From: Polytrichum commune
Lineage: Eukaryota; Streptophyta; Polytrichopsida; Polytrichales; Polytrichaceae
Length of the DNA: 64,000 bases
Assembly: GCA_950295325.1 (NCBI GenBank)
Contig: OX485806.1
Location: 58,151,169-58,215,168 of the forward strand
Reading direction: 5' to 3'
In this document: piece by piece, positions 1-64,000 of the stretch
Layout: every line of letters starts with the position of its first letter
How positions within the stretch are numbered: the stretch's first letter is position 1
The notes under the pieces: model-generated
Database searches by the model: none
The model's input: only the letters and a program-made list of their open reading frames with translations
What the model was told of the DNA's origin: nothing
Translations under genes and position numbers: made by a program

Positions 1-2779
1 CAACGTAGGAGTGATAGAATGGAAAAACCCAAGACAGTAACTGATATTCATCAACAATGATGAGCAGGGGCACCAACAAATTGCTGGTTGGCGTTGTGCA
101 CGTATCAATATCGTTGGGGCACATGCATGCATGTAAAAATGTGGACAATGACAATGAGGGCAATTAGTTGTGTGTTCATTAAGGTCCTCACAAGTTGCAT
201 TGTGATTGGTGCCAATCCCACAACATACGCCAACCTCCAACAAGATGAGAAAAACACCATGTTGTGGTCAAAATGCATCCTACAAATGCGCAACAATCAG
301 AATCCAACGAACGCCCTTAACATTTTTTACCTCTATTTGGGCCAAGCATAGACACATGAGCTCCAATTTGATATCATTAGAATTGATTCAAAATATTACA
401 CATGTTGAATAATAAATATATAAATTCTAACAACCTACAAAACAACCTACTTAGAGCTTTAAAAAAAAATGAGGCCCCTTGGAACACTTATGGTATTCTA
501 AGGGTTAGCAAACAATTAATGGACCCATCCAAACCCTTAACCTTTTATTGGCTATTTAGGTTAGGTCTCGTGCCCATTTTTGCTCATTACAAAATCATCC
601 CAACATTGGGCATCTTCTAAATTCAAGGTGTACATACATGTACCACCATTAACATTGAATGTCACAGTTGTTATGAACATTGACATTGAATTTCTATTCA
701 CTTGGCATTCATGTGACCATAACATAATTTTTGGTGTCCAGGATGTTTAGAAAAATAACTTAAGTACATTTTGTACATGGGGGTGGAATTTTTTATTGTT
801 TGGCTTTGAAGCTCATCAGATCTATCACGTGAGTAAAAAAACTAATTTTGAGTTGAGTTTCCTCTTTATCAATTAAACCCTCCCCACCCACCACCCTTAA
901 GACACGCATTGCAGAATGGTCCGATTTGGGGGCGGCCTACCTTAATAGTTGGAAAAACCTTTGTAGAACAATTTTGATCAATAATATATCCCCCAAAATG
1001 TTCCCACCCCAAGCAAACAAATGAGTATATATTTTGTAGCACTAATATGGTCATCATTAATATTAAAAAATGTTGAGTTTTTCACTCAAGATCTTTTTTT
1101 AAAATGGTATTTAATTCATTAACAAGTGTGGACTTAAAAATAACATTTTTAAAGTACGAAACAAATGGGACAATTTTAAAAGATGGAAAATCAACTTGGA
1201 CTTGAGGCTCCGAATCATTGAGCATGTTGGTAACCACTACCCGAGCCTACACTTCAAGTTGTGGAAGGGGGTCATAGGTGTCATGTGGGACGGTATTATG
1301 CAAGCCATTTGCTATTACAAATTATTCCATTCCATTGTCATTTAGTTATGAATTATCATCCAACTTTGTTCTTGACACCTCTGAATCTCCGTCCTCTTCA
1401 GCAACCGGGCATGCATTGGCCATGAAAGCAATTTTCTGCTAAAAAAATTGTTCATCTTCCCCCAAAATGAAGTAGACAGGGGTTGGTTTAATTTAACTCA
1501 AATAAATTACATTCTTTTATTTCCATACATTTTTATAGCCAAAGCAAAAGATTGAGTTTTTCGTAAACCTCTTACCGCAATTTGATCGGTTAAGATTAGC
1601 TACCACATCTCAAAGGAGGTCCCAATAAGTTAGTTTCCTTCCAAAAACCCTTGATTGATGTGAGGCTATTATGTTTGTACAATTTTTTTGCATGTGCTAT
1701 GAATTTGCACATAATGCAGCTGACTCCTTTGATGTTGGTCTTGGAACTTTTGAGCATGCAACTCTAGCCTTCCCAAACCAATGAGGAAACCTTTCTTATC
1801 AAAGTTTCTTCATGTTGATTTTGTTTTCATTATTAATTTTTTTCATAAATAAATAACCAATCTCCCTCTTTTCTATAGCACAATCCCCACGTGTCTCTTA
1901 ATCTAAGTTCATCATCCTTTGGGATGGTACAACAAGCAACATACGTCATCCCGGGAAAAGGTTTCTCCAGTCAACAACTATAGTTTACATGCAATTTCTA
2001 AAACATCTATTTACATTCACGTTAATCCCTTCTACATGAAACACAACTCAAAGCTAGGGTTCCGCATACCATTTCCTACTTGCATGTGCGTCATGCAACA
2101 AAGAATCAATATCATTTTTTTTACCTCCTTCTTTGGGTTATACAAATAATATGGGATAATTCTTATTCTAACCAATATAGATCATCGTTGTGGCCTTATT
2201 CTAACCTTATTGTTTGTCATGCTTCTTTGATTACATTTTTATAGCCTACGAGAAATTTATTGTTCTACCTTCTATAATTTACTTTAGTATTACATTTCTA
2301 TGACTACAAACAATTTAATGCTCCACCGTCAACAAATTTGAGATTTAATTTTGAATAGGAACTATGTACGCTAATATCTTTAAAACAATCTTGTTGTACA
2401 AAAACATGAGTGAAGATGGTCATTTTTGGATTTTGCGTCCAAGATCTTAGAATTATAGGTATTTTTGATACTTAGGTTCAAGCATCCATTGTTGTACGAA
2501 CAAACAATTCCTGCACATCCACTATCCAATTACCTATTTGGCTAATGTCAAGATAAAACTAGATGATGATATTATTCTTCTACTCTTGGATTCCGATGAT
2601 GAGGTTTGTTTAATTATTGATTTTTTTGATACATAATTCTTTCCTTTTACAAATAGAACACCCCTTCAACTAGTGGTTTCTATATAAGTTCATAACATCT
2701 TTCGTGGTTTATTATGCATGAAAATTCTTCCTTATAAATATTCTTCACCCTTTCTTCATATTTTTTAGGCTTAAGCATT
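1..2779. other. AT-rich non-coding stretch
   Basis: No ORF here has a recognisable domain, plausible codon use or splice context; the longest open frames are under 90 codons and overlap on both strands. I see no repeat shared with the rest of the window. Confidence 0.6.
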
Positions 2780-5290
2780 GACAATGCATTGAAATTGACA
2801 AAGTTCAAGAGAAGGTCCAAATTTGATCATACCACAATTGATTTTGACAACATAAATGTATGTGACATCAAGTACTTGCCACCTTCTATTCATGGCAATG
2901 TTTTATTTGTATTGCCCCTAGTGTATATGGTTGTTTCTAGTGCGAATGGCCATTCATAATATATGGATAAGATATATGATGGCCACCTTGGTGCACAACA
3001 AAAACAACATATATCCAAAATAATTTTGGACTAACCTTCATGCGTTTTGTGGGTGTTGGTCATCCCCAATGTATAAGCAAAAATTATGATTATAACTATC
3101 ATAATGGAGGGGTCCCCAACTACACCAAATAAATTGGTTAGATTATTATTCTATCTTTTTTGGGAGATGTTGTTCCAAAAAAAAATCAAGAATGAAATAT
3201 AAGATATATATCTTTCCACACTAGTGTGTATTGCATTGTGCCAATCTGAGATGTCAAAGGCTTATATAAATCTTGGTGTTCATAAATACCTTGTGTTAAA
3301 TAATTAATGTCATGAATCATTTGATATGACTTAGCAATGTATTACCAATGAGGTCATGAAAACATCCATTGCCAATAACTATACTATGGTATTGGCATTG
3401 AGCACAAAATTTGCTGCAGTCTACCTCTTCAAATTTTCATTAAACGATGAAGGATATTATTTGGTAGGTTTGTCTTTGGATGTTGTTATGCATTAATTCA
3501 ATAATTTTTCCATACCAAATTGTTATAACTTTGTATCGAGTTTCAAATGTTTTGTTGTATTGGAATGGGCACAATATATAATATTATGGTGCTCAAAGAC
3601 CATTCGTGCTTCATGTACGTCCATGGCAGTAAATTCTCAAGGCATCCAAAGACAAAGCATTTGTCTTTAAGATGTCAATAGATCCTCCAAAAGGTGGTGT
3701 GGATTTTATTAACCATATGCATGTTAGAAGAAATATGGAAAATTCATGGATAATGTCTAAAAACGTCAAACGTCTAAAGGATTGGACCACCTTTGCATGC
3801 CATGTGTATGATAGGTAAGTATTGCAAGGTACTAACCATTGAGTATTGTAACATGCAATTTCAAGATGGCATAGCTCAAACTATTGTTTGGAGAAACTTG
3901 AATTATGTATTGGTGGAAAATGAAGTATTGAACATAAATACCAAAGGTTTGATGGCAGAGAATGCGCAAACCAATTGGATTGAGGTAGAAAAAACATGGT
4001 AAATGTGATCTAAGTTTCCCAATGGTGGGTAGCGAGCACCATCATCTTTTTCGTTAGTTGTTAAATTTAGATAATATTATGCAAAAGCATATCAAGGTGC
4101 AATTTCAGCACAAACATCTAGGTAAGGATTACAAGGATGCATTATCAAGTTTTTGAGTGGTTGGGTTTTTGATACTCTTGTTATTGGCAATGGGGTGCTT
4201 ACATGAATATTATAAATGTATCACCATTTTTATTTTGCAATATTATGTGATTTTTTAATCCATAATATATGCAATTTACTATGTGCAATGTTTATAAGAT
4301 ATGACTATAGATGAACATACAAATACGCCAACGTGTAATCTTCTAGAGATGATGCACCACAAGTGGCTCTAACAATCTAGAAACAATATGGTTTGTTTGT
4401 ACGAAAAGACAACAACAATTTGATCCATGCATTCATGCAAATTGAAAATGATAGGTCATGGTTGGGAGGTGGTTTTATTGATAAAGGCCTTGATTCCGCA
4501 TCCTTGAAATTAAAGGTTGCTGCCAAATGTGGAGATTTGAAGCTATAAATAGATGCCATAAAATCCTACCCAAGGGAAAAAACTCTCAATACTAAAGATT
4601 ATAGTTGGGAGGAATATGAGTTGTTTAAAATATACCAAATGGAAGCATAATCTGCCACCAAATGAAAATTATGATTCACATCAATCTAACAAAATGAACT
4701 ATTCAATTATTCCTTCAAATACTAAGCTAAAAAGGCATGTATAAAGGAATCCTTCATTTTTGGAGAGCATGTTGTGGCAAATATTACATAAGTGCTAGAA
4801 TTGATTGTCCTCTTTCTATTGGAATCTTACAAAATTGCCATCCAACTTTGCCAAAAGATGTTGGATGATGCAAGCCAATACCAAGACTTTGTATACTACC
4901 AAAGTTGAAATTGGCAAACATAGCATCGTTGATATTACCTACAAAAGATTAGGAAGGAGTATCGCTTCACCAACAATGTGGAGTGTGAATTTTGGTTATG
5001 TCCTCACATTAAGCGTTGTATAAATAATAGCAAGAAAAAATATGCATTGGATTTGCATGTAATATCTAACATATGGCTAGTAAAAATAGGTACCAAAATC
5101 TCAAGGTATGAGGTGTTGACGCTCAACGATATTGGGTTCCAATTGCGGTCATGGAGGTTATTTTTCCTCGACAAAGATTTTTTACAATTGCAACACTTCC
5201 AATACCTTGGACATATTTTTGTGCCTAGATGCCCATCGAATTTTAGAAAAGTAATGTGTCGTAATCCAACATCACCAATGGTGTGAGCCT
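2780..5290 (+). pseudogene. Decayed copy of a multi-copy plant protein family, possibly transposon-derived
   Basis: No frame is intact, but consecutive fragments on the plus strand read as one broken protein. Around 3657-3820 a frame contains KMSIDPPKGGVDF and WTTFACHVYD. After a stop and frameshift comes YCKVLTIEYCNMQFQDG (from about 3822) and further on GLMAENAQTNW. Later fragments contain IMQKHIKVQFQHKHLGKDY (about 4077), WQWGAYMNI (about 4187) and SLKLKVAAKCGDLKL (about 4503). A Cys/His-containing fragment ECEFWLCPHIKRC is near 4980. From memory this order matches a large uncharacterised plant family found in many copies, some members with a SWIM-like zinc finger. I cannot name its function. 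Many stops and frameshifts make this a pseudogene. The family assignment was not searched. Confidence 0.5.
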
Positions 5291-5329
5291 CGAAATTGCC
5301 ACCAATGGCAACTTGGCTTACAATTGAGG

Positions 5330-7830
5330 TGTTTTAGTAAAATCATTAGATTAGTAATAAGGAAATTTAGCAAAAAACCATTTAGATTAAGGTAGGTTGA
5401 CTAGGGGTGTTTTACCCTTAGGATAAAACTCTTGGGCAAGTAGAAATTAGAAACCAAAGAGATAACAGAGAAATGCCCTTTATCCAAATCGGAAGTGTGA
5501 AAGTAATGGGCTAGTAAGTAGGTAGGTTAATTTAGGAACAACCAATTCAAGCAAGCATAAATCAAGCAACGGCAAAAACAAAAAAAATCGACGTGGCCAA
5601 GAAATAAAAAAAAAGTGACAACTACAAGTGTAAGGGATCTTGCCAACTAGGGCAAGGGGGCCATATTGTCACCCTTGCCAACCAAAAATGAAGTTCAAAC
5701 GGAAATGAAAAAATCTTTATAAGGGCTTGAGCAATTGGGGTGCGAGGTGGCATCCCCCCCATTGACCACTAAGGGCTTGGTTGCCACCGTTCAAGGAACG
5801 GGACCCCTCTATGAAAGGAAGGGAGAAAGGGCCCATCATCTTTCAATTATCTCTTCAAATTTTCATTTTAATACGGCAAACCTTCTAGAATTTTAATTAG
5901 AAGGAGAAAAAATTCTCATTCATTTAATATAGGCATAAGTTAGAATTCTTATAGTTAGAACTCTTGAGAGAAGGTAGTGTGTTTTTTTATATACCCCCTA
6001 AATAGCTGTGTCACTTTTCATCTAGAGTAGTGAACATAAAAATTACAATTCAGCCTTTAAATTTTGACCAATTTTATCCTTAATGTAAGCTTTCCAAAAA
6101 TCCTAAGCTTGTTAGAATCAGAGTTAGATAGCAAAAGTTATGAGTGTTTGAGTGAAGGTATTTCAGCTCCCACTCAATTTACAAACGCATAACTAAACAA
6201 AAAATTGTTTATTTACTTTGATATTTGGTCGTATTATAGGTCTTGTTGTTAGATAATTAAAATGTCTAAGCTTATTGAAATCTAAGTTGATGTGTAAAAG
6301 TTATAAGTAGTCGAGTGAAGATGTTTCAACTGCCTCTTAAATTACAAGTGTTAACTTTGCAATCGCATAACTAAAGGACTAGTTATTCAGTTGCTTTGGT
6401 ATTTAAGTTTGTTATAGGTGTTGTTGTGAGCTTTTTAGAATGTGTATTTTTGCTAGAATATAATTTGATGTGTAAAAATTATAAGTGTTTTAATGAAGGT
6501 GTCTCAGATGCCTCTTAGAATATAAAAACTGATTTTATAAATTCATATCTCTAAGGGAATACATGCAGTTGCTTTAATTATTAAATGAGTTATAGTTTTT
6601 GTTGTTATCTTTTTAAATAACTAACGATTGTTCCAATTAAAGCTTGTGAGCAAAAGTTGTGGCCGTTTAGGCAAAAGGGTTTCTGCTGCCTTACGAGAAG
6701 AGGTTCGTCCATCGAAGATTGGTGGGTATGAGTTGGTGTTGTGGGCGGCCGAACTTTGGATTAGGGGTTCCGCACCAACTATTGCCAAGCCAAGACGGGA
6801 GTCAATCGGTAAGCTTTTTAGCTCTACACCCTTCAATTTAAGAGTGAAGGGAGTGCGGCGAAGGTAAATTCTCACCCCTACCCAACTATCCATGTAAGAC
6901 TAGGGGGACATCACCCACCTAGCCACGGAGGGGATTTCAACTCCCATGTGTGCGGAGCCTCTCAGTTAAGTGTTGTGATAGTAGTTTTTCAATTATAGCT
7001 CGTTCGTGTGTGGTGAAGCCAGATTAATCATCGGCATGACCACTTTACATGTTTGTAGGTGGTAAGGTGGAAGTAATGACCCACGAAATCACCACCATGT
7101 TGTTGGCCCCAACCCTTGAAGATTGTACAACAGGTTGAACACATAAGTTGTCTTATTCCCCGGTTCCATCAAGTTAAATTTTTGTGGTAAAACCGTGTTA
7201 AACTTATTTATAACCAACAAAATTTGTACAACCCCGGTGGGCAAAAGCCAACGGGAAACTTAACTCAGAGGATTGAAACTACCCCTCCAGCAACAAAGAT
7301 CGGAGGGTGTAAGTATCAATCAACCTTCAAGAGACCCGCACAGGGCCTTGAAGGGTTCGGGTTAGGGTGTGCACCAAACATGTTAGTAATATAGATTTTG
7401 TTCAATCAACCATAAACTAAGAATGAAGGTTGAGAGGTGAGACTTAATTAAGGTCCCCCTGTTTAGAAAATTTAATATATATGAAGTAAGGAATTAGATG
7501 TGGCCTTAGGTAAAAGGTAAGGTTATCTCATTCATTAGGATTAGGTTGCCTTGATCCCAAGGCCGGTGCGTCTACACGTAGACTATGATAGGTTAGGCAT
7601 TAGGTTAGGAATATTGATAATTACCTTAGGCACTTAAAATCTAGACACAACCTATCGAAAGGATACGACGCGATTATAAAATTCCTCCACAAACCCAAAA
7701 CACTCATTAAATATCATAACACCGGGGTTCGGCTTGGGCACCTGCTAAGGCGGACCATCCTCACCGAAGGGCTTGTGCGGTACTTTTAAGCTCCGTCGGA
7801 GGGAGGTGCTCAAAAACACCACAAATGGCA
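5330..7830. repeat. Diverged dispersed repeat T, copy 1
   Basis: The stretch 7100-7830 aligns by eye with 15150-16020: both have the block beginning TTGTTGGCCCC, then 'cgggaaacttaactc'-like text, then 'agggtgtgcaccaa', in the same order and orientation. Similarity is weaker towards the left, so the left edge is approximate. The open frame at 6628-6867 lies inside the repeat and has no recognisable domain. It could be one of two LTRs of an eroded element whose internal part was 7.8-13.5 kb, but no PBS, PPT or target duplication was found. Confidence 0.5.
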
Positions 7831-10800
7831 TATCGCAAAAACAAATAAGAAAATGCCAAACTCATGAATAGTTATTTTTGGTTGGAGTAATTGTATTTCC
7901 ATATCCAAGATTTGGCGTTTCAATCAACATTGTCTAAAAAATGACATTACATACTGTGTCACAATTGGTGACACACCCTTTTCCACATGCCTTGATTTCA
8001 CAAAGATCTCATCTCAATCATTGGAAAGGCTAGAGAAATGGATGTATTGCAAACATCATTAGATTTTTGTGCAAGGTGGATTGCAATAATGATAAGTTCA
8101 CTTACACTCCAAGTACTTTTGTAATGAGGTCATGTAGCTACTTGAACTTGCAAGTGTGATAGAGTGTGAATGATAGATATTCCAAATGTTGTGTTCAACC
8201 GCATGCTAGAGACTTTTAGTATATGACATGTATTGGTATGGAATTGTGTAAAATAAATAAATAATATATAAATATTTCATGAAATTATTCATGGTATTAG
8301 GCTTACTTCATTTTTGTTCTATCAAAATGAAAATAATTTAAATTTGAAATTTTTGAAAAAATTAGTATCAATCTTAGAAAATGTACCCTAAAACCATTAT
8401 TAATTACTAGAACATGGTAGGTATTACAACTCACTACTCGCATGGCACAACTCACTACTCATTGTTCATGTCTTAGCCTTCATCTATATATATTTATGTA
8501 AGTCAATGTGGTAGAATACAATGTTATCCACAAACATAAACTCATCATGTATGCCTCCAACTCATCTTGATTTTTGAGTGGCAAAGGAATCATAACTTAA
8601 TGAAGGTGGAATGGAAGTGGGGTCGACATATACACCAATGTAAAATTATTGTTTGTACTTGGAAATGATACCAAATTAGTTTTTTTTAAGAGCCATGCAT
8701 AAATATGGAAGTGGATATTAATGTGGGAGCCACATGTTCTATGTGAATGTCTAGAAATTCACCAACCAATCATTGAAAATCATGCTCATTCAATTTAATG
8801 TTATCAATCCACACTATTTTTCATCAAAACAATTAATGTACCTTATCATATTATTTAACTTGCTTTTAGTGATGAGTAGCATGATAGTCACATTTTATTT
8901 GAGTCACTTCTTGAAGTTTTGCAACAAAATCCTTTCATTGTAATCAATGCCAACCAAAGCCCCAAGTTTGTAACCATCATAGAGGGAGGACATTCCATTT
9001 ACTCTACGAGATACTAGATATCACATGTGCCTACATTTATGATCATCCCATTGAGCATGGCATCATATTTAATGTGATTAGTTTTCCAACTTATTTTGGA
9101 TGATGTTGATGATTGAAAGGTGATTTAAAAATAATCAAGACATCTTAGGATGTAGTTTATGGACATTGTATGGATATCTCAAAGATATCAATATATATTT
9201 TTAAGATTATTTAAATTCAACCCTAATTTTCTGATATTCAATTCTTCAACTTAAGAAACAATAAGAAAATTCATGTCAACTTCTGTCATGTTATGTGACA
9301 ATGACATGATGCATGATACAAAAACATTACGTTGAGGAAATAAGTCCAAAAGTTTATCCAAGGATAATTTGACATGGTAAACATCCTTGTCAACAATTTC
9401 TTCAAATGTTTAATTACATAATGGTTGATTACAAAATGACAATTGACATAGTATCAATCACGTGAAAAAACAATAAAATTCTAACGACAATATTGGACTA
9501 ATGATTTTCAATGGCTAGAAAATCTCGTAGTCTAAAATGCTTTTGGAATTATCTTTGGATTTAGTGCTTACCTAATTCATCAATTGCTCCATATTGCAAC
9601 AATCAACCAAAAAAATTAACTAGCTAATTGATTGCATTGAATTATTCCAATCAATCCAAAAAAATTGATTAATTGGTCAAATTTTCTTAATATTTGACTT
9701 CTAAAAATACCAAATATTTAAAACAATCAAATAAGAAGATCTATTTTTGATACATAAACCAAGCCAAAAGACTAAAGTATGGCACACTACAAGCCAAAAA
9801 CCAAAAGCCATTACAAGCAACACACAACAATGACGTTTGCAGCCAGAGTGAAGGTAAAGGGACCAGCTAGCAACTAAAAAAACGAGAAAGCTTACGAGAA
9901 TGGGAGTGTGCTAAGAATTAAAACCCACCACAAAATTAAAACTTGCCATGAAGTTGAAAGGAAAACGTGCTGCTATAGGGTACAAAACTCACGGTAATAG
10001 GGTACTTAATCTATGGGGATAGGGTAGGCGGAAAGATTTAAATATCAATGCCATAATTTTGAAAGAATAAATTATGAGGATGAAAAAAAATTAGATATCA
10101 AGGCCATTATTTTGGAAGATTGAAGTAGGAGGATAAAATCTAGTATAAAATATATATAGTTACCACACATTAAGTTGGAATTTTGCCAAATCGATCAATT
10201 TTGAAGCTACCTCACCTATACTTTGAGGATTGGTACGTACCAATTTTGTTAGTAAAATGTATTGGTAAATTTATATTTATACAGATTTTGTAATTTGTAG
10301 CCATAATAAGGATGAAAACAAAAGTTTAAGATTATAAACATCCAAAATGCTTAATGGTTGTAACCGTTTGAGAAAACCTCTCATCTAGGAAAGGTAAATA
10401 AGATCTAGAGAGAGGAAGATGAATATCAATTGGAACATAGAAAGGTAAAATTTTGGGAGAAACATTTTTTTCCATGGCAACGAAGTTTTTTTTAGATAAA
10501 GTGTCAAACAATACATGAGTTTATTTTCTATCTCACATTTTTTGAAACATTTGTGTGAGCAAGAATCATCAATTACCCTTGAATGCGTCCTAGTCCGGGT
10601 GGAGAATCCTCTTTCACACAACCTAGTTTATAATTCACATGTGCACCTTTGTTCCATTTGATGGTGAGAGAAGTGGTGTGTATAACACCCTTTTCATTAA
10701 GAAACAACAAGCATTTACAAATACTCGAGTCACTCATAATGCCACTAAATTGTAAAGCCTAATTGTCTCGCCTTCTTGTTGCCTCTAAGTGCTCTAATGT

Positions 10801-12430
10801 CACCTACCAGCAATTGCACCACACTTGCGCACATTCCCCTTTTATAATGTCCAACATGCAGCACCTCCATTCACATGCCATGCCACCTTCCAAACACACT
10901 GAGTGCATGAGGGGAGGACCTTGCCGTCAAGAGGATGCAACCAACAAGGCAACAACCACCACGGGAACTGAATGCTTTGCATTTCTTCAAGCAGTGGCTC
11001 AAATGAGCCTCTCAACCTTGACCATCCATGAAGCCTTGTCATCTTCCACGTGTTTGTCTAAGGGTCGCTTCGGAGCAACTACTTTCCAACTCTTGGGTCC
11101 ACTCTGGATGCCAACATTAGCTCCGCTCCCAGTGTGACGTCTTTCGGTTTCACCTGCACCCCGCCTAACCTCACACTTTCTTCCCACAGCCAAAAGCCGA
11201 CCTACCTAACCCCCACCTTACTCAATTGAACAAAAAAACCACGACATTATCTAGGCAATTGGAAAAAGGACCCCATCGCAAATACTTCTTCTTAGCCTGC
11301 CTACCCCTTAGCAACAACACCAACACTATTACCTAAGCAACTCCTTGGACCTTGCCTCCAAGCAGCTGGGTGATTATCTTAGTGGTGTTTTCACATGCAT
11401 ACCACATAATAGGGCCCAGCCGATTACGTGACAATGTAGTTCATTTCTTAGCTTCCCCATGAGATGACCAATTTGGCATAACAAGCTCAATTTAATCACA
11501 CACTCGATGTCGATTCAATGGCCCCAGTGACCATACCTGGCAACCAAACTGGAGGGATGAATCCACTCACTTACACACCCCCGATCGTGCTTGTATGGCA
11601 AAAACCTACTCTTACGGTTGGAACACATAATCCACCCTTTTGCTACGACTAACCGAGGATGCATCCTTCTAACTACAGAACTTGACTTCATCAACAATTC
11701 ACTGTCAAAATACCGCCTAGGCCGTCATGATTGCACATGGCACTCTTCTCACTGTTACCATGGGAGTTGAAGACGAGGGTGAACTAATCATCATAATTAA
11801 CCATGTGAACCTCACTCGCTCCGAAGTCGAAGCTCTGCAAGCACCACTTTGATGGTTGCACTACATGCCAGGATAACAAAGCAGTCCAGGTTGATCCATG
11901 ATTCTTACTAATACCCCTCCACATGATTCTTTAACCTAGACATTTGTACTAAAGACTAAATCATTGCTAAACCACACTGAAAATCAAGGGATCAAGAGAT
12001 ATGACCCTTAGCTTATGCTTGACCTACACTTCCTTTCTCTATGATATACCCTTAATGAAGACGCTCAATGCTCGAGTAGCTGGTTCTATATTCCCATTGT
12101 TTTTATTCTTATGAAGGTGATTGATGTCATGGGTTTTAGCATTAAAACAACACAGATGACCCTAATGATACCATAACTTTCATCATCACGTATTGACTCA
12201 TGGTTTTTTTTCCCTGATACGAAAAAAAATAAAAATGTGATGAAGCAAGAAAACGCAGGATTTACCCAAAATTTTGATCCTACATGAAGGGAATGCAACT
12301 TACCTCCACGTTGGTCCCTGGTAAGTGCTCTTTGATTATTGGTCTGTTGCATTGCACAGGACTCCCAAAACTCTTCCTAGATCTCGGCGATCAAGAGAAG
12401 GCTTCGAGATTTTTTTCATGTGCATCCAAC
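7831..12430. other. Non-coding stretch between the two T repeats
   Basis: AT-rich to about 10.4 kb, then more balanced composition. No frame carries a recognisable domain. The frames at 10763-11137 and 12086-12352 have no start context, splice signals or family resemblance and are treated as chance. A short repeat shared with 49.35 kb lies at 10545-10740. Confidence 0.5.
10545..10740. repeat. Short dispersed repeat U, copy 1
   Basis: Shares an ordered series of blocks with 49348-49520: GCGTCCTAGTCC, then GGTGGAG, then ACATGTGCA, then AGTGGTGTGTAT, then CATTYACAAAT. Copy 2 lies at the outer edge of the second methyltransferase retroelement, so U could be part of that family's LTR. Copy 1 here would then be an eroded solo LTR; this is inference. 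Confidence 0.4.
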
Positions 12431-12438
12431 ACTTGCAA

Positions 12439-13410
12439 TGTCGCAACCCTTGCTAGCCCCCTTGACCATCTTGCCAATTTTCATTCCTAGCAAAGGTTAC
12501 AAATGCTAACCCTTCGCATTCCGCCATGCTAATGGTTAGCTCCTCCTACCCCAGACCTATAGTTCATAGGAGGGAACCAACCCTCCTACTTTGCTTTCGG
12601 GACTCACCCCTTAATCGGTAACCCATTTCCCCAATGCGGACTTCCATTCATGGAAGTCCAATCCCATGTTGATCATCGCGTTGCCGAAGCAACACTACAA
12701 CAACCCGAAGCATACTAGGCAACTATGGCCTCACATTGGGCCAATGCCCATGGAGGCCGTGCCGTTCGGCCTCGGGTGGGTGAGGCCACACCACCTCACC
12801 CATATAAGCCTCTAGGACTCTACGCGGGGCCCCTACCCTACCGTCAACCAACCTCTTGTCTCTCCACCAAGAGTTGGGGCCAAGTAGACATTTTCCCTTA
12901 GCTGCTGGGCCTAGAAGCCCCTAGCAGCTTCAGACCATCATAACTTCCTTGTATGATGTCTGGTGCTAATACGCGACCACTCCATCTTCATCTACGCTTC
13001 ACGTAGATGCCGATGGACTCCTCACTTGCCCCATTCAAGCAAGTATGGAGGAAGTTATGCTTGTTTGAACCTTGGCAGTCCCGGGAACCACTCCCAGGCA
13101 CTGTTGTACCAGGGCGCTGTCCCGGGACAGCGCCACACTCAAATGGCCATAACTCCTAGCTCACACCTCCGATTGAGGTGTTCTTGAGCATTCTAGAATC
13201 ACCACGCCATGAGCTACGCATAGCTCATGGCCTCACCCTCATGCCTCCTAGTCTCCGTGGGTGGGAGGCGTTCCCAATGCCCGGGGCCCTCACCCACACT
13301 AGGATCACTTGGGCCCTCTCACCAACGGCGCCACAAGTCCCGGGTGTCATTCCGGGGTCCCCCTTGTGCCCATGGTGTTTCGGGCAATCCTCATGGAGAG
13401 GTGCGCGACA
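12439..13410 (-). mobile_element. Solo LTR of family R (R-A), target duplication TGCAA
   Basis: 972 bp, beginning TGTCGCAACCC and ending GTGCGCGACA on the plus strand (TG...CA termini with a 6-bp inverted TGTCGC/GCGACA). The 5 bases before it (12434-12438) and after it (13411-13415) are both TGCAA, a perfect 5-bp target-site duplication. No internal region is attached, so this is a solo LTR left by LTR-LTR recombination. Minus sense is inferred from the R elements at 52.8-64 kb. Open frames within it (for example 13178-13498) recur in every R LTR and are not taken as genes. Confidence 0.93.
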
Positions 13411-13430
13411 TGCAAGCAGGACTCACCCTC

Positions 13431-13529
13431 CATATGAGCCATTCTTCTTCACCGCCTGTGTACCCAACACTTGCAAGCATGACTTATCCTCCATATGAGC
13501 CATTCTTCTTCACCGCCTGTGTACCCCTA
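13431..13529. repeat. 61-bp tandem duplication
   Basis: The block starting CATATGAGCCATTCTTCTTC occurs at 13431 and again at 13492, a period of 61 bp, just right of the R-A target duplication. Confidence 0.75.
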
Positions 13530-13559
13530 GAATGGTCCACCACTCAGCGGGACCATTTT

Positions 13560-16020
13560 AAGTTAGGATGCTAGCATTAAAATTTAGAATTGATAGGGAA
13601 TTTAGGGAAAATTAGTTCATTTAGCATTTAGCCTAGAAGAAGGAAAATGAATTACCAAGGATTTTGGAACTTCAACCAGATGAAACGAAAATCTAATGAA
13701 GGGTAAGGTTGGCCAAAATAAAAACTAATTAGAGAAAACATGCTAGCTAGTAAAAAAAACTAGGTAAGATTTCACTTAGTAGATGATAGCTAAGCAAATA
13801 TTGATTTATTAGTTAATATGAGCTACACAAGACAATTAGAGGTGTTTGGCGTAAGAAGACAAAATCAACAAGAAGCATAGAAAAAAAAACAAGGTGGCTA
13901 CTTGCCCACTTGCCACATTGCCAACTCGATGGCAAAAAATTAAAACATTTTTAAGGTCTCCTGTCGGAGCCACCTTGGCGAGAGGGTGCCAACATCAACC
14001 GGGAGAACCCCGAGAGTAAATTTTGGAGAAGGATTTGAAGAATGAAACCGGTGGCGGAGGGGTCCAACCATTTTTTGAGAAAGTTTAAAAACCACCTCCT
14101 TCCACTTTGTATTTTTTTCTTTCTACATGCTTGGGCGAAGCCCTGCTTTTATGTAGTTAAGGAAAAGCTTCTACCTTGCCTTCTCAATGGCCTAATAGCA
14201 AGGCTTGAAAAAATCCTCTTCTATCTCTCATAGTTAGAATATGTGTTTGTTAACATACAAAAATTCTTCATTTTTTATTGTAGAGATATGTTAGATTGTA
14301 CGATTACAAGTAGAATCATTGTAGACCTCAGCCGCCGATGGCCTGAACACTTAGTTCATAATTTAAAACAAAATACTTATCATTTTTATCGTATCGAGAT
14401 TTTCTATAACAATCTGTAGCCGTTTTTTCATTAGTGATTTGTTTAAGATAGCAATTAGTTATGAATTTTAAATAATGGAATAAAAAAAAAGTGTTCCTTT
14501 GGGTAGCGGTTGCTAGCTCATACCCGCTAGCCCAATAAAATTTTTAATTTTTAAAATTTGTATTTTCTCCAAGTAGATATTTTATCTAGCTTTTCGAGGT
14601 TGTTTAGAACGTTTGATTTGAATGATACATGAATTAGATATCAATTTTTGAAGGCGGGATACGTAGTTTGAGACTTCCTAGTTAACTGTTGTATTACAAG
14701 GAATTTGCTGGATTCATCTTGGTTTAACTTGCTAATATCATATTTTTCTCATTTACACCTTGTTAATAACTTTCTAATGGTGTATGGAAAGCTCATATCC
14801 AAGTAGTAATGAATTTACTATGAATTTTTGAAGTTGGAAGTTGGATAGCTACAAGGAAGAAGACAAGGTCAACGTCCGCGAAATGGAGCAAAAAATGATG
14901 TTGCGGCTCGGCCTACATCGAGCTCAATCAACCGAGGAGAATTGAGGTAAACTACCTAACCCTAGCCTTTCATTTAGGATTGGAGGGAGCGCGACCAATG
15001 TATGCATCCCTAAACCCATTCACCTATTTCGTAAGGTCAAGTGGTTTGACCACTTGACCGCCAAGGGGGTACCTAACTTCATTGTTATCGGGCCCCTTGG
15101 TATGTTTTGTGGTTAGTTGGATTATTCACCTACACGACTTATCTGAATGTTGTTGGCCCCATAGATTGGGAGTAATGGCCCCAATTTATGAAGATTCTGC
15201 TACATGTTGAACATACAGGTTGTCCGTCATCCTAGTCCCATTAAGTTGCATTTCGTGGTCTATCCAGTGTAAACACACTTAACAATTAAAAACATACAAA
15301 ACAAATCGTAAACCCTTGTTGGCAAGTGACCCGAATCGGAAACTTAACTCGGTAGGCTGACACCACCCTTCGGACCGTTGAAGTCCGAAGGGTTTGAGAT
15401 GTCAGTCGACCTTTAAAGAACCTGCACGAGGTCTTAGAAGGTTCCGAGCTAAGGGGTGCACCAACCAGGTAAGGGATGATGCCTAATATATGAATGTAGT
15501 AAGGTGGGATGTGTAAACAAAATGAACTAAATAAGAAGGAATTTGTATAAAGGGTGGGATTTAGGCCAAGTCCCCCCGCTTAGGAAATTAAATATAATCA
15601 AGTAAAGAAATTAAAAAGAATTGAATAGTCCATCAAATCGTCGTTATTCTGTTCATCAAGCTATGGGTGGCATGAGTCATACCCGGTTGGTATATATGAG
15701 AGCCATCTCAATTTATAAGTTAGGACTGTCCTGGTTCCAAGGCTGGTGCGTCTGTGCTTAGAATAGATTGTAGGTTTAGATTAGAACTAGATATGAAATT
15801 GATTAGTGGAGTTTAAAGCCACAATAGTAAAAAAACGAAGGTCCAACCTCCGGAGGTACTACAACGCATATTGAATTCCCTTCCAAAAATCTAAGTTCTC
15901 ACGTTATACACCTATCATCCGGGTTTGGCTTGGGCACGTGCAAGTGCATACCATCTTCATAGAAGGGTTTATGTGATATTTTAAGGCTCCCTTAGAATGC
16001 GGTGGCCCAAACGCGCCACA
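13560..16020. repeat. Diverged dispersed repeat T, copy 2
   Basis: Direct-orientation partner of 5330-7830. The best matching part is 15150-16020 against 7100-7830. The left limit is approximate. No coding content was recognised. Confidence 0.5.
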
Positions 16021-17057
16021 CTGCCACTTGCAAACACATTTTCTAGCACAGATCCGCACACCCAATTCTTCCCTTCCCGTCGTCCATCATAACTTACGTG
16101 ACCCTGAGGTACCCTCTTTTTTGAAACTGCCCACGCGTTTTGTAGGCATTCCCATCCGCAACAACACTTTAATGCCCACCTCCTATCTCCCACTCATGCT
16201 CTACCTTCATTACTCATCATGGGAGGGCTTCCACATGTTATTTCTCCCTTTGCTCTCCTACTCTTGCTTGCCTAAATGAACTCTCCACCTCCTACCTCCC
16301 GTAACCCCTCCAACCTTTTATTTTCGCGTTGCCCGCCATCTTCGGGCCGCCCCAAAGAAAAAACCAGGTTTTACATTTCTCATTGGTTTTTCATCCCTTG
16401 TAAAACTCCACCTTCCCGTGCACAGTAATTGCACTTACCTTTTTATTTTAATTTATCTCATTTTCTCTCTTCTTAAGGGTAAGGTTCACCTGTTTAGCTT
16501 GTCTTTTTACTTCTCAACAATTACGTTAGGGTTTAATAACATGTGAGAAAATACTCAAAAAAATAGTGTAAGAATGAAATTGAAACTCTTAAGATTTCAA
16601 AGAATTAATGCAACTTTGAGAAACAAAGTGACATTGAATCAAACTTTAGCTCTCATTAATAATTTGATAGAATTGAGTTCAAGACTATTATTAATTTCAT
16701 AAAGAAATGCTTATGGATGAACTCGTTAAAAAATAATCTTGAAATTGATTGTTTATAAACTCGAAAAGAATATAGCTTGTACTTTGTAAAGAACAACCAA
16801 AATATATCATAAATGGAATGATTTATAATGTTGTATGCTTATGTATGATAAGCATTTTATTTATGAGTATATCAATATAATTAATTTTTTCATATGCATT
16901 CTTAAAACACTTAGAAGAATTATAATAGTAACACTGAAACTAAAAGACAAAAACTCAAAAACATGCATTTCTCTTTAAGACATTGACATTTAATTCTCAC
17001 TAATACCTTAACTTATCAATGAAGTGATTCAATATTATGCAATATAACATACATTAT

Positions 17058-17058
17058 T

Positions 17059-17091
<33 letters not shown>

Positions 17092-17092
17092 G
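17058..17092. repeat. TA dinucleotide microsatellite
   Basis: A run of alternating TA with one ACA interruption, about 35 bp. Confidence 0.85.
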
Positions 17093-19654
17093 ATTGGATA
17101 TACCATGGAAATTATCGAAAGAACTAAAAACTTGATTTTCTTTGGAAAATTCAATTAAAGCTCTCAAAAATTTATTTTATCATCAATAATCAATCATTTT
17201 GATTGACATGATTTATTTTAAAGAGATTTAGATGGAATTTTAAGATATTAACACACCCTTAGGAATGAGCTTTATTTTAGTTGTTTCACAATCAATGGAC
17301 CTTACATTGAGAGCGGATATAATTAATATTGTGATCTTAATAATTTCAAAGTAATCATATTCAAATCATAAGGAAAAATAAAGGTTAACACATGAAACAA
17401 TGGGTTTTGATCGACCACATTAATGAGGTTTGGTATCATTTAAGTGATTATAAATTAACCTAATGTTTCATCAAGAGTCTAACTAGCTTATTGTAAAAGA
17501 ACAATCCATGATGTTCATCATTAATTAGTGCAGAATCTTTTGGAATATCTAAAGTTTTTAAAATAAAATCTTATTAACTATTGATTAATATTTCATTGTG
17601 GTTCCATATATTTAAAGCAACAAGAGGTGATGTAATAATTACTTTTTTGTGGCAATGTTTTTGTATATTCATTTTATTTTAATAGACCGTTAATAATATT
17701 AACTAGGTAATTGGCAAACACGATTAGTATTTATTTTCTCGATGTTGTTTGTCAACCTATTTTCACATTGTCCTCCATGTTCTAGTTCACTAACATACAA
17801 ATGAAGCCTTGTGGATTTAGACTACAAATTGCCACTACACAAATGATATGATGAAGTCACGTATGGGCATGATGCCCATAAAATGTTACTATGGTATAAA
17901 TTTATTTACCACAAGATGTATTTGTTACAATATCCCCACAATAGTTGATTTTTACTATGATTGATAAATTAACAATTTGTTTACAAACAAATTCATGTCA
18001 GTAATACCTGCCTACCAATTCTATGGAAAACCCCCCCTTAGGAAGTTGGAAAAAATAAAACACTCTAAATCATATCATTGATATTGGATTTCCAGTAGTC
18101 CATCGGCTCATTCCACTTCACATTGTCAATCTACATTTAACATCTTGCAGTAGTCAAGTCAAGGCAACTCCCCACATTGTTTTTGCATAAGAGTTTAAGG
18201 GCCATGGTCCAAAATTTATAGCCCTCCCCGACTTGGAGAATTGAGCCATGACATTGGTGACAAAGTTGCCAATCGTAAAATTCTCAGCCACTTTGGTGTA
18301 ATATGTGGACATATCTTGATGTCTCGTACTCTAGACCTAAACAAACCGGGTGCCACCCATCACCGCTTATTTATCAATTTATTTTTAGATTTTCTGGTTC
18401 TTGCATGCCACAATGATTCAACATTCTCACTTATGTGCAATGCGCACCCCCAACCGCGTCCGTCTAATTAGCACAGATCTCTTAGATCCAAGATCTTTTT
18501 GGGGATTTTTGTTGGAAATTTTTTTTTGAGGGGGAAATAATTTTTCCTTTTGATTCACACTTAAGATTAAGGCCTCCATCCCCACACATAATTTGATTGG
18601 ATGGAAAAGATGGCCAACAGCTAACCCTTTAGCCTTAATGGTCACAAAATGAATTGGTTGGGTGGGATGGTGGCCAAACCCAACCTTGAGCTTATTAGCC
18701 TTAAATGGTCACACATGAAGGCTAAGATGTATGCATGAACTCCAATGGGATGTAAAGTGTGAATCAAAGGTCCAAAAAACAAAAATACGTATAATTACAT
18801 ATAAAAATAAGGACTTGAATTTGCAAAAAACAATAATCCCGGATTTGAGATTTTATTTTTGTAATTTTATATGTTTTGTTGGCTTTTGTTCTTGAGTTCT
18901 TGGCCCTCTCATGCATAGTTGCATCTGCCCAACTCACCATCACGTCCGTCCAACTTGCCATTGCCTCTCACCTTCTTAACGTCTCTTTCGCTAATCACGA
19001 CATCATGTTCCACTCCACAACTGCCTCTTCCCTCCATTGCATCAAATCTCTTTCACTCTTTTCCTTGCCGTTTTTTTCTTCCTTCCATGCTCCCTACTTT
19101 GGAACCTCTTTGTTCCTCCTCTTACACACCTTTATAATGAAGAAGGTTGAGGATTTTGGATGAGGTTACGTGATTAAGGACCTCTCACCTAGAAAAATGA
19201 GCCATGCAAGTCCATCATCCACCCTCATTCTCCACACTAATATCATCCTCACTACTAGAAGGCAATTTCCACATTGACCACCTATCACCTAGTGATGGAC
19301 GCCGTGGGTCGTTCCTTTGTAATTAGCTAAGAAGACTCACGATAAGACATCATGTAAATTTATATTCGCTTGAGAACTACCGTGTCTCATTAATATGCTC
19401 GGTCTCGAATTAGTAATCTCTCTCTTCTCCTTGTGATATGAATATAATTATTAGAGTGAATACAATCTCATTATCATATATTCTCACTCTCAATGTAAGG
19501 CATCATTGATAATAAGAACAATTAGATTAGAGAAGGTTTCAAGAGGTATAACAATATCGTTGATAACAATATAATTTTTCAATAGGTTATATAAGTCTTC
19601 AAGGAGTTAAGTTCGTAGTTCATAAACATCAATCACATACTTTATAATACTACT

Positions 19655-20045
19655 TCATAACTTATAATAATAAGAAAGATGTTGTGTTCTTGAATCTTCC
19701 TTTTTAAGCTCAAGTGTTACTACTTATAATATTGTAACTTTGATGTGTAATATATAATAGTTATAACCTTATATCCAAAACACCATTGATTGTTTTGCAA
19801 TATCACGTTTTTACTTCAAAGTGTTTCTTGATGACGAGAGTAATTATTACTCCATAATTTATAATAATAAGAAAAATGTTGTGTTCTTGAATCTTCCTTT
19901 TTAAGCTCAAGTGTTACTACTTATAGTATTGTAACTTTGATATGTGTAACATATAGTCGTTATAACCTTATATCCAAAACACCATTAATTGTTTTGCAAT
20001 GTGACGTTTTTACTTCAAGTGTTTTTTGATGACGAGAGTAATTAT
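19655..20045. repeat. 197-bp tandem duplication (two units)
   Basis: The block GTTGTGTTCTTGAATCTTCC occurs at 19681 and 19878. The following sequence, through 'gtttttacttcaa' and 'gatgacgagagtaatta', is repeated in the same order. Only a few substitutions separate the two units. Confidence 0.8.
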
Positions 20046-22425
20046 GTCTCTCTTGAGATTTGCTCAAGAGAGAGAACTTTTCTCTTTGATAGTTAATCCT
20101 TCACTTGTAATGACATCCAACAACTCACAAGAATCTTAAAGGTAAGAAGTTTCAATAACAATTGTTGTGAGTAGTTAATCAATCAATCTTTGTTATGTTA
20201 GTATCAATAACATCTTTGTTAATATCCTTACAATTTACTTAAAGACTTAAATATGAGTAAGTTCAACTATCATGCATAAGTCACATAATATATATAGGTA
20301 GTTTATGTTGAGAAGTTTCTTTCAATTAATCGTATATCTTTCTTAGTAATATTTAAGAAGTCTTACTCTCAATTTAATTGAAATATGTATGCAATTCTTA
20401 TCAACTCAATCTTAATCACTCTATCACTTTATATTTGGATAATTCCCTTTTGAGGAGTTCAATGATAACTTCCACTTTTAAGAGACAATATTGTTTCTTT
20501 TATTCACGTTGTATGAATTGACGTTTGCTTCATCATAACAACATCTTTCAAAGTTCCATTGATTCTCCGAATATTCATGAACGTTTTGTTCTCATCCTCA
20601 CACTAATTTTTTGAGTTCTTTCTCAAAAGTATCTACTCTTCTCTTGCTTTTCAATCACTTAAGTTACAAAGGTACCACTTGACAACTCGTAGTTCCATTT
20701 GAGAAAGAAAGAGAAAGATAAAGATCACTCATGTTCGTAGAAAAGATAAATATATTGCAAAACTTCCTCAAGAGGAGAGTTACAAAAAGCTCAAGTGATT
20801 CTTGACACTCAAATTTAAGATAACTTCGTCGTATTGAAAGTGAGGTGTAGTCTCCTAAAATTGCTTCCCTTATATAGCCTTTTCTATCTAACTCAAAATC
20901 TAAATTTAGAGTGGTTGTTATATCCACTTCTCTAAATAACTATCTATCTCTGACATATGTAGATGATATCTATCACAAACGGTTATAACCGTCAAGACAC
21001 CTTAATGTTCGTCTCTTTAAGATTCCACTATATCTTTGCCGTGGCTACATTACAAATCCCTTCTAAGAATCACCAAATCTTACATAATTGATTGATTTGA
21101 ATCCAATGATTTGTACTTTAATTCATACTAAAAGAATGTACCATAGTCCTATATACTCCTTGTATTTGCTTAATGCTCTTCTTTCATAATTTTTTTAAAC
21201 AAAATCTCGTATACTTATACTAATGGAATGTAATCCTAGTCCTATATACTTTTTAATATCCCTATATACCCCTATATACTCCTCATATAAGTCTTTTCAT
21301 ACTTGCATAATGATCCTTTATCTCTAAATACTAAGTTTCCTTCACTAAGCCGTTGGGGACCCATTGCCATGGTTAAGGGGCCCTATAACCGCGCAACTTC
21401 CTTGTATCTCCGTGGAAAGGGGGCCTAAAACCGTGGCCGAGCTCCTAAAGTCGTGGTTGAGAGCTCCCGACTCTCTTCGGCGTTCTTCTTCGTTCTTCTT
21501 CATGAATTCTTCCTTGCTTTTGCATGCTTGGTGATTAAGTGCCGTTGGGCACTTCCTTCTCTTTGAAATTGTTTTCTTCTTCTCTTGGTAGTGTTGTGAC
21601 TCAACACCTAGGAACCCCGTCTCTTTGAATGTCTAGGATGTGGTGCCATTGTTTACCAATAATATAAAAAAAAATTGTTTTTTTACCCCATTTGTATCTC
21701 AAACCCCTATATTATTAGCCACACAACTTCATTAGCAATATTTTTCTTGTAGCTAGCTCAAGATACTTGATATATCCAACTCCATACAATTATCAAGACC
21801 CCACCAATAACCTTAAAGTCCCCACCACACGTCCAACAATAGTTTCTTTGTTAACATCTATTTTTTTAGTTTTATTTGATTTTTTGCTTATTTGTTTCCT
21901 CATTTATTGATTCTTGTATTTTTGGTTGATTCCAATATGGTCACTTCTATATACTATTAACAATGCCTCCCTTTTAAATCAAATACCATGATTGGAAATT
22001 TGTAAGGCCCTATTGGTAACCTTCTTCATGTTCGAATAACTTTCACTCTACATTATTGGCCCCTACTTGATTCCATCATGTGTTCGTTGATATCTAGTGG
22101 AATTGGAGAAAAACTTGATGGGTGCTTGATGGAAACACCTAGCCGCTTGGCCTGATTTAATGTGTTGGGTGAGCTTGGTTAGGCATTTGGAGACCTTGAT
22201 TGAGATCGGAAACTTCATAACTCTACTAAAGGTTTTCATATTGCACTATTTCTTATTCACTGGTCCAAAGAGTTGATTTTTGACTCATACTATGTAATTG
22301 GTTCCAAGCTCGTAGTTGGCTTTGACTTTGGCTTCAATGTTGATTTGGAGGAGATAAATTGGCTATTGGAGTGGAAATGAGTGTTGGTGAGTCTTCAGTT
22401 TCCACTCGCAAAGGTCCAGCTTCAT

Positions 22426-23053
22426 TATTGCACACCTTTCCATGAGGAATACCCAAAACACCATGGACACAAAGGGGACCCTGGAGTGACACCTGGGATT
22501 TGTGGCCCGCCGTTGATGAGAAGGCCTAAGTGATCCTAGTGTGGGTGAGGGCCCCGGGCGTTGCGAACACCTCCCACCAACGGACACTAGGAGTCATAAG
22601 GGTAAGGGAATCAGCTATGCGTAGCTTACGGCGTGTCAATTCTAGAATGCTCAAGAACACCTTAATTGGAGGTGTGAGCTAGCAAATATGGCAATTTGAG
22701 TGGGGAGCTATCCTGGGACAACCCCTTGGTATAGCAGTGGCTTGGAAATGGCTCTCCAAACTGCCAAGGTTTGAATATGCATAACTTCCTTGATATTTGG
22801 CAAGCAATGAATCCATAAGCATCTACGTGAAATGTAGATGACGATGGAGTGGTCATATGCAAGCACCAAAGAACATACAAGATGTTATGCTATTTTGAAG
22901 TTGCTAGGGGCATCTAGTCCTAGCTAAGGTAAAATGTCTATTTGGTCCAACTCTTGATAGATAGACAAAAGGTTTATTTACGGTGGGGCATGAGCCCTAT
23001 CAAAAATCCTAGAGGCTTATATGGGGGAGACGACGTGGTTGGCCAAACCCACC
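22426..23053 (+). mobile_element. Left part of solo LTR R-G (split by a 17.9 kb insertion)
   Basis: Begins TATTGCACACC, a diverged form of the R terminus TGTCGCGCACC, and follows the R LTR in plus sense up to 'ggccaaacccacc'. There it stops abruptly and the text resumes at 40956. The preceding 22421-22425 is TTCAT; the same TTCAT follows the right part at 41300-41304. This is the most diverged R LTR in the window, so probably among the oldest. Confidence 0.88.
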
Positions 23054-23589
23054 TGTCGTGTAAATACCGATCGTGTGTCACTGCAGCTCGAGTACCAACC
23101 ACCACTAATAAACAACACTAAAACATAGCAAGGTCACACATGAACAACACATCTCGACAGAGAAGGAAGAGAGTGGAACACTCATAATAGCTTTAAATCT
23201 CTCTTCAAATGTATACAATTAATCAAGCTATCTCTCACTCCACCATGGGAGAATCCAAGAGTGCAAGAGAGGGGAGAAGAACTCAATATTTATTGCAAAA
23301 ACATGCAATCTACACCTCACACAAGCTCTCTCCACACACTCATTCACAAGACTTGACTTGGCAAGAATGCCAAGCCAAGGAGGAGGCTCCTCACTTTCCA
23401 AAACTAAGGTTCATCCATCCAACTCAAAATGGATGAAGCCCAACGGATAAGGTGCGGCCGTCGACGCCGCATACCGTGACAGCTGTCATGTAAATACCGA
23501 TTGTGTATCACTGCAGCTCGAGTACCAACCTCCATTAACAAACAAAACTAAAACATAGCAAGGTCACACATGAACAACACATCTCGACA
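23054..23589. repeat. Left terminal structure A-B-A'
   Basis: Block A (23054-23159, 106 bp, TGTCGTG...CTCGACA) is followed by block B (23160-23481), GC, then a second A (23484-23589). Block B recurs at the right edge of the insertion (40621-40955). A'-side text on the minus strand reads purine tract then TGTCGAGATG, as expected for a 3' LTR start. A-B-A' also has the size and form of a TRIM (about 106-bp LTRs, 536 bp in all), but no tRNA primer site was seen in B. Confidence 0.7.
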
Positions 23590-23600
23590 TGCCCCCCTTA
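23590..23600 (-). promoter_or_regulatory. Candidate polypurine tract
   Basis: On the minus strand TAAGGGGGGCA lies directly before TGTCGAGATG (block A'), downstream of the integrase stop. This is the position expected of the plus-strand primer site of an LTR retrotransposon. Confidence 0.55.
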
Positions 23601-23873
23601 GTTGACTATGGAGTCCCGCCAAGCAGCTAGGACAAAGTTAATCCAAGGGTATGGATAATGAAGGATTGCTCCGCAACCAACTAATGTAGCGAACGTCATC
23701 CCAAGGAACTGTAGGCTGGGTGCAATGTGAGCCCCATCCTTAATCGCCTCTGATGGTTGGCCATCAGATTCCACAGAATTAATTTCATTGCCTCATGTCG
23801 ATTGCGTTTCTAAGCCATAATTTCTCATCTTCCATTTGGGCAGGCCCAAGATGATGAACACCACACATGATCA

Positions 23874-24380
23874 TTAAATATGATTGGTGGAAGCACTAAG
23901 TACCGAAAATCCTTGACAGCGAGGACAACTCCCCGGTCCAAATGGTATAGAAGTCAAGGGTGGCCTCAAGCATGCCATGTGCCAACCACGTTGACACTGA
24001 TCACACAAAAGCATAGTAGCCGCTACTTTCTTATTTCCAAACACAAAACATGGAAGACCCTCTGGCACGATGGCTAGTTCATGATGAATTGTACCCTCAA
24101 TGGGTAGATGACATGGGGCACAGTTTTTGGAATGCTCGCGACATTCCCTGCCATCATTGCCTTCCAACAACAACAAACCACTTGGCAACACCTCCTTCAC
24201 CCGAAGGATAGTGTGCCCCGCCTTGATATCCAATGTTGTAGGCGCCTCACATTGGAGATAAACATAATCCCTTTGCCGGAATCTCTGCAACTGAGGTCGG
24301 TAAGCACCACTGCGAATGCGTGCATAACGCAATGTGTCACGGTGCTGAGAAATGGACAAATTCTCCATGGCCATAGGCAT
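23874..24380 (-). CDS. Integrase C-terminal domain with PHD finger (retroelement copy 1)
   Basis: A 168-residue open frame continuing the integrase. The first ~85 residues hold the basic/aromatic C-terminal domain (SISQHRDTLRYARIRSGAY, then QRFRQRDYVYLQ and a beta-rich ILRVKEVLPSGLLLLEG). A C4HC3 zinc finger follows: CAPC, a spacer of about 45 residues, CDQCQRGWHMAC, then CPRC near residues 157-160. CxxC...CxxCxxxxHxxC...CxxC is the PHD pattern. PHD fingers read histone H3 tails. In an integrase C-terminus the finger sits where chromoviruses carry a chromodomain, so a targeting role is a reasonable inference. The long first spacer is wider than in typical PHD fingers. The frame is separated from the catalytic part by one stop at 24408-24410. 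Confidence 0.75.
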   Translation of the reverse strand: MPMAMENLSISQHRDTLRYARIRSGAYRPQLQRFRQRDYVYLQCEAPTTLDIKAGHTILRVKEVLPSGLLLLEGNDGRECREHSKNCAPCHLPIEGTIHHELAIVPEGLPCFVFGNKKVAATMLLCDQCQRGWHMACLRPPLTSIPFGPGSCPRCQGFSVLSASTNHI

Positions 24381-24744
24381 GGCCCTCTGGAAGAATTGAG
24401 CCCGCTCCTACAAACACTCTGCCCAAATGTTTGGGTCATCCAAGTCCACAACAAAAGCTAACTTTTCCCGAATAGAACTTGGGAGAATATGCTCACGTCC
24501 ATACAATAACTGATACGGGTTGTAGGATGCCAAAGAGGCATGCCTACTAAATCGATAGCCCATAGCAATCCAAGGCAACATAAGATCCCAATCCCGGTGG
24601 CTTCCCCGAAGTAATCCATACTTCCTCAAGCCACATTTGGTTGTCTGAACAACCCGTTCAGCCAAGCCATCTGCCTCCGGATGATCTCGAGAGGTGGTGC
24701 GGTGATCTATGAGCACCTTAGTGCACAACTCCTCAAAAGTTTTC
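24381..24744 (-). pseudogene. Integrase catalytic core, C-terminal half (retroelement copy 1)
   Basis: The frame 24408-24728 contains HPEADGLAERVVQT, the segment with the third catalytic acidic residue of the DDE integrase core. The downstream part LPWIAMGYRFSRHASL and PYQLLYGRE is typical of gypsy integrases. The in-frame text continues upstream to about 24744 (KTFEELC), where it is cut by the R-B LTR. The HHCC zinc domain and the first two catalytic Asp residues are missing. A single TAG at 24408-24410 separates it from the C-terminal domain; reading continues in the same frame on both sides. Confidence 0.85.
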
Positions 24745-25680
24745 CTTGCAACCCTTGCTAGTTTTCCTTCACTTAGCTTGACCGCCTTTCCAACCTAGCA
24801 AGTGCCACGAGCGCTAACCTGCACATCCCACGCACATGCATGGTTAGCTCCCAAAACCGCGGACCTTCGAGCTCATGGCTAGGTCACCAAACCCTCCTAC
24901 ACATGCATTCGGGACTCTCCCCTTCGTAGGTAGCCAATGGCTAAGGTGGACTTCCATCCATGGAAGTCCACTCTTGAGTTGATCATCGTGTTGCCAAAAC
25001 AACACTACAACTACCCGGAGCACATTGCCAAGTATCCTCCGGGGGGGTCGGTCGGCTAAGCCGCCTCACCCATATAAGCCTCTAGGACTTTAGGCGGGGC
25101 CCCTACCCCACCATCAAGTATCCTTTTGTCTCTCTACAAGGGTTGGGGCCAAGTGGACATTTTCCCTTAGCCGCTGGGGCTGGAACCCCCCAGCAGCTTC
25201 AGACCACCATAACTTCTACATATGATGTCTGATGCTCTCAAGCGACCACTCTATCGTCACCTAATCTTTGCGTAGATGCCGATGGACCCCTCACTTGCCT
25301 CATTCAGGCAAGTATTGAGGAAGTTATGGCTCTTCAAACCTTGGCAGTCCCGGGCACCACTCCCAGGTCACTGCTGTCACAGGGTGTTGTCCCGGGACAG
25401 CGCCCCACTCAAATGGCCATATCTCCTAGCTAGCACCTCCGATCGAGGTGTTCCTTAGCATTCTAGAATTCCACCACCATAAGCTACTCATAACTTATGG
25501 CCTTACCCTCATGACTCTTAGTCCCCGTGGGTGAGAGGCGTTCTCAACGCCCGGGGCCCTCACCCATGCTATGAGTACTTGGGCCCTCTCACCAATGGCG
25601 CCACAAGTCCTGGGTGTCACTGCGGGGTCCCCCTTGTGCCCATGGTGTTGCGGGCACTCCTCATGGAGAGGTGCGCGACA
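24745..25680 (-). mobile_element. R LTR copy R-B, 5'-truncated, fused to the methyltransferase-like gene
   Basis: Follows the R LTR from 'ttgcaacccttgct' to GTGCGCGACA at 25680. The usual TGTCG start is replaced or missing. The left neighbour is broken integrase, the right neighbour is exon 8 of the ParB/methyltransferase-like gene, and no target duplication is seen, so this junction is a rearrangement and not a clean insertion. It carries the hairpin pair ACTTGCCT/AGGCAAGT. Confidence 0.85.
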
Positions 25681-25855
25681 ATCGCCATATCATGGGCATA
25701 GATAGGCAAAGTGAAACCCATGGTGGGAGTACCAAACACATCCGCTCCAACGCCAAGTCTGAAAAAAACCACAAGAATTGTAAGAAAGAGTATGAAAAGT
25801 GTAAAATTTGAATGGACAAGGAAAATAAGCGAAGAAGGTCATCATACTCACTTAC

Positions 25856-27388
25856 TGCGAGGGCTTTGGCCTCGATTGCTTCAAGGCCGGCGGCCTCTTC
25901 TGCGTGCCTTGTGAAGCCTGCGTGGAAGCAACAACTATGGATGGAACCTTCACCGTAGGCTTAACACTCTTAAGAGGCTTAAGGACTCGGTTGAAGGTGT
26001 CCTCATCCTCCTCAAGAGCAACGATATGGCGCCCAAGCTGCCTGCATGCATGGATAGAAGTCCCTGTTGCGGAGGAAATGGTAGCAAAGGGAAAAAAAAA
26101 AACTTAGAAATTGAAAACTAGAATATGTTGGGAAGTGAATTAGGACATACCAACGCCTGCATTAACGTCCACCACAACCTGTCCAATGTCCGTAGTGGCC
26201 ATGATCAAGGAGGACATGAAATAAATATCTTTCTCCCGGGGACCCCGCCAAGCTTTCGAGCCGTCCATGAGAGGAGTTGCGGTATAATTCATAATGGCAT
26301 CATCCATGTCGAGCTCAATGCCAAGAGCCTTGAGCTCATTGGCATCGCAAAGGCAAAATGACGAGTGCCGGGGCCGCTTATCAAGGTCGGATCCAATTGT
26401 TTTCGTGGCACGAACAAGTAGTACAACTTGGAAGAGGTTGGTGGTCTTGTCCTTATGCTTAGCTGAATGTAGGCGAAGACGGTTGATTCCCAGCCACTCC
26501 TTGAAGATGGTGAACCCAAAAGCAGCGAAATGGTCCTCAATGCTCTCCCTGAAGTCACCATTGTCATCTGGATGAAAGAGGAGGAGAGCTCCATCGTCAT
26601 GCAGGATCTCGTCCGCAAAATCGAAGAGTTCACCAATAAAATCGGGATTTAATGCATTCCAGGAAAGTACACTATAGGAGGGATCGGAGACATTGGGCAC
26701 GGGCAGGTTCTCAGGGATGTCAGCAATGACAAGATCAGCCATGCCCACATCTGACCTCGTGACGCCTAGAGCTCTCTTAGGATGGGAGGGTGGAAGAAAA
26801 AGAATGAACTCCGAAACCTCCTGAAAATGACGACGTTGATGGAGAATGGAGGCATTCAAGATGCATTCTAAAACAACAGGAGGACGCCTAGCAGATGAAA
26901 GAACGGGCGGTGGAGGCGGCCTGGACAGAGTAGGTACTTGACTAAGAGTTGCAGTGGATGCAACAGCCGCCTCAGGTGAAGCAGGAGGATCATCCTCCAC
27001 AGTCTTGAGCTTCCTCGCGCGCTTTTTCAGTGAAGACTCGTCTTGAGTCGCACGCTTCCTCCTCTTGGACTTCTGAGTGTTGGCCTCATCGACAGTCGCA
27101 ACAACCTCGTCCGCCTTCGGAAGCTGACTGTCGAGGAGAACAACCTCATCGCTTTGAAAAGGAGGCTCTCCACCGGAGAGCCGAATCTTCAAGGCCGCCT
27201 CCTCATCCGGTTGCCACGTCCTCTTACATTCCAAGTACCAGCAACACTTGCGGAGATGCGGGAGGGAGAAGTAGTACTTTTGAAGCGGGGAAAAAACGAA
27301 GGTGGGCGAAGAGGAATCTGACCATGCGTCTAGAAATGGAGGGAGCTTCTTCAAATCCTTCTTCTTGAATAGCTCATGTTTGATGTAC
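25856..27388 (-). CDS. Exons 6-7: beta-type N4/N6 DNA methyltransferase-like domain
   Basis: After a basic, Lys/Arg-rich stretch (KSKRRKRATQDESSLKKRAR, a likely nuclear localisation signal) and a Pro-rich linker comes DLVIADIPENLPVPN, the position of the catalytic (D/N/S)PP(Y/W) motif IV. FADEILHDDGALLLFHPD follows, then the strand FQVVLLVRA. The SAM-binding motif I comes last and spans the exon 6/7 junction: VVVDVNAGV in exon 6 and GTSIHACRQLGRHIVALEED in exon 7. Motif IV before motif I is the order of beta-class N4-cytosine/N6-adenine methyltransferases. The catalytic PPY is not kept (ADIPEN), so activity is doubtful. It may be a degenerate enzyme or a binding-only relative. The C-terminal tail is Lys/Pro/Gln-rich. 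Confidence 0.6.
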
Positions 27389-28129
27389 CTTCACAACCAA
27401 GTGAGGCCAATCAGCAACTTAGAAAACACATGGGTTGATATGAATGAAGAAAACAATAGATGTGTTAACTAACGTACCGAAAAATTAATCGCTTGACAAT
27501 GTTGTCACCGCCTTTGACATCCTTCCACCACGTCCCTTTGCCGTATATATTTGACCTTGAAAAGTGACCAAAGAACGCCTTATCCCATAGACAGATTCGC
27601 CACTTCTCCAAGTACTCCGGCAATGAATCAACTTCCACGTCTCCGTCAAGCCCAACCAATGCATTTAGTATATCGGGTATCTCCTTGACCGCGGCCTCCT
27701 CTAGCTATGGATAAATTCAATGCCAAGATAAGAATTGGCACAAAATGAAGAGTTGAAAGGTAAAGAAGGATAAGGAATATAAACGTACCCCCGCCCAGAA
27801 CGCTGCTTTATTGAGCCAAGGTTTCAAGGTGTCCTTGCTTGCTGGACTTTTGGGAAACCGGATAGCTTCACGATTGAAACTTCCACTATTCCACCACTTT
27901 AGCCAACGGACTTTATAATCTGGCTCCATAGCAGCTGTGGCAATGAGTTGCAATTTCTCCAATGTCATCTCAATCTTCTGAGAATGGTGGGCGCTATAAT
28001 GCCTAGTAATCTGAAACAAATGCAATCAACATAGAAGGCGAATTAAATTTAAGAATATATACCGAGAAAATGCTGCACAATATGCGAGCAATACGGAAGG
28101 TATAATTCCGAGGGTGAAAACACAGAAAT

Positions 28130-29226
28130 TACCTCATCTTGGAACATCAGACCTTTTAATCAACGCCGTCCACCTAGAAATCCAGCAATTGAAACCTTTC
28201 ACCCTCTTCTCATCAGATCATAAACCACCACTAACTAACTTAGGTGGACCTCAGGGCCTCTCTCCCTACTACCTATAGAGCATACAACCACATATTACAC
28301 ATTCAGGCCCTCACATCAGACCTCTATTCAGACCTCCCTAGCCAAGCCGAACAGTCATAAACCACCATTAACTATCCTAGTTGGCCCTCAGATTACTCGA
28401 TTCCCCGAGCACCCAGAAAATAAAAATAAAAATAAAAACCTTTTTGAGGTTCTGAAGGAGGCACCCAAAGGGTCTGTCGGATCCGACAGACCATTAGGCC
28501 CCCCCCCACCAGACCTCGCAAGCATCCACCTATGGATTTTATATCCACCAATCTAACCTTACCCCCCTCTATTCAGACCTATGACGATCTTACCTCTAGA
28601 GCATACAACCAAATATTAATCATTCACACCCTCACATCAGACCCCTCAAGCTACTACATTTCCAGCATACTAACAAAAATTAAACCTTACAGCCCTCATT
28701 TCAGACCACTCAAGCTACTACCATTCCAGCATATTAGCAAAAATTAAACCTCACAGCCCTCATTTCAGACCACTCAAGCTACTACCATTCCAACATATTA
28801 GCAAAAATCAAACCTCTCAGCCCTCATTTCAGACCACTCAAGCTATTACCATTCCAGCATATTATCAAAAATTAAGCCTCACAGCCCTCATTTCAGACCA
28901 TTAGGGCCCTCACATCAGACCTCTATTCAGACCTCACTAGCCAAGCCGAAAAACCATAAACCACCACTAACTAGCCTAGTTGGCCCTTAGTTACTCAATT
29001 CCATGTGCACCTAGAAATCCAACAATTGAAACGTTTCACCCCCCTCTCATCAGACCCTCAAACAAAACATTTCAGCCATAAAACACCACTAACTAACCTA
29101 GTTGGACCTTAGTTTACACGATTCCCTGAGCACCCAGATCTCAGAAATTAAAAAAAAAAAACATATGTGAGCTTCTGTGGGATGCACCCAATGGTCTATC
29201 GGATACGGCAGACCAAGAGAAATTAC
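28130..29226. repeat. Intron 3 filled with S repeats and a 64-bp minisatellite
   Basis: The 1.2 kb intron between exons 3 and 4 consists mainly of family S text, such as 'gccctcacatcagacctctattcagacct', 'cataaaccaccactaac' and 'aggttctgaaggaggcaccc'. A 64-bp minisatellite starts CCCTCATTTCAGACC at 28693, 28758, 28821 and 28885 (periods 65, 63, 64). Other S copies lie just upstream of exon 1. Confidence 0.8.
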
Positions 29227-29504
29227 CTCCTCTAGGAACTGTTTTCCGAGGGCCGGGTTTGCGATCGATTGTTGCTTATTAAACTTGTGCCCAAGTTCCT
29301 CAGTCATCTTCTTTATCACAACGTCCAATACTTCACCCAACCCGTTCCCTGACTGCTCCTCAAGAGGCATTTCCTCTTTGTAGATTTGGGCTGCCTCATC
29401 TACCGCATTGGCTATCTCTTGCTGAACATGTATGCTCAATTGTTAGATCATGACTAAGAGTAATGAATGCGAATTAGAAGGTTGAGGAATTTGGAGTGAC
29501 TTAC

Positions 29505-30517
29505 ATTGAATATGAAGGACACCATAAGATCATGGGTCAGCGGGTACCAAGGGCTCTTAGGGCCTCTGCTCTTGCATGCTTGGAATTGCGACTCGGTCAA
29601 TAATGGTTGGTAGTAGCTAAGATCATACTAACCGTATTTTTGAATGCGGTGTAGAGTGTGTACGAGGCTAGTTTTAACGTGCACGGTCTGGTTAGCCCTG
29701 TTGCGGTTGAGAAAAATGCCATTAGATACCAATCATAAAATGAAAGAAACTAAGATTTGAAAAAATATAATACTTACTTGTTGATGTCATGCATTGCGTT
29801 AAGGACATCCCCACGCCCACCCGTTGTGTCGAGGACGACACATTCTGGGCAACCATGCTTCTCGTACCAGAGTGCATCATCCTTGTGCTCTGATTCGATA
29901 CACTCTTTCCATGCAAACAAACGATGATTACCATCATAGATAAAGAACATACATCCACTGAGGCTCATCAAGTCCTTATCCGCGCGCAAAAAAGATTCAA
30001 ACTTATCATTTTCTGCACCCCATAGCTCTCCCCATTCACGCCTGTCTTTCGCCGAAATGAATCGATTATCTCCAGACTCATTTGTAGTAGATACATACAA
30101 AGTGGAAGATCCAGCTTGGTATCCAAATTGAAATGCCGCCATGAGCTTTGTAACGTCGTTGCGGAGGGTTGGGCGAACCAATGGCATGTGAATCAACCTG
30201 CAGAGGGGGATTCTCATGAAGGACTTTTCCACCGGTTGTATCCTCATGCCCTCAACAACTAAGAAGCTATCTTTATTTAAATTGTGGCGAATCCAATACT
30301 CCATTGCATGAACACCCACATCCGACTCTGCAGGGGATTTGCAAAGGGGCTTCCCAGGTGTCTCGGGTTCGCTACTACCGGGTGTAAGCCCAGTAGTTTC
30401 AGCACATGACAACGGAGACACTTGCTCCTTATGCTCCTCAATACTAAGGGATGACCCACCGCCAATGCGAACCCGAACATCCAATGACTCTCCATCCTCA
30501 ACCATCTCAACGATCTC
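29505..30517 (-). CDS. Exons 1-2: ParB-like (DGNHR) domain
   Basis: Exon 1 begins with a low-complexity acidic/Pro/Ser stretch. A folded region follows that starts near VVEGMRIQPVEKSFMRIPL and ends with MFFIYDGNHRLFAWKECI. The segment hydrophobic-DGNHR-xx-A is the pattern of the ParB/sulfiredoxin-like superfamily (DGERR/DGNHR box with a preceding beta strand). In bacteria and phages ParB-type domains are found at the N-terminus of DNA methyltransferases, which fits the rest of this gene. Exon 2 continues the fold (TVHVKTSLVHTLHRIQKYG, then a TAG, then YDLSYYQPLLTESQF). The donor at 29777-29776 and acceptor at 29700-29698 are canonical. The ParB assignment is by motif and could be wrong; a plant-specific fold with a similar box is the alternative. 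Confidence 0.5.
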
Positions 30518-30567
30518 CTGACAAGAAATTTCTTGCACACATGAGAAGCAATCAAGTGAACAAAGGC

Positions 30568-31096
30568 TGCATCAGACCTCGCAAGCATTCACCTATGGAT
30601 TTTATATCCAGAAATCTAACCTTACCCCCCTCTACCTAAAGAGCTAACAACCACATATTAGACATTGAGGCCCTCACATCAGACCTCTAAACAGACCTCC
30701 CTAGCCAAGCCGAACAGCCATAAACCACCACTAACTATCCTAGTTGGCCGTCAGCTTACTCGATTCCCCGAGCAACCAGAAAGAGAAAATTAAAAAATAA
30801 AACCTTTTTGAGGTTCTGAGGGAGGCACCAAAAGGGTCTGTCGGATCCGACACACCATTAGGCCACCCCACCAGACCTCGCAAGCATCCACCTATGGATA
30901 TTAAATCCACCAATCTAACATTAGCCCCCTCTATTCAGATCCCTCTCACTCCTACCTATAGAGCATAATACCACATATTACACATTCAGGCCCTCACATC
31001 AGACCTCTAAACAGACCTCCCTAGCCAAGCCAAACAGCCATAAACCACCACTAACTAACCTATGTTGCCCTCAGCTTAGTCGATTCCCTGAGCAAC

Positions 31097-31131
<35 letters not shown>
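30568..31131. repeat. S repeats (two ~295-bp units) ending in a 34-base A run
   Basis: CAGACCTCGCAAGCATYCACC occurs near 30576 and near 30870, giving two head-to-tail units of about 295 bp of the same family as intron 3. The second unit ends in an uninterrupted run of A from 31098 to 31131. The position just 5' of exon 1 suggests they lie in an upstream intron of the ParB/methyltransferase-like gene. Confidence 0.75.
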
Positions 31132-31136
<5 letters not shown>

Positions 31137-31139
31137 TTG

Positions 31140-32673
31140 ATAAAACCAAGAAACTTCTTAGTTGTGGGCTTGTCCGGGCGGGGACAAGGTGATGGCGCGT
31201 GCTCATAAAAGTGCTACCCGCGAGCTAACGAGAGTTGGTGCATGGGAATCATGAACCCATGTCTCGAAAGAGCAAAGTGAGAACCGAGTCGGGCGGGACT
31301 TGGCATCACCCCCGTGCGATCGAGGCGTGGCTTAACAATGGAAAGCCATCTCGGAGTTGCAACCGAGATAACTTAGTGGAAGCGTTGAGGTCTCGCCTAG
31401 ATGTGTCATGTTAGGCTAGTGGAGCCTAACGGGGGGAGGCCCCAAAGGAGGGGCAACCCAAGTGAGTCCCAAAGTAGGTGGGTCTAGTGTAGGTTAGGTC
31501 CTTGGAGGAGAGATCCCAGGTCGCTAACGGACCACCTAGGAATGACACCTTTGGGACTATGCCAAATTTGAAGATGCATTGTGGGGGTCGCGCCCTAAGG
31601 TAAACACAATGCCGCACCATAGAGGATGACAACTTGAGAATTGGTGTGCCGACTACGAGTATAGTCGATGAGGGCATCGACTCTGTTTGGTGGGGGTGAG
31701 TGTCGCGCACCTCTCCATGAGGAGTGCCCGAAACACCATGGGCACAAGGGGGACCCCGGAGTGACACCCGGGACTTGTGGCGCCGTTGGTGAGAGGGCCC
31801 AAGTGATCCTAGTGTGGGTGAGGGCCCCGGGCGTTGGGAACGCCTCCCACCCACGGAGACTAGGAGGCATGAGGGTAAGGCCATGAGCTTTGCGTAGCTC
31901 ATGGCGTGGTGATTCTAGAATGCTCAAGAACACCTCGAGCGGAGGTGTGAGCTAGGAGTTATGGCCATTTGAGTGGGGCGCTGTCCCGGGACAGCGCCCT
32001 GCTACAGCAGTGCCTGGGAGTGATTCCCGGGACTGCCAAGGTTCAAACAAGAATAACTTCCTCAAGACTTGCCCGAATGGAGCAAGTGAGGAGTCCATCG
32101 GCATCTACGTGAAGCGTAGATAAAGATGGAGTGGTCGCTTGTTTGTATCAGACATGATACAAGGAAGTTATGATGGTCTGAAGCTGCTGGGGGCTTCTAG
32201 GCCCAGCGGCTAAAGGAAAGTGTCCACTTGGCCCCAACTCTTGGTGGAGAGACAAGAGGTTGGTTGACGGTGGGGTAGGGGCCCCGCGTAAAGTCCTAGA
32301 GGCTTATATGGGTGAGGTGGTGTGGCCTCACCCACCCGAGGCCGAACGGCAAGGCCTCCATGGGCATTGGCCCATTGTGAGGCCATAGTTGCCTAGTATG
32401 GTTCGGGTTGTTGTAGTGTTGCTCCGGCAATGCGATGATCAACATGGGATTGGACTTCCATGGATGGAAGTTCACATCTAGGAATGGGTTACCGATTAAG
32501 GGGTGAGTCCCGAAAGCAAAGTAGGAGGGTTGGTTCCCTCCTATGAACTATAAGGTCCGGGGTAGGAGGAGCTAATCATTAGCATGGCGGAATGCGAATG
32601 GTTAGCACTCGTAACCTTTGCTAGAATTGGAAATTGGCAAGATTGTCAAGGGGGGCTAGCAAGGGTTGCGACA
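31140..32673 (+). mobile_element. Truncated 3' end of an R element (R-C): 560 bp internal plus LTR
   Basis: 31140-31700 matches, in reverse orientation, the region next to the R LTRs at 53.8-54.4 kb. It ends with the purine tract GGTGGGGGTGAG directly before the LTR (31701-32673, TGTCGCGCACC...TTGCGACA). This is therefore the 3' end of a plus-sense R element cut off on its left inside a 'cctttttga/taaaacc' junction with the S repeat. Flanks GTGAG and GCAAT differ, so there is no target duplication. The right flank is broken RNase H of the methyltransferase element. Confidence 0.88.
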
Positions 32674-34000
32674 GCAATAGCCCATACCGCTGCCAATGCT
32701 TCTCCTTCGTAGGACGAATAATTAGCCTCCGTCGTGTTATTGCTTCGCAAAGCGTAAGCAACAACATACTCCTGGCCGAAATCATCCTTCCGAGTGAGAA
32801 CTGCTCCCAAACCCAATGAACTCCAATCCGTATGCAACTGGAAGGATTTGGAGACATCCGGACGTCGAAGCACTGGAGCAGCACCCAGTTTCTGCTTCAA
32901 TGTCTCAAATGCCTGTTGTTGCTCACGACCCCAAGTCCAAGGTTGGTCCTTGCTTGTGAAAATGGTGTGAGGCTTGGCGATCAAGCTAAAGTTCTTGACG
33001 AACCGACGATAGTTATTCTCCAAGCCCAAGAAAGCAAGAAGTCTCGGCACATTGACCGGTGCTGGTATCTTTTGCAAGGCGTCCACCTTAGCTTGTTGCA
33101 CCCCAAGACCTCCTGGAATAATAATATGACCTAGATATGGAAGTCGGTCATGGAAAAACTTGCACTTGCCATGGTGCAAGCGCAATCCCCACCGCCGCAA
33201 TCGCTCAAAAACGGCTTGAAGATGCTTTACATGCTCCTGTGGTGTTTTGCTGAAAATGATCACGTCATCAATGTAACACCGAGCAAAAGGCAGGCCAGAG
33301 AGAACTTGGTCCATCACTCTCTGAACTCAGTAGGCGCATTCTTGAGGCCAAATGGAAGAAACTTCCAATGGTATAGTTGATCCTTCCCATCATGATCAAC
33401 TCCCCAAAATGCGGTTTTCACCCGATCTCCCGTAAGTAATGGAAGTTGGTGATATCCGGATCTCAAGTCCAAAGTGCTAAAGACCCGAGAAAATCCGATG
33501 GCATTGAACAACTCCTCCAGGATCGGCATGGGATACCGATCCGACTTGGTCTTCCGATTAATTGGACGGTAATTCCCACACATATGCTTCTCCGTCCAAT
33601 TGCCAAAGATGTCCTTCTTTGATGGCATAACCGTAGCACAGGCATACTCCCCGTTGGAAAGTTCGATTAACCTTGCTGCCAAGAGCTTTCGGCAACGAGC
33701 CTGAGCGCCAATCCGCTCGGAAATACAGAGCCTATAAGGTCTCAAAAAAATGGGATGGTCGTCCTCCAACTGAATGTGGATGGGTTTTCCTTTATATCCT
33801 TCAAGATCATGAAGGCTAAAAGCAAAACATTTACGGTACGAGCAAATAAATGCTCGTACCTTCCGTGCCTCAGCACCAGTGAAAGCTGTGTAAAAATGTT
33901 GAGCTCGAAGCTCCTCCATCACATGCTGCTCGAATTGAAAAATTTGTTCGGCTTCTCCAATCATGGCGTGAATTCCCTCCTCCATGGGTGTGGACCGATG
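32674..34000 (-). pseudogene. Reverse transcriptase and RNase H of the methyltransferase retroelement, copy 1
   Basis: The frame up to 34000 and the next (32646-33317) together carry a gypsy RT: YRPINRKTKSDRYPMP, FSTLDLRSGYHQLPL with the first catalytic Asp, FLPFGLKNAPTEF, and CYIDDVIIFSKTPQEHVKHL with the YxDD box. The thumb LLAFLGLENNYRRFV follows, then RNase H start FQLHTDWSSLGLGAVLTRKD and YSSYEGEALAAVWAIA. The two frames meet near 33315, where a frameshift separates them. RNase H stops at 32674, where R-C begins, so its catalytic end is missing. RT copies the element RNA into cDNA; with the breaks this copy is inactive. Confidence 0.93.
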
Positions 34001-34946
34001 TGTCGCAGCCCTTGCTAGCCCCCCTTGACAATCTTGCCAATTTTCAATTTTAGCAAAGGTTACGAGCGCTAACCATTCGCATTCCGCCAAGCTAATAATT
34101 AGCTCCTCCTACCCCGGATCTTATAGTTCATAGGAGGGAACCAACCCTCCTACTTTGCTTTCGGGACTCACCCCTTAATTGGTAACCCATTCCTAGATGT
34201 GGACTTCCATCCATGGAAGTCCAATCCCATGTTGATCATCGCTTTGCCGGAGCAACACTACAACAACCCGAACCATACTAAGCAACTATGGCCTCACAAT
34301 GGGCCAATGCCCATGGAGGCCTTGCCGTTCAGCCTCGGGTGGGTGAGGCCACACCACCTCACCCATATAAGCCTCTAGGACTTCACGCGGGGTCCCTACC
34401 CCACCGTCAACCAACCTCTTGTCTCTCGACCAAGAGTTGGGGCCAAGTGGACATTTTCCTTTAGCTACTGGGCCTAGAAGCCCCCAGCAGCTTCAGACCA
34501 TCATAACTTCCTTGTATGGTATCTAATCATAACAACCAACCACTTCATCCTCATCTACGCTTCACGTAGATGCCGATGGACTCCTCACTTGCCCCATTTG
34601 AGCAAGTCTTGAGGAAGTTATGCCTATTTGAACCTTGGCAGTCCCGGGAATCACACCCAGGCACTGATGTACCAGGGCGCTGTCCCGGTACAGCGCCCCA
34701 CTCAACGATTGAGATGTTCTTGAGCTTTCTAGAATCACCACGCCATGAGCTACGCATAACTTATGGCCTTACCCTTGTGCCTCATAATCTTCGTGGATGG
34801 GAGGCGTTCCCAACACCCGGGACCCTCACCCACACTAAGATCACTTGGGCCCTCTCACCAACAGAGCCACAAGTCCCGGGTGTCACTCCAGGGTCCCCCT
34901 TATGCCCATGGTGTTTTGGTTACTCCTCATGGAGAGGTGCGCGACA
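34001..34946 (-). mobile_element. Solo LTR of family R (R-F), target duplication CGATG
   Basis: TGTCGCAGCCC...GCGCGACA, 946 bp, flanked on both sides by CGATG (33996-34000 and 34947-34951). The second retroelement copy has the uninterrupted equivalent site near 44225-44240, proving insertion into the methyltransferase element between the methyltransferase and RT regions. Confidence 0.96.
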
Positions 34947-36395
34947 CGATGTGTCCCCTGACCAGAGTCCTCTACCCCCAGAAACAACTATTGGTCACCA
35001 CGATGCCTTTGCAATGAAAGGCATAAAGCAACAATCCACACCATGGTATGAAGATCCATGGCTTGGCCCAACACGAAGCGTCGTTGACCCTCAGAAAGGT
35101 CGGGAGCTGCGGTGGTGCCAATGCGGAATCCCATGGCACGCTCTTGCTCGTCAGCCAATGGTTGGGTGTTGTTTTCGGTGTGAGCATCCTACACCATACC
35201 CGCCCCTAATTGCGGAAAGCGAATGACTGTGGAAATGTCATAAACGTGGGAAAAGCCCGCCGTGGTGCCCTCACTTTGTTGACCAATGCCAACCGGGGCA
35301 AATCATCTCGAACAACCGGCAAAGAAATTCAGTTCGGATCCAAGATGTCATCCACCTTTTGATCTAAAGGTGGAGGCACTACAGAAAATGCTGTAGCTAA
35401 AGTAGATGACGGTGTGAGGTTGGTCCAAATCCATCAAGGCCTGTGGGCATAAGAACCAATGCTCGCGGCATCCACAAAAATGGGATCTCCAAGGTGTTGA
35501 CGAACATAATGATCACCTTCCAACACCTTGTCCCAAGAGTCTCCCAACAAAGGTACATTATCAAAAATATACACTGGAAGGGAAGGTTGGTGGGAAAACC
35601 ACCACTGCATGAGGCGGATGAGGTCCCAAAATAAACTGGACTTGGGATCCTCTAGACCTTGGCCCGCTCTAGCACGTGAATGGCCCTGGCATGGCCATCC
35701 CACAATCACCATATCCACTGGACCCAAGTGTCGTAAGTCGGCGTCACGAAAGAGACGTGAAAAACATCCACGAATGGCAGTCGGGTGTAACTGCTGTGGA
35801 TACATCACCATCAACTGGTGAAAATGATGACGAGCCACACGGGTGGACACTTGAGAGTTGTCCACATAGACATACCGCTTGACCGTAAGGCCAGCCTCCA
35901 ATACGGCTGCTAATCCTGCGCCAATGCCCCCAAACAGCTCCACCAAAGTAATCCCAGTGTCTGGAGGGCGCCACAAAATGGGGCGTGCCAATGTGGATAG
36001 ACTATCCGATATGACTGGTGTGGTAGAACTGAGAGAGAGGACAATGTCCTCACACCGTTGGAACAGGCTGGAGGAATCACGCCACGGAGGTAGAGGGTCC
36101 TTAGGATAGCGTACCAAGGAATGCCTAGGTGCCATCTCTGGTGGGTCTTCAACATCCCCCATGAATGCCAATGACTCCTCCAATAATGCGGATCCATAAG
36201 GCAATGTATATAGCACTGCATCCAAAAACCATGGATAATGGTTCGATGGTGGCGGGCGCTGCAAAGGCCACATGAATAAGTTCCCTACGGCCGTCTCCAG
36301 CTGACCAACCTGATCAGATCCAAGCCTCTTCAGTCCAGTTGTCCAAACCAAAGCCAAGGGGGTAAAGTGTTTGCTGACCAACTAAAATGTCATAG
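34947..36395 (-). pseudogene. DNMT3/DRM-like cytosine-C5 DNA methyltransferase domain within the retroelement polyprotein, copy 1
   Basis: The 315-residue frame 35434-36381 holds motif I ITLVELFGGIGAGLAAVLEAG (SAM binding), then RYVYVDNS. Motif IV is VDMVIVGWPCQGHS with the catalytic Cys in Pro-Cys, followed by GLEDPKSSLFWDLIRL. Motif VI is VYIFDNV, with Asp where Glu is usual in ENV. Motif VIII, GSYAHRP-stop-WIWTNL, is interrupted by TGA at 35434-35436. Beyond further stops the frame continues as VRAPRRAFPTFM, then after a shift ERAMGFRIGTT and RRFVLGQAMDLHTMVW (motif IX/X-like) to about 35000. The motif order and spacing resemble the DNMT3/DRM group more than DNMT1 or CMT. It lies between protease and RT in the same orientation and is read through as part of the pol frame. 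Inactive here; its presence in two copies shows it belongs to the element. Confidence 0.88.
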
Positions 36396-36403
36396 TTGGT
36401 CGC

Positions 36404-36899
36404 CACGGGTAGATCACTTAGTGCATTTTAAAAACGACGTGCGGCATAATATAGAGAGGATAAAAATCATTTGAATTAAAAATTATAAAGGAATTCCAAA
36501 TAATGAAGGGGCCATTAAATGTAGATAATCCCATTATAAGTAAGTTAGATGGACATAAAACGTGGGCCATTATTTTTGTAAAATTAATATAGGGGCTGAA
36601 GATAAGGATCCTAGAAGGTATCTTTAGTATGGTATATAAATGGATTTAGGACTCACTGGGGTAGATGATAATTGGGATTTCCGTCTGTCCAAAAATGGAT
36701 TAAAATGAATGTAGAGTACAAAATATTGCAGTGACTTGGACAATATAAGTAATGGAAGGGTGCAAACAAATGGGCCATTTTTGAAATTTAAGTAATTATA
36801 GGGAGGCTTTAATTCAGCCCTTGAAGGTAAATAGCCCCAAAACAAAAAACCCCTAGCCGCACGTGGTGCACAAAAATGCCTTAGAGTGATCTACTCGTG
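36404..36899. mobile_element. hAT-like MITE with 8-bp target duplication TTGGTCGC
   Basis: 496 bp, AT-rich, no coding content. The ends are imperfect inverted repeats: CACGGGTAGATCACT at the left and AGTGATCTACTCGTG at the right. TTGGTCGC occurs at 36396-36403 and 36900-36907, an 8-bp duplication as made by hAT transposases. The second retroelement copy lacks it, joining protease straight to the following region. Confidence 0.92.
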
Positions 36900-36907
36900 T
36901 TGGTCGC

Positions 36908-37660
36908 ATCCGTCACCGCACACCTGAGAAGAAGAGGTGCGGGTGAATATCCAGGCTTTACTTGGAAGCTAAGCTGTAATGGCTCCCGGGTATAACTAGT
37001 GGTCCGCTCCACGTGGCCAATAGATGTGACGATGGTAAATGGGCATGGAGCCAAGTCGTAGGCTGTCAACCGCAATGCCTGCGCCAATTTTTTGCCGATC
37101 ATAACAGGTTGTGTTCCCGAATCCATCATCACACACTATGGAGCAACTCGAATAGGGTTGCCACCAGCCCGACTGACCATGAAAATGCTAGAATCATTCA
37201 CCATCCGTACAACGCCAGGTCGAATGCCTCGACGCTCACGAGCAGGTCGAGCAGCGACATCTGAAAGATAAGCAATGCTTGCAGAGGCTGGTGAATCATG
37301 AGATGAGGTTGGCAGTTGGCCATCTAAGTTGTGTGCGTCAAAAGATGCAATGGCCTCCGCCGCAAGCCTCGCTTGTAGTTTGGCGGCTTCCGTAGGATCC
37401 TCCGTGGTAGGAATGTCCGCGGTGGCTTGAGCCACAATCAAAGAAGACGGGGATGCCTTTCCCTCCAGAATCCTACCTCCTAGGTGAAAAACCTTAGCGG
37501 GTTGGACATCCCATGACGACCACTCCATTGCTGTGAACAAAGGGGTGTGCAACACTTTGGATGCCAAAGTGTGCACCACGTCGGTCTCCGGATTTGAAGC
37601 CTCCAAGCTCGAATTACGACCACTAATAGATTGGACAGCATCAGCCAATCCAAAAGACAA
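36908..37660 (-). pseudogene. Aspartic protease region of the methyltransferase retroelement, copy 1
   Basis: Retropepsin-like: VMMDSGTQPVMIGKKL carries the catalytic D-S-G, followed by PFTIVTSIGHVE, REPLQLSFQV and LLLRCAVTDATN. Across the MITE the protein continues into YDILVGQQ. Upstream, 37136-37660 is a linker frame between gag and protease. A TAG lies three codons before the VMMDSG segment in this copy and at the same place in copy 2. The protease would cut the polyprotein that includes the methyltransferase. Confidence 0.85.
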
Positions 37661-37672
37661 TGGAGGACGTGC

Positions 37673-39084
37673 CTAGCCAATCTGATCCGCAGGACCATTG
37701 TTCCGAGCGCGTAAGTTGTCCACAGACTCCCTTGTGGTCGAAGGCATGGCTTGTGACACGGTTTGAGCACGTGCCACCGTTGCGGAACTCACCACATGTC
37801 TAGAAGCTCCGAACATATAATAATCTGGAGTGGAAGAACTAGCCTTAGTTCCGGAGGTAGACGGTGAGTCCAAAATTTGGCTGGATGACGCCAAAGTTTT
37901 GAACCTCTCCTCCAAGACACCAATCTTTGCCTCCAATGTCTTTTCCCGTTCGGAAGGACGTTTCTCTGGATGGAGAGCGAAGCAGTTCTCCACCGCATGA
38001 TTGTTCCGCCCACAATGGGAACACTTCAACTGTTTGGGTAACTAATTACCCGCCCCCTTCGCCGAGCCCTTAGCAGGAACAAATGGTTTCAGCTTTGGAG
38101 TAGCGACGGTCTGGGCTTGCTTTTGCTTCGAAGTACAATCCTTCTTAGTATGGCCCGCCTGCCCACAAGACCAACAATACAAGGTCTTGTCCACCTCTGC
38201 CTCTGCCAACCCCGCAGCTGCAACCAGAACCTTCCGGGATTTGCTAGAATCCACTAGCATAGACACCAAGTCAGTGGCATCGTGGTGACACAAGTTACGA
38301 TCACACTGCTCAACAATGGCGAAAGCTTCCGCAAGTGTCGCTCGGCCACCATGATCCATGATGATCCTGGACAGCGCCAAGTCAAGAGGCGTTTGTTAAT
38401 CTTTGACAAAAACACCTTCACCAATTGACTTTCCGCGAACACACCTCCAAATTCTCTGACAAACCTCATGTACATGGTACGAGGTGTGTCATCTTTCTCC
38501 CGTCGAAAGTTTTGGATATGCTGCATTTGATCACGGCGGAAGCCTCCATATTCCTCCAAATGGAGTTGGAATTCCTATAGAGGATCAAAATCCGGCAGAG
38601 CTCCTAAAGACGCTAATGCCGCCTGGGTGGCCTGGGCACAACGTGACAGTGGAATAATGAGATTCGAAGTACTCGCCGCGGCGGGAGGAGGACCCGCAGC
38701 CCTCGGCTCACCAGAAGGAGCTCCCTCCACATCCACCACATAACCTCCCTTCGGTACCTCTGACTTAACCTCAAGAACGGCCATCAAATTGGAAGTTGTG
38801 CCTTCTTTCAATGCGGACACCAACTCAACCCGAGTCTTCCAGTACCGCTCCACTTGGCGTAGCTCCATCCAATGAGCATCCGTCCATTGCTCATAGGTCT
38901 GGAGAGCTTTGTGCTCCAAATCCTATGGCTGAAGCTCGAACGCATACCAATCGTTGAAGTCGGTATTGCATTGACGCTTCTCCCTCATCCATGTTCTGAA
39001 CCAAATTTTCCAATCTTGCAGGGAAATAGTTCCCGCTTGACCAAAAAATCGGTCCCGGATGCCGCCTTGCGTCTCCTCCTTCAT
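37673..39084 (-). pseudogene. Gag of the methyltransferase retroelement, copy 1
   Basis: The start is taken at the ATG at 39084-39082 (reading MKEETQGGIRDRFFGQAGT). The capsid-like part includes WKIWFRTWMRE, HIQNFRREKDDTPRTMYMRF and VKVFLSKINKRLL. Two CCHC zinc knuckles of form CX2CX4HX4C follow: CWSCGQAGHTKKDC (about 38160) and CSHCGRNNHAVENC (about 38015). Interrupting TAG codons are at 38923-38925 and 38575-38577, another lies between the two knuckles, and there is a frameshift near 38390. Gag packages the element RNA; the paired knuckles bind RNA. A short coiled-coil-like stretch (SEREKTLEAKIGVLEERFKT) comes after the second knuckle. Confidence 0.85.
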
Positions 39085-39132
39085 CTCGTCAAAGGATCCC
39101 ACCCAAAGGACGTGAGACCGAGTGGCAGTCCG

Positions 39133-39156
39133 GTTTAGGATTTAGGGTTTAGGGTT
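39133..39156 (+). repeat. Telomere-like TTTAGGG units
   Basis: GGTTTAGGATTTAGGGTTTAGGGTT-type sequence, about three TTTAGGG-like units, in the 5' untranslated region upstream of gag. Short runs like this are common near plant 5' ends and do not indicate a telomere. Confidence 0.7.
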
Positions 39157-39253
39157 ACCCGTGAAAAGCCTCGTCGGGTGCTACCACGGGTTCACTGTCC
39201 AAAAGGTGCGAAGATCGACCTTGCGATGATGCCGAAGACGGAAATCGATAATG

Positions 39254-39273
39254 TTGGCTCTGAGTTGTAACCA
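39254..39273 (-). promoter_or_regulatory. Candidate primer-binding site (initiator tRNA-Met-like)
   Basis: The minus strand reads TGGTTACAACTCAGAGCC. The usual plant primer site for initiator tRNA-Met is TGGTATCAGAGCC; the last 8 bases TCAGAGCC and the leading TGGT match, with extra bases between. The position between the LTR-like region and gag is right. Weak but plausible. Confidence 0.4.
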
Positions 39274-40620
39274 TAAACCCGCAATGGATTTGGTCACTGG
39301 AGCCAAACAAACTAAACTAATGTGGTATTAGGGTAAAGACAACCTGCACCTGCAACCACCACCAAATCTTATGGTCTGCTGGTCATCAATCCAACCTCAC
39401 CATAAGGAAATACAAGCACCGTCCACTTGGTGCACACACAAGGGTTTCGACGGTCATTACTCCGACCTCACCCCCACGATACCCTATCACAAATTACGAC
39501 AACACAAAATGGGGCAATGTTAGAAGACTCCAACACAATAACCCGCCACGGGGGAAGGTACCACAACAAAATACAAGGAACAATGCAATAATAGTTTTGG
39601 ATCCTCTTCCCCAAAACAACACTTAAACAAAAATTAAAAGCGACCGCAACCAACTTGCACCCGCCTGCAGTTGGTGGTCACAAATCAAAGGCCTTGTGCT
39701 TAGGAAAAAAAATTTGCATAAGCACATCTCTCATCTCCCCACTACTACCTAAAAATCCCTCCATACAAAAATGTCGAGAATATGTGTTGACAAATACAAT
39801 TTGACCCTAATAATAATTTATTTGGGGCCGAACAGAAATCCCACATGCCATCCAGTCTCCAATGACACCCCACTTGGAAATTTTGTACAACACAACCCCC
39901 AAAAGAAATCCCAAGTATAATTTTCTCAATCCCTAAGATTTAATTTCTTACAGACAAAAGGAATCGTAGAAGTGGAAATGAAACATAAATTATTTAATTT
40001 AGGGGAACCCAAATATGTAACTAAAATAAATATTTAAAATAAAATAAAATAAGAACGAAGACAATTTAATATGTATCCGGTTGGACGTGCAAGTACTCGA
40101 AGCTCAACCGACTACGCTCACAAATCTCCCCCATTACTGCCCCGCGTTCGGTACGCAACTGCAGCTGACTCTCCCTCTGCTGGCAGGCAAGCAAACGCCG
40201 CCACCGCAGGAAGCCGCAGGCAGGCTCACCTGCAAACCAGCTGCTGGGCAGAGCAGGCAGCGGAGGGAGGCACGCCGCCTCCCTCTTCTACACTTAAAAT
40301 TTTTATTTTATTTTTTTGAGAAAAATTTGATCCATTTGAAGATCACAAATGCTTGTACACTTCCCACTTCACAAATTCATGTTTGTGAGCAACCAAATGG
40401 TACAAAATTCCGTGGGAAATTCAACAATTTCTCTCCACAATTCAAAATGATGTGCACACATCACAAGCACACATTTTTCCTCCTTGTTTCTCCGCGAATC
40501 CGCAATGTTTGTTTTTCTTCATTCCAAAATCTCGCAACCACTTGTCCTCACACTCTTTCTCGAGTGTTGGAGCTCAAGATTTGAAGAAAAGAGAAGGAAT
40601 CATGCACATTCTTGCCAAGT

Positions 40621-40955
40621 GAGAAGGAAGAGAGTAGAACACTCATAATAGCTCTAAATCTCTCTTCAAATGCATACAATTAATCAAGCTATCTCTCACT
40701 CCACCATGGGAGAATCCAAGAATGCAAGAAAGGGGAGAAGAACTCAAGATTTATTGCAAAAACATGCAATCTACACCTCACACAAGCTCTCTCCACACAA
40801 TCACTCATAATACTTGACTTGGCAAGAATGCCAAGCCAAGGAGGAGGCTCCTCACTTAGGAGCCTCACTTTCCAAAACTAAGGTTCATCCATCCAACTCT
40901 AAATGGATGAAGTCCAACGGATAAGGTGCGGCCGCCGACGCCGCATACCGCGACA
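40621..40955. repeat. Terminal block B, right copy
   Basis: Same orientation and about 90% similar by eye to 23160-23481, starting GAGAAGGAAGAGAGT and ending CCGCATACCGCGACA. It forms the right edge of the 17.9 kb insertion and is followed by CACC and the resumed R-G LTR. Confidence 0.85.
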
Positions 40956-41299
40956 CACCTGACGCCGAACAACAGAACCTCCATGAGCATTGGCCCACCA
41001 TGGGGGCATAGTTGCCTAGTATGGTTCGGGTTGTTGTAGTGTTTTTATCGCAACATGATGATCAACTTAAGATTGGACTTCCATGAATGGAAGTCGAGAT
41101 CTTATCATTGGTTACCGATAAAAGAGTGAATCCTGAATACAAGTGTAGAAGGGTTGGTCTCCCTCCTATGAACTAAGAGGTCTGCTGTATGGAGAACTAA
41201 TCATTAGCATGGCGGAATGCAAAGGCTTAGCACTCGTGAGCCTTGTTAGAATTGAAAAATGACCAAGTTAGTGAAGGGGCGCTAGCAAGGGTTGTGACA
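40956..41299 (+). mobile_element. Right part of solo LTR R-G
   Basis: Resumes the R LTR at 'cctgacgccgaac' and ends GGTTGTGACA at 41299. It is followed by TTCAT, identical to the five bases before the left part at 22421-22425. This confirms that everything between is nested. Confidence 0.9.
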
Positions 41300-41304
41300 T
41301 TCAT

Positions 41305-42009
41305 TGTCCCTAGGAGGATTGGCTTTTCTATGGTCTGAATCCTCTTAGTTTGATTGTGGTGCGGTTGGCATCTCAAAGTTGGAAAATGCTAACCTACACT
41401 TCCACAATTGTCGAACATACTTTGCCTCATCCATCCTAATTGAATCAAAGTGGTATTGTAAAATTTTAATATAACTATCTTTGATATCTTTAACGTTCTT
41501 CGTCTTTGTTGCACTCATCTCTAGAAACAAATCATATACTAGCAAACTCATGTAATTCTAAACAATGATATTAATTTTTCCTAGCCTATTTTGTGCAAGG
41601 ATTTTGTACTATAATTTTATTTTATTTCATTAATCCTCAACCTTAGATTCTCAATTCCTGGTTGTAATTTGACCACTATTGATCAATTTGCTAGTGTTGT
41701 CTCCAACTCTAACATTATCTTTTCGTACCTATTTTGAAGCTCGTCAAATCTTTATAGTTGCTTAGCCATCTTTCCATTCCTTGCTGTTATGTTCAAAACT
41801 TGTTGTTAATTCCAGTACGTCATTTCCACATTCTTGACCTAAATTTTGCAAGCTGTTGCTTGAACTATTTTTTGCCTCTTTCTAGTCATCATGTTTCATA
41901 ATTATTTTTTAATTAGCCCTTTACAATCTTTTGGCATCTTCCTATAAATTAGCCACATGCCGTTTGTACGGTTTTCTTTCCCCCTCTCCACATTCAAGTT
42001 TCTGCAAGA
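41305..42009. other. AT-rich spacer
   Basis: No recognisable coding or repeat content. It separates R-G from the truncated left end of the second methyltransferase retroelement. Confidence 0.5.
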
Positions 42010-43740
42010 AAAAAAAATCCATGATTACAAATCTCCAATGGTGTTTTCAATTTTCAAACCAAGGCATGCAATCATGCAAGACGTTTTATCTAGAATTCCC
42101 AAGTAAGCATGTTTTACAATTTTTTGCATGCAACATGGAATGTGTCCAGCGTATGCCAAAATGGCCAAGTTCCTCATGCACTTGCCGCACCAAGGAGGCC
42201 CGCTGATCCGGTCTAGGAATAATGCGCCTTGACCCGTCCAACCACAATCAAAATAACAAATTGTTTTCCAACGGAACCTTGTAATTTGATGTCCAATCCT
42301 ATCATTTTCCATCGCCAAGATAGACAACGTAAAGGTCCCTAGCTGAAGCTTACGCAATACAGGATGATCCTCTAATATATCCGCAATATCTTGAGGTCGA
42401 TCAATCTCATCCTCCGAGCATTGTATCAGAACCTCAGCAGCAGTGCTAGAAAACAAAGTGAGGTAAGCAGTTGCGTCTCGATTATAATCCCCATGCCACT
42501 TGGCTTCGATCAAATCCTCATCCGAAGGACTTGAATTGCGTGAGGGTAAATTTTCATCCAAGTTGGTAATCCCAACACGGTGTATCACCTCAAAGTTGTA
42601 CTCTTGGAGCAATAAAGCCCACAAGGTGAATTTGCCAGTAAGCTTATCCAACTCCATTAGCCACCATAAAGGTTGATGGTCAATCACTAAAATAAAGAGT
42701 TGATCATAGAAATATGGCCAGAAATGGGCAATAGTCCACACTGTCACCAACACTTCTCCCACGTAGGATGAATAATTGGCTCCCGCAGTGTTATTGCTTC
42801 GCAAAGCATAAGCAAGAACATACTCCCGGCTAGGTTCATTATTCTGAGTGAGAACTGATCCGAGAGCCAATGAACTCTTGTGCGTATGCAACGGAAGGGT
42901 TTGGAAACATCCAAATGTTGAAGCATTAGAGCCGCACCTAGTCTCTGCTTCAATGTCTCGAATGCGTACTCTTGCTCATGAAAATGGTGAAAGGCTTGGC
43001 GATCAAGCTAAGGTTCTTGACAAATTGACAATAGTAATTCGCCAAACCCAAGAAAACACAAAGTCTTGGCACATTGATTGGTGTCCGGATCTTCTCCAAG
43101 GTGTCCACCTTAGTTTGTTTTACCCTAAGACCTTCTCGGATAATCATATGACCCAGAGATGCTAGTTAATCATAGAAAAACTTGTACTTACCATGGTGTA
43201 AGCGCAATCCATACTACCACAACCATTCAAAAAGGGTTTACAGATGCCTCACATGCTCTTGTGGTGTCTTACTGAAGATGATTACGTCATCAATGTAAAA
43301 CCAAGCAAAAGGCAAGCCAAAGACGACCTTGTCCATCAATTTCTAAAACTCCATAGGTGCATTCTTGAGGCCAAATAGAAGAAATTTCCAATGGTACAAC
43401 TGATCATTCCCATCTTGATCAACTTCCCAAGATGCGGTTTTCACTCGATCTCCCACAAGTAATGAGAGTTGGTGATAGCCGGATCTCATGTCCAAGGTGC
43501 TAAAGACTTGAGAAAATCCAATAGCATCGAATAACTCCTTTGGAATTCGCATGGGATATCGATCCAACTTGGTCTTCTAGTTAACAAGATGGTAATCTTT
43601 GCACATCCGCTTCTCTGTCAAATTGCCAAAGATATCCTTCTTCGATGGCATAACTGTACCATAAGCATACTCCCCGCTAGAGAGTTTGCTCAGCCTTGCT
43701 CCCAAGAGCTCTCGGCAACGAGCTATGATACCAATCCTCT
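42010..43740 (-). pseudogene. RT, RNase H and integrase zinc-domain remnant, retroelement copy 2
   Basis: RT pieces: DRYPMRIPKELFDAIGFSQV, FSTLDMRSGYHQLSL, LFGLKNAPMEF and the thumb LCVFLGLANYYCQFV. RNase H starts at KSSLALGSVLTQNNEPSREY and continues YSSYVGEVLVTVWTIAHFW and LFILVIDHQPLWWLME. The latter is the part lost from copy 1. Beyond it NLAILAYAGHI probably marks the HHCC zinc domain of integrase. The text stops near 42010, so catalytic integrase and PHD finger are absent. Several frameshifts; the YxDD area is disrupted. Confidence 0.88.
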
Positions 43741-44099
43741 CGGAAACACTGAGCTTATAAGGTCTCTAAAAAATAAAATGGTCTTCCTCCAACTGAATGT
43801 AAATGGGTTTTCCTTTATAGCCTTGAAGATCCTGAAGGCTAAAAGCAATACACCTACGGTACAAACAAATGAACACTCGTACCTTCGTGCCTTAGCACAA
43901 CTGTGATGAGGGCCTAATCCCAATGGCCAATCATCAAACTCTTTGGTTTTTTTCTCCACTAAAAGGGGACCACCCGATGTTGACACACACTAACAACTAT
44001 TGAAAAGAGCGGGCATTAACCATGCCTCCAATGTCAATGCCAGCAATAGAGTTTGGCCTCTTTTCATCACCACCAATATCTAATGATGAAGCCACCGCC

Positions 44100-45890
44100 G
44101 GAGGCGGAGAAGCCAAAGCAATATAAATTCACTGAGCTTGAAGTTCTTCCATCATGTATTACTCGAATTGAGAGAATTTTTTGGCTTCTACAACCATGAC
44201 CTCAATTCTCTCCTCCATGGATGTGAACCGTTGTGTCCCCTAACCAGAGTCATATACCCCAGAAAAAACAATTGGTCATCACGATGTCCTTGCGGAGCAA
44301 GGCATAAACCAACAGTCCACACCATGGTGTTAAGATCCATGGTTTGGCCCAATACAAAGTGTTGTTGGCCCTCAAAATGGCCAGGAATTGTTGTGGTGTT
44401 TGTGCAAAATTCCATGGCACGCTCCCATTCGTCAGCCAATGGCTCGGTATGGATTTTGGTGTAATTGTCCCACACCATGTCATCGAGGAATGCAAATTAT
44501 TGTGGAAAAGTCATAAAGGTGGGCAAGGCCCTCCATGGTGCCCCCACTGAGGTCGGTGGGAATAAAAACTAAGGCCCGCGGCATCCAAAAAAATGGGATC
44601 ATCAAGGTGTTGACAAGCATAATGCATTCCTTCCAACACCTTGTCCCAAGAGTCCCCCAACAGAGGTACATTCTTGAATATGTAGGAAAAAGTTGGTGGG
44701 CAAACCACCACTGCATGAGCCGGATGAGATCCCAGAAAAAAACTAGACCTAGGATCCTCCAACCCAAACAAAACATAAACCAACAGTCCATACCATGATG
44801 TGAAGATTCATGGCTTGGCCCAATACAAAGCATAGTTGGCCCTTAGAAAAGCCATAATCTATTTTAGTACTAGTGCGGAATCCTATAGCACGCTCTTGTT
44901 CGTCAACCAATGATTCGGTTTGGGTTTTGGTGTAAGCATCCCACACCATACGAAACCTTCGATCGCGAGCCACCAAGGCCAGCAACATTCACAAGAATAG
45001 AATCACCAAGGTGTTCACAAACATAATTTTTGCCTTCCAACAGAGGTGCATTCTTGAATATGTACCCTCAAGGGTAAGGTTAATGGGCAAACCACTAGTG
45101 CATGAGCCGAATGAGGTCCCAGAATTGTCTAAACCTGGGTTCATCTAAGCCTCGGCCTACTCCAACACGTGAGTGGCCCTGGCATGGCCATCCCGCAATC
45201 ACCAGATCCTCCACATGACCCAATTGTCGTAAGTTTTCCTCACTCATATGGGTAACATCATGAGGGAGATGTGCAAAACACCCATGAATGGCAATTGGAG
45301 ATAATTGCTAAGGGTAACAGACCATCATTTGGTGGAAATGATGATGAGCCACATGGGTGGACATCTGAATGTCCACACATAGACAAATTGTCAAACCATG
45401 AGGCCAGCTTCCAACATAACCGCCAATCTTATCCCAATGCCCCAAAAAATTCTACAAAAAGGATCTTTTCAACTGGCAGACGCCACAAAATGGGATGTAC
45501 AAACGCCGTTGAAGTATTTGGTATAAGTGGTGTTGTAGAACCAAGAGAGAGGACAATGCCCTCACACCTCCAAAATAACTCGGCGGAATCGTGCCAGGGA
45601 GGAAGAGGATCCTTAGGATGGCACACCAATGCACCCGTTGGTATTATCTCTTGTTGAACCTCAACACTTCCTATGAATGCCAATGACTGTTCTTGTGGAT
45701 CCTTAGGGCAATGTACCGACGTACAATAGCACTACATCCAAAAACCATGGATATTGAGGCTATGGTCGCGGCCGTCGCAAATGCCACAGGGATACGTTCC
45801 ATGCGGCCATCCCCAGCCGACCAACTTGGTCGGATCCAAGCTTTCTCAATCTAGTTGTCCAAACCAAAACCGAAAGGATAGAGTGTTTGC
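44100..45890 (-). pseudogene. DNMT3/DRM-like cytosine methyltransferase domain, retroelement copy 2, with partial internal duplication
   Basis: Motif I-like ILFVEFFGALG is in the frame 45429-45683. Motif IV GWPCQGHSR is readable on the minus strand at about 45170-45200, with the catalytic Pro-Cys kept. Motif VI is YIFKNVPLLGDSWDKV (Lys in place of Glu). Motif VIII is near SHRPQW. The IX/X-type segment occurs twice: VLGQAMNLHIMVW (44749-44988) and VLGQTMDLNTMVW (44188-44478). The segment around IRLMQWWFAH is also doubled (44480-44833 and about 45000-45160). About 500 bp of the 3' half has therefore been tandemly duplicated and then decayed. It lies between protease and RT as in copy 1. Confidence 0.82.
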
Positions 45891-45893
45891 TGA

Positions 45894-46519
45894 CTAACAC
45901 ATGAGAAAAAAAGGTGCGGGTGGATCTATAAATTTCATTCGGAAGCTAATTTGTAATGGCTCCCGAGTATAACAAATATCCCATTCCACGTGGCCAATAG
46001 ATGTGACGATGGTAAATGGACAAAGAGCCAAATCATCGACCATCAACAAAAATTCATGGCCAAATCTTTTGCCGATCATAACTGGTTGTGCCCCTGAATC
46101 CTTCATCACATACTAGGTTGCTCCCAGTCCGACTGATTACTAAAATGCTGATATCATTCACCATACGCACGACTTCGAGTCGAATACATCGGCATTTGCA
46201 AGCTGGTCTAGCAACTACATAAAATAGATAAGTTGTTTCCGTGGATTTTGGTGAGTTACGACATGTGGTCGGCCCCCCGTCATCTGAGGTGAATACGTTA
46301 AAACACGCAATGGACTTTGCTGCAAGCCTTGTTTGCCGTTTGGCCGTCTCCTTAGGATCCTTAGTGGTAGGGAAGACAACGGTTGTTTGAGCCACAGTCA
46401 ATGAAGACAAGGATGCCTTTTCTTTCAAAATCCTACTTGCTAGGTGGAAAAATTTAGTCAATTGGATGTTGGGTGATGACCACTTTATTGTTGTGAACAA
46501 AGGTATATGCAACCTTGGA
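45894..46519 (-). pseudogene. Aspartic protease region, retroelement copy 2
   Basis: MKDSGAQPVMIGKRF with the catalytic D-S-G, then PFTIVTSIGHVEWDICY and REPLQISFRM, closely parallel to copy 1. The upstream linker frame runs to 46512 and is cut by solo LTR R-H. No MITE is present, which dates the MITE insertion in copy 1 after the two copies separated. Confidence 0.85.
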
Positions 46520-47476
46520 TGTCACGCATTTCTCCATGAAAAATACATGAAACACCATGGGTACAAAAGGGACCCCGGAATGACACCTAAGACTTCTGGC
46601 ACCATTGGTGAGAAGACCCTAGTGATCCTAGTGTGGGTGAGGGCCCAGGGCGTTGGGAACACCTCCCACATACATAGACTAGGAATCACGAAGGTAAGGC
46701 CATCATCTATGCATAGCTCATGGTGCTTAGAATGCTTAACGACACCTCAATCAGAGGTGTAACCTAGGAGATATTGCAATTTGAATGGGGCGCTATTCCG
46801 GGACATCGCCCTAGTGCAACAAATGCCTGGGAGTGGCTCCCGAGACTGCCAAAGATTGAACAAACATAACTTCCTTAATAATTTCCTGAATGGGGCAAGT
46901 GAGGAATCCATCGGCATCTATGCAAAACGTAGAGGACGATGGAGTGGTCATATGTGAGCATCAAAGATCATACAAGGATGTTATGGTGTTTTGAATTTGT
47001 TGGGGGCTTCTAGCCCTAGTGCCTAAGGGGGAATGTTTATTTGGCCCCAATTCTGGATACAAAGACAAAAGGTTTTGGACGGTGAGATAGGGGCCCTTCC
47101 AAAAGCCCTAGAGGCTTGTATGGGTGAGGTGGTGTGGCCAAACCCACCGGAGGCCGTACGGCACGGCCTTTATGGGAGGAAATAGTTGCCTAGTATGGTT
47201 AGGATTGTTATAGTGTTGCTTTGGCAACACGATAATCAACATAAGATTAGACGTCCATTGATGGAAGTCCACATCTAAGAGTTGGTTACCAATTAAGGAG
47301 AGAGTCTCGAAAGCAAAATAAAAGGGTTGGTTTCCCTCCTATAAACTATAAGGTCCGCGGTCTGGGGAGCTAACCATTGGCATGGCGGAATGCCAAGGGT
47401 TAGTGTTTGTGACCGTTGCTAGAATTGAAAAAAAAATGACCAAGTTAGTTCTAGGAATCTAGCAATGGTTGCGACA
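46520..47476 (+). mobile_element. Solo LTR of family R (R-H), target duplication TTGGA
   Basis: 957 bp, TGTCACGCATT...GTTGCGACA, flanked by TTGGA on both sides (46515-46519 and 47477-47481). It splits the gag-protease linker of copy 2. More diverged than R-A or R-F, so older. Confidence 0.95.
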
Positions 47477-49019
47477 TTGGATGCCAATGCGTGCACCATG
47501 TCGATCGCGAGATTGGAAGATTCTATGCTCAAATTATAACCATTGATAGGTTGGATAGCATTGGAGAATCTAAAACATTATAGTAGTGGTACTTGACCAA
47601 TCTAATCCGCAGGACCATTGCCCCGGACTTCCAAGCTCTTCACAAACTCCTCTATGGTCAAAGGTGTGGCTCATAATACGGATTGAACATGTGTTACAGT
47701 TGTCAAATTCATCACCTCCCCTGAAGCTTCGAACATATAATAATCCGGAGTGAAAGAACTACCTTTAGTTTTGGATGGAGCCGATGATTTCAAGAATTGG
47801 ACAAATGACGCCAATTTCTTGCACCTCTCCTCCAAAGCGCCAATCTTTGCCTCCAACATCTTTTTTCGTTCGAAAGAAGGGCGTTTTTCTAGATGGAGAT
47901 TGAAGCAGTTTTCCACCTCGTGATTGTTTTACCTATAGTAAGAACATTTCAATTTCTCGGTAGATGTGTATCAACCTCCTTTGTTGAATTCTTAGTGGGA
48001 ACAACTGGGTTCCACTTCGGATGATTAATGACGCAATATTGCTTGTGATTTGACAAACAATCATTTTTAGCATGGCCCGACTGTCCACAAGAAAAACAAT
48101 ATAAGGTCTTTTCCACATCTGTTTTTGCCAATCCCACAACTACGACATAGGTCTTCTAGGATTTGCTAAAATCTACTAGCAAGGATACCAAGTCAGTGGC
48201 ATCGTGCTAATATAAGGCACGATTACAGTGCTTTACAATGGCAAATGCCTCTACAAGTGTCATCCACCTACCATAATCCATGATGATCTTGGGCATCGTT
48301 AATTCAATGAGACATTTATCAATCTTTGACAAAAAAAATCCTTCACCAACTGGCTCTCCGCAAAAGTACCTTGTGATACCATAACAAATCTTGTCAACCT
48401 CATACACATGGTATGAGTTGTATCATTGTTCTTCCACCTGAAGTCTTGGATCCTTTGTATTTGATCTTGATGGAAATTTTTGTATGTTTCGTTCAAATGG
48501 AAATGGAATTCATGCAAAGAATCGAGATATGGCGGAGCCCTAAGGAAACTAATGTTGTTTGGATAGTTTAGGCATAATGGAAGAGTGGAAAAATTGGCTT
48601 GACGTAATAGCAAATGTGAAAGCATAAACGTGCTCCTTAGGTTCACTAGAGAAAGTCCCTTTCACATCCACTACAAAGACATCCTTCATATGTACTACAA
48701 ACACAGTTTTTGCTTGCTCCATCTTAAACACATGTGTGGCCAATGAATTGAAAGCCGCGCCTTCATTCAGTGTAGAAACCAACTCCACTCAAGTCTTCCA
48801 ATCCCGCTCCATTTGGCGCAACTCCATCCAATGAGCATCCTTTCATTGCTCATAAGTTTATAGCCTTTTGTTCTTCAAATGTTGGGGCAAAAGCTTGAAC
48901 ATATACCAAATTTTAAAAGTCATTGTGCGTTGTCGCTTCTTCCTTATCCACATCCTAAACCAAATTCTCCAGTCTTGTAGGGAAATGGTTCCTCTTCGAC
49001 TAGTGTAAAAAAAATAAAA
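47477..49019 (-). pseudogene. Gag of the methyltransferase retroelement, copy 2
   Basis: Zinc knuckle CFSCGQSGHAKNDC (frame 47949-48137) matches the first knuckle of copy 1; the second knuckle region is eroded at about 47930. The coiled-coil-like LEAKIGALEERCKKL and upstream IQRIQDFRWKNNDTTHTMCM also parallel copy 1. The 5' end is lost: text jumps from the early gag near 48990 directly to LTR-like sequence at 49020, so the gag start, leader and primer site (about 300 bp) are deleted. Confidence 0.82.
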
Positions 49020-49347
49020 AATAAAAAACAACCTATACTTGCAACCACCACCAAACTTATGGTTTGCTGGTCATCAACCTAGACTCACCATTAGGGAATA
49101 CAAGCATAAAAATCACGTCAGTTATCACTCTGACCTCACCCCTACGATACCTTATTACAAACAAGTACAACACAAAAAGAGACAATGTTGGCAATTTCCA
49201 GTGACACAACCCGCTACGCGAGAAGATACCACAACGAAATACAAAAAATAATGCAATTGCAACATTGGATCTTCTTCCCCAAATAACAATTAGGCAAAAA
49301 TTAAGATTGACCGCGTACAACCGACACTTGCCTACGGCTTGTTGTGA
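49020..49347 (-). mobile_element. LTR-side fragment of retroelement copy 2
   Basis: Matches 39340-39670 of copy 1: 'tgcaaccaccaccaaa', 'atggtttgctggtcatcaa' and 'tcttccccaaa' in the same order. Non-coding. Confidence 0.75.
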
Positions 49348-49520
49348 GCAATAATCACCACCACCCTTGATTGCGTCCTAGTCCAGGTGGAGGGTCAATT
49401 GTTACATCCTAAATTCACCATTTACATGTGCAATCACATTCCAATTGAAGTGGAACAAGTGGTGTGTATGATACATTCTTTATTAACTCATGTGAGCATT
49501 CACAAATGCTTGATTACCCT
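49348..49520. repeat. Short dispersed repeat U, copy 2
   Basis: Partner of 10545-10740 (see that entry). It directly continues the LTR-like sequence of retroelement copy 2. Confidence 0.4.
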
Positions 49521-52500
49521 ACGATGTTAATGCACGTCTATCAACCCATTTGATTCCCTTCATACCCAACACTAGTGATCTGAACTTGCCCCCCCCCCCA
49601 CTAGTTTGCTTAATTTTCCTAGTCCCTCTCCTCTGCCGCAACCTCATCTACCTCAAATACCACTGCAATGCACGTGTATTCACCTAGCCATAGTTTTTCA
49701 AGAAAGTCACAATGACTGGTCAATAAACCAATTCAAAGTGTAGCTTAACCAAGTCCCTAATGCCGCAGTCTTGAAACGCATGCGGTTCCACTGTTGCTTG
49801 CTCGCCCAATCTACTATTTACTCAATTTTTCGTCAACCCGATGCCTCTCCTATGTGCAGCTCTCCTCGAACTCACCGCCGATTTAGCACCTCCCAAAGCA
49901 TCAACCTCGCTGTCACGTCCAGTGTGTGCAGCTGCTTGCATTTGGCCAATGGTTGGGTGGACCACAACGGAATCATCCTCCGTCACACTAGTCTTGCCCA
50001 TGGTGGACGAGAGTGCAGATCGAGCAGGGTAGATAGGCCATGAAGACTGAAGCTTGTGATCGCACAAATATTCCGTGCACCAACTCCACACTCCAAAAAA
50101 CTTCTCTGTTGTTGCCCATGCTGCAACATCAGACTTCTCCTACCTAAACCCAACAAATCAATTTGGACAAGCAAGTCTTCATTTATTTTTAGAACCCAAT
50201 ATCGATGCCAATTCCTGAGTGTGGAGCAAATTGCCGTGAGTAAGTTCATAACGACAGAATGGCCCTCAACCGGAACTACATCCAAGAGCAGACAACATCG
50301 GCTCTGAAATGTCAAGGAGTGACAGGATGACGGCCGTCAAATCACAAAGGTTGGGGCAACAGGGCGGAATGTTGGAACCACTATCAGTATCAGCTACCAA
50401 AGGATAGGCGGAGTAGCTCAGCATGCCAAGACTGATGATAATAATTTTTACTCTTCAATCTGTAATTTTGCCAAAGGTTGCATTACGCTTGGTCTCTGTG
50501 AGCCCAAAATGGAGCCCACACATGCTCTTAAACCTTAAAATTCACTAAAACTTAGGCTTTGATTTTCATCAAATGTTCAAAAACATAAAAAGAGTGAGCT
50601 TTGAATTTAGAAGTTGAATTAAGCATTAGGCTAGGACTTTAGCACTTAATTGCTAGTAAGGAAGTAGCTCAAGTTAGGATTTAGTAACCATGCTTGGGTG
50701 TTGGAGTGTTCATTTTGGGCAATGGCTATGCTTGTGATGGGAGGAGGCCGTTACCCAACGGTGGGTAAGGCTCTGGATTTCCGGATCCAAGGGAGAGGCC
50801 CCTGGACCTCTTTCACTCTCGGAGAGTGAACAGGGGAGGTTTAAACGATGCGGAAGAGCTGCCAAATTTCGGATGTGGGAGGCCGTCCTCGATGAGGGAG
50901 GAAGAGGATGGATTATCAGCTCCCTAAAGAGAGGTCGGATGCCGAATCTTCTGTCGGCTGTCTCCATCAGCTCAATGCGACTTCAAACCAGAAACAGATT
51001 GCGGATTCCAACCCCGACACACATGATGAGGGGGAGTGTGCGGAGCTGAACCAGGACCTTCGGCAATTTGCGGCTTGGTCTGCGAGTGCAGGCAGGTGAA
51101 GGAGTAAGGAGCATCTTCGGTCGACGATTCAGAGGAGGCGAGGACATTAATGGCAAGTTGCAGGAGGTGAGTTACATGTAGTCGACCGCGTGTTTCACGG
51201 AGAATGAGGAGCAACCCTGGACAATCTGAGGTGGAGTGGAGAGGCGAGCTAGCAGCTGTCGACATTGAGACAGAGCGAATTAGTCGACTGTCGTTGTCGC
51301 ATCAACCGGCTCTCTGACTCCTTGCACAACAGATGGTGGCATTCAAACGATTATGCTGTTGCATTCTGTATCGGTTGGGAAGAATCAACAATAGACGCGG
51401 CGGAGTGTCCTCTCTTTGTGGGGACACGCGAACACCAACATATCCGGATTGGCGTTTTTAAGTGCCTAATCCGGTTTTGTCCGGATGACCCTAGTATCGT
51501 CCAGGGATTCTATGAAGTGTAGGAGGTCGAGAACTCTCCGTACCCGCTTATCTTCCACTCCTTAGCCAAATTTCCGAAAACTCCAGTTTTCGGTCTTCCA
51601 GTCTTTGGGACACTCTTCGTCTTCTTCCGGAGGGTGCCTTTCTGGATTGTGCCTCTAGGTCCTAATTATAACGCTAACTTGCCCCTCTACGTCTACCCTC
51701 TAGAATAGGTGGTTCCTTCTGGCAAAGACGTCTTTTATAAGATTAGAATCCGGAAACTCCCTCACAATCAATCCGGATTGATCAGATCCATCCTGGCAGG
51801 TCACGCAGAGAGATCCGGATTATTTCTTAGGACCACAGTGACTAGAGGAGTCCGGATTCCAACCGGAGATCTGACTCGACGGGTTAAGTGGGTGACCCGT
51901 ACCACTTTCCGGATTGTCCCGCTCTCCGGCGATGAGACCTCTTCGGAAGATTAGATTGGCGCAATTCCGGATCCCTTCCGGACCTTTGCTCAATCTTCCC
52001 CACGGCTATCTCACCTGGACGTTACCCAGACACCCGGAACAATGAGGATCTCTTCCACTACACTCCGGAGGTGGCCTCCAACCCGGAACCCTTACTGATC
52101 CGGTCCTTCCCTTCTCCTTCCGACAGATCTATCCGACTACCTCTACCTTGGATTCTACTCAATCTAAGCTAATTGGGCGATCCGTACCACCTTCCGGATT
52201 GGTCCGTCTAAGGGCGGTGGGACCTTTTCAGAAGATCAGATTGGCGTGAGTTCGGGTCCCTTCCGGATCTCACCCAATCCTCCCAGCGGTTATCCCACCT
52301 AGACGTTACTCAACCATCCGGGTTAATGAGGTTTCCCTCCCACTACACACAGAGAGGATCTACAAGGCAATAACCGGATCATATCCGGGTATCCTCTCCC
52401 ATGTCCTATCCGGAACTCCTATCCCTCATACTCTCTCTCCTCCGCTAACGATCTCCGGATCATCCATATAAACATCGATCAAGGAAAGTCAAGGAGTGAG

Positions 52501-52830
52501 AAACCAAGTAATTTATTAGAGTTGGAGCAATTGAAATACAACAATGGAGAAGGAACCCTTCCCCAACTCCTTATTCAGCCTTAAGTAGAGGCTCAAAATC
52601 CCTAATCTAAGGGTGGCGGCCCAGGCGGCCACCCCGAAGGAAAACCCTAACTACACCCGTTCTCCCGGATTTCCCAGATCAAGATCCGGATTTTTCGCTG
52701 ACACATCCAAGGGAGAATTTTATTCCTCATCTTCAAAAACTCCTAAGTCCTCCCTGCCTACCTCTATTCTGCCTAACTAATCTAGTTGCCCTTCTAAGCT
52801 AAGAAGAGCGGTGCTTCTTCTGAGCTGATC
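49521..52830. other. Non-coding stretch with a TCCGGA-rich part
   Basis: No recognisable domain in any frame; frames such as 50972-51265 or 51265-51522 have no family resemblance. The right part (51420-52720) is unusually rich in TCCGGA and is described separately. Confidence 0.5.
51420..52720. repeat. TCCGGA-rich region with a ~275-bp tandem duplication
   Basis: CCGGA occurs about 20 times, often as the palindrome TCCGGA or ATCCGGAT. Within it, 'ccgtaccac.ttccggattg' (51897 and about 52170) begins two similar units that both continue through 'agat.agattggcg', 'cccttccgga' and 'acgttac'. This gives a diverged duplication with a period of about 275 bp. Confidence 0.65.
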
Positions 52831-53802
52831 TGTCGCAACCCTTGCTAACCCCCTTAGCAATCTTGCCAATTTTCAATTCTAGCAAAGGTTACGAGCGCTA
52901 ACCATTCGCATTCCGCCATGCTAATGGTTAGCTCCTCCTACCCCGGACCTTATAGTTCATAGGAAGGAACCAACCCTCCTACTTTGCTTTAGGGACTCAC
53001 CCCTTAATCGGTAACCCATTCCTAGATGTGGACTTCCATCCATGGAAGTCCAATCCTATGTTGATCATCGCGTTGCCGGAGCAACACTACAACAACCCGA
53101 ACCATACTAGGCAACTATGGCCTCACATTGGGCCAATGCCCATGGAGGCCGTGCCGTTCGGCCTCGGGTGGGTGAGGCCACACCACCTCACCCATATAAG
53201 CCTCTAGGACTTCACGCGGGGCCCCTACCCCACCGTCAACCAACCTCTTGTCTCTCTACCAAGAGTTGGGGCCAAGTGGACATTTTGCCTTAGCTGCTGG
53301 GCCTAGAACCCCCCCAGCAGCTTCAGACCATCATAACTTCCTTGTATCATGTCTGATCATAACAACCAACCACTCCATCCTCATCTACGCTTCACGTAGA
53401 TGAAGATGGACTCCTCACTTGCCCCATTCGGGCAAGTCTTGAGGAAGTTATGCCTGTTTGAACCCTGGCAGTCCCGGGAATCACTCCCAGGCACTGCTGT
53501 ACCAGGCGCTGTCCCGGGACAGCGCCCCACTCAAATGGCCATAACTCCTAGCTCACACCTCCGATTGAGGTGTTCTTGAGCATTCTAGAATCACCACGCC
53601 ATGAGCTACGCATAGCTCATGGCCTTACCCTTGTGCCTCCTAGTCTCCGTGGGTGGGAGGCGTTCCCAACGCCCGGGGCCCTCACCCACACTAGGATCAC
53701 TTGGGCCCTCTCACCAATGGCGCCACAAGTCCCGGGTGTCACTCCGGGGTCCCCCTTGTGCCCATGGTGTTTCGGGCACTCCTCATGGAGAGGTGCGCGA
53801 CA
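52831..53802 (-). mobile_element. R element LTR (R-D), left end of the tandem
   Basis: 972 bp, TGTCGCAACCC...GCGCGACA. In minus sense it is the 3' LTR of the first R unit: it is preceded in sense by the purine tract at 53803-53814. The left flank is TGATC; the partner duplication would lie beyond the window. It contains a series of hairpins (see findings). Confidence 0.93.
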
Positions 53803-53814
53803 CTCACCCCCACC
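53803..53814 (-). promoter_or_regulatory. Polypurine tract of R unit 1
   Basis: The minus strand reads GGTGGGGGTGAG immediately before the LTR start TGTCGCGC. The same tract is at 60041-60052 and, in plus orientation, at 31689-31700. It fixes the sense of the R family. Confidence 0.75.
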
Positions 53815-54640
53815 AAACGGAGTCGATGCCCTCATCGACTATACTCGTAGTCGGCACACCAATTCTCAAGTTTCCATCCTCTATGGTGCGGCATTGTGTT
53901 TACCTTAGGGCGCGACCCCCACAATGCATCTTCAAATTTGGCATAGTCCCAAAGGTGTCGTTCCTAGGTGTTCCGTTAGCGACCTTGGAACTCCTCCAAG
54001 GACCTAACCTATACTAGACCCACCTACTTTGGGACTCACTTGGGTTGCCCCTCCTTTGGGGCCTCCCCCGTTAGGCTCCACTAGCCTAACATGACACATC
54101 TAGGCGAGACCTCAACGCTTCCACTAAGTTGTCTCGGTTGCAACTCCGAGATGGCTTTCCATTGTTAAGCCACGCCTCGATCGCACGGGGGTGATGCCAA
54201 GTCCCGCCCGACTCGGTTCCCACTTTGTTCTTTCGAGACATGGGTTCATGACTCCCATGCGCCAACTCTCGTTAGCTCGCAGGTAGCACTTTTATGAGCA
54301 CGCGCCATCACCTTGTCCCCGCCCGGACAAGCCCACGGCTAAGAAGTTTCTTGGTTTTATCCAAGGCCCTTCCAAGCCATGGCCCCCAATTACTCGGCTT
54401 ACCCAACCTAGTTTGGCATGTCTATTCCCCCTCTTCCATTAACCAAGCACAAGTACAAGACTAGGACCTCATCTCATACTTTTCTCTTTGCACCACTAAA
54501 GTTTGGACTTTATTCCCTCAAGCCAAAGAACAAGTTCATGTTGTGGAGCAATTAGCCTCGAAGGTAAGTGTGCTACTAACGTCTCTCCCCCACTAAAGGA
54601 GATTGATGTCCTCATCAATGCCTACGCTTCATTTTATTGG
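53815..54640 (-). mobile_element. 3' untranslated region of R unit 1
   Basis: Non-coding between the chromodomain and the 3' LTR; nearly identical to 60053-60880 and to the truncated R-C at 31140-31688. Contains the short inverted repeat CGACTA-6-TAGTCG. Confidence 0.75.
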
Positions 54641-54647
54641 AATCCAT

Positions 54648-56060
54648 AGCCTTAGTTTCTTCAAAGTGCTTCACCAATTCATTGGTGGTTACCATGTCTC
54701 TTGCCGCTACCCAAACGGCTTCTTTCTCATGGTATCCACACCATTTCACCAAGTACTCCTTTGTACATTTTTTTTTCCTTTTCACTTGGGCTTCCTACAC
54801 TTGAGGATGCCCTCGTACCTCATGTTCCAAATGATGTCCACAAGGTCGGGAGGTGGCCTAATCATTTGCTTGTGATCGGGCCACAAGGTGTCGTCCTTAA
54901 ATGACTTTAGGAATGAGACATGAAATATGGGATGCACTTTGATCTCGGGCGGTAATTCCAACTTATACATGTCCTTGAACACTTGTTCCACAATGGGAAA
55001 CGGAGCTCCAATTTTGGACATGAACTTTGGAGTGAGGCCTTGCGGGTAAGTGAAGTTGTTCACATTCAACAACACCTTTTGGCCCACCTCATTCTCCACT
55101 TGGCGTCTTCCGGCATTGATTCGCACTTCGTACCACCTTCAGGCTTTCTCCACCAACAACTTGGTCATCTCCAAGACTTGTTTTTTTGCTCCTTGGCCAA
55201 GTCCTCACCATCTTGGTTGAACTCTAGTGTTGAATGTGCCCCCTCGAGAGCTAGGTTAATAGGTTGGAGCGCATCCACTCCATAAGCCACCACCAAAGAC
55301 CACCCCATGGTAGCCAAGTGCGTGGCTACATTGCAATTACACTCCGCTCGACCCACATAGTCCGCCCAATCTCCTTGGTCCGCCCCCACCAAGTTCCTCA
55401 AGTATTGCTTCAAGACTCCATTCACACGCTCCGCTTTCCCATACATTTGGGAATGCAAGGTCATGCTAAACCTTAGTTTCATTCCGACCTCCTTAGAGAA
55501 ATGCATTGAAAATGCACTTGTGAACTTTGGATCTTGATCCCACACAATCACTCTTGGCAACCCGTGGTGCCTCAACCATCCTTTGAGAAAAGGCTATGCG
55601 GTCTCCAACGCGGTGGCGGTTCCCACAATCGGCACCATGTGTGCCCACTTGGCAAACCACTCTACCATCAACAAGATGGCATCATACCCATGTGACTCCG
55701 GCAAACTTGTGATCAAGTCCATGCACATACCATGCCATGGCGCCAACGGGATAGGCAACGGTTGCAAGAAGCCGCCTTGCTTTTGGTAAGATGCTCGGTT
55801 CACTTGGCAATTTGATTCAAACCTTCACAAAGTGGGCTATATCTTCCTTTATGCACCGCCAATGGTACCTCCAAGACACCATTCTATGGCGGTTTTTTCT
55901 TTCTTCTCTTTGGCCGGCCATGTGGCTATCATATTCCTTCTTCAAAACCGATAGCCTCAACTTGCCTTGTGGCACATACACCCAACTTTGCTTGCACTTG
56001 AACAATCCGTCCACCAACTTAACCTCTTTGAGCACCTTGCTCTTGTGAATCTCACTTAAA
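54648..56060 (-). pseudogene. Integrase with chromodomain, R unit 1
   Basis: HHCC zinc-domain remnant at 55817-56035 (KKEYDSHMAG, WRCIKEDIAHFVKV). The DDE core includes MCMDLITSLPESHGYDAILL with the first Asp, VIVWDQDPKFTSAF with the second, and KAERVNGVLKQYLRNLVG with the Glu. The C-terminal part HPIFHVSFLKSFKDD follows. After a frameshift the chromodomain ends as EYLVKWCGYHEKEAVWV and ELVKHFEE (about 54650-54765). Integrase inserts the cDNA; a chromodomain at its C-terminus marks a chromovirus lineage and binds methylated histone. Stops and shifts between frames make it inactive. Confidence 0.9.
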
Positions 56061-56297
56061 AGCTTTTGTGCTTTGGGGTAGTGAATTTACCCCTCCCGTA
56101 TCTTGCATCACAAATTTCCTTTGCCGGCACACATTAGCCACAAGGTTTGGATGGTTCTCATTGCTTGGAACTCTTCCGGTCTACTTCGCGCATCCGGCAC
56201 CACATTTCCACGGTCCGGTTTGTGGATCAAATCCACCTTCATAAGCGCCAAACTATCATGCCACCGCAATGACTTGGCGCTCACTTGCGCTTGTATG

Positions 56298-57480
56298 TCA
56301 AAATACTTTTAGGACACATTGTCCATGTAGACCTTTGCTTTGTGCGACCCCAAATAGTGTCGCCACATCTTCAAGCAATGCACTACGGCAAAGAAGTTGT
56401 TTGTCATGAGTTGGTTGTCTTCTTTGACAACCATCGAGCTTCATGCTCCCATATGCAATGGCCATCCATCTTACACATAATCCACCATTGGCAAAGTCAC
56501 TCGCCCCCGTATGCACTTCAAAAGGTTTCTCAAACTCCGCGAACTTGAGCACGGGCGGCGAAGAGAACTTGCTCTTAAGCTCTCCAAAGACTTGGTGAAA
56601 ATGCTCATCCCACTCTTCGGATAGCCTTTTCTTTCACAAGTCGCACAAGGTTCGACAACTGTTAAGCTTAATGCTCCCATATGCAATGGGCATCCATCTT
56701 GGATCGCATCCGCCAATGGTAAAGTTACTCGCCCCCGTATGTACCTCAAAAGGTATGTCAAACTCCGCGAACTTGAGCACGGGCGGCGAAGAGAACTTGC
56801 TCTTAAGCTTCTCAAAGACTTGGTGGGAAGGCTCATCCCACTCTTGGGATAGCCATTTCTTGCACAAGTTGGACAAGGTCGGACAACCATCGAGCTTCAT
56901 GCTTTTATATGCAATGGCCATCCATTTTGCCTCAACATCCGCCAATGGTAAAGTCACTCGCCCCCATATGCACCTCAAAAGGATAGTCAAGCTACGCGAA
57001 CTTGAGCACGGGCGGCGAAGAAAACTTTCTCTTAAGTTCCCCAAAGGCTTTGTGGCAAGGCTCATCCCACTCTTGGGATAACCATTTTTTGCACAAGCCG
57101 GACAAGGTTCGACAACCATGGAGCTTAATGCTCCCACAAGCAATGGTCATCCATCTTGGATCAACATCCACCAATGGTAAAATTCTTCGCCTCCATGTGC
57201 ACCTCAAAATGCTTATGAAAACCCGGAAACTTAACCACATCTTGTGAAGAGAACTTGCTCTTGAGCTCCCCAAAGGCTTGGCGACAAGGCTCATCCCACT
57301 ATTGGGATAGCCATTTCCCTCAATAAGTTGAATAAGGTCCTAGCAACCTTCAAAAACTCTCGAATGAAGTGGTGGTAGTAGTTGGCTAGGCCAACAAATG
57401 ACCTAAGCCCTTTTTGAATGAAGGGCCAATTCTCCTTTTGGATTGCCTTCACATTCTTCATGTTCGTCCACCAACTTCCT
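56298..57480 (-). pseudogene. RNase H and RT thumb remnant, R unit 1, with tandem array
   Basis: RNase H start text FSSPPVLKFAEFDKPFEVHTGAS-type is present several times because of the 229-bp array. Downstream it continues as RQPTHDKQLL and then, shifted, the DNV-type segment near 56300. The thumb segment LRSFVGLANYYHHFIREF lies near 57370. The fingers and palm of RT are missing: the text passes from a DVFTNVLPKKLPP-type segment straight to FAQREIEFLRYVV (about 57500). Confidence 0.82.
56380..57310. repeat. 229-bp tandem array within pol, R unit 1
   Basis: The block CATCCCACT begins at 56606, 56834, 57063 and 57292 (periods 228, 229, 229). Each unit spans the RT/RNase H junction. As 229 is not a multiple of three, successive units fall in different frames. 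Confidence 0.9.
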
Positions 57481-57499
57481 TTGTCACCACATACCTCAA

Positions 57500-58110
57500 G
57501 AACTCAATCTCTCGTTGAGCAAAGTTCTTTTTCACTCCTTGGTGGTAACTTTTTGGGCAACACATTGGTGAATACATCCTTGTATTTCACCAACATCCCA
57601 CCAATGTGGTTTGGAGGAGGCCCATCTTTCCTAGCCTCCCCATACGTTCCTTGGAGTTTCTCCAATTGAACCACGACCATTATGTTTTCTATTTTTCATT
57701 TGGTCTATTAAGACCAAATTCGACTCGGGTCCTCCTACCATAGGAGTTCTTGTCAATTTGAACTTCAATTCTTTGCCATTATGACACATCATAATGCACC
57801 GCAAGCACACCGGCTTGCACCTCACATCTATCATGTGAATTTCAAAGAAGGCGGCCTTCACAATGATATGCATTTCATCTATTTCACATGGTGTGAAATT
57901 TTGACAAAAATCCAATGTCCCACATTGAAAGGTTACATGCATCGCGGGCTCCTTTGTCTCATGCGGATCGCCCTTTCCAAACCGCACCTTGGTGGGCTTG
58001 CCCGCTCTATCAATTGGCAAGCCCCAACTCCCTTGTGAGCTTTGGGCTCATGAAAGAATCCGTTGCCTCTTTGTCAACTCATGAGACATATCTCCCATTC
58101 ATTTGAGCCT
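57500..58110 (-). pseudogene. Protease region and RT N-terminus, R unit 1
   Basis: The frame 57631-58020 contains AMHVTFQCGTLDFCQNFTPC, DEMHIIVKAAFFEIHMIDVR and KLTRTPMVGGPESNLVLI, typical of the region between protease and RT in chromodomain gypsy elements. After a shift it continues toward VKYKDVFTNVLPKKL. The protease Asp motif itself is not visible. Confidence 0.65.
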
Positions 58111-58199
58111 CAAGGTACAAAAAACTTGGCCTCGGCTTAAGGCTACTAGCCTTGGCCACAATGCCATCGTCGTACATTTGGTCCTCCGCAACTTGGCTT

Positions 58200-58470
58200 G
58201 GCTTGGTCCGCAAAGCCAACTTCAAACATTTCGTGCGCGGGACAAATTGGTTTGGTGCTACAAAACCAATTTCTAATAGTTTGTCCGCAAAACAAACATA
58301 TTTTGCCTTGGTAGCACAAAGCCACCTTCCCACACTCCGTCCGCGGCACAAACATGAATTGCCTTGATAGGACAAACCCACCTCCCAACATTCCGTCCGC
58401 GGCACAAGTATGATTTGCTTTGGAAGCATAAAGCCACCTTTCAACATTCCGTCCACGGCACCAACATGTT
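58200..58470. repeat. 56-bp minisatellite in the gag-side region of R unit 1
   Basis: GTCCGC-containing units at 58283, 58339, 58395 and 58451 have a period of 56 bp ('ccgtccgcggcacaa.catg..ttgcctt...ag.acaaa.ccacct'). Two shorter, diverged units lie to the left. The period is not a multiple of three. Confidence 0.8.
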
Positions 58471-59067
58471 TTGCCTAAGTAAAATGGACCAAACAATTTG
58501 CACTCATTTCTTTGGGACCTACTTTTGCTAAAGCCACTTGTGGTGATGCGCCGCCAAACTTCTCTTTGGGACCATCGGCTTCAATGCTCTTGCAAACTTG
58601 ATGGTCCCCACCATGTCCTCAAGAAGCCTTGGGGACTTAAACAAGGCATCCACCACCCGCTTTTAAAACCCCACCTAAAAAGATGCATTTCTTAGAAAGT
58701 TCGTCCGTTTTAGGTGTATCCTTCATTTGTGCGTTTGAATAGCGCACATAGGCCTTAAGAGGCCCCGGGTGCCTCATTAGCACCAAATTCATTCCAACAT
58801 CAATACCTTCCAAGCATTTCGAATTGGAATTTCAATCCAACATTAATGCCCTCCAAGGTTTTGGGTGCTTTCGGTATTCTAGGCCCCAAATGTTTTTTTG
58901 AGGTTGCGGGAGCCCTTTTCAAAGCACTCCTCCATTTTCCTTACCAAATCCACCCTCATGCCCACCATTGTCATTGGAACCAATGGTATGGTCAAATTCC
59001 ACTTGCACATGATCCTTGTTCCAATTTGAGCCTCATAACCTTTTGGAAACCCCGGGCTCACCATCAT
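58471..59067 (-). mobile_element. 5' internal region of R unit 1
   Basis: No gag domain or zinc knuckle is recognisable in any frame. In sense the LTR end GCGACA is followed by ATGATGGTGAGCCCGGGG. A primer site would start at TGG, but I could not match it to a tRNA 3' end with confidence. Confidence 0.55.
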
Positions 59068-60040
59068 TGTCGCAACCCTTGCTAGGTCCCTTAATAATCT
59101 TGCCAATTTTCGTTTCTAGCAAAGGTTACGAGCGCTAACCATTCGCATTCCGCCATGCTAATGGATAGCTCCTCTTACCCCGGACCAATAGTTCATAGGA
59201 GGGAACCAACCCTCCTACTTTGCTTTCGGGACTCACCCCTTAATCGGTAACCCATTTCCCCAATGTGGACTTCCATCCATGGAAGTCCAATCCTATGTTG
59301 ATCATCGCGTTGCCGGAGCAACACTACAACAACCCGAACCATACTAGGCAACTATGGCCTCACATTGGGCCAATGCCCATGGAGGCCGTGCCGTTCGGCC
59401 TCGGGTGGGTGAGGCCACACCACCTCACCCATATAAGCCTCTAGGACTTCACGCGGGGCCCCTACCCCACCGTCAACCAACCTCTTGTCTCTCTACCAAG
59501 AGTTGGGGCCAAGTGGACATTTTCCTTTAGCTGCTGGGCCTAGAACCCCCCCAGCAGCTTCAGACCATCATAACTTCCTTGTATGATGTCTGATCATAAC
59601 AACCAACCACTCCATGTTCATCTACGCTTCACGTAGATGCCAATGGACTCCTCACTTGCTCCATTTGAGCAAGTCTTGAGGAAGTTATGCCTGTTTGAAC
59701 CTTGGCAGTCCCGGGAATCACTCCCAGGCACTGCTGTAGCAGGGCGCTGTCCCGGGACAGCGCCCCACTCAAATGGCCATAACTCCTAGCTCACACCTCC
59801 GATTGAGGTGTTCTTGAGCTTCCTAGAATCACCACGCCATGAGCTACGCATAGCTCATGGCCTTACCCTTGTGCCTCCTAGTCTCCGTGGGTGGGAGGCG
59901 TTCCCAACGCCCGGGGCCCTCACCCACACTAGGATCACTTGGGCCCTCTCACCAACGGAGCCACAAGTCCCGGGTGTCACTCCGGGGTCCCCCTTGTGCC
60001 CATGGTGTTTCGGGCACTCCTCATGGAGAGGTGCGCGACA
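59068..60040 (-). mobile_element. R element LTR (R-E), shared by the two tandem units
   Basis: 973 bp, TGTCGCAACCC...GTGCGCGACA, 6237 bp to the right of R-D. It is 5' LTR of unit 1 and 3' LTR of unit 2; no target duplication separates it from either internal region. Confidence 0.94.
59431..59436 (-). promoter_or_regulatory. Candidate TATA box in the R LTR
   Basis: In sense GGCTTATATGGGTG lies about 605 bp into the LTR; the ATATAA on the plus strand is kept in R-A, R-D, R-E and R-F. It is a plausible core promoter for the element; no other element was identified. Confidence 0.35.
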
Positions 60041-60880
60041 CTCACCCCCACCATACGGAGTCGATGCCCTCATCGACTATACTCGTAGTCGGCACACCAA
60101 TTCTCAAGTTGCCATCCTCTATGGTGCGGCATTGTGTTTACCTTAGGGCGCGACCCCCACAATGCATCTTCAAATTTGGCATAGTCCCAAAGGTGTCGTT
60201 CCTAGGTGGTCCGTTAGCGACCTTGGATCTCTCCTCCAAGGACCTAACCTATACTGGACCCACCTACTTTGGGACTCACTTGGGTTGCCCCTCCTTTAGG
60301 GCCTCCCCCGTTAGGCTCCACTAGCCTAACATGACACATCTAGGCGAGACCTCAACGCTTCCACTAAGTTGTCTCGGTTGCAACTCCGAGATGGCTTTCC
60401 ATTGTTAAGCCACGCCTCGATCGCACGGGGGTGATGCCAAGTCCCGCCCGACTCGGTTCTCACTTTGCTCTTTCGAGACATGGGTTCATGATTCCCATGC
60501 ACCAACTCTCGTTAGCTCGCAGGTAGCACTTTTATGAGCACGCGCCATCACCTTGTCCCCGCCCGGACAAGCCCACAACTAAGATGTTTCTTGGTTTTAT
60601 CCAAGGCCCCTCCAAGCCATGGCCCCAATTACTCGGCTTACCCAACCTAGTTTGGCATGTCTATTCCCCCTCTTCCATTAACCAAGCACAAGTACAAGAC
60701 TAGGACCTCATCTCATACTTTTCTCTTTGCACCACTAAAGTTTGGATTTTATTCCCTCAAGCCAAAGAACAAGTGCATGTTGTGGAGCAATTAACCTCAA
60801 AGCTATGTTTGCTACTAGAGTCTCTCCCCCACTAAAGGAGATTGATGTCCTCATCAATGCCTACGCTTCTTTTTATTGGA
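60041..60880 (-). mobile_element. 3' untranslated region of R unit 2
   Basis: Near-identical to 53803-54640, including the purine tract next to the LTR (60041-60052). Confidence 0.8.
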
Positions 60881-60889
60881 ATGTCTAGC

Positions 60890-62300
60890 CTTAGTTTCTT
60901 CAAAGTGCTTCACCAATTCATTGGTGTTGACCATGTCTCTTGCCGCCACCCAAGCGGTTTCTTTCTCATGGTATCCTCACCATTTCACCAAGTATTCCTT
61001 TGTACTTTTTCTTTCCTTTTCATTTGGGCTTCCTACACTTGAGGATGCCCTCTTACCTCATGTTCCAAATGACGTCCACAAGGCCGGAAGGTGGCCTAAT
61101 CACTTGCTTGTGATCGGGCCACAAGGTGTCGTCCTAAAATGACTTTCGTAATGAGACATGAAATGTCGGATGCACTTTGATCTCCGGCGGTAATTCCAAC
61201 TTATATATGTCCTTGACCACTTGTTCCACAATGGGAAACGGAGCTCCAATTTTGGACATGAACTTTGGAGTGAGGCCTTCCGGCTAAGTGAAGTTGTTCA
61301 CATTCAACAACGCCTTTTGGCCCACCTCATTCTCCACTTCGCGTCTTCCGGCATTGACTTGCACTTCGTACCACCTTCGGGCTTTCTCCACCAACAACTT
61401 GGTCATCTCCAAGACTTGTTCACGCTTCTTGGCCAAGTCCTCACCATCTTGGTTGAACTCTAGTGTTGAATGTGCCCCCTCGAGAGCTAGGTTAATAGGT
61501 TGGAGCGCATCCACTCCATAAGCCACCACCAAAGACCACCCCTTGGTAGCCAAGTGCGTGGCTACATTGCAATTACACTCCGCTCGACCCACATAGTCCG
61601 CCCAATCTCCTTGGTCCGCCCCCACCAAGTTCCTCAAGTATTGCTTCAAGACTCCATTCACACGCTCCGATTTCCCATTCATTTGGGAATGCAAGGTCGT
61701 GCTAAACCTTAGTTTCATTCCGACCTCCTTAGAGAAATGCATTGAAAATGCACTTGTGAACTTTGGATCTTGATCCCACACAATCACTCTTGGCAACCCG
61801 TGGTGCCTCAACCATCCTTTGAGAAAAGGCTATGCGGTCTCCAACGCGGTGGCGGTTCCCACAATCGGCACCATGTGTGCCAACTTGGCAAACCACTCTA
61901 CCATCAACAAGATGGCATCATACCCATGTGACTCCGGCAAACTTGTGATCAAGTCCATGCACATACCATGCCATGGCGCCAACGGGATAGGCAACGGTTG
62001 CAAGAAGCCGCCTTGCTTTTGGTAAGATGCTCGGTTCACTTGGCAATTTGATTCAAACCTTCACAAAGTGGGCTATATCTTCCTTTATGCACCGCCAATG
62101 GTACCTCCAAGACACCATTCTATGGCGGCTTTTTCTTTCTCCTCTATGGCCGGCAATAGGACTATCATATTCCTCCTTCAAAACCGATAGCCTCAACTTG
62201 CCTTGTGGCACATATACCCGACTTTGTTTGCACTTGAACAATCCGTCCACCAACTTAACCTCTTTGAGCACCTTGCTCTTGCGAAGCTCACCTAAAAGCT
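60890..62300 (-). pseudogene. Integrase with chromodomain, R unit 2
   Basis: The frame 61284-61811 has VIVWDQDPKFTSAF and NGKSERVNGVLKQYLRNLVG, then NVNNFT before a stop. The core start MCMDLITSLPESHGYDAILL is at 61830-62039 and the zinc-domain remnant at 62053-62271. The chromodomain end is at about 60890-61005. Matches unit 1 position by position at an offset of about 6238 bp with few substitutions. Confidence 0.9.
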
Positions 62301-62533
62301 TTTGTGCTTTGGGGTAGTGAATTTACCCCTCCCGTATCTTGCATCACAAGTTTCCTTTGCCGGCACACATTAGCCACAAGGTTTGGATGGTTCTCATTGC
62401 TTGGAACTCTTCCGGTCTACTTCGCGCATCCGGCACCACATTTCCACGGTCCGGTTTGTGGATCAAATCCACCTTCATAAGCGCCAAACTATCATGCCTC
62501 CGCAATGACTTCGCGTTCACTTATGCTTGTATG

Positions 62534-63560
62534 TCAAAATACTTTTAGGACACATTGTCCATGTAGACCTTTGCTTTGTGCGACCCCATATAATGTCGCC
62601 ACATCTTCAAGCAATGCACTACGGCAAAGAAGTTGTTTGTCATGAGTTGGTTGTCTTCTTTGACAACCATCGAGCTTTATGCTCCCATATGCAATGGCCA
62701 TCCATCTTACACATAATCCACCATTGGCAAAGGCACTCACCCCCGTATGCACCTCGAAAGGTTTGTCAAGCTCCGCGAACTTGAGCACGGGCGGCGAAGA
62801 GAACTTGGTGTCAAGCTCCCCAAAGACTCGTGACAAACATCATCCCACTCTTGGGATAGCCATTTCTTCCACAAGTCGCACAAGGTGGGACAACCATCGA
62901 GCTTCATGCTCTCATATGCCATGGCCATCCATCTTGCCTCAACGTCCGCCAATGGTAAAGTCACTCGCCCCCGTATGTACCTCAAAAGGTTTGTCAAACT
63001 CCGCGAACTTGAGCACGGGCGGCGAAGAGAACTTGCTCTTAAGCTTCTCAAAGACTTGGTGGCAAGGCTCATCCCACTCTTGGGATAGCCATTTCTTTCA
63101 CAAGTCGCACAAGGTTTGACAACCTTTAAGCTTAATGCTCCCATATGCAATGGGCATCCATCTTGGATCAACATCCGCCAATGGTAAAGTTACTCGCCCC
63201 CGTATGCACCTCAAAAGGTTTGTCAAATTTCGCAAACTTGAGCACGGGCGGCGAAGAAAACTTGGTCTTAAGCTCCTTAAAGACTTGGTGGCAAAGCTCA
63301 TCCCACTTTTGGGATAGCCATTTCTTGCATAAGTTGGACAAGGTCGGACAACCATCGAGCTTCATGCTCTTATATGCAATGGCCATCCATTTTGCCTCAA
63401 CATCCGCCAATGCTAATGTCACTCGCCCCCGTATGCACCTCAAAAGGTTTGTCAAAGTCCGCGAACTTAAGCACGGGTGGCGAAGAGAACTTGTTTTTGA
63501 GCCCCCCCAAAGGCTTGGTGACAAGGCTCATCCCACTCTTGGGATAGCCATTTTCCTCAA
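62534..63560 (-). pseudogene. RNase H/RT junction region with 229-bp tandem array, R unit 2
   Basis: CATCCCACT begins at 62841, 63070, 63299 and 63529 (periods 229, 229, 230). RNase H text KFSSPPVLKFAELDKPFEVH is repeated in shifting frames. Same unit number as in R unit 1. Confidence 0.88.
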
Positions 63561-64000
63561 TAAGTTGAATAAGGTCCTAGCAACCTTAGAAAACTCTCGA
63601 ATGAAGTTGTGGTACTAATTGGCTAGGCCAACAAATGACCTAAGCCCTTTTGAATCAAGGGCCAATTCTCCTTTTAGATTGCCTTGACATTCTTCATGTT
63701 TGTCCACCAACTTCATTTATCACCACATACCTCAAGAGCTCAATCTCTCGTTGAGCAAAGTTATTTTTCACTTCTTGGCGGTAATTTTTTTTTTGGGCAA
63801 CACATTGGTGAATACATCCTTGTATTTCACCAACATCACACCAATGTTGTTTGGGGGAGGCCCATCTTTCCTAGCCTCCCAATACGTTCCTTGGAGTTGC
63901 TCCAATTGAACCACGACCATTATGTTTTTTTTTTTTTTTTTTTTTTTAATTCGGTCCATTAAGACCAAATTCAACTTAGGTCCTCCTACCATAGGAGTCA
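63561..64000 (-). pseudogene. RT thumb and N-terminal remnant, R unit 2 (runs off the window)
   Basis: The thumb-type segment lies near 63600-63700, then with the same catalytic-core deletion as unit 1 the text continues to YKDVFTNVLPKKK (about 63790-63830) and MVGGPKLNLVLMD. Includes a long T run at 63926-63947. Confidence 0.78.

Follow-up and report, generated by a model that had tools for sequence, protein, structure and literature searches.

A DNMT3-type cytosine-C5 DNA methyltransferase (DNMT) is encoded on the minus strand at positions 36403-34947 of a 64,000-nucleotide stretch of the Polytrichum commune genome (the window), and we find that it belongs to a dead, decayed copy of a Ty3/gypsy retrotransposon whose sister copies carry the same domain. 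The best explanation, to which we assign a probability of about 0.6, is that a gypsy family stably encodes this enzyme ahead of a leaky UAG codon, and that the enzyme would methylate the element's own cDNA while a PHD finger would serve in targeting. By comparison with an open copy, the window element spans the repeat A1 (40955-40621) to the end of repeat B2 at 23054, minus strand, with GGTG flanking both (Table 1).

A 315-aa frame at 35434-36381 (-) matches the Pfam profile PF00145 (DNA_methylase) with E = 8.3e-8 and 32.5 bits, above the Pfam cut-off of 22 bits, and this profile search bears out the C5 methyltransferase proposed in an earlier sequence-only reading. The best PDB matches of this frame are 4onj ("DNA methyltransferase"), which we take to be NtDRM, and DNMT3A. 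With motif numbers I-X assigned from general knowledge, motif I reads LVELFGGIGAG, motif IV GWPCQGHS and motif VI DNV (ENV in sister copies); motif VIII, AHRP..WTNL, is broken by a stop, and the C-terminal third (motifs IX-X) lies in shifted frames reaching approximately 34990. In the element enzyme the C5-methyltransferase motifs run from I to X, as seen in the alignment, in the profile against DNMT3A segments in order and in a predicted model, which has a DNMT3 fold; the closest profile is DNMT3, not DNMT2. The predicted enzyme is thus a DNMT3-type catalytic domain, and of the "DNMT3/DRM-like" affinity suggested earlier only the first half stands: a DRM-like origin is rejected because DRM enzymes carry motifs VI-X ahead of I-IV and the element order is not rearranged, unlike that of the true host DRM of the same genome (locus L060). 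DRM is present in charophytes too (PMC12344493). A scan of IMG/VR with the DNMT profile returned 28 loci at 29-43% identity, presumed to be viral methylases.

Table 1. Features of the two element copies in the window (window coordinates).
Feature	Position	Strand	Basis or similarity
4-bp target-site duplication (TSD) GGTG, 5' side	40956..40959		read at element end
A1 terminal repeat (5')	40621..40955	-	91% to open-copy repeat; 92% to A2 23481-23160
Leader end and Gag with CCHC zinc knuckle, decayed	37692..39788	-	83% to open copy
Protease region, decayed	36899..37690	-	86% to open copy
Small inserted element, 9-bp TSD GCGACCAAC	36404..36898		TSD
DNMT3-type domain, broken after 35434	34947..36403	-	PF00145; 84.5% to open copy
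Inserted element, 9-bp TSD GACACATCG	34005..34946		relative at 31700-32673
ORF1 tail behind DNMT	33883..34002	-	comparison with open copy
Reverse transcriptase (RT) and part of RNase H	32674..33880	-	Pfam; open-copy comparison
Nested repeats and other sequence	24740..32673		interrupts element
Integrase C-terminal part and PHD finger	23874..24407	-	PF00628 E 5.3e-7
B1 repeat	23480..23589	-	open-copy comparison
A2 repeat	23160..23481	-	92% to A1
B2 repeat, element end CACGACA	23054..23159	-	element end
4-bp TSD GGTG, 3' side	23050..23053		read at element end
Second, older element copy	42127..49345	-	70-81% to open copy, by piece

The stretch initially flagged, 34947-36395, is almost exactly the piece remaining between the inserts at 34946-34005 and 36898-36404, the latter presumably Mutator-like, judged from the length of its TSD. 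Because inserts flank it on both sides, the window DNMT is contiguous with neither protease nor RT; the earlier placement between the two holds for the order in sister copies, where an uninterrupted protease-DNMT, then UAG, then RT are visible. The window copy also has a zf-CCHC match within 38042-38395, a deletion of about 215 nt past the ORF1 tail that took the leaky stop, i.e., the ORF1/ORF2 junction, and a further loss of about 0.97 kb of RNase H/integrase. The older copy has a decayed DNMT at about 45897-44544 and, at its junction (44.0 kb), retains the UAG with the next hexamer changed to TTGTTA. Elsewhere in the window, related repeats or inserts occur at 31700-32673 and 22428-25686, and a repeat array with 64-bp spacing lies at 28501-28905, to which a stretch at 30863-31011 is related. 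Two open frames, 26140-27390 (-) of 416 aa and 29774-30571 (-) of 265 aa, have no Pfam match at E 0.01, and the frame at 61284-61829 (-) looks by eye like part of the integrase of a different gypsy element, likewise with no Pfam match at 0.01.

Searching the 407.8 Mb assembly (64 contigs) with PF00145 gives 353 candidates. Scores were obtained for 123, and every one exceeds the cut-off; element copy counts are lower bounds, and at least one of the scored loci (L060) is the host DRM gene. In 19 of the 123, the match lies in an open frame of at least 1325 aa, one of these 19 having a TAG inside the matched stretch. Among nine sister copies examined as long stretches, all chosen by DNMT match, ORF1 and ORF2 are both open in five (C6:31.14, C5:8.79, C4:33.93, C6:16.20 and C5:29.75 Mb), so that the intact copies the sequence-only reading had proposed to seek genome-wide do exist; the remaining four are disrupted by a frameshift, stop or deletion. 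Open copies are ordered A1 repeat, ORF1 (Gag-protease-DNMT), UAG-CARYYA, ORF2 (RT-RNase H-integrase-PHD) and B1-A2-B2. ORF1 measures 1366, 1372 or 1386 aa from stop to stop, some of these lengths being the sum of two frame pieces, and its protease gives weak Pfam matches below the cut-off. ORF2 (1045-1048 aa) shows the Pfam order RVT_1, RT_RNaseH, H2C2, rve, and with this predicted RT-RNase H-integrase order and DDE integrase the element is a member of Ty3/gypsy.

Beyond the earlier account, the predicted element has a PHD finger as well as split repeats of DIRS-like arrangement. Six of the nine examined copies, and the window element, start with A1 and finish with B1-A2-B2; in those six, A repeats are 99.3-100% and B repeats 98-100% alike, which marks them as recent insertions. 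No A/B repeat pair was detected within the stretch examined for C6:31.14, C2:22.81 and C3:13.10. By eye, 4-bp TSDs flank all seven copies whose two ends could be read, the window copy among them. Membership in DIRS, which have a tyrosine recombinase and no TSD, is rejected on the rve integrase and these TSDs. The copies fall into two subfamilies, A (the window type) and B.

ORF1 and ORF2 share one frame and are separated by a single UAG, followed by CAATTA, CAGTTA, CAATCA or CAACCA (= CARYYA) in 29/29 copies (20 + 9, chosen by DNMT score) from both subfamilies. UAG-CARYYA is described as the tobacco mosaic virus readthrough signal in plants (PMC2754532, PMC4132726), and the element junction is, as a predicted signal, of this type; tobamoviruses have the same stop and hexamer consensus, but in the viral replicase (PMC2754532). 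Readthrough has precedent among plant gypsy elements, since candidates from rice are already cited (PMC2754532). The earlier picture of a DNMT built into the pol polyprotein is therefore right in that the domain is a lasting element part and needs correction in that it belongs to ORF1, with a leaky-type UAG before RT. The best 20 relatives from protein searches (P0001-P0020) all end 68-162 aa past the DNMT profile, as an ORF1 stop would give, some of them being partial gene models. DNMT runs into RT in one frame in P0026, P0027, P0030, P0158, P0160, P0171 and P0173, and without a stop in the Marchantia gene models P0022, P0023 and P0028; because P0026, P0160 and others read unbroken from DNMT to RT, the leaky stop is confined to part of the clade.

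A PHD finger is found in 25/32 DNMT-bearing rows of our RT comparison versus 3/68 other rows, some rows being partial; P0027 and P0030 have the integrase C-terminus with no PHD detected. The element finger resembles those of CHD4, UHRF1, ATXR5 and KDM5, which read unmodified H3. Moss chromoviruses carry a chromatin-reading domain at the integrase C-terminus; theirs is a chromodomain, whereas here a PHD finger (PF00628) sits in that place. Assignment to the chromoviruses is accordingly rejected, and a scan of two ORF2 proteins at E 0.01 found no chromodomain (PF00385).

Between subfamilies A and B, dS is saturated and dN/dS (NG86) is 0.107-0.114 for the DNMT (four pairs), 0.031-0.035 for RT, 0.031-0.034 for integrase, 0.049 for the PHD finger and 0.46-0.54 for the stretch behind the DNMT (three pairs each), with the DNMT under weaker constraint than RT (0.11 vs 0.03); dS is not computable for Gag, nor for most pairs of the protease and the pre-DNMT stretch. 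We also tallied variants within subfamilies (B, 17 copies; A, 12), counting as shared those carried by two or more copies. Nonsynonymous-to-synonymous counts (N:S) for shared DNMT variants are 29:37 (B) and 37:64 (A) with zero stops, versus 107:34 with four stops (B) and 76:50 with five stops (A) for singletons. The corresponding RT counts are 17:27 with one stop (B) and 8:30 (A) for shared variants, and 71:40 and 64:58 for singletons; DNMT and RT shared variants compare at Fisher p = 0.69 (B) and 0.10 (A). The pattern argues that the DNMT was maintained while lineages moved and decays after insertion, and that the predicted enzyme is kept by purifying selection. Relaxed selection in young copies, hinted at by one subfamily-B copy compared with two others (N:S of 9:3 and 11:3 for the DNMT, 1:15 and 2:14 for RT), finds no support in the 17-copy tally. 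In the two window copies, C>T changes affect 14 and 30% of CG, 14 and 28% of CHG and 8 and 17% of CHH sites, figures that take one open copy as ancestral and include pre-insertion differences. This CG/CHG-leaning decay suggests that the old copies were methylated, for which host enzymes would fit equally.

Three protein searches with DNMT-bearing queries (37 matches; best 120 of 132; best 120 of 163) yield named relatives in Marchantia polymorpha (13 records among the 37 of the first search), Sphagnum, Calypogeia fissa, Closterium and "Tetstr1", by its label probably Tetraselmis; no Klebsormidium-named record is among the matches listed. DNMT and RT matches occur together in 40 relatives; the DNMT precedes RT in some and sits between RNase H and integrase in others. 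The latter arrangement, with a PHD finger, is seen in P0031, P0159, P0161-P0163, P0166-P0170 and kin, which form one clade. Thirty relatives passing an RT-RNase H length filter and two copies of this genome make up 32 DNMT-bearing rows, and an RT tree with 16 chosen of 68 DNMT-less rows places all 32 on one side of a branch supported at 93/92, with the 18 "after RNase H" rows as one clade (100/99). The split persists with all 68 rows (SH-aLRT 93, quick method); DNMT-less near kin may be missed, since every query bore a DNMT.

The RT trees require two changes in total, and for these 32 sampled elements they point to a DNMT that moved once, later, from before RT to behind RNase H. Separate captures at the two positions may instead have occurred, a view that fits the DNMT tree insofar as a long branch separates P0195/P0196 from the rest and its deep branching is unsupported; in that tree 17 of the 19 enzymes placed "after RNase H" are grouped (99/59), and the element enzymes are joined against two patched-together outgroups (97/98). 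The motif IV Cys is present in all relatives in which the motif was recognized (133/186) by a search pattern that required Cys, and Glu replaces Pro ahead of this catalytic Cys (WECQ and similar) in 16/133, including P0026, P0027 and P0030.

The algal precedent mentioned in the sequence-only reading is the Klebsormidium nitens element KnitGypsy-Dnmt3 (de Mendoza et al. 2018, PMC5890265), described as having split repeats around a gypsy core and, in the figure legend, repeats as in DIRS and domains as in Gypsy. Both it and the moss element have gypsy domains, a non-rearranged Dnmt3 inside the gypsy polyprotein, DIRS-like repeats and purifying selection on the DNMT. They differ in that the algal DNMT is described in the Pol ORF itself, whereas protease and DNMT share ORF1 in the moss element, and in that the moss element has a PHD finger, none being mentioned in the text on KnitGypsy-Dnmt3. 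Comparing by description, we class the moss element as the same kind rather than as a member, because the UAG splits DNMT from RT. Expressed in yeast, the K. nitens DNMT gave no methylation in an assay its authors call inconclusive, and SymbioDIRS enzymes methylate CG (PMC5890265). SymbioDIRS-Dnmt3 and SymbioLINE-Dnmt are likewise retroelements with captured DNMTs, but as DIRS and LINE elements only distant kin of gypsy (PMC5890265). A later account restates the streptophyte and dinoflagellate cases (PMC12344493), one on Marchantia counts five DNA methyltransferases with no transposon-borne one mentioned there (PMC5784723), and the description of an angiosperm element screen names no DNMT (PMC9289625). 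We found no literature report of land-plant gypsy elements that carry a DNMT, judged largely by titles; what appears new is the predicted leaky-type stop, the PHD finger, the RT tree grouping 32 DNMT-bearing elements, and relatives from the named genera Marchantia, Sphagnum, Calypogeia and Closterium.

Domains, their order, the leaky-type stop, terminal layout, TSDs, selection and recent copies are established by sequence, and from them we propose the following. Gag, protease and methyltransferase would be made as one frame, and a minority of ribosomes would pass UAG-CARYYA into RT, RNase H, integrase and PHD; because the enzyme precedes the leaky UAG, particles would contain more of it than of RT. 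The likeliest role for the enzyme is to methylate the element's own new cDNA; it would act before or at integration such that new copies enter with host-like 5mC, while the PHD finger would direct integrase to nucleosomes whose H3 tail is unmodified. Counting against this explanation are the absence of methylation when the K. nitens relative was expressed in yeast (an assay its authors call inconclusive), the weaker constraint on the DNMT, CG and CHG decay that suits host enzymes as well, the Glu variants, the unbroken DNMT-RT frames and the PHD-less P0027 and P0030. The UAG could also be an ordinary stop, with ORF2 made via splicing or from an internal start, and relatives such as P0026 manage with no stop there at all; we consider this improbable, since ORF2 continues directly past the UAG in the same frame and CARYYA is kept in every copy of two subfamilies saturated at silent sites. 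That the domain is a one-off host fragment caught in a dead element, the outcome named earlier as refuting, would suit the broken window copy hemmed by inserts and has a negligible chance, refuted as it is by 29 further copies with the same junction, by the domain's presence in elements of Marchantia, Sphagnum and many other sources, and by the selection on it. No copy without the domain, the other outcome named there, turned up in a set selected through that domain.

Two other roles can be considered for the enzyme. It might act in trans on host chromatin, methylating rivals or insertion surroundings with less harm to the host, as many copies, selection on the domain and the CG/CHG-leaning decay of two old copies would allow; we regard this as unlikely, given that selection within one element would hardly favour a benefit in trans and that the K. 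nitens methylome is reported as unremarkable (PMC5890265). Less plausible again is a domain that acts on RNA or as a nucleic-acid-binding part of Gag, with no DNA methylation: its co-production with Gag ahead of the UAG and the Pro-to-Glu change in motif IV speak for such a role, and the invariant motif IV Cys (with the pattern's requirement for it), the predicted DNMT3 fold and a nearest profile of DNMT3 rather than DNMT2 speak against it. Returning to self-methylation of cDNA, we tentatively extend it, at somewhat less than even odds, to the whole clade: one ancient DNMT3 capture would have given rise to a gypsy clade of the green lineage in which a 5mC writer is coupled to an H3-tail reader, the writer would have moved once within the polyprotein, and in the window lineage the leaky stop would tune the ratio of writer to polymerase, so that particles hold many methyltransferases and copies integrate marked as self.

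The earlier known hosts of DNMT-carrying retrotransposons were dinoflagellates and one charophyte alga; the open copies described here, together with the liverwort and peat moss relatives, make DNMT-gypsy elements wider than reported. Copies of such elements could mislead surveys of plant DNA methyltransferase genes. Marchantia is a transformable model, and with recent open copies in Polytrichum and relatives in Marchantia, the use of the enzyme to the transposon is directly testable.
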